From NCBI GenBank assembly GCA_030706385.1, contig JAUZOQ010000017.1, positions 1 through 46,110 of the forward strand: a stretch of DNA of 46,110 nucleotides, in the 5' to 3' direction. A program made the position numbers and the translations under genes. The notes below the pieces were generated by a model. That model ran no database searches. It was not told the origin of the DNA and was given only the letters and a program-made list of their open reading frames with translations. The DNA comes from Bacteroidota bacterium. GTDB lineage: Bacteria; Bacteroidota; Ignavibacteria; Palsa-1295. This document shows, piece after piece, positions 1-46,110 of this stretch (positions are counted from its first letter, which is position 1; the number at the start of each line of letters is the position of its first letter).

Positions 1-188
1 AGCAGAACTCCTGCTCCTAATTTATATAGTGCAAGCCGTGCACTTGCCTCATCGCCCGGATCGCCAAGCAGGTGATGCGCGATCTCGCAACCATAGCAGC
101 AATAAAGTTCTTCGGCATGCACGTGCGAAGCTGCCCTTACGGGAAGGCCACAGTGATGACATAGAGCTAAACTGACGGATGCTGACAT
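1..188 (-). CDS. ccoI: CcoI/FixI-type copper-transporting P-type ATPase, N-terminal part (cut by window edge)
   Basis: Only the first 62 residues lie in the window. They begin MSASVSLALCHHCGLPV and continue with EELYCCYGCEIAHHLL. This CxxCG...CCxGC pattern is the Cys-rich metal-binding module at the N terminus of CcoI/FixI-type heavy-metal P-type ATPases, which deliver copper for assembly of cbb3 oxidase. The last visible residues, LALYKLGAGVLL, fit the run into the first membrane region. The gene follows the cbb3 genes on the same strand after 130 bp, which supports the assignment. The ATG at 186-188 is the chosen start. The catalytic DKTGT and CPC motifs are outside the window, so ATPase identity is inferred from the N-terminal domain and context. 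Confidence 0.75.
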   Translation of the reverse strand, partial: MSASVSLALCHHCGLPVRAASHVHAEELYCCYGCEIAHHLLGDPGDEASARLALYKLGAGVL

Positions 189-247
189 TGTTATATCTGT
201 GATGCGATACTCTTCGGCATGGGTGAATCGTAAAGAAAATTGAAGGC

Positions 248-271
248 GGACGGGAGCGGGTGCGCCCGTCC
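248..271 (-). terminator. GC-rich hairpin between cbb3 genes and ccoI
   Basis: GGACGGG (248-254) pairs with CCCGTCC (265-271) around a 10-nt loop. It lies in the 130-bp gap between the small membrane gene ending at 319 and the CcoI start at 188. The minus-strand tail is T-rich but not a clean T-run, so it could be a weak terminator or a processing hairpin. Confidence 0.3.
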
Positions 272-318
272 AACCTTACTTGTGTCTACTTAGCCTCTTC
301 TCCACCCAAAAGAGGCTG

Positions 319-525
319 TTATGGCACAAACTTATGATAGGGCGGTTTCTCCACCCATTGACTTAGATTTGGAAGCAAATATCGTACCGAATACCAAGTT
401 GAGCCAAGAATAAAGCAAACCCATATCACAAGCATCCACCAGGGAAAGCGGCTGCCCGCATACGTGAAGCGATCGGGTATCGGCGAATCCTCCTCGGCAA
501 TATAGAAATTTTTTTCTTCTTCCAT
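319..525 (-). CDS. Small single-span membrane protein of the cbb3 operon (CcoQ/CcoP-N-like)
   Basis: 68 residues with one clear membrane span (about residues 29-46, WWMLVIWVCFILGSTW) followed by a short tail. The segment before the span, PDRFTYAGSRFPWWM, resembles the juxtamembrane pattern of small cbb3 accessory subunits or the N-terminal anchor of CcoP. No haem motif is present. It starts 4 bp downstream of the preceding gene's stop and is last in the oxidase operon. A role as a small structural or assembly subunit of the oxidase is inferred from size and position. I cannot assign it to CcoQ or CcoP with confidence. Confidence 0.65.
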   Translation of the reverse strand: MEEEKNFYIAEEDSPIPDRFTYAGSRFPWWMLVIWVCFILGSTWYSVRYLLPNLSQWVEKPPYHKFVP

Positions 526-529
526 AACT

Positions 530-934
530 TTAGTTTTTCGATATCGGTATATTCATAATATCTTTCAGTGCATCTTGCTCTGAGACTTTCCGATCTTCTT
601 CATCAAGAAGATATTCACGTTCGAATAAGCGGAATTTCGGCCGCTCAATATCTTTGTAATCGCCGCGAAGCACCGTCCATATGAAAAGCAGGAAAAACCC
701 GATCGCAACAAGGACATACATGACAATTGGCGTCACCGCAAATTGAACGATATCATTTCCAGTCTTGAAGATCGAATATGTAAATTCGATGAACTTGAAC
801 GTAAAACCACTTCCGGCGATAATGATAACGCTCCATTGAAAGACGAGAAGAATCTTGTTCTTCCTTTTCGGAGTGTATTGCTGCTCTTTGGGCAGGTCGA
901 CGAGTACAGTTTTATTTTCTTCGATTTGAGTCAT
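530..934 (-). CDS. Two-span membrane protein of the cbb3 operon, unknown function
   Basis: 134 residues. A charged N-terminal tail precedes two hydrophobic spans at about residues 28-50 and 64-88, followed by a charged C-terminal tail (RGDYKDIERPKFRLFEREYLL). No haem or copper ligands stand out. It lies between CcoO (11 bp upstream) and the 68-residue membrane protein (4 bp downstream), so it is very probably co-translated with the oxidase. I do not recognise the family. A lineage-specific accessory or assembly subunit is the likeliest reading. Confidence 0.7.
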   Translation of the reverse strand: MTQIEENKTVLVDLPKEQQYTPKRKNKILLVFQWSVIIIAGSGFTFKFIEFTYSIFKTGNDIVQFAVTPIVMYVLVAIGFFLLFIWTVLRGDYKDIERPKFRLFEREYLLDEEDRKVSEQDALKDIMNIPISKN

Positions 935-945
935 ATGGTACTCCT

Positions 946-1605
946 TTACTGAATACTTGCACGGTTATCTTTCGGTATGCTCTGGATCATTTCGTCCGTC
1001 GAATCCTTTGCCCACGATCCAAGCCACTGCAGATATGCCACAACAGCCAAGCCACGCTTATTTGGATGCTTATCGGCGCTGAAGAACCAGGGGAATTCCG
1101 GCATGACCGAAGAGGGCACGACATTCGTAGGCTTGAAGAGATGCGCCATCTGCCAATCGTTAGAACGGCGTTCGGATTCGCGGAAGAGATCCGGGCCGAC
1201 CCGGCGAGTACCCATCATCTGCGGCATCTGCAGCACATTCTGGTACTCGTCAGCTGTCGAAACCTTACCCCATCTCTGGGGTTCGTTCGAGATAGGACGA
1301 ATCTGCTGCGAATGGCAATGCCAGCATGCTTCGGCAATGTAATTATCCCTGCCAAGAGAGATCGCTTCCTTAAAACTTGCCGCATTGGGTTCTCCATAGT
1401 AGAGCTTGAATTCCTGTGGATAATCAGCAGCAAGTTTGTAGAATGACTTGGGAATATGTTTCGCAAGATCGTCGAGACTTTGCGTGGGAATCTTATTCAT
1501 CATCAGCCACGGAACAAGTCCGGAGCTGACAAAACTAAAAAGAAAGAACGAGAGTCCTGCAACCAGGAACACTGTGCTGAACCGCTCAATAGGTGATTTT
1601 GCCAT
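946..1605 (-). CDS. ccoO: cbb3-type cytochrome c oxidase subunit II (CcoO), monohaem
   Basis: 219 residues. An N-terminal membrane anchor (about residues 12-33) is followed by a periplasmic cytochrome c domain with one haem site, C94-W-H-C97-H98, in the family context CWHCHSQQIRP. The later VMPEFPWFF segment supplies the usual Met and the CcoO-type signature. CcoO carries electrons from the donor cytochrome to CcoN. Length is close to the family norm of about 200. It follows the 214-residue membrane protein by 33 bp and belongs to the operon that starts at 4642. Confidence 0.92.
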   Translation of the reverse strand: MAKSPIERFSTVFLVAGLSFFLFSFVSSGLVPWLMMNKIPTQSLDDLAKHIPKSFYKLAADYPQEFKLYYGEPNAASFKEAISLGRDNYIAEACWHCHSQQIRPISNEPQRWGKVSTADEYQNVLQMPQMMGTRRVGPDLFRESERRSNDWQMAHLFKPTNVVPSSVMPEFPWFFSADKHPNKRGLAVVAYLQWLGSWAKDSTDEMIQSIPKDNRASIQ

Positions 1606-1638
1606 AAAAGATTTTTCTTAAGCTTATGTTCTTCTGTA

Positions 1639-2283
1639 TTATTCTACTACCATTGCCTGGCGCCGATAATCGGTCGCCTCGAAATGTCCCCATTCGCCGA
1701 TGAATACCATCGTTAGTGCAAATACGATATGGGTCACGGCAGCAACCCAGAATGGAATCATCGTGAGGATCCAATTCCCGCCAAAAAGCATTGGCTCAAG
1801 CCACGAAAGAATGCCGTAAAAGTTTACGATCCATATCCCGATTCCGATTGCGACCGCAACGCCAATGCGAGCACGCCTTGTCGACTTTGAAAAATATCGG
1901 TACATCAGTACTTCGAATATTATCCCATAGAATGCACCCGTTACGATATAGAGGATAATGCCAATGATCAGCGTGACATCGGAATCACTTGTCAGAGCCG
2001 AACCGCCCATCGGGAAAGTCATGAAGACTTTGATCAATTCGAACGGGTTCTTGTCGAAAAGAACCGAACCGATGACATTAAAAAACAAGCTGACAATGGC
2101 ACCGATACCACCGAGGATCGAACCTGTTGTGATATGATACCACCAATAGAATGTTTTCGGCGGCCAGCCTTCTTCCGTTTTTACGTTTTCCGAATCCGCA
2201 GTATGTTCGACATCGTGCATCAAAGCGGCCAATTCCGCTTCTAATTCTTCGATCCGCCGCAGCTGTTGTTCGCGTTTAGTCAT
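1639..2283 (-). CDS. Four-span membrane protein between ccoN and ccoO, unknown function
   Basis: 214 residues. An N-terminal coiled-coil-like segment (REQQLRRIEELEAELAAL) is followed by about four hydrophobic spans (roughly residues 50-72, 105-127, 138-160 and 170-195). A few His and Trp residues sit at span edges, but no haem c motif is present. It lies 17 bp after ccoN and 33 bp before ccoO, where most cbb3 operons have no extra gene. I do not recognise the family. Position suggests an added integral subunit or assembly factor of this oxidase. Confidence 0.75.
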   Translation of the reverse strand: MTKREQQLRRIEELEAELAALMHDVEHTADSENVKTEEGWPPKTFYWWYHITTGSILGGIGAIVSLFFNVIGSVLFDKNPFELIKVFMTFPMGGSALTSDSDVTLIIGIILYIVTGAFYGIIFEVLMYRYFSKSTRRARIGVAVAIGIGIWIVNFYGILSWLEPMLFGGNWILTMIPFWVAAVTHIVFALTMVFIGEWGHFEATDYRRQAMVVE

Positions 2284-2300
2284 GATAGTGTTCTCGGCTA

Positions 2301-3758
2301 TTACAGTGCGATGGTTGGATTTGTCATTGATGCAGGGGCAAGTTCATGCTCAAGGTTGAGCATAGGAACTTCGCTTCCAAGTCTTTTTGGGTTCTTTGCT
2401 GTGCGATAGAGATTATAGACCCAAAGCATTTGGCCAAGGACGATCATTGTGCCGGCAAATGTGCGCACCATCCAAAACGGCATCGAAGCAGTAAGCGATT
2501 GCTCCCAGATCTGAAGCGAGCGCCAACTAAAGCCTTGCACGAGTCCGGCAATCGTCAGATCGCCAAACATAATAACAGTGCCGATCGCAGTCAGCCAATA
2601 GTGCCAGGCGTTGAGGCGTAAGCTAAACCATTCGCGACCGGTAACTTTCGGCCAGAGATGAGTCACCACACCGAGCAGCCAGAAACCAAATACTCCAAGC
2701 ATGACTAAGTGGGCATGCGCAACAACCCAATCGGTAAAGTGAATGATCTGCTGAAGCGTGAGTGTCACCTGAAAAGCGCACTGTAGGCATGTGGTGAAGT
2801 ACAGGATCATTCCCGTGTAAAACCACCTCATCGGAATGTTCGTCTTGAGGATCGATCCATTGCCTTTGAGAGTCATGAAAAAATTCACGATCACCGTTGT
2901 GACAACGATCTCTACTGCAATAGTCGATGTTACCGCGCCATACTGGACAAACATGGGGATCGGACTCCAAAGAAAATGATGAACTCCCTGCAGCGGATAG
3001 AAAAATGCCAGGCCCCAGAAGCCGACAAGCGAGAGAGCATGACTATAGATAGGTTTCTTCAGAATGAGCGGCACGAAATAATACATCATACCCCAGCCAA
3101 GAGGAGTGACGAAAAGGCCAACAAGATCATGAATGAAGAGGCCGCCGATCGCAGCGCCTGCAACGCCTGGTGCGAAGAACTGCGGAAGATAATTGCCCAT
3201 GATATAGACAAGCCCCGTCCAGACAAAGGCCGCTGTAAAATACCAGAGTGACACATAGAGCGGCTTTTCTTTGGTCCGAAGAATCGGGACGTAAAAATTG
3301 ACAGTCATCAGGAGCACACCGATCACAACGACGGGATCGATAAAGATAGGAGTCTCCGCCCATTCGACTCCTTGCGCATATCCAAACATTTGTCCGACAA
3401 AGGTCGCAACGAGGATCGTCTGCCATGCCCAAAAAAGAAAGATCGACACGCTTCTCTTCCATACTCGTTCGCCCGTTAGACGCGGCACAGCCCAGTACAA
3501 GCCGCCGAAGAACAGATTGGCAAGAAATCCATACGCAGCCATATTGGTATGGATCATGCGAATCCTGCCGGGAGAGAGAACTTCAATTCCCGGGAAAAGA
3601 TAATTGCGAAGGAATTGTGTCGAGAAGACAAGTCCTGCAAGCAGAGCAAGGAAAAAGAAACTGATTCCGGCGATGAAGTGAGCCTTCACCATCCACTTGT
3701 CTACGAGTGAACTTCCTTCCGATGTTTTTGGCAATGCGCCGACATTTACTATTGACAT
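2301..3758 (-). CDS. ccoN: cbb3-type cytochrome c oxidase catalytic subunit I (CcoN)
   Basis: 485 residues, about 12 membrane spans, normal length for CcoN. The expected ligands can be placed: H70 (RMIHTNMAAYGF) and H350 for low-spin haem b, H348 for haem b3 (HFTDWVVAHAH), and H210 (FIHDLVGLF), H260 and H261 (GVHHFLW) for CuB. Tyr254, six residues before H260, sits where the cross-linked active-site tyrosine of cbb3 enzymes lies. The protein reduces O2 to water with high affinity and pumps protons. It is second in the operon, 26 bp after the dihaem cytochrome gene. Confidence 0.95.
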   Translation of the reverse strand: MSIVNVGALPKTSEGSSLVDKWMVKAHFIAGISFFFLALLAGLVFSTQFLRNYLFPGIEVLSPGRIRMIHTNMAAYGFLANLFFGGLYWAVPRLTGERVWKRSVSIFLFWAWQTILVATFVGQMFGYAQGVEWAETPIFIDPVVVIGVLLMTVNFYVPILRTKEKPLYVSLWYFTAAFVWTGLVYIMGNYLPQFFAPGVAGAAIGGLFIHDLVGLFVTPLGWGMMYYFVPLILKKPIYSHALSLVGFWGLAFFYPLQGVHHFLWSPIPMFVQYGAVTSTIAVEIVVTTVIVNFFMTLKGNGSILKTNIPMRWFYTGMILYFTTCLQCAFQVTLTLQQIIHFTDWVVAHAHLVMLGVFGFWLLGVVTHLWPKVTGREWFSLRLNAWHYWLTAIGTVIMFGDLTIAGLVQGFSWRSLQIWEQSLTASMPFWMVRTFAGTMIVLGQMLWVYNLYRTAKNPKRLGSEVPMLNLEHELAPASMTNPTIAL

Positions 3759-3784
3759 ACGTTAGGCTGTTTGTGTGTAAAAAT

Positions 3785-4642
3785 CTATTTGTGTTTTGTA
3801 GAATCGGTTGCAGCGACTACAGGAATGTTTGCGAGATCTGCTTCCTTGACATTTGTCTTGCCCATAAGAAAGATGACATAGGAGACGAGATGCCAATTCT
3901 CTTCATCAGTAAGGATACCCCCGAATGCAGGCATAGGCGTACCGGCAAGGCCTGTATAGAATGTGCGATAAATATCTTCAATGCGCGAACCGCCTTTTAG
4001 GACTCCTTCGCGAAAGTTGAATGGTTTGATCGGATTATCCTCGGCATCCTTGAGAGCAGCTGCTGAATTTCCGTCGCCAAGCCCTGTTTGTCCATGGCAG
4101 TTTGCGCATCCCATCTTCGCATAGACGGCTTTTCCTTTTGCAGCGGATTCCAGACTGCCGACCCATGTAGGAGGATTCCCGAATGTCAGTGCGTTCGGAG
4201 GAGGAGATGTCTGCCAACGCTCGGAAAACGTTTTGATGTATTCAATGACATTGGCACGATCGGTTTCCGGAAGCATTGCCCAACTCGGCATGGAGCTGCG
4301 CGGAACGCCGCGTAAAAGGGTCCGGTGTAGATCGGCATCGGCTGGAAGAGAGCCCGAAGGCGTCGAGATGAACTTGAACATTGCCCGTGTGAAATTGCGA
4401 GGTTGCACCGAAAGCATTGCACTGGCGGGGCCTTTGCCATCTCCTTTAACTCCATGACAGCCGGAGCAGTATGTTTCATACACTTGCTTGCCGGCATATA
4501 CCTTTGACCATTCGGCATCGCTCACTTTACCGCGTCGAAGGGTATTGATCTTCTTAGCTGTGGATTCTTCTTCAAATGGAGTTTGCTTGCAACTAGTTAG
4601 GCATAGTAGTGCAATACAGAGTGCGGTATATAATCGCGCCAT
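3785..4642 (-). CDS. Dihaem cytochrome c lipoprotein, probable electron donor or CcoP replacement for cbb3
   Basis: About 285 residues from the ATG at 4640-4642. The sequence MARLYTALCIALLCLTSC is a lipoprotein signal ending in the lipobox cysteine. A TTG at 4663 would add seven residues ahead of it and is less likely. Two class I cytochrome c domains follow, with haem sites CSGCH and CANCH. Each has a downstream Met segment (SSMPSWAMLP and TPMPAFGGIL). The gene heads the oxidase operon. No canonical CcoP, which is membrane-anchored and dihaem, is encoded here, so this lipid-anchored protein may take its role. That is inference from order and haem number. Confidence 0.85.
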   Translation of the reverse strand: MARLYTALCIALLCLTSCKQTPFEEESTAKKINTLRRGKVSDAEWSKVYAGKQVYETYCSGCHGVKGDGKGPASAMLSVQPRNFTRAMFKFISTPSGSLPADADLHRTLLRGVPRSSMPSWAMLPETDRANVIEYIKTFSERWQTSPPPNALTFGNPPTWVGSLESAAKGKAVYAKMGCANCHGQTGLGDGNSAAALKDAEDNPIKPFNFREGVLKGGSRIEDIYRTFYTGLAGTPMPAFGGILTDEENWHLVSYVIFLMGKTNVKEADLANIPVVAATDSTKHK

Positions 4643-4782
4643 GGTATGGGTGGATAAAATCAATAAGATTTAGTAAAATGCCCCCCAACTCCGAGGGCAC
4701 GACAGAAGTAATATTGTTAATCGGGAATTCTTGTCTCCAAATTATATGCCAAAGCCCAGAAAATGTCAAATTAGCAAAAAAC

Positions 4783-4797
4783 TTGACGATTAATCAA
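4783..4797. promoter_or_regulatory. Inverted repeat TTGAC-N5-ATCAA before the cbb3 operon
   Basis: The sequence TTGACGATTAATCAA resembles an FNR/CRP-family half-site pair. The spacing is five, giving 15 bp, where FNR boxes have four. It is 140 bp upstream of the first cbb3-operon gene and 7 bp from the GTAA-N7-TTAC palindrome. It could be a second factor's site. The family is not determined. Confidence 0.35.
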
Positions 4798-4804
4798 GGT
4801 AACC

Positions 4805-4819
4805 GTAAGAAAATCTTAC
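4805..4819. promoter_or_regulatory. GTAA-N7-TTAC operator, copy A (cbb3 operon)
   Basis: The sequence GTAAGAAAATCTTAC is a perfect 6-bp-arm palindrome about a 3-bp centre. It lies about 170 bp upstream of the dihaem cytochrome start at 4642. It matches four other operon-leading regions in length and consensus, which makes chance unlikely. Confidence 0.6.
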
Positions 4820-4846
4820 TGGCATTAATTTTTTTTTTTCCGCTCG

Positions 4847-6217
4847 CTATAATGTCTTTGAAAAAACGGGTATTGTTGTCACAGCTGCCTTCAGGTAGGC
4901 ATCGAAACACATTGCAATATTTCTCAGAAAATATCTACCCTTTTCCGTGATCAGGAGCGTCGCTGGTGTATCAATCACCATTCCATCGGATTCCAACTCT
5001 CCGAGAGCATCAAGAGAAGAAGAAAAGTAGACGTCAAAATCAATATCGAACAATTGATTGATCGCAACTTTGTCGATCTTCAGGTCGCACATCAGGCGCA
5101 TGATAACTTCTTCGCGAATTCTATCATCGGCCGTCATTTCCAGACCCGATACGACAGGGAATTGGCCCTTATCGATCTTTTCATAGTATGTGGGCAAGCT
5201 CTTAGCATTTTGGGTAAATGTTGTTCCAATATGACTTATTGCACTCATACCGAGCCCAACGAGATCGCAGCCTGCGAGAGTTGAGTAGCCCTGGAAATTG
5301 CGTTGCAAGGTGCCTGCAGCCCGTGCTTTTGAAAGTTCATCACCGGGCTTTGCAAAATGATCCATGCCGATGTATTCATATCCATGCTCGAGAAATGTAT
5401 TCGTCGCATCGGTAAAGAGTAAGAGCTTCTCCTGCGATTCAGGAAGATCCTCGATGTGAATGAGCTTCTGGTGAGGTTTTAACCACGGAACATAGGCGAA
5501 ATTATACAGAGCCAGGCGATCAGGTTCAAAAAGAAGAACTCTCTCTAGGGTCTTCTTGAAGGATTCTCTGGTCTGCATAGGCAGCCCATAAATAAGATCG
5601 ATATTGATACTATCGAAACCGCATCTTCTGCACCAATCGATCACTTGCCGGGTAACGGATTCCGGCTGAAGTCTATTGATCGCTTTTTGCACCTTCTCAT
5701 CGATATCCTGAACTCCGATGCTTGCGCGGCGGAATCCCACATCGGCAAGTGCCTGGATATGATCCCGGGTTACTTCACGCGGATCGATCTCAACGCTGAT
5801 CTCAGCATTCTTCGCGATCCGGAAGTATTTGTGAATAGCTTCTCCGAGCCTTCTGATCTCGGATGGGAGTAAATGGGTTGGAGTACCTCCACCCCAATGT
5901 ACCTGCACGACATTTCTATCGCCGATCACTGTGCTGGTCATCTTGATCTCTTGCTCGAGATAGTCGAGATATTCGGCGATGCGATCACGATTATTCGAAA
6001 TGAGCATCGTACACCCGCAGAAATAGCAAAGCGTATCGCAGAAAGGAAGATGAAAATACAGGGAGATATCCTCACCTGCGCGTTCCAAGCTCAGGAGCCT
6101 GGCATCGGATGAATAATTTTTTTTGAATGCCGGAGCCGTTGGGTAGCTGGTATACCGCGGTCCGGGCTTGCTGTACTTTTGCAGCAGAGGTAGAAGCTCG
6201 ACAATATTGTTTGGCAT
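4847..6217 (-). CDS. hemN: Oxygen-independent coproporphyrinogen III oxidase (HemN)
   Basis: 456 residues, the normal length for bacterial HemN. The radical-SAM motif YFHLPFCDTLCYFCGC gives CxxxCxxC plus the extra Cys typical of HemN. PGPRYTSYPTAP near the N terminus and VHWGGGTPT are family signatures. The enzyme converts coproporphyrinogen III to protoporphyrinogen IX without O2, a haem-synthesis step that the many cytochromes here would demand at low oxygen. It follows the tryptophanase gene by 14 bp and is last in the unit that starts with RIC at 9777. Confidence 0.95.
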   Translation of the reverse strand: MPNNIVELLPLLQKYSKPGPRYTSYPTAPAFKKNYSSDARLLSLERAGEDISLYFHLPFCDTLCYFCGCTMLISNNRDRIAEYLDYLEQEIKMTSTVIGDRNVVQVHWGGGTPTHLLPSEIRRLGEAIHKYFRIAKNAEISVEIDPREVTRDHIQALADVGFRRASIGVQDIDEKVQKAINRLQPESVTRQVIDWCRRCGFDSINIDLIYGLPMQTRESFKKTLERVLLFEPDRLALYNFAYVPWLKPHQKLIHIEDLPESQEKLLLFTDATNTFLEHGYEYIGMDHFAKPGDELSKARAAGTLQRNFQGYSTLAGCDLVGLGMSAISHIGTTFTQNAKSLPTYYEKIDKGQFPVVSGLEMTADDRIREEVIMRLMCDLKIDKVAINQLFDIDFDVYFSSSLDALGELESDGMVIDTPATLLITEKGRYFLRNIAMCFDAYLKAAVTTIPVFSKTL

Positions 6218-6231
6218 GGGTGAATTCCTCC

Positions 6232-9777
<3,546 letters not shown>

Positions 9778-9855
9778 TTCTATCGCTAATCCTCTCCTTT
9801 CTTAGTTACCTCCAACTTACATGCCAAAAAGAAAAACGTCGAAATTAGGTCAGAA

Positions 9856-9869
9856 TGAGACATTTCTCA
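9856..9869. promoter_or_regulatory. Dyad TGAGA-N4-TCTCA upstream of RIC
   Basis: The sequence TGAGACATTTCTCA is a 14-bp inverted repeat with the 5-4-5 geometry of CRP/FNR-family sites, though the bases differ from FNR or CRP consensus. It lies 80 bp upstream of the RIC start and 10 bp from the shared palindrome. It was seen only once, so it is tentative. Confidence 0.3.
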
Positions 9870-9878
9870 GACGAAAGT

Positions 9879-9893
9879 GTAAATAAACTTTAC
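9879..9893. promoter_or_regulatory. GTAA-N7-TTAC operator, copy B (RIC operon)
   Basis: The sequence GTAAATAAACTTTAC has 5-bp arms GTAAA/TTTAC. It is about 110 bp upstream of the RIC start and shares length and outer bases with the copies before the cytochrome operons. The flanks AGTG and GATG also resemble copies D and C. Confidence 0.55.
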
Positions 9894-10025
9894 GATGAAT
9901 CACTTTTCTTTTCGAATCCTATCTTATTGTGCGAAGCGCTCTGTGTATTTTGTATAAGAAAACATCTGCGGATTTTCAGCCATTTTCAGGCTGCCGCTAG
10001 GGGTGGATAGGGCAAATATGTTTGC

Positions 10026-10367
10026 TTAGAGAGCGGTATTGGCTTGTCGGATATGTTCGATCCCGACTTCCTCGATCGCGTCGACGATCATAGGATAGTA
10101 TCGGTCCAGCGGACACTCAACCTGATTGCGATCATCGCAATTCTCCGGAGCGCCGTACGAGCAATTCTCGCAGACGTTTTCGCGAAGTCCGGCCACATAG
10201 TCTTCATAGCGATTGCTTTTTGTCGCAAGAATAGATTTCACGATCCTGTCGTAGTTCGATTCGATCGTGCATTCTCTTGCCGAGCTGATCCGGCAATTTC
10301 CTTGGCTATCTGCATCGATGCAATGCGTGCAGACTCTCTCTTTGATTGCTTCAAGATATTTGTCCAT
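10026..10367 (-). CDS. Small eight-cysteine protein, copy 1 (last gene of the octahaem bc operon)
   Basis: 113 residues, no signal peptide and no membrane span, so probably cytoplasmic. Two internally similar Cys quartets occur, C13-x2-C16-x8-C25-x7-C33 and C66-x2-C69-x7-C77-x7-C85, separated by a helix-like linker. The spacing is unlike 2[4Fe-4S] ferredoxins or rubredoxin. Zn or Fe-S binding is possible but unproven. A strong Shine-Dalgarno (GGAGGAGG) precedes the ATG at 10367. A copy about 90% identical closes the second bc operon at 19160-19504. I do not know its function. Position suggests maturation or control of bc complexes. Confidence 0.85.
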   Translation of the reverse strand: MDKYLEAIKERVCTHCIDADSQGNCRISSARECTIESNYDRIVKSILATKSNRYEDYVAGLRENVCENCSYGAPENCDDRNQVECPLDRYYPMIVDAIEEVGIEHIRQANTAL

Positions 10368-10432
10368 GATTTACCTCCTCCATTAAATGAAATGTAAAAT
10401 GCATTTCTATATATCTTTTTGCATAAAATTTT

Positions 10433-11008
10433 TTACTGCTTCTTTGCCGAATCTGCCGGCATGAACGTGCGAACATAAGCAGCAACATAGGCAATATCAT
10501 CCTTTCCCAATGTCCATCCATACGGCGGCATTGAGGGTGACTTGTTCGTACCACGGCCGCCATCGCGGATGATTTGGATCAAACGATCGTCTGAAAACTC
10601 ACTTAAATAATGCTGCTCGGTAAGATCGCGGGGTTTTGGATCCAAGTTATACGTATTAAAGCCATCGGCCTTTCCTTCGGCGCCATGGCAGACCGCACAA
10701 TATTTCGAATAGACATATTGCCCCTGGTGTTGCTCGTAGCTCAAAGTGGGCGGGGGGTGAGCGGCCAAGGAATCTGCGATGCGCAGCGAATCGCGCTTCG
10801 CCGCCAGGGAATCGTTGCTTGCGGAAGTGGAATCGTTGCCAGTACTCGCAGAGTCTTTTGCAGCACCCGTCGAATCTTTCGTTACGGTCAGAGAATCCTT
10901 CGCGGATCTCCCTTTTGGCTTATCGGCATTCCGCTTATTTTCACAGCCTGCTGAAAGCAACACTGCACAGGCAGCAACGAGGAGAAGGTATGATATTCTG
11001 TATTGCAT
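10433..11008 (-). CDS. Monohaem cytochrome c lipoprotein with Asp/Ser/Lys-repeat linker
   Basis: 191 residues. The signal peptide ends in the lipobox LLSAGC. A low-complexity linker of about 55 residues follows, built on imperfect KDS and NDS repeats, then a class I cytochrome c domain with CAVCH and a Met-containing PSMPPYGW segment. It lies 3 bp after the octahaem gene and 65 bp before the Cys-rich gene. The likely role is a membrane-tethered electron carrier from the bc complex, with the flexible linker letting the haem domain reach partners. This is inferred from architecture. Confidence 0.88.
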   Translation of the reverse strand: MQYRISYLLLVAACAVLLSAGCENKRNADKPKGRSAKDSLTVTKDSTGAAKDSASTGNDSTSASNDSLAAKRDSLRIADSLAAHPPPTLSYEQHQGQYVYSKYCAVCHGAEGKADGFNTYNLDPKPRDLTEQHYLSEFSDDRLIQIIRDGGRGTNKSPSMPPYGWTLGKDDIAYVAAYVRTFMPADSAKKQ

Positions 11009-11011
11009 GAT

Positions 11012-12961
11012 CTACTCCTTTTTTTGCTTCAAGAGAAATGCCGTAATTGCCTCTGCATCTGCGTCGCTCAGATTATTATTCGGTTCGATCGTACCTGGTT
11101 TGAAAACTTGCGGATTCTTCAGCCAATAGTAAACCCAGCCTGCTTTCAATCGCGAACTCAATTTATCGAGAGGTGGCCCGACATATCCGCCCTTGCCTTC
11201 TATCTGATGGCAGCTCTGGCATCCGTAACGATCAAAGTACAGACTCCTTCCGTGCAAAGCAAGTGTGTCATTGATCGGAACGGTTCGATTGAGTGAATCG
11301 GCAATGAAGTTTACCTGCATGTAGTCGACGAGTATCTTTCGGTCGGATTCGCTCAACGAAAGATTCGGCATTCGTTCGGTAAGGATCGGACGAAGAGAAT
11401 ATGGCACCTTGAAGTAGTTCATGATCCAATCGGGTTGAGCCTGCGATGCTTCGAGCGAAAGATCGGTGGCAACGAGTCGTCCGCTCCCTTGCATCTTGTG
11501 GCATGCCAGGCATGCGAGATCATCGACAAGTTTCCCGAATTCGCCTTGCGGAGAAAACACGCCTCGGGGTAGGGCGCGACGAACATACTTATTCGGAATG
11601 CTTTCATTTCTATTCGCAAGCAAGGCAACAGTAATTGCCTGCGCCTCCTGCTCCGTAAACCCGAACTTCGGCATTTTTGCCGTTGCAGAAAATGCATGAG
11701 GCGTCATGAGCTTGGTTTGAATGTATTCCGGCAATGATCTGTCGATCTTCGACTGGCCGAAATCGATCTCATACATTCTTTTACTTCCGACAAATGACAG
11801 GTCCGGAGCCATCTCTTCGGCCCGATTCATTGTGCCAAGTTCATGGCATCCGCTGCAATTGTATTTCTTGAAAGCTGTAAGACCCTTTTGGTACGCTTCA
11901 GGATCGGGCGTGTGATCCGGGGGCTGGACCATATCGTAGTCTACGAACTCGTTTTTCATGTAAAGCACTACCGCTGCAAGATCTTCGTCACTAAATCTGA
12001 AGCGAGGCATTTCCACATTGGACATTACATGTTTCGGGGACTTGATATAATTATACAGCCATTCAATGCTCACTTTACTCGAGACTTTGCCAAGATCAGT
12101 AGCAACATATCCGCCTTTTCCATTAACGGAATGACAGCTGATGCAGCGAGCTTCTCCGAAACGCGTTGCCCCCAGCTCAAGCATTTTTGCTTTCTGTGCA
12201 TCGGCCGGATTCAATACCGAAGCGGGAATCGCCGGTAGTGAAGAACCGTCAGAGAGAGTTGTAAATGTTTTGAGGAAATCGGCAATGTTATTCGCATCCT
12301 CATCCGGCATGTTGAAGTTCGGCATGCGGGCATGAGGCCAGTACGCTGTCGGGTTCTTCAGCCAATTGATGAGCCATCCGCCATTAACTTTTGAACCGAC
12401 GCCATCGAGCGGTGGGACCCATCTCTTGCTATATCCTTCGATCTTATGACAGCCCGCACAATTATATTCGGCAATGAGTTTGCGTCCGAGACTAAGCAGC
12501 GGTGCTTCGCGAACTTCCTGATCCTTATGACATTTTCCGCAAGAAGCTTCCATGAATTTTGCCGGCAAGACCGGTTGATCCCAAAATTCACTTTGTCCGT
12601 GAGCTTCCTTGAATTCTGTCGCAGCCCCCTGTCCGTCATGGCACGATGTGCAACCCATGTCCTCAATATCGTGATGCATGAGGGGATGGGTGCGGAATGG
12701 TTGGGGCGCATTTTTCAAAGCAGGTTCTTTGATGCCCAGATGACAAGTTGTGCATCGATCGACTCGATTGAGGCTTTGCACCCAGATCTGTTTGATACCG
12801 ATCTCTGTCGGCCTCACTTTTTGCGGCAGGGTTGCGATTAGGTCATTGTAGGAGTTTTGATATTTTTTCCATTCCGGAAAAAATCCTTTGAATGGAGCGA
12901 TCGCAAGGATCACGAGAAATATGATGGCGACGATCGCAAATATCTTTCTTTGATTCTTCAT
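11012..12961 (-). CDS. Octahaem cytochrome c subunit of an alternative bc complex
   Basis: About 649 residues from the ATG at 12959-12961. Longer upstream frames overlap the cytochrome b gene. One N-terminal anchor (KIFAIVAIIFLVILAIAPF) is followed by eight CXXCH sites. Three are clustered first (CTTCH, CTSCH, CGKCH). Five tandem class I-like domains follow (CAGCH, CISCH, CSGCH, CLACH, CQSCH). Four of these five carry a Met in an MPN/MPR/MPK segment. The fifth has EPNNN there. Context with Rieske and split cytochrome b makes this the cytochrome c1 counterpart, taking electrons from the Rieske centre. Confidence 0.9.
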   Translation of the reverse strand: MKNQRKIFAIVAIIFLVILAIAPFKGFFPEWKKYQNSYNDLIATLPQKVRPTEIGIKQIWVQSLNRVDRCTTCHLGIKEPALKNAPQPFRTHPLMHHDIEDMGCTSCHDGQGAATEFKEAHGQSEFWDQPVLPAKFMEASCGKCHKDQEVREAPLLSLGRKLIAEYNCAGCHKIEGYSKRWVPPLDGVGSKVNGGWLINWLKNPTAYWPHARMPNFNMPDEDANNIADFLKTFTTLSDGSSLPAIPASVLNPADAQKAKMLELGATRFGEARCISCHSVNGKGGYVATDLGKVSSKVSIEWLYNYIKSPKHVMSNVEMPRFRFSDEDLAAVVLYMKNEFVDYDMVQPPDHTPDPEAYQKGLTAFKKYNCSGCHELGTMNRAEEMAPDLSFVGSKRMYEIDFGQSKIDRSLPEYIQTKLMTPHAFSATAKMPKFGFTEQEAQAITVALLANRNESIPNKYVRRALPRGVFSPQGEFGKLVDDLACLACHKMQGSGRLVATDLSLEASQAQPDWIMNYFKVPYSLRPILTERMPNLSLSESDRKILVDYMQVNFIADSLNRTVPINDTLALHGRSLYFDRYGCQSCHQIEGKGGYVGPPLDKLSSRLKAGWVYYWLKNPQVFKPGTIEPNNNLSDADAEAITAFLLKQKKE

Positions 12962-12977
12962 AAATCGTCTGTTCCTT

Positions 12978-13676
12978 CTAGTAAATATGCTCCCAAGGCC
13001 ACGTCCAACTCCATTCCGGCCCACGGAAAAGAGTACCGATCGCTGTAAGCACGACAACGATGAGTACGAACCACGTCATGATCCACCATTGCACCGGTCG
13101 CGTGCCGAGCCAGCCAATGAACCCCTTCTCGCTATGAACGAAATAAGGGATGAGCATTAATACTGTCATCACAAGTGTCGGTACTAGCATTGCGTAGACA
13201 TCAAAGATCAGCAGGACAATGCACATCGCTCCGATCGTGATGAGTGCTACGACCAAGGTCTGCGGCCGATGCTGCTTCCACATGCCCTCTTGCTTGAGAT
13301 TGACATTGAAATATGGAATTGCCACAAGCGCTAGCACGACGAGCATCGGCAGAATAACACCGGCAACAATGGGCGGAAAGTAGTGAAGCAATTCCTGCAG
13401 TCCGAGAAAATACCACGGAGCCTTGGCAGGATTAGGGGTATGCTGCGGATTTGCCTCCCACTCCAGTGGAGCGTTAAAGAATAGCGAAAGCAGCGACAGC
13501 ACGATCACTAAGATCATGAAGGCAATGATCTCGCGAACTACCAGATTCGGAACGGTCATCACCGTTTCCGTTTCTTCCTGCCGCACGCGTGCAGCGGTCC
13601 GGTCCTTTACAAACTCTACTCGCCGTGGTATTTTTTTGGCGTCGGACGATCCTTCGGCTTCGTATTCCTTCGACAT
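12978..13676 (-). CDS. Cytochrome b C-terminal half (subunit IV-like), APWY Qo motif
   Basis: 232 residues from the ATG at 13674-13676, chosen for its Shine-Dalgarno (GGAGGAG) 2 bp after the cytochrome b N-terminal gene. After a charged N-terminal tail there are about four spans. The quinol-oxidation motif, normally PEWY, reads APWY at residues 86-89 (coordinates 13410-13421), followed by FLGLQELLHYFPP, which identifies the domain. Loss of the motif's Glu is known in some low-potential quinone bc complexes. It forms one cytochrome b with the upstream gene and lies 16 bp before the octahaem gene. Confidence 0.88.
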   Translation of the reverse strand: MSKEYEAEGSSDAKKIPRRVEFVKDRTAARVRQEETETVMTVPNLVVREIIAFMILVIVLSLLSLFFNAPLEWEANPQHTPNPAKAPWYFLGLQELLHYFPPIVAGVILPMLVVLALVAIPYFNVNLKQEGMWKQHRPQTLVVALITIGAMCIVLLIFDVYAMLVPTLVMTVLMLIPYFVHSEKGFIGWLGTRPVQWWIMTWFVLIVVVLTAIGTLFRGPEWSWTWPWEHIY

Positions 13677-13678
13677 AA

Positions 13679-14395
13679 TTAGACTCCTCCGTCTTTTCTG
13701 ACTCTCCAAAAGTGAACGCCCATAAGCACCATTGTAGCAATGGGTAGGATAAAGCAATGCAGCACATAAAATCTAACGAGAGCATTCTCGCCTACGATAT
13801 TCCCTCCGAGAAGAAGGTAGCTCATCTTGTCTCCGATTCCGAACGGAACGGCGCGTGCCATATTCGTGCCAACCGAGATTCCCCAAAATGCCAGCTGGTC
13901 CCAGGGAAGCAGATAACCGGTGTAACTCAGAAGAATTGTCAATACCAGAAGAATGACTCCGACGACCCAGTTGAATTCTTTCGGTGGCTTATACGAGCCG
14001 GTGTAGAAGACACGCAGCATATGCAAGAAAGCAACAGCAACCATCGCATGCGCCGACCACCGATGCATGTTGCGCAAGAACAATCCGGAAGAGACGACGA
14101 ACTGCAGATCCTTCATATCGGCGTAGGCCTCCGAAACAGAAGGTCTGTAGTAAAGCATCAGTAACGCGCCCGTTAGTGTCAGGATAATGAATAATCCTGC
14201 CGTAAGGCCGCCTAATGCCCACGTGTAAGTAATCTTCAGGGAGCGCTTGCGCACCTTCACCGGATGAACGTGAAGAAAGAAATTATAAAACACGCTCTCG
14301 GCGCGTGCACGATTCGAGATCGGCAAACCATGCCGGAATACCGAGCGCCAAACGCGCGAGGTAAATAACCGTCCGAGAGTTTTATTCTTCTCCAT
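13679..14395 (-). CDS. Cytochrome b N-terminal half (b6-like, dihaem)
   Basis: 238 residues from the ATG at 14393-14395. A TTG at 14401 is an alternative. Four spans carry the two haem b pairs: H111 and H125 (H-x13-H) and H213 and H228 (H-x14-H). The x14 spacing in the fourth span is b6f-like. [16 protein letters not shown] is the usual cd-region signature. The protein oxidises quinol in the membrane, sending electrons to the Rieske centre and through the b haems. It is separated from the C-terminal half by 2 bp and follows Rieske by about 20 bp. Confidence 0.92.
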
Positions 14396-14414
14396 GATCA
14401 ATCCAAGCTAGTGT

Positions 14415-14906
14415 TCAAACTTTAAGTACATTATGTTCATCGACTTTTACCCCTTTATCGACGATCAAATTTCCTTGATCGTCAAGAGTCATTTCGAATC
14501 GCGGCAGTTGTTTCGGAGCCGGACCGCCGATAACAGTACCCTCCCGATTGAATTTGCTCCCATGGCACGGACAGGCAATGATGCCTTCCTCGCCTTTCCA
14601 ATTCGTGATGCATCCAAGATGCGTACATGTGGCAGAAAGCGCGAAGAAATATCCTTCTTTTGCTCGAACGACAAAGACATTTTGATCCTGGATGAGAGTC
14701 ACACTTCCGGGAGAAAAATTCGAAGGTGTGCCGAGCTTGAACTTCGTCGGAGGTTCTTTTACAACGTTCGGGGAAAGATAGGATGCGCTGAGAGCGATCG
14801 AGCCTACGGAGACTATTCCGATCGATCCCAATCCGAGCAACTCCAGAAAGTAACGGCGAGTAACCGAGCCTTCCCGACCTTCTTTTCCGTTTTCTTTTTC
14901 GTCCAT
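14415..14906 (-). CDS. Rieske [2Fe-2S] protein of the octahaem bc operon
   Basis: 163 residues. The N terminus carries an RR motif (RRYFLELLGLGSIG) and one span, a Tat-type membrane anchor. The Rieske ligands are in CTHLGC and CPCHGS, with the GGPAPKQLPRF proline-loop region after them. It is a normal short b6f/bc-type Rieske. It accepts one electron from quinol at the Qo site and passes it to the c-type haems. It is 12 bp after the GltD-like gene and about 20 bp before cytochrome b. Confidence 0.93.
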   Translation of the reverse strand: MDEKENGKEGREGSVTRRYFLELLGLGSIGIVSVGSIALSASYLSPNVVKEPPTKFKLGTPSNFSPGSVTLIQDQNVFVVRAKEGYFFALSATCTHLGCITNWKGEEGIIACPCHGSKFNREGTVIGGPAPKQLPRFEMTLDDQGNLIVDKGVKVDEHNVLKV

Positions 14907-14918
14907 AACCCGTATCTC

Positions 14919-16820
14919 CTATCGATTCACAAGTGTATTGATCGGCATCGGAGCCGATGTGACATAACTCTCCATGGTTATACACCCTACAGGGCAGCGC
15001 ATCGCGCAGAGTCCGCAGCGTATGCACCGTTCTTCATTTTTGATCATTACCGATCCGATCATTTCTTCCGTTTTGCCGGCAAGCACAACGTTGTAAGACT
15101 CATGCAGATCGGGAAGCAATGTCTCTTCAAATCCAACTCGCTCCATCATTATCAGGTCAATGCAATACTCGGGGCATATGTCGACGCATCCGCCGCATAA
15201 GATGCACTCGCTTCCGGTATCTTCACCGGCTCTGTTGAAGGTCGTGTTTTCCCAGCAGTGCAGGCAGCGTGTAGCTTCCAGGCGAGCTTCTTCTTCGTTA
15301 TACCCGATCTCGATCTGCGAAACTCCAACACGCCTGTCGATATCTAAGCTTGGAATCGGCACCCGGGATAACGACTCATATCCCCAAGGCCTGGAATAGG
15401 TTTTCGTGTTGGCAACGATGATCTCGATATGATCTTCACGCAGATCGACCTCTGCAAATTGTTTTTCTCCTCTGTTAAGAAATTGATGGATGGACTGTGC
15501 CGCTCGTTTTCCGTTGGCAATTGCGTCAATCGCTATCCGCGGGCCGAAGGAAACGTCACCTCCTGCGTAAATTCCAGGAGCGGTTGTTGCGAGAGTAATG
15601 GGATCCACTTTGATCGTATTGCGCGGCGTGACTTCGATGCCATCAGCTGGATCGATCCAACTAAGATCTGAAGTCTGTCCGATCGCCATAATGATCGTAT
15701 CGGCTTCGATAATGTTTTCCGAATTCGGAGCAAATTTCGGGTTGAAACGTTTATTCTCGTCGAAGACGGAAAGACAATCGACGGTTTGCAGGCCGGTTAC
15801 TTTGCCATTAACTCCAACGATCTTATTCGGCCCCTTTCGGGTATGAATATGAATGCGTTCTTCTTTCGCCTCCACAATCTCCTCGTGTGCAGCCGGCATC
15901 TCGTTCCAGTCTTCAAGGCAGACCATATGAACTTCTTCAGCACCGAAGCGGATCGCAGAGCGTGCAACATCAAGTGCTTGCGTGACCTCTGTGACCTGAG
16001 TCGGCTCGCCTTTTTCTTGCCGAGCAACGGTTCTTGCAACATCGATGGCAACACTGCCTCCGCCGATGACAATGACCTTGTGACCTAACTCAACGCGATA
16101 GCCAAGATTGACATTCAGGAGATAGTCTACTGCGCGTAGGACGCCATCGAATTCTACTCCCTCGATTGTAAGATCGCGGCTCTTGTGAGCTCCGATCGCG
16201 ATAAAAAAAGCTTGAAATCCTTCTTCTCTCAAAGAAGCGATTGTGAAATCTTTCCCAAGCCTGACATTGAGCCGCAGTTCTACGCCGAGGCTAAGTATTG
16301 CGTTGATCTCAAGTCGAATGAGTTCTCTGGGGAGACGGTACTCTGGGATACCGAGACGAAGCATACCTCCTGCAACGGACTGTGCTTCGAAGACGGTAAC
16401 TTCGTACCCCTGAAGCGCAAGATCATGCGCGCAGGAAAGGCCTGCAGGTCCTGAACCGATGATGGCAACACGAATCCCGTTTCGCTTCACCGATTTCCCG
16501 AAAACCTCTTTGAGTTTTTCGAGATCCATCATGCTCTCGACACCAAAGCGTTCGCAAACAAAACGCTTCAGCGCACGGATCGCGATCGGCTCATCGATCT
16601 CTCCTCGTCTGCAGGCAGTCTCGCAGGGAGCAGCGCAAACCCTCCCGCAGATCGATGCGAAAGGGTTCGGGCGTCTCGCTACAGAATACGCTTCCCGGTA
16701 TTTGCCTTCCTCGATCAGGCCTACATACCGGCCGGCTTCCGTATGCACCGGACAAGCCGACATGCAGGGGAAGTTGGAATCAAGCCACTCGAGATTGACA
16801 AATTTGATCTGCTCAGACAT
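14919..16820 (-). CDS. GltD-like FAD/NAD(P) oxidoreductase with added [4Fe-4S] domains, bc-operon associated
   Basis: 633 residues. The N-terminal Fe-S domain has cysteines at 19, 23, 58, 62, 66 and 70. The FAD-binding fold starts at about residue 116 with IIGSGPAGLS, and a second dinucleotide fold (VIVIGGGSVAID) is the NAD(P)H site. The C-terminal ferredoxin-type motifs are CILCGGCVDICP and CIRCGLCAMRCP. It resembles the small subunit of glutamate synthase, but no large subunit is nearby. It lies in the cytochrome bc operon, 12 bp before Rieske. The likely role is linking the bc complex to the NAD(P)H pool, as proposed for anammox Rieske/b clusters carrying NAD(P)-oxidoreductase genes. Confidence 0.85.
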   Translation of the reverse strand: MSEQIKFVNLEWLDSNFPCMSACPVHTEAGRYVGLIEEGKYREAYSVARRPNPFASICGRVCAAPCETACRRGEIDEPIAIRALKRFVCERFGVESMMDLEKLKEVFGKSVKRNGIRVAIIGSGPAGLSCAHDLALQGYEVTVFEAQSVAGGMLRLGIPEYRLPRELIRLEINAILSLGVELRLNVRLGKDFTIASLREEGFQAFFIAIGAHKSRDLTIEGVEFDGVLRAVDYLLNVNLGYRVELGHKVIVIGGGSVAIDVARTVARQEKGEPTQVTEVTQALDVARSAIRFGAEEVHMVCLEDWNEMPAAHEEIVEAKEERIHIHTRKGPNKIVGVNGKVTGLQTVDCLSVFDENKRFNPKFAPNSENIIEADTIIMAIGQTSDLSWIDPADGIEVTPRNTIKVDPITLATTAPGIYAGGDVSFGPRIAIDAIANGKRAAQSIHQFLNRGEKQFAEVDLREDHIEIIVANTKTYSRPWGYESLSRVPIPSLDIDRRVGVSQIEIGYNEEEARLEATRCLHCWENTTFNRAGEDTGSECILCGGCVDICPEYCIDLIMMERVGFEETLLPDLHESYNVVLAGKTEEMIGSVMIKNEERCIRCGLCAMRCPVGCITMESYVTSAPMPINTLVNR

Positions 16821-16849
16821 GCGGGTGAAGATTCAGGCACACGTTGAAA

Positions 16850-17449
16850 CTACCGTTTGATGTCGAAATTTGCTTCGACCTCACCGGATTCCGTGACGGT
16901 GATCTGCTGGGCTGCTCCATGAAGCTTTTCATGCCAGATCTTGAGCGTGTAGGTACCTGCCGGCACACCCTTGATCGTGTAACTGCCATCAGCTCCAGTT
17001 ACAGCGTGGTAGGGCGTTTCCAAAACGACAACCGTGCCTTGCATTTCCGGATGCACATTGCAGAGCAAGGTGGCAATACAACCGGCCGATGTAAACGTCA
17101 TAGACTTCGTCTGTCCTTTCGGCCAAGAACCAAGATTGAATTTGCCATCACATTTATCAGGCGAATACACATTATGAAGCACATCGTCACTATTGAGGAA
17201 ATCGACGGTCGTACCCACAAGTACCGGAAGTACTTTGGGCTTGAATGTCATGTTGCGTTGATCGATCTTTGCATGAGCCTTCGGAGCGGGGAATGACTTT
17301 CCCGGGATCTTATCGATGTAGACAACGGCATCACCTGCATTTTTTGCACCATGTGCAGTTACTTTGCCTTTGATCGTTCCGGCCTGGATGCTTTGTGCCG
17401 TTGCAAGAATTGCTGCAACGACGATCATGAGAGTTACTTTCATTTTCAT
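16850..17449 (-). CDS. Periplasmic cupredoxin-like protein with carboxypeptidase-regulatory-type domain
   Basis: 199 residues. The signal peptide ends at SIQAG. A plastocyanin-like fold carries a complete type 1 copper ligand set: H92 (DVLHNVYSP), C130, H133 and M136 (CNVHPEM). The C-terminal part (VTGADGSYTIKGVPAGTYTLKIW) is a beta-sandwich of the carboxypeptidase regulatory/CnaB type. It lies 48 bp after the Cyc2-like gene and 29 bp before the GltD-like gene. A soluble copper electron carrier between outer-membrane cytochrome and inner-membrane complex would fit, and is inference. Confidence 0.85.
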   Translation of the reverse strand: MKMKVTLMIVVAAILATAQSIQAGTIKGKVTAHGAKNAGDAVVYIDKIPGKSFPAPKAHAKIDQRNMTFKPKVLPVLVGTTVDFLNSDDVLHNVYSPDKCDGKFNLGSWPKGQTKSMTFTSAGCIATLLCNVHPEMQGTVVVLETPYHAVTGADGSYTIKGVPAGTYTLKIWHEKLHGAAQQITVTESGEVEANFDIKR

Positions 17450-17497
17450 TGGTATTCCTTCGCTTAAGTGGATATTATGGTTTAGTAAAACTGAAAT

Positions 17498-18892
17498 TTA
17501 GATTCCCAGTGTCATCATCAATTGCGTTTGACCGTTTTGGAACTTGGAATCTCCATCGGCTTTGATGAAGCTCGTCCGAAGAGTCCATTTGACATTCGGC
17601 CTCCAAAGGAAAACGATGCCGGGTACGATCTGTATGTCCGAATAGCTGGAAGCTATTGCCTTGGTAGGATCATTGGGATCCGGAATTGCGTGTTCGCTAT
17701 TCCAGGTTTCGAATCGGATGCCTGGCAGAAGCCATGGATATGCGACGACATCGAGTTCTGCGAACGCAGTTGTTGTCTTTGCCGAAAGATTTGGAGCTTG
17801 TAAGAATGGATTGTCATCCTTGCGTATGCCGATGCCTCCGAAGAGATTGAACCGGTCGAACCAAAGATTGATATCGCCGCCGAACATGGTGAATGTGTTC
17901 GTTTGGTTATTCGACCCAGCCACTGTATCACCAATCAGAGGCAGACTCGGATCGGCCGCCAGTAATGCATTGCCGCCATAGACGAAAGCTCCGATCGTAA
18001 ATGAGTTGTCGACATAGGGCTGCAAATTATTCAGGTTCGGGCCACCGGCAGTCACGCCATCAAGCGGTAGCCCGCCAACCTTGTATGAAAGGTGTCCGTA
18101 AAAATCTTTGTCGGAATGGAGCGGTCCACCCTCTGGACCAAAACCTTCCACAATGCCTGCACTGTAAAATAACCGTCCGTCAGCAGCCATTCCGTTCACT
18201 TCGATACCGCTGAGATGCTCTTCGAGAGTCCAACCCATTTGGTCATCATGGTGATCAGCATCACCAAAGGCTCTTGTCGTTAACCAATATCCTTCCATCC
18301 ATGCACGATGGGTGGAAAAGGAAAAAAGCTGAGGTTCAAATACGCCGATGCGGGCATTGAGTGCATAAGAATCTCCGATAATGTTGCTGATGCTGAGGAA
18401 GATGCGATTGAGTTCAAGCCCCTCGCTGCTAAATGAGGCCTGGCCCCAAAATGCCATATCCTCGCCCAATGTACCACCGATCGCTGTTTCGATTGCATTA
18501 CCCAGGCCACTGAAGCTCCATCGTGCATTCGTCGACGGATCGCCATCGATAGTCTTCGGGTTGTAATCGATCTCGCCATTCAAGAATAGGGAGATTGGAG
18601 AATGTGATGGTATGGTACCGGGCCAGATCGCATCGGGGAATGATTTCTTGTTTCCTTCTGCACCAAGGCTGACTTCTTCATCCTTGGTAAATTCTGCGTC
18701 CGTGTGCCCTGGGAATTGATAGCCGTTTCTTCTGAATGCATCGCCAAAAGCATTCAGTTTCGGAAATCCGACATGGCAGGTTGCACAGCTTGTCTTGTAC
18801 TTGCGTGCGAATGCGGGGATTGCCGAACTGTTTTCACTCAAGACTAAGACAAAAAAGAATGCAAGTATGGAGAGATACAGTACTTTTTTCAT
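17498..18892 (-). CDS. Cyc2-like fused monohaem cytochrome-porin, outer membrane
   Basis: 464 residues. The signal peptide ends near NSSA, and the haem site is C36-A-T-C39-H40. The surrounding pattern IPAFARKYKTSCATCHVGFP, then KLNAFGDAFRRNGY, closely follows the Cyc2 N-terminal pattern (PxFARxxxxxCxxCHxxxPxLxxFGxxFxxxGY). The remainder has alternating amphipathic strands rich in aromatic residues, suited to a barrel of about 16 strands. Length matches Cyc2 proteins (400-500). Cyc2 moves electrons from extracellular Fe(II) across the outer membrane. Related proteins of unknown role share the pattern, so substrate is uncertain. It leads the nine-gene bc operon. Confidence 0.75.
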   Translation of the reverse strand: MKKVLYLSILAFFFVLVLSENSSAIPAFARKYKTSCATCHVGFPKLNAFGDAFRRNGYQFPGHTDAEFTKDEEVSLGAEGNKKSFPDAIWPGTIPSHSPISLFLNGEIDYNPKTIDGDPSTNARWSFSGLGNAIETAIGGTLGEDMAFWGQASFSSEGLELNRIFLSISNIIGDSYALNARIGVFEPQLFSFSTHRAWMEGYWLTTRAFGDADHHDDQMGWTLEEHLSGIEVNGMAADGRLFYSAGIVEGFGPEGGPLHSDKDFYGHLSYKVGGLPLDGVTAGGPNLNNLQPYVDNSFTIGAFVYGGNALLAADPSLPLIGDTVAGSNNQTNTFTMFGGDINLWFDRFNLFGGIGIRKDDNPFLQAPNLSAKTTTAFAELDVVAYPWLLPGIRFETWNSEHAIPDPNDPTKAIASSYSDIQIVPGIVFLWRPNVKWTLRTSFIKADGDSKFQNGQTQLMMTLGI

Positions 18893-19042
18893 CGCGTTAT
18901 AGAATAGTTAGTAAAGGTCTGTTCTGTGTTCAAACAATAAGTGTTCCAACGAATGAATTTGAGTCGAAACAACCCGATGAGTCGAATTTTGACCGGAAAT
19001 AGCGGTTCGTATTGTGGAAAGTGTAAAGAGAAGAAGAGAACC

Positions 19043-19057
19043 GTAAGGAATTCTTAC
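19043..19057. promoter_or_regulatory. GTAA-N7-TTAC operator, copy C (Cyc2-like/bc operon)
   Basis: The sequence GTAAGGAATTCTTAC, extended to CGTAAG/CTTACG arms at 19042-19058, lies about 158 bp upstream of the Cyc2-like start at 18892. No other gene start is near it, so it most likely serves the nine-gene operon. Confidence 0.6.
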
Positions 19058-19159
19058 GATTCGAGTTGAGAGTGAGTGGATATCTTCCGATCCCTGACTG
19101 TAAGAGAAATGAAGCCGAACTGTCAGCTTGGTGCCGAATCGGTTCGGTATCGTCAGGGG

Positions 19160-19504
19160 TTAGTTAACAGCGCTGTAGGCTTGTCGAATATGTTCAATCC
19201 CGACTTCTTCGATCGCATCGACGATCATAGGATAGTATCGGTCCAGCGGACACTCAACTTGATTGCGATCATCGCAAGTCTCGGGAGCTCCGTAGGAGCA
19301 GTTCTCGCAGACGTTCTCGCGAAGTCCGGCTACGTAGTCTTCATAGCGATTGCTTTTGGTCGCAAGAATGGATTTCACGATCCTGTCGTAGTTCGATTCG
19401 ATCGTGCATTCTCTTGCCGAGCTGATCCGGCAATTTCCTTCATTATCTGCATCGATACAATGTGTGCAGACTTTTTCCTTAATTGCTTCAAGATACGTAT
19501 ACAT
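19160..19504 (-). CDS. Small eight-cysteine protein, copy 2 (last gene of the compact bc operon)
   Basis: 114 residues from the ATG at 19502-19504, the start that aligns with copy 1. An upstream ATG at 19540 would run through a hairpin. It has the same two Cys quartets as copy 1 and differs at about ten positions. Seventy nucleotides (19371-19440) are identical to copy 1 including silent positions, indicating recent duplication or gene conversion. It follows the cytochrome b/c fusion gene by 41 bp. Function is unknown. Occurring last in both bc operons is the only clue. Confidence 0.85.
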   Translation of the reverse strand: MYTYLEAIKEKVCTHCIDADNEGNCRISSARECTIESNYDRIVKSILATKSNRYEDYVAGLRENVCENCSYGAPETCDDRNQVECPLDRYYPMIVDAIEEVGIEHIRQAYSAVN

Positions 19505-19516
19505 ATAATTGTCAAT

Positions 19517-19540
19517 GTGGCGGATGATAAGATCCGCCAC
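19517..19540 (-). terminator. Perfect 9-bp-stem hairpin between cytochrome b/c and Cys-rich gene
   Basis: GTGGCGGAT (19517-19525) pairs with ATCCGCCAC (19532-19540) around a 6-nt loop. It is in the short gap after the cytochrome b stop and before the Cys-rich start. There is no T-run, so it is more likely an mRNA-stability or partial-termination element than a full terminator. Confidence 0.5.
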
Positions 19541-19545
19541 ACATG

Positions 19546-21009
19546 CTATTTCAAACTGTTCAAATACGCCAACAGCGCATTCATCTGATCATCGGGTAAC
19601 TCGACAGGATCCATATTCCCGTCTTTCATTTTCTGAGTCGGAGTTTTTAGGAGATTCAACAAGGCGTCATGATTATATTTTTCTCCGATGCCGAGGAGCT
19701 TTGGGCCTGCATCTGTGCCGGTGCCATTATCTCCATGACATCCGTCGCATGAATTATCGGTAAAGAGTTTCTTACCTTTTGCTGCAAGCGGATCGGCAAG
19801 TTCGATATTCTGCGATGCCAGGCTCGATCCGGCGAGCTCGGGCTCAAACTTTGCCTTGATGAACGCTTCGGTTTCCGCTGCTTGCTTCGCCAGTTGTTTG
19901 GCAGTGGTCGTATCACGGGCATCATCGTTTCCACTTTGCCATCCGAGGAATACTAACGATCCAAGAACAAGAAGAAAACTTCCGATGGCGATCGGTCTTT
20001 TCCATGGCTTGCGCTGGTGTTTGCGATCATAGAATGGAAGCAAGGCCAGACATCCGATGATGATTGCCGGTATGACGACAATTCCGATTACGACGTTCGG
20101 GCCGCTCCAGTACTTCAGCCATTGGAAGATCGGCAAATAATACCATTCCGGTCTTGGCATAAATTGCGTATCTGCCGGGTTTGCTTTCGGGCCGAGTTCT
20201 GCAGGGGAGAGGTAAGAAAGTAATCCGAGTATACCGACGAGGATCGTAGCGAAGACGATGTCATAAACGACTTGCTTCGGATAGAACTGCTCGGTCTTCA
20301 TCTTCGGCTCGATCGGATCGGCTTTGATCGGTCCGGCAGAACCGGCTTTGCGGAAAAGAAATACGTGCGTTCCGACAAACGTGAAGATGAATGCAGGGAT
20401 CAGGAATACGTGAGCTACGAAGAATCTCGAAAGTGTAAGCGTACCCATTTCCGTGCCGCCTCGCATCAAACGCTTCAACCAATCTCCGATGATCGGCATT
20501 TCACCGGCTATATTCGTTCCGACAGCCGTGGCAAAATATGCCTTCTGGTCCCAGGGTAGAAGGTAACCGGTGAATGCCATTCCAATAACGAGCGCAAAGA
20601 GGATAAGACCGGAAAGCCAGAGAAGCTCCCGGCGGCCTTTGTATGCGCCCCAAAAATATGTCTGCGCCAAATGCACGACCAGTGTAACGACCATCGCACT
20701 CGATCCATACGAATGCAAGCTGCGGACGAACGAGCCTCCAGTTACAGCTTTGGTAATGTAGGCTACCGTCGTATGCGCATGGTCGGCGCTTGCGACATAA
20801 TACATCGCAAGAAAAATTCCGGTAATGATCTGCGATAAGAGTATATAGAGTAGTCCCGATCCGAATACATAGGCAAGCCTGGCTCCGCCAGGGATCGGTT
20901 CATCGAGTGCCTCGTGGGTCAGTTCTTTGATGCCGGTCCGTTTGTCAAACCATGACATCAACTTGCCGCTCCGCGTTGAGGTATCTTCGGTATTTGGTAT
21001 TTCTGACAT
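19546..21009 (-). CDS. Cytochrome b with C-terminal cytochrome c domain (bc complex fusion), PEWY Qo motif
   Basis: 487 residues. The full cytochrome b domain has haem ligands H99/H113 (H-x13-H) and H200/H215 (H-x14-H), [13 protein letters not shown], and an intact PEWY at residues 287-290. After the last spans, a hydrophobic segment (about 340-357) leads to a C-terminal cytochrome c domain with C421-DGC-H425. Fusion of haem c to cytochrome b or subunit IV is known in several lineages and replaces a separate cytochrome c1. It is 24 bp after Rieske and precedes the Cys-rich gene. It forms the second, compact quinol:cytochrome c oxidoreductase. Confidence 0.93.
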   Translation of the reverse strand: MSEIPNTEDTSTRSGKLMSWFDKRTGIKELTHEALDEPIPGGARLAYVFGSGLLYILLSQIITGIFLAMYYVASADHAHTTVAYITKAVTGGSFVRSLHSYGSSAMVVTLVVHLAQTYFWGAYKGRRELLWLSGLILFALVIGMAFTGYLLPWDQKAYFATAVGTNIAGEMPIIGDWLKRLMRGGTEMGTLTLSRFFVAHVFLIPAFIFTFVGTHVFLFRKAGSAGPIKADPIEPKMKTEQFYPKQVVYDIVFATILVGILGLLSYLSPAELGPKANPADTQFMPRPEWYYLPIFQWLKYWSGPNVVIGIVVIPAIIIGCLALLPFYDRKHQRKPWKRPIAIGSFLLVLGSLVFLGWQSGNDDARDTTTAKQLAKQAAETEAFIKAKFEPELAGSSLASQNIELADPLAAKGKKLFTDNSCDGCHGDNGTGTDAGPKLLGIGEKYNHDALLNLLKTPTQKMKDGNMDPVELPDDQMNALLAYLNSLK

Positions 21010-21033
21010 TGTATTTCCTTTTCGAATGCTTGA

Positions 21034-21615
21034 TCAAGCAATGACTTCTTTTGTCGGTACGAGTTGACGGAATGATTGATACCGTACTTGCAGCTTTCCG
21101 TCTGCGATGCGGGAGTCGAGTTCGTCGAGGTTGCGCGGAGGCGGACCTGAAACGAGTTTGCCATCTGTCTCGAAGACACCTTTATGGCAGGGACAGGCAA
21201 ACTTCTTATCCCCATCATCATACCGTACTGAGCAACCCAGATGGGGACAGATCGAAGTGAGTACCTTCAATTTACCATCGCCTTCTTTCACTACATAGAC
21301 GGATTTTTCCTGAATGACCTTCCGCCATCCGTCGACTTGATTGACGGTAATTACCACTTTTTTGGGAGCAGTGATCGTCGAAAGTTCGTCAACAGAACCC
21401 AGATCCGACCAGGCGGTTTCTGTCGTTACATCCGTCAGGGGATGGAGAGCGAACCGAACTAGCGGAACGGAAAGAAGTCCACCGACTGTGACGGTTCCGA
21501 TCCCGAGCAACCACCCGAGAAAGGACCGTCTTCCAGTCAGTGTTTGAGTATCCGCAGACTTCGGTGATGCTCCTGAAGCATCGGTATTTGCTTGAGTCGT
21601 CATGTTTTCATTCAT
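21034..21615 (-). CDS. Rieske [2Fe-2S] protein of the compact bc operon
   Basis: 193 residues. A hydrophilic N-terminal tail precedes a Tat-type signal anchor (GRRSFLGWLLGIGTVTVGG). The Rieske ligands are in CPHLGC and CPCHKG, followed by SGPPPRNLDE. An internal ATG at 21603 is a possible alternative start, but 21615 fits the tail. It is 18 bp after the small cytochrome c gene and 24 bp before the cytochrome b/c fusion, giving a complete three-component quinol-oxidising complex. Confidence 0.93.
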   Translation of the reverse strand: MNENMTTQANTDASGASPKSADTQTLTGRRSFLGWLLGIGTVTVGGLLSVPLVRFALHPLTDVTTETAWSDLGSVDELSTITAPKKVVITVNQVDGWRKVIQEKSVYVVKEGDGKLKVLTSICPHLGCSVRYDDGDKKFACPCHKGVFETDGKLVSGPPPRNLDELDSRIADGKLQVRYQSFRQLVPTKEVIA

Positions 21616-21633
21616 ATACTGCGGATTCCTAGA

Positions 21634-21990
21634 TTACTTTTTTTTCTGTGCAGCGAGCCATTTGCTAACGGTAGCGAGATCATCGTCAGAGCCGGTCCAT
21701 TTCTTCAGATGTTTTTTCCCATTGAGTTCTTCTTCTTTCATGAGCCAGCCTTTGATCCAATCGGCGTTATGCTTGAGGCCTACACCGGAGAGATCAGGCG
21801 GGGTTTTTCCGGGAGGAGGTGCACCATTGCGCTCGACTCCTTGAGATTCCACCGTATGACATTTGTCACATTTGTTGGCCTTAAATATTGATTTGGCATC
21901 GGAACCGGTTGCGAGATTATTGATACTTGCTGCACCGACCATCATTCCGGCCATTGTTGCTATTGCCATTATTGCTAATATTTGCTTCAT
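21634..21990 (-). CDS. Small periplasmic monohaem cytochrome c leading the compact bc operon
   Basis: 118 residues from the ATG at 21988-21990. A longer in-frame reading to 22053 would put residues ahead of a clear signal peptide (MKQILAIMAIATMAGMMVGA). There is one haem site, CDKCH. The domain contains the unusual inserted loop GVERNGAPPPGKTPPDL before the distal helix, and possible Met ligands near WLMKEEE. It probably shuttles electrons between the bc complex and the oxidase. It is the first gene of the operon, 134 bp below palindrome copy D. Confidence 0.88.
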   Translation of the reverse strand: MKQILAIMAIATMAGMMVGAASINNLATGSDAKSIFKANKCDKCHTVESQGVERNGAPPPGKTPPDLSGVGLKHNADWIKGWLMKEEELNGKKHLKKWTGSDDDLATVSKWLAAQKKK

Positions 21991-22116
21991 TGTCGTTTGT
22001 CCTTTATTGAAAGTAATTCGTAGAATGCTGTGATCGTACCTAAGAACCCCCAATATCTATGCCACGCCAGTCAGCCATCTAATTGAGCAAATTTACGATA
22101 TTTCTTAGAATTAAGT

Positions 22117-22131
22117 GTAAGAATTCTTTAC
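22117..22131. promoter_or_regulatory. GTAA-N7-TTAC operator, copy D (compact bc operon)
   Basis: The sequence GTAAGAATTCTTTAC lies about 134 bp upstream of the cytochrome c start at 21990. It differs from copy E1 at a single position (14 of 15). A run of nine T lies just to its right, giving an A-tract on the gene strand. Confidence 0.6.
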
Positions 22132-22186
22132 GGTAAACTTTTTTTTTGACTTCATGTGTACCGACTCGTTTCGGGGGAGAGATAGA

Positions 22187-22209
22187 GCAGCCCGCAAATT
22201 GCGGGCTGC
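22187..22209 (-). terminator. Terminator-like hairpin after the mtrB-like gene
   Basis: GCAGCCCGCA (22187-22196) pairs with TGCGGGCTGC (22200-22209) around a 3-nt loop. It starts 28 bp after the barrel gene's end. The minus-strand tail is pyrimidine-rich (CTCTATCTCTC), not a pure T-run. It probably separates the decahaem/barrel operon from the compact bc operon. Confidence 0.6.
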
Positions 22210-22237
22210 GACCTATGTAACATGCAATGAGTGCGCC

Positions 22238-24598
22238 TTAGAGTCGGAAGTAGAGGCTTCCGCGAATCAGGCTTGCCTTATAATTATTCATAACATTCGT
22301 GTATGGGTAATCTCCGTCTTCTTTCTGCATTGCCAATTGATAATCGGCCATAATGGAGAGATTCTTTGAGAGATCATAGGATGCCTGCGCATGGAAGAGG
22401 TTCCATGTGTATGGTCCACCCACGCGAACGAGATCGGGGCCTTGTCCCGGTCCGGGAGTCACATCGATGGTCACAATACTACCACCAGTCGAACGGATCA
22501 TCGAGAATCCGACGAGGATGTGAAGCTTCTCGATCTCATTGACCAGAAGAGTAGCATCGAGTGAACGGTCAATCGTGCGCTGGGCATCGTCGATCGTCAA
22601 AGTATCACCGTAAGGCGGAGCCGGATCGTCACCCTGGCCGCGGGTATAGGATACCGGGATCGAGAAGTAATTCGTCCGGTATTCGCCCGATGCGACGATC
22701 GAGGTCTTCTTTGTAATACTGTAGCCGATTGATCCGGAGAACGACGCCATCTTGTTTGTGAGCCTCGGATCAAACGTCTCGACGATCGGAATCATGCTGA
22801 GAAGATCGGTCATGCCGAAGACACCTTTGAACTGAAAGCCGATGCGCAGATCTTTGACCGGATTTGCGTCAAACCCGAGACTATATTTGTCTGTCTTTTC
22901 GGGATCGATGCGTATCGTATTATCCACCTGAGTTGTGGTGCCATGCATATAGGACTTGATATCGGAATGACTGTAACTTCCCGATATCTTCAGTTCATGT
23001 ATCGGACGGAACCAGAAATTCACGAACGGAGTGATTCCTTTCTGCTGGCGCGAGAGATTCGCGTTAATGAGCAAATTCGAGGAATCGTCGTCGAGTCGGT
23101 TGTAGTCCGGATTGCGTGCCGTATACTGCAATCCGGCACGGAGGTTGAGTGTATTGATCGGAGCATAGTTGATGAATCCCTCAACAAAGTGCTGAGTCAC
23201 CGTGCTGTTGATCTCGGTTTTGAAATCGGCATTATAGAGCGAACGGAAAATGGTATTGCTCGCCGAATCGGTTGTACCGACACCTGCGTTAAGCGTTCCG
23301 ATGCTCGTCAGATCGGTATTTGTATACCGATAGAGGCCTGTCAGTGTGAGTTCATCGGTGACATGGCCTGAAAGCGTCAGCGATCCGATCAAAGATTTGA
23401 ACGAATTGTTGTTGCTGGCAATCGTCGTGTCTGTGATAAGGCGTCGCCCCGAGCTGGATGGACCGATGAGGCCGGCGCCGGCTGTCGGCATATAGCCTAG
23501 CATGTTGCCTTTGATCGTGCTACCGTCCGTAGTCGTATTCTCATACCGGAGGTTCGCGGTGACCGACATTTTGTCGGACGGACGGCTAACTGCTTCGAAA
23601 TATACTATGGGCGTATTGCTCTTACGGTTGTCATCCCATGAGTACGCTAATAGCGGATTGTTGGTCGAAGTAGTTGCGACTTTAGCGAAGGGATTAGCGT
23701 AGATTCCGCTGAAACTGTTCGGGGCAAATAAAGCCCTTAAGTATGTCAGCGAGGTATCGTTCACCGGAGTATAGTTGATATCTTGGGTGAAGCGACGGAA
23801 TCCGCCACCGATCGTGAACGCCGTGTTAGTGGCCACTTTGAAGGTGCCCTGCAAAAGGTACTCGTTCGACTGGTCGTTCTTTGGTGAACTCATCCAGTAG
23901 AAATTGCCACGCGCATAGCTGCCGAAGCTGCCGTCTGCAGTATCATTTCCCGTTTTTTTCGAATCGCCGCCTACTGCCTCGGCTTCGTCGATTAACGGCG
24001 ATACCGTCATTGTATAATCGCCGGAATGACCGGTCCAGTTGTACAACATTGTTAGCTTCACCTGGTCGGAGACATCGTAAGCGATAGAGGTATTGAGGAA
24101 CTCACGTGTGTAGTTCCATTTATGCAGTCCGGTATAGATCGAATCGTCACGGTTCATGAAGTATTTCATGTTTTTGTAATCGACCTTGATATCGAACGAG
24201 TTGAACGACCGCATCCTAAAGCTTGCCGTCGTGTACGGATCGCCAATGCCATCTACGTTGAGCATGAGCTGATCCATGAAGGCTTCTTTTTTGCCCGTGC
24301 TTTCTCCGAAGAGGCTGAACGAGTTGAGCCGTAGGCCGTTGCGATAGTTCATCGCCTCGTAGTAGCGTTGCTGCGCCCAGTAGTCACTTGGATTGGAAGA
24401 GCCACCAGGCTGTGATTCCATGCCGCTGAGATAGCCCGCGGAAAATCCGAGGTTCCAGTCATAGGTATCGGAGCCGGTTGTTTCATCCTGTGCGAGAACC
24501 GGAGTTCCGGTAACTGCAAGTGCGGCGAACGTTGCTAGTACTGCGAGTGTAGTGCGAATACTAATCGTCAAGCGAGATGATTGATTATTGTTCTTCAT
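22238..24598 (-). CDS. MtrB/PioB-family outer-membrane beta-barrel (decahaem-associated)
   Basis: 786 residues. The signal peptide ends at TPVLAQ. The rest consists of many amphipathic strands with short turns and longer loops, fitting a 26-28-strand barrel of MtrB size (about 700-800), and the last residue is Leu (SLYFRL). MtrB/PioB barrels enclose a decahaem cytochrome and insulate an electron conduit across the outer membrane. The N-terminal CxxC of Shewanella MtrB is not seen. The decahaem cytochrome gene is 14 bp upstream, which makes the family call firm. No MtrC- or OmcA-like outer cytochrome is in the window. Confidence 0.85.
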   Translation of the reverse strand: MKNNNQSSRLTISIRTTLAVLATFAALAVTGTPVLAQDETTGSDTYDWNLGFSAGYLSGMESQPGGSSNPSDYWAQQRYYEAMNYRNGLRLNSFSLFGESTGKKEAFMDQLMLNVDGIGDPYTTASFRMRSFNSFDIKVDYKNMKYFMNRDDSIYTGLHKWNYTREFLNTSIAYDVSDQVKLTMLYNWTGHSGDYTMTVSPLIDEAEAVGGDSKKTGNDTADGSFGSYARGNFYWMSSPKNDQSNEYLLQGTFKVATNTAFTIGGGFRRFTQDINYTPVNDTSLTYLRALFAPNSFSGIYANPFAKVATTSTNNPLLAYSWDDNRKSNTPIVYFEAVSRPSDKMSVTANLRYENTTTDGSTIKGNMLGYMPTAGAGLIGPSSSGRRLITDTTIASNNNSFKSLIGSLTLSGHVTDELTLTGLYRYTNTDLTSIGTLNAGVGTTDSASNTIFRSLYNADFKTEINSTVTQHFVEGFINYAPINTLNLRAGLQYTARNPDYNRLDDDSSNLLINANLSRQQKGITPFVNFWFRPIHELKISGSYSHSDIKSYMHGTTTQVDNTIRIDPEKTDKYSLGFDANPVKDLRIGFQFKGVFGMTDLLSMIPIVETFDPRLTNKMASFSGSIGYSITKKTSIVASGEYRTNYFSIPVSYTRGQGDDPAPPYGDTLTIDDAQRTIDRSLDATLLVNEIEKLHILVGFSMIRSTGGSIVTIDVTPGPGQGPDLVRVGGPYTWNLFHAQASYDLSKNLSIMADYQLAMQKEDGDYPYTNVMNNYKASLIRGSLYFRL

Positions 24599-24612
24599 GG
24601 CTGTATCCTCCC

Positions 24613-25599
24613 TTAGTTGATGAAGTATTCGGAACGGTTAGAGCCATGGATCTGCGCATGGCAGCGAGTGCAATCGCCGGAAGTCTGCAGACTGAAATTG
24701 CCTCGGGAGTGTGGCACTCCGACTCCGGTTTCTTTGGAGTGGCAACTGATGCAAAGGGTTCGAGGGTCTCGATCCTTCAACATGTTTCTGGACGCTGAGC
24801 CATGACTTTCGTGACAAGCCATACAGCCGTCAATCGCTTGAGCATTGTGTTCATAAACGAACGGTCCTCTCTTGTCCTGATGGCAGCTCACGCAGAGCGT
24901 CTTGGTATCTGCCCGAAGCTGATGATCATAATCTGACCCGTGAGGATTATGACAACTTGTGCAGTTAAGAATACCTTCTTTGAGACGATGATGAGTCGGT
25001 TTATTGAAATCGGCATCAACGGTGTTATGGCAGGAAAGGCAAAGCTCGGATTGTTTTCCCTTAAGCATTGCCGATTTCCCCATTGCCATCATTTCATTCT
25101 TATGCTCTTTCGTCGGATGGAGTTCATGGCAACTTGTGCACCCAACTCCGGCCCGGAAGTGCTCGCTGAGCTTTCCATGACTCTGTTCGCCCGGCTTTTC
25201 ATGGCAATTCAGGCATGTTGCCGAGACTTCGTTAGCAGAACGGTTTTTCATAGTCTGGATCGTGCCCGGCGCGCCACCGGTTTCCAGATGATGTGCTGCA
25301 TCGCCATGGCATTGCTCGCACGCTTGTCCGTTCTTCCACATATGAGCATGAGTTGTACTCTTGAAGGAAGAGACTTGATCTTCATGACAAATGGCGCAAG
25401 TATCAGTTGATACCCATTTGCCTTGAATGTTTATCATGATCGGACGCGCCGAAGCAGTGACGTGGTCCGCCGCTGCAATTGCATGGGCGCCCTTAGCCAA
25501 AGCACTCGGATCCGGTCGCGAAGAAAATGCCTGTTCGGCGGCATTAGCGGCAAAGACAATAGCCGCACTAAATAGGATATAATATATGAGCGTTTTCAT
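24613..25599 (-). CDS. Decahaem c-type cytochrome, MtrA/DmsE family
   Basis: 328 residues, the usual MtrA/DmsE length. There is a signal peptide, then exactly ten CXXCH sites: CAICH, CEQCH, CLNCH, CTSCH, CLSCH, CTSCH, CVSCH, CMACH, CISCH and CTRCH. Many distal His residues sit in the spacers, suggesting bis-His ligation. The protein threads the partner barrel to carry electrons between periplasm and cell surface. The direction (metal reduction, iron oxidation or other) cannot be read from sequence. Two GTAA-N7-TTAC palindromes lie upstream of this first gene. Confidence 0.93.
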   Translation of the reverse strand: MKTLIYYILFSAAIVFAANAAEQAFSSRPDPSALAKGAHAIAAADHVTASARPIMINIQGKWVSTDTCAICHEDQVSSFKSTTHAHMWKNGQACEQCHGDAAHHLETGGAPGTIQTMKNRSANEVSATCLNCHEKPGEQSHGKLSEHFRAGVGCTSCHELHPTKEHKNEMMAMGKSAMLKGKQSELCLSCHNTVDADFNKPTHHRLKEGILNCTSCHNPHGSDYDHQLRADTKTLCVSCHQDKRGPFVYEHNAQAIDGCMACHESHGSASRNMLKDRDPRTLCISCHSKETGVGVPHSRGNFSLQTSGDCTRCHAQIHGSNRSEYFIN

Positions 25600-25762
25600 A
25601 AGGTGATTATTACACTATTGATGTTTATATATGACCCTTTTATACTCGTTTGCATGTCTATCGAATATGATCAGGGTGAAACTGACAGCCCCCATGGCAA
25701 AATCCATGCCGATGGCAGAAAGCCCATTACAGGATGCAAACGTGGGATAATGCAAATATACA

Positions 25763-25777
25763 GTAAATTTTTTTTAC
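25763..25777. promoter_or_regulatory. GTAA-N7-TTAC operator, copy E2
   Basis: The sequence GTAAATTTTTTTTAC is about 171 bp upstream of the decahaem start and 35 bp centre-to-centre from copy E1. Its interior is a T-run, so the match is weaker than the others, but its spacing to E1 supports paired binding. Confidence 0.45.
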
Positions 25778-25797
25778 GGCGGTTAAACTTTTTCTCC

Positions 25798-25812
25798 GTA
25801 AGAATTCTTTCC
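25798..25812. promoter_or_regulatory. GTAA-N7-TTAC operator, copy E1 (decahaem operon)
   Basis: The sequence GTAAGAATTCTTTCC matches copy D at 14 of 15 positions. The right arm has C for A. It lies about 205 bp upstream of the decahaem start at 25599 and about 130 bp upstream of the ATPase start at 25934. Confidence 0.55.
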
Positions 25813-25933
25813 GATTAAGTTCGACTTTCAACCCAATTTCGCGATTATGACGCTGGTTTTGAGTTGCAGAATTGTCGGTGATTTCCGATTCACCCGGATG
25901 GTGAAGGCGGTATTCTTTCCGTAGTTTTGTATT

Positions 25934-28489
25934 GTGAGAACTCATGAACAGGAGCATAATGAATTCCAAGGTCTCAATGAAACTGACGTTTCGAAACGAC
26001 TACGGGAAGAAGGTTATAATGAACTAGCTTCGGAAAAGCATCGCTCTTGGATCCTCATCATCTCCAGGGTTCTGAGCGAACCCATGCTGCTGCTGTTGGT
26101 TGCCTGCTGCATTATTTATTTCCTTCTTGCCGATCCCCGCGAAGCTTTCATCCTCCTTGGTTCTGCCCTTCTGGTAATTGGAATTACTTTCTACCAGGAG
26201 CGCAGATCCGAGAGAGCTCTTGAGGCACTTCGCGATCTTTCAAGCCCGCGAGCTCTGGTGATTCGCGGTGGAATTCGAAAACGCATTCCGGGTAGGGAAG
26301 TCGTTCGCGGCGATCTGATCGTCGTCTCAGAGGGTGATCGCGTTCCGGCAGATTCAGCTCTTCTGGTGAACTCGGCGATTGAAGTCGATGAGTCCTTGCT
26401 CACAGGTGAGTCTGTTCCTGTGAGAAAATCCGTCTGGGATAGGTCAACAGAGTTTTCTCGCCCCGGAGGCGATAGCCTTCCGTTCATCTATAGTGGCACA
26501 CTCATCGTCAAAGGCCGAGGGATTGCTGAAGTCCTCTCTACCGGAATGAACACGGAGATGGGCAAGATCGGAAAGGGCCTGCAATCGGTAACGCCGGAAG
26601 GCACGAAGATCCAGAAGGAGATCGGGGGCGTCGTGCGCATCATTGCCGCCGTAGGAATATCATTGTGCCTGGTCGTTACCCTGATCTATGCACTCGTTCG
26701 TGGCGAGTGGCTTCAGGGTTTTCTCTCGGGCCTAAGTCTGGCAATGGCCATGTTACCGGAAGAATTTCCTGTAGTCCTTACGGTTTTCTTGGCTCTTGGC
26801 GCGTGGCGAATGTCGAAAAGAAATATCCTGACGCGACGGATACCTGCCCTGGAAACGCTTGGCGAGACGACCGTCCTTTGTGTCGACAAAACCGGAACAT
26901 TAACCGAGAATAAAATGGTAGTCCGTGAGTTACGAACATTTCAAGGCGTTTGCCGCATATCCGACGATTCAGAAGGAGTTCTGCCTCAAGCATTTCAGCG
27001 TCTTGCAGAGTACGCCATATTCGCCAGCCCGAAAGACCCTTTCGATCCGATGGAAAAAGCGATCCATTCGTTCGGCGCTCAATTCTTCACGAAGCAAGCA
27101 TACCCGGCTTACGACCTTCGCCTCCTCCGGGAGTACCCACTTTCACCGGAGTTGCTAGCCGTCACGAATGCATGGCAGTCGAAAAATGGAGCCGATCATT
27201 TCGTCGCCACCAAAGGTGCGCTCGAATCGATCGCTGATCTTTGTCATATCGAAGACGATGATCTCGACCGCCTACACTTACTGGCAAAGGAAATGGCCGG
27301 TGAAGGCCTTCGCGTTCTCGGAGTTGCCGGAGCAGTCACCAAAGGCATCGAGTTGCCTTCCGATCCCCATGATTTTGAATTCGAGTTTCTTGGACTCATT
27401 GGGCTTTATGATCCTCCGAGAAAATCTGTTCCTGCTGCCATCAAAGAATGTTATGATGCCGGTATTCGAGTTGTGATGATAACGGGCGACTATCCTCCGA
27501 CAGCGATCGCTATCGCCAGGCAGATAGGACTTCACGATCCTGAATCGGTAATCACCGGTGCCGAGCTTGCTATTCTCGACGAGAGACTCGTGGCTCGCAA
27601 GCTGGCGAGCGTTACGATTTGCGCCAGAGTCTTACCTGAGCAGAAACTCACGATCGTCAGGGCACTGAAGTCAGGCGGCGAGATCGTCGCCATGACAGGC
27701 GATGGAGTTAACGATGCTCCGGCATTGAAAGCTGCTAATATCGGAATTGCCATGGGCGCTCGGGGAACAGATGTTGCTCGCGAAGCAGCGTCGTTAGTGC
27801 TGCTCGATGATAATTTTACTTCCATTGTCGATGCAGTCCGGAACGGTAGGAAAATATTCGACAATCTTCGCAGAGTAGCGTCCTATATCATTGCCATACA
27901 TATTCCTACTGCCGGTATGGCATTGCTTCCTTTGATTTTCGGAATGCCGATCGCGTTATTTCCGGTGCATATTGTCTTTTTGGAAATGATCATCGATCCT
28001 GCATGCTCGATCGCTTTTGAAGCAGAGCCCGAGGAAGAAGGGACAATGAAAAAACCACCGCGCGATCCGAAGGAACGACTGCTAAGCTGGCAAAGGATCG
28101 ATCTAAGCGTTTTGCAGGGTATCATATCGCTGGGAATATGCTTTGCAATTTACGCGATCGTTCTCGGGTTGAAGCGCGGCGAGATGGAAGCCAGAGCCTT
28201 GAGTTTTGCAACGCTTGTCTTCAGCAATCTTGCTTTGATTCTGACGAATCGATCGTGGAGTTCGTCAATTTTCGCATCGTTCAAGAAGAGGAATGCTGCT
28301 CTTGCAGCGGTGATCTTCGGAAGCCTCGCACTACTTGGCGTAGTCCTTTATGTGCCGACCTTCCAGAGTTTATTCCACTTCAATACACTTCACTTTGATG
28401 ATATCCTTTTCTGTTTTGCAGGAGGAATAATCAGTGTCTTTTGGTTCGAGCTCGTGAAGTTTTTCCGTCGAAGAGGCAGGAAAGCCTAG
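25934..28489 (+). CDS. P-type cation-transporting ATPase (P2-like, PEEFP variant)
   Basis: 851 residues, close to P2-type length (850-950). Motifs in order: LTGESVPVRKS (actuator), MLPEEFPVV (M4), CVDKTGTLTENKM (phosphorylated Asp) and MTGDGVNDAPALKAANIG (hinge). Ten spans are expected. The N terminus (FQGLNETDVSKRLREEGYNEL) is typical. The ion site in M4 reads PEEFP where Ca2+ pumps have PEGLP, so substrate cannot be assigned. The start is GTG at 25934. It is divergent from the decahaem operon and convergent with PEP synthase. Confidence 0.88.
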   Translation: MRTHEQEHNEFQGLNETDVSKRLREEGYNELASEKHRSWILIISRVLSEPMLLLLVACCIIYFLLADPREAFILLGSALLVIGITFYQERRSERALEALRDLSSPRALVIRGGIRKRIPGREVVRGDLIVVSEGDRVPADSALLVNSAIEVDESLLTGESVPVRKSVWDRSTEFSRPGGDSLPFIYSGTLIVKGRGIAEVLSTGMNTEMGKIGKGLQSVTPEGTKIQKEIGGVVRIIAAVGISLCLVVTLIYALVRGEWLQGFLSGLSLAMAMLPEEFPVVLTVFLALGAWRMSKRNILTRRIPALETLGETTVLCVDKTGTLTENKMVVRELRTFQGVCRISDDSEGVLPQAFQRLAEYAIFASPKDPFDPMEKAIHSFGAQFFTKQAYPAYDLRLLREYPLSPELLAVTNAWQSKNGADHFVATKGALESIADLCHIEDDDLDRLHLLAKEMAGEGLRVLGVAGAVTKGIELPSDPHDFEFEFLGLIGLYDPPRKSVPAAIKECYDAGIRVVMITGDYPPTAIAIARQIGLHDPESVITGAELAILDERLVARKLASVTICARVLPEQKLTIVRALKSGGEIVAMTGDGVNDAPALKAANIGIAMGARGTDVAREAASLVLLDDNFTSIVDAVRNGRKIFDNLRRVASYIIAIHIPTAGMALLPLIFGMPIALFPVHIVFLEMIIDPACSIAFEAEPEEEGTMKKPPRDPKERLLSWQRIDLSVLQGIISLGICFAIYAIVLGLKRGEMEARALSFATLVFSNLALILTNRSWSSSIFASFKKRNAALAAVIFGSLALLGVVLYVPTFQSLFHFNTLHFDDILFCFAGGIISVFWFELVKFFRRRGRKA

Positions 28490-28655
28490 GTGTCTGCAGA
28501 AGTCTTGAATACAAATATACGAAAATTTTTGGGCTTTGTCAAGAGGCTGAGACATTTTATTTTTGAAACTGCCCAAAATGCGCTTGATTAGCCAAATATT
28601 TTTTTTACTAAAATAGAAAATATCTGAAAATTAGAATTTCTTAGTCGTGAATATG

Positions 28656-28699
28656 GGACATATAGGTCTTATATGACCTATATGTCCTATAAGACCTAT
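28656..28699. repeat. Nested inverted repeat between convergent ATPase and PEP synthase genes
   Basis: A perfect 13-bp stem (28656-28668 with 28675-28687, loop TTATAT) overlaps a second perfect 12-bp dyad, ATAGGTCTTATA (28662-28673) with TATAAGACCTAT (28688-28699). The AGGTC/GACCT core therefore occurs four times in alternating orientation, allowing two exclusive hairpins. It abuts the PEP synthase stop. It could be a two-way terminator, though no T-run follows, or a protein site. Confidence 0.6.
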
Positions 28700-31143
28700 G
28701 ATTTGGACGAGTTGGATGCTTCCTCAGCCCGCAAGATATTCTCAATTCCCTTGAGCAGTGCATCAGGGTTAAAAGAAATGCTATCGATTCCTTGCTCTAC
28801 CAGGAATCGGGCGAACTCCGGATCATCGCTTGGCGCCTGGCCGCAAAGGCCTATCTTTCTTCCTGCCGATCTAGCATCACGGATAACGGAAGTTATCATC
28901 CACTTCACTGCGCCATTATTTTCATCGAAGAGATCGCTGATGATTGCAGAATCGCGATCAAGGCCGAGAGTAAGCTGCGTTAAGTCATTCGAGCCGATCG
29001 AGAATCCATCGAAGACTTCGGCAAATTCTTTCGCCAGGATCACATTGCTCGGAATTTCGGCCATCACATATATTTCCAGTCCTTTCACATTCCTGGGTAA
29101 TCCATACTGCGCCATCAGTGCCACCACTTTCTTTCCTTCATCAACCGTTCGGCAAAATGGAATCATTAATTTTACATTCTCGAATCCCATTTCTTCGCGG
29201 ACTCTTTTCATTGCTTCGCATTCGAGCCGAAAGCCTTCGCGATAGCGCTCATTGTAATAGCGTGAGGCGCCGCGGAATCCGATCATCGGATTTTCTTCGT
29301 CAAGTTCGAATTCCTTTCCCCCAAGAAGATTGGCATACTCATTCGATTTGAAATCGCTCATGCGAACGATCACATCTTTCGGATAAAATGCTGCGGCAAT
29401 GGTTGCCACTGCCTGCGATAGTTTATCGACAAAATATTGCTCCTTATTGGAGTAGCCACTAGTGAGATCGTCAATCTCTTTTTTCGCCGCCTGATCTTTC
29501 AAGTCCGCAAAATAGACCAATGCCATAGGATGAATACGAATCGCATTAGTAATGATGAACTCCAGGCGCATAAGTCCAATACCCTGATTCGGAAAGAACG
29601 AAAGACCAAAAGCTTGATCCGGATCACCGAGGATCATCATTGGTGAAGTCCTTGGCATTTTCACATTCCGAAAATTCAGTTCATATTCTCTCCATTCGAG
29701 TTTGCCTTCATACACCGAACCCGTTTTCCCTTGCATGCAAGAGACTGTGACGATCTGCCCGTCTTTGATCTTAGATGTTGCATCGATCGTACCGACAACG
29801 GCCACCGCTCCGACTTCACGAGCAACAATGGCTGCATGGCTTGTTCGGCCTCCGCGATTGGTGATGATCGCCGAAGCTTTTTTAAGGATCGGATCCCAGT
29901 CGGGATTGGTACTATCGGTAACAAGAACTTCACCCGGTTGTAACTTGTCAGATTCAGCCGTCGATTGAATTATTCGGGCAACTCCGGAAGCAATGGAAGA
30001 ACCGACTGCGCTGCCTTGGACGATGACTTTGCCTTCGGAGAGTAGTTCATATTCTTTTTTGATGAATGGATCCTTGCTTGAATGAACCGTTTCGGGACGC
30101 GCCTGCACAATGAAGAGTTTTTGACTGATTCCATCTTTAGCCCATTCGATATCCATCGGAGTTTTGTAGTGCTCTTCAATGAGTTGCGACCACTTTGCTA
30201 ACTGCTCTACTTCGGCATCGCTGAGGACCCACTGTTTTCGTTTCGCTTCTGGAGTTTCAGTATTGACGATCGTTCTTCCTGAAGAATTATTATCGGCATA
30301 GATCATCGTCTTCGCCTTCGATCCAAGTTTCTTGGAGATAAGGGCTCGCTTTCCGGCTTCCAGTGTTGGCTTGAAAACGACAAATTCATCCGGGTTCACC
30401 GCTCCCTGAACAATATTCTCTCCTAAACCCCAACATCCGGAAATGAGAATGACATTGCGAAAACCCGATTCAGGATCCAAGGTGAAACAGACACCGCTTG
30501 AAGCAAGATCGGATCGCACCATCAACTGCACTCCAGCCGAGAGCGCGACCTTCATGTGATCGAATCCATTATCTACCCTATACTTGATGGCACGAGCGCG
30601 GAAAAGAGATGCGAAACATTGGTGGACGGCTCGAACAACATCCTCTGCACCGCTCCGGTTAAGGAACGACTCATGCTGTCCGGCAAAACTTGCATTCGGA
30701 AGATCTTCTGCAGTTGCACTGCTTCGAACAGCAACTTCAACGAGCCGATCGTTCTTCCTGCATAATTCCTCATAGCCTGCAGTAATCTCTTGTATCAGAT
30801 CTTGTGGCATCGTTGCATCTAGCATGAGCTGATGAGTCGCATCTGCGATCTCATCGAGATTCGAGAAGTTCTTCAGATCGAGTTGTGCAAGTTCTTCGCG
30901 TAATGGCTTCTCCAAGCCATTTGCAGCAATGAAGTAGCGGAATGCATCGGCCGTCGTCGCAAACCCATCCGGAACTTGAATCCCTTTTGAGGCGAGGTGG
31001 CCGATCATCTCACCCAGGGAGGCGTTCTTTCCTCCGACCCGTAAAATATCTTTACTGTTTATTTCTGCAAATGGCTGCGTAAAGCGGTTTTGAGCCCCAA
31101 TCTTTAGACCTTCTGCTTTTGGAATGGAAAATGTAGTGGCCAT
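28696..31143 (-). CDS. ppsA: Phosphoenolpyruvate synthase
   Basis: About 815 residues from the ATG at 31141-31143. A GTG at 31155 is possible. The N-terminal ATP-grasp domain has VGGKNASLGEMIGHL. The central swivelling domain has the phosphorylated His in GGRTSHAAIVARE. The C-terminal PEP-binding barrel ends with GLCGQAPSDDPEFA. The enzyme makes PEP from pyruvate and ATP, the first gluconeogenic step, and could use pyruvate released by the two lyases. It starts 33 bp from the divergent acyl-CoA synthetase, so the promoters must overlap. Confidence 0.95.
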   Translation of the reverse strand: MATTFSIPKAEGLKIGAQNRFTQPFAEINSKDILRVGGKNASLGEMIGHLASKGIQVPDGFATTADAFRYFIAANGLEKPLREELAQLDLKNFSNLDEIADATHQLMLDATMPQDLIQEITAGYEELCRKNDRLVEVAVRSSATAEDLPNASFAGQHESFLNRSGAEDVVRAVHQCFASLFRARAIKYRVDNGFDHMKVALSAGVQLMVRSDLASSGVCFTLDPESGFRNVILISGCWGLGENIVQGAVNPDEFVVFKPTLEAGKRALISKKLGSKAKTMIYADNNSSGRTIVNTETPEAKRKQWVLSDAEVEQLAKWSQLIEEHYKTPMDIEWAKDGISQKLFIVQARPETVHSSKDPFIKKEYELLSEGKVIVQGSAVGSSIASGVARIIQSTAESDKLQPGEVLVTDSTNPDWDPILKKASAIITNRGGRTSHAAIVAREVGAVAVVGTIDATSKIKDGQIVTVSCMQGKTGSVYEGKLEWREYELNFRNVKMPRTSPMMILGDPDQAFGLSFFPNQGIGLMRLEFIITNAIRIHPMALVYFADLKDQAAKKEIDDLTSGYSNKEQYFVDKLSQAVATIAAAFYPKDVIVRMSDFKSNEYANLLGGKEFELDEENPMIGFRGASRYYNERYREGFRLECEAMKRVREEMGFENVKLMIPFCRTVDEGKKVVALMAQYGLPRNVKGLEIYVMAEIPSNVILAKEFAEVFDGFSIGSNDLTQLTLGLDRDSAIISDLFDENNGAVKWMITSVIRDARSAGRKIGLCGQAPSDDPEFARFLVEQGIDSISFNPDALLKGIENILRAEEASNSSKS

Positions 31144-31176
31144 AGAAGCATTCACTAATACACGTAAGAAATAATC

Positions 31177-33420
31177 ATGGATTCCGTTACCGGCCTGGAA
31201 GTTGTACCCTCAAATACAAGCGCCGGGGTTTCAACTTCTCAGCTTGATGCAATATTTATACCACGAAGTATCGCCGTAATTGGAGCATCCGATCGGGAAA
31301 ACACCGTGGGCTATACCGTACTACGGAATTTGCTCAACGACAGATTTCAAGGGCCGGTCTATCCGGTTAATCCAAAATATGAGAGCATTCTCGGAGCAAA
31401 GACTTTTCCCACTATCGGCTCCATCCATGAAGAGATCGATCTTGCCGTTATTATCACGCCCGCTGCAACCGTCCCCACCATCGTTGCCGAATGCACTGAA
31501 GCAGGAGTTCGCGGAGCAGTGATCATTTCTGCAGGATTTAAGGAGATCGGTGCAACTGGCGCTGAGCTTGAACGCAAGATCATGGAGCATGCCAGACGCG
31601 GGAAGATGCGGATCATCGGTCCGAATTGTTTCGGAATCATGAATCCCCGCATCGGGCTCAATGCAACATTCGCTGCTGGTATCGCTCCCCCCGGAAGTGT
31701 CGGATTCATTACGCAATCCGGTGCGCTCGGCTCGGCCATCATCGATTGGAGCATCAGAGAAAATGTAGGCTATAGTTCTTTCGCATCGATCGGTTCAATG
31801 GTCGATGTGAATTGGGGAGATCTGATTTCCTATTTTGGCAGGGATCCCGACACTCATAGCATTGTGATCTACATGGAATCGATCGGCGATGCACGTGCCT
31901 TTCTCTCTGCTGCACAGGAAGTTGCGCTTAGAAAACCGATCATCGTCATTAAACCGGGGCGCACTGAAGCTGCATCAAAAGCTGCAGCCTCTCATACGGG
32001 AGCGCTGACGGGAAGCGATGAAGTTCTCGATGCTGCATTCAGGCAGTGCGGAGTGATTCGTGTCAATGAAATATCCGATCTCTTCTCGCTATCAGAATTA
32101 TTCTCGAAACAACCGCGCCCGGAAGGACCTCGGCTGACCATCTTGACGAATGCCGGCGGACCCGGCGTCCTGGCAGCCGATGCACTGGTTCTGGGTGGAG
32201 GAAAGCTTGCCGAAATTTCAGGGCCTTCACTGAAACAACTGAATAAACTTCTTCCCGAAGCATGGAGCCATGGCAATCCGATCGATATCTTAGGTGATGC
32301 AACGCCTGATCGCTATGGAAAAACATTGGAGCTGATAGCCGATGATCCGGGGACGGACGGACTGCTTGTCATCCTTGCGCCTCAGGCAATGACATCGCCG
32401 ACAGAGATCGCAAAAGAATTGGTACCGTATGCACAATCCACCGGCAAACCGATGATGGCATGCTGGATCGGAGGTAATGCCGTAACTCCGGGAATCAACA
32501 TTCTCAACGAAGCAACGATACCGACATTCGAATATCCCGATGCTGCCGTTCGAATGTTTAATTATATGTGGAAGTACTCGTATAATTTGCGAGCCCTATA
32601 TGAGACTTCTGCTGTTGCACCTGCAACAGCGAATGATTCTTCGCGTGCAAAGGCACATGAGATCATTGAGTCAGTACGCCCGACCAGGCGCACACTGCTG
32701 ACCGAATATGAATCGAAGAAGGTGTTGGCACTGTATGACATTCCAACAGTAGCAACGGATCTTGCGATCAATGCCGATCAAGCTGTTAAAGCTGCCGAGA
32801 AGATCGGCTATCCCGTTGTCTTGAAGTTGCATTCGGAAACGATCACTCACAAGACCGATGTCGGCGGAGTCCGATTGAATATCTCCGGCCCGCAGGAAGT
32901 TCGCGACGCTTACGATTCGATTAGACGATCAGTGATCGAAAGTACAAAAGAAGAGCAAAGTTTTCTGGGAGTTACTGTTCAACCGATGGTCAGGAAATCT
33001 GATGGTTATGAACTAATTATCGGAAGTAGTATCGATCCGCAATTCGGGCCTGTGCTGCTATTCGGCCTTGGGGGAGAGCTCGTTGAAGTCTTCAAGGATC
33101 ATTCGTTGGCACTTCCTCCGCTGACGGCGACATTGGCACGCCGCATGATGGAGAAGACATCGATCTACAAAGCATTGCAAGGAGTGCGAGGCAGAAAGGC
33201 GATCGATCTTTGTGCGCTCGAACAAGTACTGGTGAATTTTTCACAACTTGTCATCAATGAAGCGTGGGTCAAAGAGATTGATATTAATCCGCTGGTTGTT
33301 ACACCGGATACGATCGTTGCTCTCGATGCGAGGATCATTCTCCACAGTCCCGAAACGAAATTGAACGAGCTCCCCGTGCCGGCAATGGTTGCTCCAAAGA
33401 GGATAGAAAGCACGGATTAA
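31177..33420 (+). CDS. ADP-forming acyl-CoA (acetate-CoA) synthetase, fused alpha-beta chains
   Basis: 747 residues. The CoA-binding domain (about 25-125; [15 protein letters not shown]) precedes a succinyl-CoA-ligase-like domain with the phospho-His in [19 protein letters not shown]. An ATP-grasp beta part lies near residues 510-735 ([21 protein letters not shown]). The family makes ATP from acyl-CoA, ADP and phosphate or runs in reverse. No acetyltransferase domain is attached. It is divergent from PEP synthase. Substrate, probably acetyl- or propionyl-CoA, is not readable from sequence. Confidence 0.9.
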
Positions 33421-33451
33421 CATTTTTTATTCATACAGTCTAAATACAAAT

Positions 33452-33901
33452 ATGAAATCGCACCTCGTCATTGTCGCCGATACAGGCACATTAAAAGCGT
33501 TCTATATTAAAGAACGGTCATTAGTTCATAAAGGGAAAGCCGATCTGATCAAGCGCATTGTCTACACCAATGCCCACCGGAAGTTAAGCGATCAGCTCTC
33601 CGAGTCGCGCGGAAGTTTTCGCGGGTCGGGAGATGCAAGAAGCGCACGGCATGGGAGTGGGGAAGCGCATCATCTCAAGAGCGATTTGCAAAAAAAGTCC
33701 TTTCTTGCACTAGCTCATGATATTGAAGGCGTGATCATGCACACTCCTGCCAACCAATACTTTCTTGCTTTGCCGAAGCCCATTCATAAGGCAGTAACGG
33801 CCGAGATCAAGAAGAATGTTCGTTCCAAGATCACCAAAGAGCTGGCTGAGGATTTAACGAAAGATACGGTCGAAGATATCAGGCAAAGATTCAGTGTGTA
33901 G
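33452..33901 (+). CDS. Host-attachment-family protein (eRF1-like fold), function unclear
   Basis: 149 residues, soluble. The N terminus (SHLVIVADTGTLKAFYIKE) and C terminus (ITKELAEDLTKDTVEDIRQ) match the pattern of bacterial host-attachment proteins. In that family a variable basic and Gly/Ser-rich middle, here about residues 45-75, separates two conserved parts. The family name comes from Agrobacterium and says little about activity. It is 31 bp after the acyl-CoA synthetase and convergent with the DsrE gene, with 6 bp between the stops. Confidence 0.6.
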   Translation: MKSHLVIVADTGTLKAFYIKERSLVHKGKADLIKRIVYTNAHRKLSDQLSESRGSFRGSGDARSARHGSGEAHHLKSDLQKKSFLALAHDIEGVIMHTPANQYFLALPKPIHKAVTAEIKKNVRSKITKELAEDLTKDTVEDIRQRFSV

Positions 33902-33907
33902 ACTGGT

Positions 33908-34261
33908 TCAGAAGACCAAGACTCTATCGCATTCGATGACCCAGTTGCCGATCTGATTGATCGAACCCATCGTCACACCTTCAATGAGCATGGATTCGTC
34001 CACGCCACGGGCATTCGCACAGGTCGTGCAGAGGCTGATCTTCGCATTTTTGGTTAACGCAAGCTTAAGCATCCGTTCGATATTATAGTATCCGTTTGGC
34101 GTATCCTGCCCCTTCAATGCGCAGCTGACCGCATCTGCCATCAGGAAGATTCGGACTTCCACTTCCGGATGGTTTCTTCCGTATTCATTTGCCATCCGCA
34201 ATGCATTGTATGTTTTTTCGGACCCATAGGGTGCTTCGTTAATGATGAATAGGATCTTCAT
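33908..34261 (-). CDS. DsrE/DsrF-like family protein
   Basis: 117 residues, soluble alpha/beta fold. The start MKILFIINEAPYGSEKTYNALRMA and the segment VRIFLMADAVSCALKGQ are typical of DsrE-family proteins. Two cysteines in LCTTCANARGV lie where this family can carry sulfane sulfur, but one conserved Cys does not prove sulfurtransfer. It is downstream of Hsp20 after a hairpin terminator. In many genomes such proteins accompany stress genes. The exact role is not known. Confidence 0.8.
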   Translation of the reverse strand: MKILFIINEAPYGSEKTYNALRMANEYGRNHPEVEVRIFLMADAVSCALKGQDTPNGYYNIERMLKLALTKNAKISLCTTCANARGVDESMLIEGVTMGSINQIGNWVIECDRVLVF

Positions 34262-34287
34262 TGTTGTCTATGCTCTCTTTAAAATTT

Positions 34288-34315
34288 CAAACGGAGAGGT
34301 TACCCTCTCCGTTTG
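34288..34315 (-). terminator. Hairpin terminator after hsp20
   Basis: CAAACGGAGAGG (34288-34299) pairs perfectly with CCTCTCCGTTTG (34304-34315) around TTAC. It lies 49 bp after the Hsp20 stop and before the DsrE start. On the minus strand it is followed by AAATTTT, so termination is plausible though the T-run is short. Confidence 0.65.
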
Positions 34316-34363
34316 CAGTTTCCTTTTGATAACTAACCATTCATAATCATCAAGGATCAACTC

Positions 34364-34840
34364 TTAGGATGTAACAAGTGATTTCTTACCGGAAGCGATA
34401 GGAATCTCTTTTACTTTTTCTTTCAGTTTTTCAGATTTGATTTTCGGAATACTGATCTCCAGAATGCCGTTCTCGAACTCTGCATGCACCTGGTCTTCCT
34501 TGCACGTCTCCGGAATTCCGAATTCCCGCACGAACTCGCCAAATGAGCGCTCGATCTGATGGAAGTTCTTTCCCTTCTTTTCCTCTTTGCGTTCTTTCTT
34601 ACCCTGAATGGTCAGCGTATGATCTGCCAGGGTGACCTTGACATCGTTCTTCGACATTCCGGGAAGCTCTGCAGTAATATAGAGATTACCTTCATCTTCA
34701 AAGACATCGGCACGAGGAACATACATTCCGTCGAAACTCATTGTAGATGGGAATGCAGTCCCTAGGTTACCGAGAAAGCGGCGCATATCGGTTTCAACTC
34801 TGTCCAGCGAGCGCCACGGATCGAATGTGATTAATGACAT
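34364..34840 (-). CDS. Small heat shock protein (Hsp20/alpha-crystallin)
   Basis: 158 residues. A variable N-terminal part precedes the alpha-crystallin domain (about 45-140: PRADVFEDEGNLYITAELPG through ENGILEISIPK, the A-x-x-x-n-G-v-L signature region). The short C-terminal extension has KEIPIAS, an IxI-type motif (IPI). It is an ATP-independent holdase for unfolding proteins. The Shine-Dalgarno AAAGGAATT precedes the ATG at 34840. It lies in the stress-gene group, 58 bp after the BON gene. Confidence 0.94.
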   Translation of the reverse strand: MSLITFDPWRSLDRVETDMRRFLGNLGTAFPSTMSFDGMYVPRADVFEDEGNLYITAELPGMSKNDVKVTLADHTLTIQGKKERKEEKKGKNFHQIERSFGEFVREFGIPETCKEDQVHAEFENGILEISIPKIKSEKLKEKVKEIPIASGKKSLVTS

Positions 34841-34898
34841 GATAGAATTCCTTTCTTACGAATTGATATGTTTATTGAAGTGAGATTACAGAACACAG

Positions 34899-35552
34899 TC
34901 AGTAAACAACGACTAAGTCATTCTCTACCTTTTGTACACCCGGGGCTGACCATGCAACTCGGCTAGCCTCTTCTTTTTGTGACCACGATTTTACCGTTCC
35001 TCTGAGGATGACTTTGTGGTCTGTTGCATCGATCTTAATGTGATCGTTATCGACGAACGCATCTCTATCGAGCGCACTTTCGAGAGCAGCCTTATCAACG
35101 GAGCTTCCAATATCCGGTTTGATCTTCACGAGGTTGGTGATACCTTTGACGCCGCGCAACGGAAGCACGGATTCCCTTGCAGCCTCTTTTTGATAGTACC
35201 ACTGCAGTTCGCCTTCAAGAGTTACCCATCCATTCTCTACAACGGCTTTCACATGTCCCGGAGGAATTGCCACATTCCACTTCAAAGCATTCGCCGCTTC
35301 TCGTGCGATCTCGGTGTCATTGGGACTGCTGCGATGGTCGAGATTGATCTGTATCTCCTCGGCCACAGCTCGAACGCCAGCAACTCGCTTGGCAGCTGCT
35401 TCAGCGGTCTGCTTCTTTGAATAACTGTCGACGACCCCTGTTAATGTGACCACACCATCCTTGGCAATGACTCCGATATCGGCGGCATTGAGCATTGGCG
35501 TCCATCGCAATTCATCAAGGACGTCTTTTTGGAGCTGAATATTCGATTTCAT
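34899..35552 (-). CDS. Triple BON-domain protein (OsmY-like)
   Basis: 217 residues from the ATG at 35550-35552, with ribosome site AAGGAC/AAAGGT before it. A 30-nt longer frame to 35582 has no such site. Three BON domains of about 65 residues occur in tandem, each with the GVVTLTG / GWVTLEGE / HKVILRG strand and a following A-x-x-V-x-G-V pattern. No signal peptide is visible, unlike periplasmic OsmY, so it may be cytoplasmic. BON proteins are linked to membrane binding and osmotic stress. Specific role unknown. Confidence 0.87.
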   Translation of the reverse strand: MKSNIQLQKDVLDELRWTPMLNAADIGVIAKDGVVTLTGVVDSYSKKQTAEAAAKRVAGVRAVAEEIQINLDHRSSPNDTEIAREAANALKWNVAIPPGHVKAVVENGWVTLEGELQWYYQKEAARESVLPLRGVKGITNLVKIKPDIGSSVDKAALESALDRDAFVDNDHIKIDATDHKVILRGTVKSWSQKEEASRVAWSAPGVQKVENDLVVVY

Positions 35553-35589
35553 ACCTTTTGTCCTTCCACGTATAACGATCATCGGATGA

Positions 35590-35625
35590 GCAAGTTAAGC
35601 AAATACGGATACTTGCTTAACTTGC
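35590..35625. repeat. 13-bp-stem inverted repeat upstream of the BON gene
   Basis: GCAAGTTAAGCAA (35590-35602) and TTGCTTAACTTGC (35613-35625) form a perfect dyad around 10 nt. It lies 38 bp before the BON ATG, in the 290-bp gap after the hydrolase gene. It may be an operator or 5' leader hairpin for the BON/hsp20 transcript, or the end of the hydrolase transcript. The rest of the gap (35626-35842) shows nothing I can name. Confidence 0.5.
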
Positions 35626-35842
35626 TTCCATCCATCATAAATGCACTCTCACGCTGAGTCAGTCAACTTTCCCCTTGTCGTCTCTTCCCAACGGATAACA
35701 TACATTCTCGTACCTCTGAGTTCAGCAATTACTGTTCCAAATCAAGAAATCTTGAATTGATAGTGTTTTAGAGGAGGCTTGTATTCTTGAAGGCAAGTAA
35801 TTTTACAAGCACATGGAAAAAATTTTCCTCCACGAAGATTGA

Positions 35843-36502
35843 CTAACTAAGATGAAGCTCAAACCACTGCTTTGCAAGCTCAGCGACTACGGCCAGGGTG
35901 TTGCCTTCCTCGAACAAATGTGTTGCCCCCGGTACGATCTCAAGTTTCTTCTTTGAAGTCAAACGGTTATAGGCGCGCTCATTCAGTTCGATAACTTCAT
36001 AATCCTTGCCACCGACTATAAGGAGTGTCGGACATTGGACGGAAGCAAGAGCATCGAGAGCAAGATCCGGGCGGCCTCCCCTGGACACGATGGCTTTGAT
36101 AGTCGAGCCGGATCTGGCTGCTGCGATGATTGCGGCTGCGGCACCGGTGCTTGCCCCAAAAAGACCCACCGGTAGATCCATTGTTTCGGGATTCTGCCCG
36201 AGCCAATCGACAATATCGTTAAGCCTCTCTGCAAGGAGAGAAATATCGAATCTATTTTGATAGATATCATCCTCGGCCGGAGTAAGAAGATCGATAAGAA
36301 GTGTTCCGATCTTCGCCTTCTGCAATACGCTTGCTACGAAGTTGTTTCGTGGTGAGAACCTGCTGCTTCCGCTACCGTGGGCGAATGCAACGATACCTAT
36401 GGCTCCTTCCGGAATAATGAGTGTACCTTCGAGTTTCACTTGACCGGCATGAACCACGACGGAACCACCACCCTCCTTACCACGGGGAGAGGTCGTAATC
36501 AT
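35843..36502 (-). CDS. Alpha/beta hydrolase of the dienelactone-hydrolase type
   Basis: 219 residues. The nucleophile elbow is GLFGASTGAAAA (Ser in G-A-S-T-G), the likely acid lies in LIVGGKDYEVIELN, and the His in GATHLFEEGN, a complete triad order. AFAHGSGSSRFSPRNN gives the oxyanion region. The gene overlaps the end of the phosphoribosyltransferase gene by 26 bp, and in other bacteria the same two domains are fused in one protein. Substrate unknown. Confidence 0.85.
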   Translation of the reverse strand: MITTSPRGKEGGGSVVVHAGQVKLEGTLIIPEGAIGIVAFAHGSGSSRFSPRNNFVASVLQKAKIGTLLIDLLTPAEDDIYQNRFDISLLAERLNDIVDWLGQNPETMDLPVGLFGASTGAAAAIIAAARSGSTIKAIVSRGGRPDLALDALASVQCPTLLIVGGKDYEVIELNERAYNRLTSKKKLEIVPGATHLFEEGNTLAVVAELAKQWFELHLS

Positions 36503-38123
36503 AAGCTTCCTCCTCTTCTTCTTCGGCCGAAAGAAACCTCGTTGATTCAGCTTTTCGAATTTCTTCGGTCAGCAATGCTATGATCGAAAGCAGCCTGATA
36601 TTCTTCGAAACCGGATAAGATTCCGGAGGTAGCGTATCGGTGCAATAGATGAACTTCACATTCAAATCCCAAAGCTCTTTCCATTCTTGTCCGGTAAAGA
36701 GGCCGTGCGTAACCATGATCACAATTTCGCCGACGCCGTGCGAGCACAGGACTTTACAGCAAGAGATCAGCGTGCTACCCGTATCAAGTATGTCGTCGAT
36801 GATGACGACTCGCTTGCCGATGGTCCCGGAAATGTCAGAATGGCTGATCCCGCCATTTGACCTCTTCTTTCGCATCGATGCAATTTGGGCCTCAGGACCG
36901 ATTCGTGCTGCAACATCTTTGACTCGCGGCAGAGCTCCTTCATCAGGGGCGAGGATCGTCGCATCATCCATTCCCAACCGAATGATCTCGTCGGCAAATA
37001 TTGTAGCCGGAGAAAGTGACCGGAGTGGAACGGGAAAAAGAGTCAGTGATTCGAGGCTGTGCACATCGACGGTGAGCACTTCATCGACACCTGCAATTTT
37101 AAGCAGCCTGCCGATGAGAGGGGTGGCAAAGCTCTTTCCCGGCTCGCTCCGATCCTGGCGCGAATACGATAGATATGGCAATATTGCAGTGACCTTGCGT
37201 GCACGCTCTTTTTTCAATGTATGAGCCAACAGTAGGATCGAAAACAGATTTTTCTCCGGTGGTGCGATGGTCCCGATAATTACGCAGTCCTCTTCGGGCC
37301 GAAACGAATCCAGATCAAGATGCAATTCGCCATTCGGAAACCGTCTGGCTTGAAATCGGCCTTTGATAACATCCGGTAGCGCACTGAGAGGTTTGGATAT
37401 GTAAGTATAAGCAGGGAATGCGAAGAGGATGGGATCGGCATGTACTTCGGCATTCTCATTCTGATGAATTGAAGTTGCTCCGTTACGCGCCGAGTACGAC
37501 TTCATTAAGGAGATCACCTCATCATCTTCGACAGGGAAGAAGTTCTCGTAGTAGGATCCGATGGCGCCGAGGAAATTTCTCTCTCTCGGAATATCCAAGG
37601 CGATCAATTCATCCGTTTCTTCCATGAGAACTTTGGCCGTTCGCTCTGGCACGATCGGAACGGCGACGACAATTTTCGCAGGTTTACGATGCCTGAGCTC
37701 TTTGATAGCTACCCTCATCGTCAGCCCTGTTGCCACGCCATCGTCGACAAGAATCGCCGTCTTTCCTTCTACCGGGATCGTGCTCAGTCCTGCCAGGTAA
37801 GTCTCCCGTCTGCGTTTTGCTTCTTTTCGTTGATTGGCGATCTCCTGTTTTAGCCACTGCGGATCAACGGAATCGAGTTCGTTCTGTTTGCCGATCAAAT
37901 GTCCATCCTCTGCGATCGCTGCGATCGCATACTCACTCTGGTAGGGATGCCCGATCTTCCTGGTAATGATAAGATCCAAAGGTGCATGCAGAAATTTCGC
38001 CACTTCCACCCCGGTAACGACTCCTCCGCGTGGCAAAGCATAGACTACGACATCTTGATTCGCGTACTTTTTCAGCAATTTGGAAAGTAATCTTCCAGCC
38101 TCGGCTCTATTTTGAAAATACAT
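36477..38123 (-). CDS. Fusion of COG1926-type phosphoribosyltransferase and PRPP-synthetase-like domain
   Basis: 548 residues. The N-terminal half (1-215) is a predicted phosphoribosyltransferase: FQNRAEAGRLLSKLL, ALPRGGVV, ITRKIGHP and the PRPP loop ILVDDGVATGLTM. The C-terminal half (about 230-525) resembles ribose-phosphate pyrophosphokinase: RRFPNGELHLDL, YLSYSRQDR, LTVDVHS and a second PRPP loop VVIIDDILDTGSTL. The N-terminal ATP loop of true PRPP synthetase is only partly conserved, so activity is uncertain. It is translationally overlapped with the hydrolase gene. Function unknown. Confidence 0.8.
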   Translation of the reverse strand: MYFQNRAEAGRLLSKLLKKYANQDVVVYALPRGGVVTGVEVAKFLHAPLDLIITRKIGHPYQSEYAIAAIAEDGHLIGKQNELDSVDPQWLKQEIANQRKEAKRRRETYLAGLSTIPVEGKTAILVDDGVATGLTMRVAIKELRHRKPAKIVVAVPIVPERTAKVLMEETDELIALDIPRERNFLGAIGSYYENFFPVEDDEVISLMKSYSARNGATSIHQNENAEVHADPILFAFPAYTYISKPLSALPDVIKGRFQARRFPNGELHLDLDSFRPEEDCVIIGTIAPPEKNLFSILLLAHTLKKERARKVTAILPYLSYSRQDRSEPGKSFATPLIGRLLKIAGVDEVLTVDVHSLESLTLFPVPLRSLSPATIFADEIIRLGMDDATILAPDEGALPRVKDVAARIGPEAQIASMRKKRSNGGISHSDISGTIGKRVVIIDDILDTGSTLISCCKVLCSHGVGEIVIMVTHGLFTGQEWKELWDLNVKFIYCTDTLPPESYPVSKNIRLLSIIALLTEEIRKAESTRFLSAEEEEEEAYDYDLSPW

Positions 38124-38573
38124 AAATCATTCTCCTTACATCAATTGCCAATTGTGACAATCAATATTTATACCAAGCCTCCTGAAGCGGATATTGCGAG
38201 GAACCGAGGTCTCAGGAGGGTTCAGTCGCCTCCCCTGAGTTAAGTTGGACGACAGACATAAGATTTACTTACGCACGTATGAATTCTTGGCATATGAATT
38301 TGCATAATCTGATATGCTCTGCCAAAATCAATCTTCTTTTAGGCATCCGCTGATCGGAATGAATTGGAACGTGATTTGCACTTCTAACTACCAACACGAG
38401 TGTGAGAGCATGCTTTGGAGAATGCAGGCAAGGGGAAGTCAGCTCGCCAAAAGCATGCAGAGAAATGGATATTGATCTTCCGAAACTCCCTGGGTCGTAG
38501 GTAGATCATATATCTGAAGGGCTGCAATTGCAGCCCTTTTATTTGTAGATCATTAATCAGAAGAGGCAAGAAT
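38124..38573. other. 450-bp gene-free region with structured RNA-like elements
   Basis: No convincing protein gene is present. A 38-codon frame at 38359-38475 has no good ribosome site. The region holds competing complementary segments at 38178-38238 and a strong terminator at 38517-38542. It could encode a small RNA or a regulated leader for the receiver-like gene at 38574. The rest shows nothing clear. Confidence 0.5.
38517..38542 (+). terminator. Rho-independent terminator 30 bp before the receiver-like gene
   Basis: AAGGGCTGCA pairs with TGCAGCCCTT in a perfect 22-bp palindrome (38517-38538), followed by TTATTT. It reads well on the plus strand. No protein gene lies upstream on that strand, so it ends either a small RNA or an attenuated leader. 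Confidence 0.75.
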
Positions 38574-38960
38574 ATGAAAACACCTGCCAAAAGAAAATCC
38601 GTACTGCTTGTGGGTGATTCCTATTTCATCTCGAATCAAATTGCAGACTATTTTCAGAAACATGGATATGACGTGATTTCCATCGGCAGCCAGGCATCGG
38701 AGATCCTCGCTGGAATCCGGATGCAACCGGATATCATTATCGTGAATTATGAGATGCAATACAACGATCCCTATCTGGCGATCGCTTTGCTTCATGAAAC
38801 TTTGCCGTCGGGCTTTATTGCATTGATGAACGGATACTTAAATCATTGCAACTCGTCTGAGGCCAGATCGGCCGGCGCAAAGAAAATACTGGATCCGTCC
38901 TGCGAGATCAAAGATATCGAAGAAATCCTGCACGCTGTCGGAGAAGTGGCATACGCCTGA
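38574..38960 (+). CDS. Degenerate response-regulator receiver-like protein
   Basis: 128 residues of CheY-like fold: VLLVGDSYFISNQIADYFQKHGYDVISIG, then PDIIIVNYEMQ and the final helix KDIEEILHAV. The phospho-acceptor Asp expected in PDIIIxD is Asn (IVNYEM), and the first acidic pair is reduced (VGDS). The conserved Lys near strand 5 is replaced in this stretch. Phosphorylation is therefore unlikely and it may work as a constitutive or ligand-sensing pseudo-receiver. No output domain. It follows the terminator by 31 bp. No partner kinase is nearby. Confidence 0.65.
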   Translation: MKTPAKRKSVLLVGDSYFISNQIADYFQKHGYDVISIGSQASEILAGIRMQPDIIIVNYEMQYNDPYLAIALLHETLPSGFIALMNGYLNHCNSSEARSAGAKKILDPSCEIKDIEEILHAVGEVAYA

Positions 38961-39002
38961 ATTGTTTCTACTTCGGGCCTAGTGCGACCGACGAAAACTA
39001 CC

Positions 39003-39683
39003 ATGGCAATTCCGTTCAAGCATCTCGCTGCTCTCTTCGTTGCCGCATCGAGCTTCCTTGCGGCATCGCGTATCCTTGCACAGCACACTGCACCTCCGCA
39101 AGATGTTGCCACTGCCCTGATAAGATTACACGTACTTGGATATTGGACCGATACGACACAATCGGCAGCAACATACCAGAACAAGCAGGCAATAATAGCC
39201 TTTCAAAAAGTCAGCAGGTTGAAACGGACGGGAATACTGTCCGAGCAGGTAATGACAACTCTTTGGCGCGCTTCAATACCGGTCGCGAAGGATTCGATGC
39301 ATAAGAGGCATGTTGAAGTAGATCTTGATCGTCAGGTTCTCTTGCTCGTCGATAGCCTCGATAAGGTCGAACGGATCCTTGCTGTATCGACAGGGAATGG
39401 GAAACAATTTTTCTATCCGGGAAAAGGGCTGGTCCGTGCACGAACTCCTCGAGGTCACTTCAGAGTCTATTACAAGATCAACGGATGGCGAAAAAGCCAG
39501 CTCGGACTCCTCTACGATCCACTTTATGTGACAGGGGGGGTAGCGATCCATGGAGCCAAAGAAGTGCCTGTGATCCCCGCTTCGCATGGTTGCATTCGAA
39601 TTCCGCTTTTCGCTGCTAATGAGATGTTCCGAACGACTCCCATCGGAACACCGGTCATGATCTATGGCGAGAATCCCAGCTAG
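39003..39683 (+). CDS. L,D-transpeptidase (YkuD) with peptidoglycan-binding domain
   Basis: 226 residues from the ATG at 39003. A GTG at 38982 precedes it in frame. The signal peptide is about 1-26 (AALFVAASSFLAASRILAQ). A peptidoglycan-binding domain of type 1 follows (about 30-85), then the YkuD catalytic domain with the signature ASHGCIRIP (catalytic Cys in HGC-R). The enzyme forms 3-3 peptide crosslinks or attaches proteins to the cell wall. It is 42 bp after the receiver-like gene on the same strand. Confidence 0.9.
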   Translation: MAIPFKHLAALFVAASSFLAASRILAQHTAPPQDVATALIRLHVLGYWTDTTQSAATYQNKQAIIAFQKVSRLKRTGILSEQVMTTLWRASIPVAKDSMHKRHVEVDLDRQVLLLVDSLDKVERILAVSTGNGKQFFYPGKGLVRARTPRGHFRVYYKINGWRKSQLGLLYDPLYVTGGVAIHGAKEVPVIPASHGCIRIPLFAANEMFRTTPIGTPVMIYGENPS

Positions 39684-39862
39684 TTCTCTATGTCAATGAA
39701 ATCTTCAAAACCTCTTGACGTAAAGTTTTTTAATACCCCTGCAGTCCCTCCAATCCCATAGAGCATCTATCTCTTGAAAATACGGCATATCCGGATTTGG
39801 CATAGTTCTTTCATAATTCTGGCTTATATAAAAAGAAAAATAGGGTTATCCCTCATACTATC

Positions 39863-40930
39863 ATGAAAACGCTTATCGTATTAACTACGCTTCTGCTAAC
39901 ACTGAATTTTTCCTGTGTCCCGCCGCAACGCGAAGTCCCGGAAGAAGTCCATCCGACGGTAAATTTTCAAGTGTTTTATAATGACTTAAGTCCTTACGGA
40001 CATTGGATGAGGCATCCAACCTATGGATATGTCTGGCTGCCGATGGATGACCCGGATTTCCTACCCTATTCATCGCACGGACATTGGGTCTGGACGGATT
40101 ACGGCTGGACATGGGTTTCGGAGTACCCGTGGGGATGGGCGCCATTCCATTACGGCAGATGGGATTTCGATCCTGCCTACGGCTGGTTCTGGCTTCCCGA
40201 TAATGTGTGGGGGCCGGCTTGGGTAGTATGGCGCGAGTATCCAGGGTATTATGGCTGGGCCCCGCTTCGTCCCGGAATTGCGATCACAATTGTTATTGGT
40301 GGTGGATATATTCCGCCGGAACCGTGGTGGACGTTCTGCCATCGAAATTATTTCGGCAGACACGATATGAAAGACCATTTCGAGTCGAGGAAGAAAATAG
40401 GCAGGATCAATGAAGGAGAAGGTAGGGCAATTAATAATACATTCAAAGGTGGCCGCAGTGAGCAGGTATTTCTCACAGGTCCGGGAAAAGATAACGTTCA
40501 GAATGAAAGCGGTGAACCCGTTCAGCGCGTAACGATCGAGGATAACTCAAAGCCGGGCGAGTCCTTAAAGGGCAATACATGGAGCGTGTATCATCCGGAT
40601 GTCGAGCGGACTCCTGCATCGAGCCCACAACCTGCACCGAAAACCGTGATGGCTCCGGAAGAAGTCACTAAAGGCAGACAGAGTTCTCCGGCGACGAAGC
40701 CTTCTGTAAGCCCGAATGTTCCTCCTCCAAAGCTTCCGGCGCCACGCAACGTGCCAAAAGTGCGAAAGCCACCGACACCAAAATCTCCGGGTCCCTCGCA
40801 GCCGAATCAAGCTAAGCCTGCTCCGAAGAAGGCACCGGCAGTGAAACCAACACCGCGGACACCGGCTCCATCCGGTGTACCGAAACCGGAATCGAAACCC
40901 AGGAAAGAATCTAATCAGGGACCTCAATGA
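39863..40930 (+). CDS. Trp/Tyr/Gly-rich lipoprotein (DUF6600-type) with proline-rich tail
   Basis: 355 residues. The lipoprotein signal ends at LLTLNFSC. The domain at about 30-150 consists of repeated YG-W-WLP and GHW units (SPYGHWMRHPTYGYVWLP, WGWAPFHYGRWDF, GPAWVVWREY), the pattern of DUF6600-type proteins of unknown role. The tail (about 240-355) is Pro/Lys-rich and low complexity, likely disordered and wall-spanning. The stop overlaps the next frame's ATG (ATGA). The gene opens the envelope operon. Confidence 0.82.
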   Translation: MKTLIVLTTLLLTLNFSCVPPQREVPEEVHPTVNFQVFYNDLSPYGHWMRHPTYGYVWLPMDDPDFLPYSSHGHWVWTDYGWTWVSEYPWGWAPFHYGRWDFDPAYGWFWLPDNVWGPAWVVWREYPGYYGWAPLRPGIAITIVIGGGYIPPEPWWTFCHRNYFGRHDMKDHFESRKKIGRINEGEGRAINNTFKGGRSEQVFLTGPGKDNVQNESGEPVQRVTIEDNSKPGESLKGNTWSVYHPDVERTPASSPQPAPKTVMAPEEVTKGRQSSPATKPSVSPNVPPPKLPAPRNVPKVRKPPTPKSPGPSQPNQAKPAPKKAPAVKPTPRTPAPSGVPKPESKPRKESNQGPQ

Positions 40931-41043
40931 GCCATTCTCCGACTGAGCTCACGCTCAAGGAGTCTCATATCGGATCCGGTAAGGCTTTTCTTGAACTGGA
41001 CAACGCATTGGAGCAGCACAACAAATCAACACCGGGCATCCGC

Positions 41044-41799
41044 ATGATGCGGCTGGTATGTTGCGCAATCGTCTATTTAATCTTTCTCGTTTTCGCATCA
41101 TCGGTCTCTGCCCAAAATGCACGGGATATCGTGCGCCGTGCCGATTCCAGAATGCGGGGATCAACTTCGGAGGCGATGATCTCGATCCGGATCGTGCGGC
41201 CAAGCTATAGCCGCGAAATGGTGATGAAGTCATGGTCAAAGGGCAACGATCTTGCACTCATCCTCATTACGTCTCCAGCAAAAGAGAAAGGGACGATTTT
41301 TCTCAAGCGCAAAAAAGAAGTTTGGAATTGGCTGCCGAGTATCGAACGAACGATCAAGCTCCCACCATCAATGATGAGCCAGTCCTGGATGGGTACGGAT
41401 TTCACGAATGACGACCTTGTGCGCGAAGCCAGTATCGTCGAAGACTATGAGCATTCATTGTTGGGAGAAGAGGTATTGGACTACGGGGAATGCTATAAGA
41501 TCCAATTGTTGCCAAAGAAAGAGGCAGCTGTGGTCTGGGGAAAAGTAATTCTGTGGATCGATAAGAAGGATTACCTGATGCTGCGCGCCGAATACTTCGA
41601 TGAAGACGGTAAGCTGATAAATACAATGATCGGCTCGGATGTGAAAAAACTCGGCGATAGGCTCATTCCCGCACGAATGGAAATGATACCCGCAGAAAAA
41701 CCCGGCAATAAAACCATACTGCTGTACTCAACTCTGAAGTTTGACAAGCCGATCGAGGACTCTTTCTTCAGCACACAGAACATGCAAAAAGTCCAATGA
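41044..41799 (+). CDS. LolA-like outer-membrane lipoprotein-sorting family protein
   Basis: About 251 residues from the ATG at 41044, chosen because MMRLVCCAIVYLIFLVFASSVSAQ is a clear signal peptide. An in-frame ATG at 40927 overlaps the previous stop as ATGA and would add 39 residues ahead of it, so the start is open. The mature part has the family's IVRPSYSREMVMKSWSKGND, KEVWNWLPSIERT and FTNDDLVREASI segments. This periplasmic LolA-like fold can carry lipid. It is followed by two permeases and an ATPase, with a 4-bp overlap to the first. Confidence 0.85.
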   Translation: MMRLVCCAIVYLIFLVFASSVSAQNARDIVRRADSRMRGSTSEAMISIRIVRPSYSREMVMKSWSKGNDLALILITSPAKEKGTIFLKRKKEVWNWLPSIERTIKLPPSMMSQSWMGTDFTNDDLVREASIVEDYEHSLLGEEVLDYGECYKIQLLPKKEAAVVWGKVILWIDKKDYLMLRAEYFDEDGKLINTMIGSDVKKLGDRLIPARMEMIPAEKPGNKTILLYSTLKFDKPIEDSFFSTQNMQKVQ

Positions 41800-43010
41800 T
41801 CATTCGTCTGATATGGCGTAACGTTTGGAGAAATAAGCGCCGCACATTGATTACGGTGATGTCGGTATTATTCGCAGTCCTGATCGCAATATCCATGAAG
41901 TCTCTTCAGGCAGGAGTCTTCGGACACTTGATAAAAAATGTAGTAAGTTTTCATTCAGGGTATATCCAGATCCATAAGAAGAATTACTGGGATGAACAAA
42001 CGCTTGATAATAGTTTTGTCTCCACCCCTGCACTGGTAAGAACGATCGAGAAGCAGCCCGGTATACTGGCAGCCGTTCCAAGAATTGAAAGTTTCGTACT
42101 CGCTTCCAGCGGTGAGGTAACGCTGGGAGCATTGTGTGTTGGCACTGAAGGGGAAGCAGAGGACGTAGTTACGCATCTGAGGGCCAACCTGATCTCAGGA
42201 TCATATCTTGATAAAAGGACCAATCATACTCTCCTCTCACAGGGACTGGCAGAGAAACTTCATTTGCATGTAGGCGATACGCTGATCCTTTTGGGGCAAG
42301 GGTACCAAGGGGCACAGGCAGCAGGGAAATTTGCAGTCGGAGGAATCGTGAAGTTCGGATCGCCGGCACTTAACTCGTCCCTTATATTCTTGCCATTAAC
42401 AGCAGCACAGGAATTTTTGAGTGCTGAGAATATTCTTACTGCATTTGCTCTCGGACTGAACGAGAGTGCATCGCTTGAGACGATTCAAACATCGCTTCGA
42501 GCAGGTCTCGGTAGTGAATTTGAGGTAATGAGCTGGAAGGACATGATGCCGGATATCGCCACTCATATTAAGGCCGATGGGACATTCTACAACATTATGA
42601 TCGGCATTCTGTATTTCATCATCTCGTTTGGAATATTCGGTACGGTACTCATGATGATGAACGAGAGAAGATATGAACTCGGCATGCTGTTGGCTATCGG
42701 GATGAAGAGACGACTTATCGCATTTACCCTGCTCGGAGAAACCGTGTGCACATCCATTCTCGGTGCGATCGCCGGAGCCGGTGTGAGCTTCCCGATTGTC
42801 TGGTATCTTCAGAGCCATCCGATCAGATTCGGCGGAGAGGTCGCTCGTGTATACTCTGACTTCGGATTCGAGCCCGTTATTCCCACACTCCTTGACGCAG
42901 GCATATTTATCGATCAAGCGTTAGTCGTTTTGTTAATAGCGCTCCTGCTCGGAATCTATCCACTTACTCGGGCTGGGAGACTGAGTCCCATTACTTCAAT
43001 GAGGCAATAA
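41796..43010 (+). CDS. ABC transporter permease, FtsX/LolC-E type (first)
   Basis: 404 residues. One N-terminal span (RTLITVMSVLFAVLIAISM) is followed by a periplasmic domain of about 220 residues and three C-terminal spans. The FtsX-type segment NERRYELGMLLAIGMKRR lies after the second span. It forms the membrane part of an extracting or exporting ABC complex with the next permease and the ATPase. ATGA overlap with the LolA-like gene shows tight coupling. Confidence 0.9.
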   Translation: MIIRLIWRNVWRNKRRTLITVMSVLFAVLIAISMKSLQAGVFGHLIKNVVSFHSGYIQIHKKNYWDEQTLDNSFVSTPALVRTIEKQPGILAAVPRIESFVLASSGEVTLGALCVGTEGEAEDVVTHLRANLISGSYLDKRTNHTLLSQGLAEKLHLHVGDTLILLGQGYQGAQAAGKFAVGGIVKFGSPALNSSLIFLPLTAAQEFLSAENILTAFALGLNESASLETIQTSLRAGLGSEFEVMSWKDMMPDIATHIKADGTFYNIMIGILYFIISFGIFGTVLMMMNERRYELGMLLAIGMKRRLIAFTLLGETVCTSILGAIAGAGVSFPIVWYLQSHPIRFGGEVARVYSDFGFEPVIPTLLDAGIFIDQALVVLLIALLLGIYPLTRAGRLSPITSMRQ

Positions 43011-43012
43011 CG

Positions 43013-44224
43013 ATGCTGGGAAAGATTGCCTGGAGAAATGTTTGGCGGCGCAGGGGGCGCAGCATTGTAATCATTTGCTCGGTAGCCATCGGCTTGTGGG
43101 CAGGTCTGTTTGTCACAAGTTTCTATTTTGGATTCGCAGAAGAGCGAATTCGTAGCGCCATAGAAATGGAAATCTCACACGTTCAACTGCATCATCCTGA
43201 ATTCAAAAAGGAGAGAGATGTGCGCTTTACGATTCCCCGCACCGGAGAATTGCTCAAATGGCTGAGTACGAATCCATACGTTCAACACGTTTCCGGTCGA
43301 CTTACCGGACGGGGAATGATCGCTTCGGCTTCGGGCAACTCCGGCATTCAAATCAATGGTGTCACACCGCGGGATGAGGATACACTGACAAAGTTAGCCT
43401 CAAAGCTCGTTGAAGGGAAATACTTCCCCGGCACCAGAAACAACGAAATCCTCATCGGTAAAAAATTATCACAAAAATTGAAGGTCAAAGTCGGTTCGAA
43501 ACTTGTCCTGACAATGCAGGACAAAGCAGGGTCCATTGCCTCCGGAGCGTTCAAAGTCGTAGGAGTATTTGCAACAAAGAATACTCCGTATGACGAAATG
43601 AATGTCTTTGCCGCTCGGAATGATCTTGCAATAATGCTTGGAGATAGTCTCGCCATCACCGAGATCGCCCTTCTCCTGAATTCTCAGGATTCCGTCGATG
43701 CATTTGTTCGGATTGCGAAAGCCCGCTATCCCGCGCTTCTGGTTGAGGGATGGCGGACCGTCGCCCCGGAAATGGATCTTGTCATTTCCGTCATCGATCA
43801 GATGATGTATATATTCATGGGTATCGTTTTGCTTGCGATGGCATTCGGAATTGTCAATACGATGCTCATGGCTGTACTCGAACGAACTCGGGAGATCGGC
43901 ATGCTTATCGCGTTGGGAATGAGGCGGTCGCGCGTTTTTGCAATGATCGTCCTGGAGACTTTCTTTCTCATGCTGGCAGGTACTCCTATCGGGATGGTGC
44001 TTGCATGGGCGACTATCTTGTACTTCGGTAATCATGGGATTGATATCAGTGCCTTTCAAGAGACGCTCAGAAGTTTTGGATACAGCGATGTCATTTATCC
44101 GAAGCTGGGTTTATACCAATACGGCCAGGTTCTCATTCTCGTTGCACTAACGGCGTTCATCTCAGCACTGCTTCCGGCCCGCAAAGCATTGAAGCTTGAG
44201 CCTGCAGAGGCGATCAGAAAATAA
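43013..44224 (+). CDS. ABC transporter permease, FtsX/LolC-E type (second)
   Basis: 403 residues with the same layout as the first permease: one N-terminal span, a MacB-like periplasmic domain, and three C-terminal spans with LERTREIGMLIALGMRR and the ending LPARKALKLEPAEAIRK typical of FtsX-type proteins. Two distinct permeases suggest a heterodimeric LolCE-like complex. It starts 2 bp after the first permease and is followed by the ATPase after 4 bp. Confidence 0.9.
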   Translation: MLGKIAWRNVWRRRGRSIVIICSVAIGLWAGLFVTSFYFGFAEERIRSAIEMEISHVQLHHPEFKKERDVRFTIPRTGELLKWLSTNPYVQHVSGRLTGRGMIASASGNSGIQINGVTPRDEDTLTKLASKLVEGKYFPGTRNNEILIGKKLSQKLKVKVGSKLVLTMQDKAGSIASGAFKVVGVFATKNTPYDEMNVFAARNDLAIMLGDSLAITEIALLLNSQDSVDAFVRIAKARYPALLVEGWRTVAPEMDLVISVIDQMMYIFMGIVLLAMAFGIVNTMLMAVLERTREIGMLIALGMRRSRVFAMIVLETFFLMLAGTPIGMVLAWATILYFGNHGIDISAFQETLRSFGYSDVIYPKLGLYQYGQVLILVALTAFISALLPARKALKLEPAEAIRK

Positions 44225-44228
44225 CATT

Positions 44229-44924
44229 ATGGAAACTGTCATCGATTCGCACAATATTTCGAAGGTATACGAGGAAACAGCAATCCCCGTCCATGCAGTC
44301 AGTGAAATACATCTTCATCTGGAACGAGGGGAATTTACCGCACTTGTTGGACCGTCGGGATCCGGGAAGACCACGCTTCTCAATCTCATCGGTGGGCTCG
44401 ATAGGCCGACGACAGGGTATGTAGAGATCGGCGGAGTCAATATCACCAAGCTTAAGGATAATCAGTTGATTGACTTTCGACTCAATAACATTGGATTTAT
44501 CTTCCAATCCTACAATCTCATACCGGTTCTTACTGCCAGCGAGAACATTGAGTTCATCATGCTGCTTCAGGGAAGATCCAAATCCGAGCGTGAAACCCGC
44601 GTGCACGAATTGCTCAGGCAAGTGGGGATCGAAGATAAGCACGATGTGCGCCCCGCTCAACTATCCGGAGGCCAGCAGCAGAGGGTGGCCGTGGCACGAG
44701 CGCTTGCATCGAAGCCTCGGTTCATGTTGGCCGATGAGCCTACGGCAAATCTTGACTCAGTCGCCGCAGGGAATCTGCTCGACATTATGGCAAAGCTCAA
44801 TCGTGAAGAGAATATGACTTTCATCTTTTCAACACACGATGCAAGAGTGATCGATCGGGCTCGCCGAGTGATCACACTTCAAGATGGCCGCGTTATTTCC
44901 GACGAACGATACGCGCAGAAATGA
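44229..44924 (+). CDS. ABC transporter ATP-binding protein (LolD/MacB type)
   Basis: 231 residues from the ATG at 44229. An in-frame start at 44196 would overlap the permease. Walker A is GPSGSGKTTLLNLIGGLDRP, the signature is LSGGQQQRVAVARALA, and Walker B is MLADEPTANLD with the H-loop in STHDARV. The motif pattern and length are those of LolD/MacB-like ATPases. It powers the two permeases. Its stop overlaps the next gene's start (ATGA). Confidence 0.95.
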   Translation: METVIDSHNISKVYEETAIPVHAVSEIHLHLERGEFTALVGPSGSGKTTLLNLIGGLDRPTTGYVEIGGVNITKLKDNQLIDFRLNNIGFIFQSYNLIPVLTASENIEFIMLLQGRSKSERETRVHELLRQVGIEDKHDVRPAQLSGGQQQRVAVARALASKPRFMLADEPTANLDSVAAGNLLDIMAKLNREENMTFIFSTHDARVIDRARRVITLQDGRVISDERYAQK

Positions 44925-46096
44925 GATGGATTTCCATCATAGTAAGTATTGTCTTCGCCGGCATTCCTTTAATGAGACTTTCGGCATTTGCTCAAGCGGG
45001 TGACGAGCCCAATGGAACTGTGAAGCTAAGTGGGTATGTCAAATTACTTAATGGGATTCAGTTTAGAACGTCTCTTGATTCTGCGATCTCCAGTTCACTA
45101 TTGCATAATCGCTTTAATCTTTCTTTTGCCATGGACAAGAGATTTGCCGCCTATCTTGGAATTCGCACTCGCATCTTTTACGGAGAGGATATTAAGATAT
45201 CGCCCGGCTTCGGCAAAATGATAGCAGCGGATCCGGGATTTCTGAACCTTTCGGCATTATGGCTCGATACTCGTTCTGTGGTGATCCATTCGATAGCAGA
45301 TCGTGCCTATGTGAAATACGCAGATGACTCGTGGGACATCCGACTTGGAAGGCAACGCATAAACTGGGGAATCAGCAGCATATGGAATCCAAACGATCTC
45401 TTCAATGCCTATAACTTCTTGGATTTCGATTACGAAGAACGGCCTGGCTCGGATGCGTTACGACTGCAATATTCGACGAGTTCCAGTGCAAGTATTGAAA
45501 CAGCGCTTAATCCCGGCAGGACTTGGAACGATGCCATCGGAGCTGGGCTCCTTCGATGGAATGCGTGGGGCTATGACTTTCAAGCCCTTGCAGGAATTTT
45601 TCGTACCGATCTTGTCGTGGGCGGTGGATTCGCAGGCAGCTTGGGTGAGGTAGGATTGAAAGGGGAAATTAGCTACTTTCATCCAAGAAGCAAACAATTG
45701 GATACCATTGATGCATTCGAGGTCAGTGCTACGATCGATCATATGATCGGTGAGTACTACATTTCCCTTTCCGGGCTGTTTAATAGCACAGCCTCGGACG
45801 AGGTGCAGGATCAAAATATACTCTTGGGGCGAACGCTCTCTCCGAAGAATCTTATGCCTTTTCGCTATACTACATATGCAAGTATCTCGCATAGTTTCTC
45901 TCCGCTTTTCTCGGCAAGCATTGCCACGATTTATTCGCCGAAGTTTAAGAGTTTCATTTTCTTTCCGGTTTTTACGTACTCCCTCGCAGAGGAGATCGAT
46001 GCCGATCTGGTTGCACAATCATACTTCAATGATGTAACCGGCTCTTATCAATCAAGGGCGAATGCTTTTTATCTTCGGATACGTGTTAGTTTCTAA
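44921..46096 (+). CDS. Outer-membrane beta-barrel protein of the ABC/LolA-like operon
   Basis: 391 residues. The signal peptide ends at SAFAQ. The rest is amphipathic strands beginning VKLSGYVKLLNG and ending LRIRVSF, a terminal Phe that marks a barrel. The segment WDIRLGRQRINWG with NPNDLFN resembles DUF1302-like barrels. No plug or haem motif is present. Coupling by ATGA to the ATPase gene suggests it is the outer-membrane member of the same system. Family assignment beyond barrel is tentative. Confidence 0.8.
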   Translation: MRWISIIVSIVFAGIPLMRLSAFAQAGDEPNGTVKLSGYVKLLNGIQFRTSLDSAISSSLLHNRFNLSFAMDKRFAAYLGIRTRIFYGEDIKISPGFGKMIAADPGFLNLSALWLDTRSVVIHSIADRAYVKYADDSWDIRLGRQRINWGISSIWNPNDLFNAYNFLDFDYEERPGSDALRLQYSTSSSASIETALNPGRTWNDAIGAGLLRWNAWGYDFQALAGIFRTDLVVGGGFAGSLGEVGLKGEISYFHPRSKQLDTIDAFEVSATIDHMIGEYYISLSGLFNSTASDEVQDQNILLGRTLSPKNLMPFRYTTYASISHSFSPLFSASIATIYSPKFKSFIFFPVFTYSLAEEIDADLVAQSYFNDVTGSYQSRANAFYLRIRVSF

Positions 46097-46110
46097 GATC
46101 TGAGATCCAT

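Follow-up and report, generated by a model that had tools for sequence, protein, structure and literature searches.

A Cyc2-like cytochrome-porin heads a Rieske/cytochrome b6 operon that may link the cell exterior to quinone and NAD(P) in a Bacteroidota bacterium

The 46,110-nucleotide stretch of Bacteroidota DNA analyzed here (the window) carries an operon in which a Cyc2-like monohaem cytochrome-porin is followed by a cupredoxin, an NAD(P)-linked flavoprotein, a Rieske/b6/subunit IV complex and multihaem and monohaem cytochromes c (Table 1). We consider it very probable that this anatomy is correct and that the operon connects the cell exterior with its quinone and NAD(P) pools. The best overall explanation is an electron route across both membranes; that the route serves uptake is a reading to which we give an even chance.

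Table 1. Features of the window that bear on the cytochrome-porin operon
Feature	Position	Strand	Evidence or remarks
cbb3-type oxidase genes and ScdA/YtfE-type di-iron repair protein	946-4663 and 9025-9777	minus	
Small Cys-rich protein of unknown family, operon end	10026-10367	minus	No Pfam match
Lipoprotein-like monohaem cytochrome c	10433-11008	minus	Pfam Cytochrome_CBB3
Membrane-anchored octahaem cytochrome c	11012-12961	minus	8 CXXCH; NCBIfam ExtS above cut-off; start set at an internal ATG
Subunit IV-type membrane protein	12978-13676	minus	Pfam Cytochrom_B_C; NCBIfam ExtQ below cut-off; start set at an internal ATG
Cytochrome b6-type subunit	13679-14395	minus	Pfam Cytochrome_B; start set at an internal ATG
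Rieske [2Fe-2S] protein	14415-14906	minus	Pfam Rieske
NAD(P)/FAD/[4Fe-4S] oxidoreductase (GltD/Nfn-like) with C-terminal ferredoxin domain	14919-16820	minus	Pfam Pyr_redox_2, Fer4_20, Fer4_7; PRK12771
Cupredoxin with type-1 copper site and CarboxypepD_reg domain	16850-17449	minus	Pfam Copper-bind, CarboxypepD_reg; best PDB match amicyanin
Cyc2-like monohaem cytochrome-porin, 464 aa	17498-18892	minus	Motif, two trees, 16-strand model, porin fold
Near-copy of the Cys-rich protein	19160-19540	minus	
Second operon: DmsE-type decahaem MtrA, MtrB/PioB-like barrel, cytochrome c, Rieske, cytochrome b with fused c	19546-25599	minus	

The porin's open reading frame coincides exactly with the interval in Table 1, the plus strand of that stretch holding many stops, and its product has a signal-peptide-like start, one CXXCH motif and the N-terminus SAIPAFARKYKTSCATCHVGFPKLNAFGDAFRRNGYQFPG. 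Cyc2 proteins are at least 365 aa long and share the consensus AXPXFAR[Q/K][T/Y], CXXCH and PXL (Keffer et al. 2021, PMC8406198). The preliminary description had recognized a Cyc2 pattern in the N-terminal haem region, and comparison with this published consensus confirmed it: the window porin reads AIPAFARKY, then KTS, then CATCH, with a single haem motif and sufficient length, and the downstream PXL is present (CATCHVGFPKL), though this element is not invariant within its subfamily. The motif is not a chance resemblance, since full-length relatives, sought in whole genomes and named contigs, occur across many phyla, the nearest (57%–62% identity) being found in Ignavibacteria and Bacteroidota bins. 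No model in Pfam or NCBIfam matched the porin, a solved-structure profile search built on 68 relatives gave no credible sequence homologue, and the viral contigs searched held no relative.

An AlphaFold2 model run on an alignment of 68 relatives (mean pLDDT 80.6, pTM 0.80) contains 16 strands of at least seven residues between residues 100 and 463. Its best PDB matches by Foldseek were 16-strand porins (VhChiP, PorB, OmpT, OprP and OprO), and OprP and OprO are also the structural homologues reported for Mariprofundus Cyc2 (Keffer et al., PMC8406198). The model therefore agrees with the earlier expectation that the rest of the protein forms a barrel; as for a haem inside it, the barrel was recovered and the haem region (residues 20-60) was modelled at low confidence only (pLDDT 46-65). 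The protein is predicted to be an outer-membrane porin of 16 strands whose N-terminus bears a single c-type haem motif, and we take the gene product to be, most probably, a barrel of the outer membrane that carries one haem of its own and is distantly related to Cyc2.

How distant was assessed in two maximum-likelihood trees. The cluster-1 label of green sulfur Cyc2 was taken from the literature, in which Cyc2 of green sulfur bacteria belongs to cluster 1 and ~40% of Chlorobium groups have Cyc2 (PMC8406198). Cluster-2-type references, labelled by motif and taxon, comprised plasmid-borne Burkholderiales and Methylocystis sequences, for which tblastn against plasmids gave N-terminal matches only, and sequences from three genomes of the window's class. 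Cluster-1 and cluster-2-type Cyc2 each formed one clade and lay together on one side of a branch, with the window porin opposite (support 99/99 and 100/99), and constraining the window clade to group with them was rejected (AU p 0.0005). A position close to Cyc2 cluster 1 or 2 is ruled out by these results, and the Cyc2 reading first offered is not supported in that form: the phylogeny proposed to check it puts the porin outside the clusters with the Mariprofundus and Acidithiobacillus enzymes.

Judged from sequence, the porin belongs to an uncharacterised subfamily of wide extent, which is marked by an IWPG.IP-like signature of its own. The pattern P..[IVPATL][WYF]P..[IMLVF]P, composed after the alignment had been viewed, occurs in the window porin (PDAIWPGTIP at residue 86). 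It is present in 24/24 green sulfur and 60 of 76 window-type relatives, whereas the 7 cluster-2-type, 20 cluster-1 and 26 other monohaem porins all lack it. Cyc2 of Acidithiobacillus, Mariprofundus, Gallionellaceae and Chlorobium has the same AXPXFAR[Q/K][T/Y]-CXXCH-PXL arrangement, one haem, a 16-strand porin and more than 365 aa; however, the window porin has RKYxT where Cyc2 has RQTG, and its operon partners differ. It is highly improbable that this is a plain Cyc2 acquired from iron oxidisers and functioning as first proposed: the consensus motif and the barrel would suit such an origin, but the trees, the AU test and the lack of the second signature in all 27 cluster-1 and cluster-2-type sequences speak against it. 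In the window's class, at least two further PxFARKY monohaem porin subfamilies are common (L003-L030), as exemplified by the FTCHTTPPLLNDFG and CSTCHAPFPKLKPFGDEF types.

From the porin onward, the operon genes lie on one strand with short gaps, and 267 bp separate the porin gene from the next gene upstream, the last of a second bc operon. The porin is thus the first gene of its operon, as originally described, and the partners named at that time (cupredoxin, NAD(P)-linked flavoprotein and bc complex) were all identified. Promoter evidence amounted to a weak consensus match and nothing more. The cupredoxin is predicted to have a complete type-1 copper site, with ligands H92, C130, H133 and M136 conserved in 83, 89, 90 and 89 of 90 homologues, respectively, while the best PDB match of the flavoprotein was NfnABC (9bov/9bp5, E 1.4e-90) and the b6-type subunit scored 276.7 bits against NCBIfam ExtP, under the cut-off of 290. 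Near-copies of the Cys-rich protein (113-126 aa; 92% aa identity and 91.7% DNA identity over 327 bp) close both bc operons at the 3' end, one each, and a 43% homologue lies between Rieske and b6 in locus L074.

The first matches of the Rieske protein and the flavoprotein indicate that the inner-membrane part of the operon is, on sequence grounds, of the kind known from Kuenenia. Among all solved structures, the window Rieske first matched 9rk4 and 9rk3 (Kuste4569 and Kustd1480, respectively, in the structure paper's naming), 9rk3 also being the first match for the Rieske of a planctomycete carrier, and the Kuenenia NAD(P) oxidoreductase subunits were themselves modelled on their relative NfnABC (PMC12954380). 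The window operon has the Rieske, b6-type b, subunit IV and octahaem c genes of this type, with the gene for a putative Nfn-like NAD(P)-FAD-Fe-S protein adjoining that for the Rieske. The same b6-type b with subunit IV, Rieske and Nfn-like oxidoreductase are found in Kustd1480-1485 and Kuste4569-4574, and in all of them a multihaem c replaces cytochrome f; unlike those of Kuenenia, the window complex shares its operon with a cupredoxin and an outer-membrane cytochrome-porin, and no HAO-like octahaem enzyme was seen there. For the Kuenenia complexes, NAD(P)H formation by quinol-electron bifurcation rather than simple reverse flow has been proposed, and no high-potential partner has been proposed for Kustd1480-1485 (PMC12954380). 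That proposal for this type of complex counts against simple reverse flow, and we grade the reverse flow to NAD(P) suggested in the preliminary description as no more than possible.

Two other systems offer partial parallels. The Geobacter cluster extHIJKLMNOPQS has the same Rieske, b6-type ExtP, membrane ExtQ, multihaem ExtS and an outer-membrane porin-like protein, but it differs in that ExtI is without a haem motif (PMC5877670), several other multihaem cytochromes are present and the published gene list contains no NAD(P) flavoprotein. The rus and pet operons of Acidithiobacillus share a Cyc2-type porin, a cupredoxin and a bc complex that form a single pathway for uptake and reverse flow, yet these are two operons with a bc1 complex, whereas the window groups all three in one operon, its complex being b6-type and joined by an Nfn-like flavoprotein.

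Gene order is kept across distant phyla. The series cytochrome-porin, type-1 cupredoxin, NAD(P) flavoprotein, Rieske, b6, subunit IV, octahaem c and mono-c recurs in Ignavibacteria, Eisenbacteria, Gemmatimonadales (Gemmatimonadota), Calditrichota, Myxococcales (Myxococcota; in this example the cupredoxin precedes the porin) and, within Acidobacteriota, Thermoanaerobaculia, Terriglobia and Geothrix. Among 68 named porin homologues with at least 1.5 kb downstream, picked like all counted loci solely by porin similarity, a cupredoxin lay no more than 2 kb downstream in 56 and anywhere in the locus in 66; of the 58 loci in which at least 3.5 kb followed the porin, 25 had Rieske and b6 within 12 kb on the porin's own strand and 20 had the flavoprotein. 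These counts are not independent events, because the loci are related. We found no published account of this gene order in the open-access literature.

Directly upstream of the porin operon is the second operon of Table 1, whose MtrA/MtrB-like pair has no MtrC beside it. G003 (locus L220, G003:C19), a genome from the family of the window's genome, has counterpart bc genes with a cytochrome b 72% identical to that of the second operon. A third Rieske-b6-subunit IV-octahaem (1021 aa) cluster occurs elsewhere in the window's genome (L225, G000:C155:2062-8967), with a cupD-like protein and no cytochrome-porin. Given the second operon, the G003 relatives and the third cluster, the window appears to be an island for exchanging electrons at the outer membrane. 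Two outer-membrane conduits, each into its own bc complex, lie inside 16 kb, and the G003 bc genes are flanked by two divergent Cyc2-like monohaem porins with MtrAB near.

The porin might instead handle a small soluble non-iron substrate, such as a metal, an oxyanion or a sulfur compound, with the bc complex feeding ordinary cbb3 respiration. The fold resembles the anion porins OprP and OprO among others, the ExtP, ExtQ and ExtS models matched are named for selenite/tellurite reduction, the third cluster does without a porin and many loci have only a cupredoxin nearby. Nonetheless, the Geobacter porin ExtI is reported to be without a haem motif and the full operon order is conserved in distant phyla, and we regard this reading as distinctly unlikely.

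Green sulfur bacteria, whose families were recognized by FMO in five genomes tested, carry a variant of the operon. In FMO-bearing genomes, a porin of the same subfamily comes first, ahead of Rieske, a 110-aa two-cluster ferredoxin (where the window has its flavoprotein), b6, subunit IV, octahaem c and mono-c, often with a cupredoxin included, and the first solved-structure match of the green sulfur Rieske was again 9rk3 (E 5.4e-38). Porin and octahaem genes stand side by side on one contig in at least 26 of 34 octahaem-bearing green sulfur genomes, several of the remainder being split by contig ends. In genome G160, a cluster-1 Cyc2 (L152, 15894-17216) lies directly behind a window-type porin/Rieske/octahaem operon. 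The other 19 green sulfur cluster-1 Cyc2 loci have neither a cupredoxin nor a Rieske nearby, with a small cytochrome in most; these 19 loci, to which G160 is the sole exception, rule out that a nearby bc complex is general to cytochrome-porins.

If the operon works in uptake, a soluble one-electron donor, most likely Fe(II), would be oxidised at the haem at the barrel mouth or inside it, and the electron would be handed on to the cupredoxin and the c haems. Some of the electrons would then run downhill to an oxidase, a cbb3-type enzyme being encoded in the window, while the membrane potential would drive others in reverse through Rieske/b6, so that they reach menaquinone and also, via the attached flavoprotein, NAD(P). 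This direction is favoured by the Cyc2 consensus motif together with the 16-strand porin, by the oxidation of Fe(II) in tested members of the cytochrome-porin superfamily and by the cupredoxin neighbour, which recalls Acidithiobacillus, where Cyc2's partner is the cupredoxin rusticyanin. The repetition of the full gene order across phyla also argues for uptake, as do the green sulfur carriers, phototrophs needing donors that keep the porin beside the octahaem complex, the cluster-1 Cyc2 right behind the porin operon in G160 and the upstream MtrA/MtrB without MtrC, an MtoAB/PioAB layout that also leads into a bc complex.

Other observations weaken it. Carbon fixation was checked by three markers (RuBisCO, ATP-citrate lyase and acetyl-CoA synthase), none of which was found in the window's genome and which occurred in 1, 1 and 3 genomes, respectively, among 25 carriers, so it is not evident why these bacteria would require reverse flow to NAD(P)H. 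The porin's place outside the cluster-1 and cluster-2 clades likewise counts against uptake, as do the low confidence of the modelled haem region and the operon's presence in Geothrix, an Fe(III)/humic reducer. Taking both sides together, uptake is the reading we prefer, though as the main direction of electrons we see it as an evenly balanced proposition; because a bc complex can run either way, uptake and export may both occur.

Export, which we consider possible though somewhat doubtful, would have menaquinol oxidised by Rieske/b6, with the low-potential electron reducing NAD(P) through the flavoprotein in a Kuenenia-like bifurcation and the high-potential electron moving from Rieske via octahaem c, cupredoxin and cytochrome-porin until it reaches an extracellular acceptor, for instance Mn(IV), chelated Fe(III) or humics. 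It would accord with the Rieske matches to Kuste4569 and Kustd1480, for which potentials of +303 and +335 mV have been measured (PMC12954380), the NfnABC match, a complex type thought to oxidise quinol, the rarity of the three fixation markers and the Geothrix operon. Geobacter ExtOPQS, sitting with an outer-membrane porin, is moreover tied to reduction (PMC5877670). However, tested cytochrome-porins are oxidases, what the green sulfur carriers require is donors, not acceptors, and one haem in the porin suits small soluble donors. A broader version, in which a widespread module makes NAD(P)H by a quinol-bifurcating Rieske/b6 complex while high-potential electrons leave or enter via the cupredoxin and the one-haem porin, seems to us rather unlikely.

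Whichever way electrons run, the operon would use one complex to couple electron exchange at the outer membrane straight to the pools of quinone and NAD(P)H, and such coupling would span many phyla, green sulfur bacteria and Geothrix included. Genome surveys in which every Cyc2-like porin is taken for an iron oxidase may be including members of a distinct subfamily that may work in either direction. The operon offers a testable partner for Kuenenia-type complexes and, if the bifurcating-module reading is true, supplies the high-potential partner for a complex of that type.
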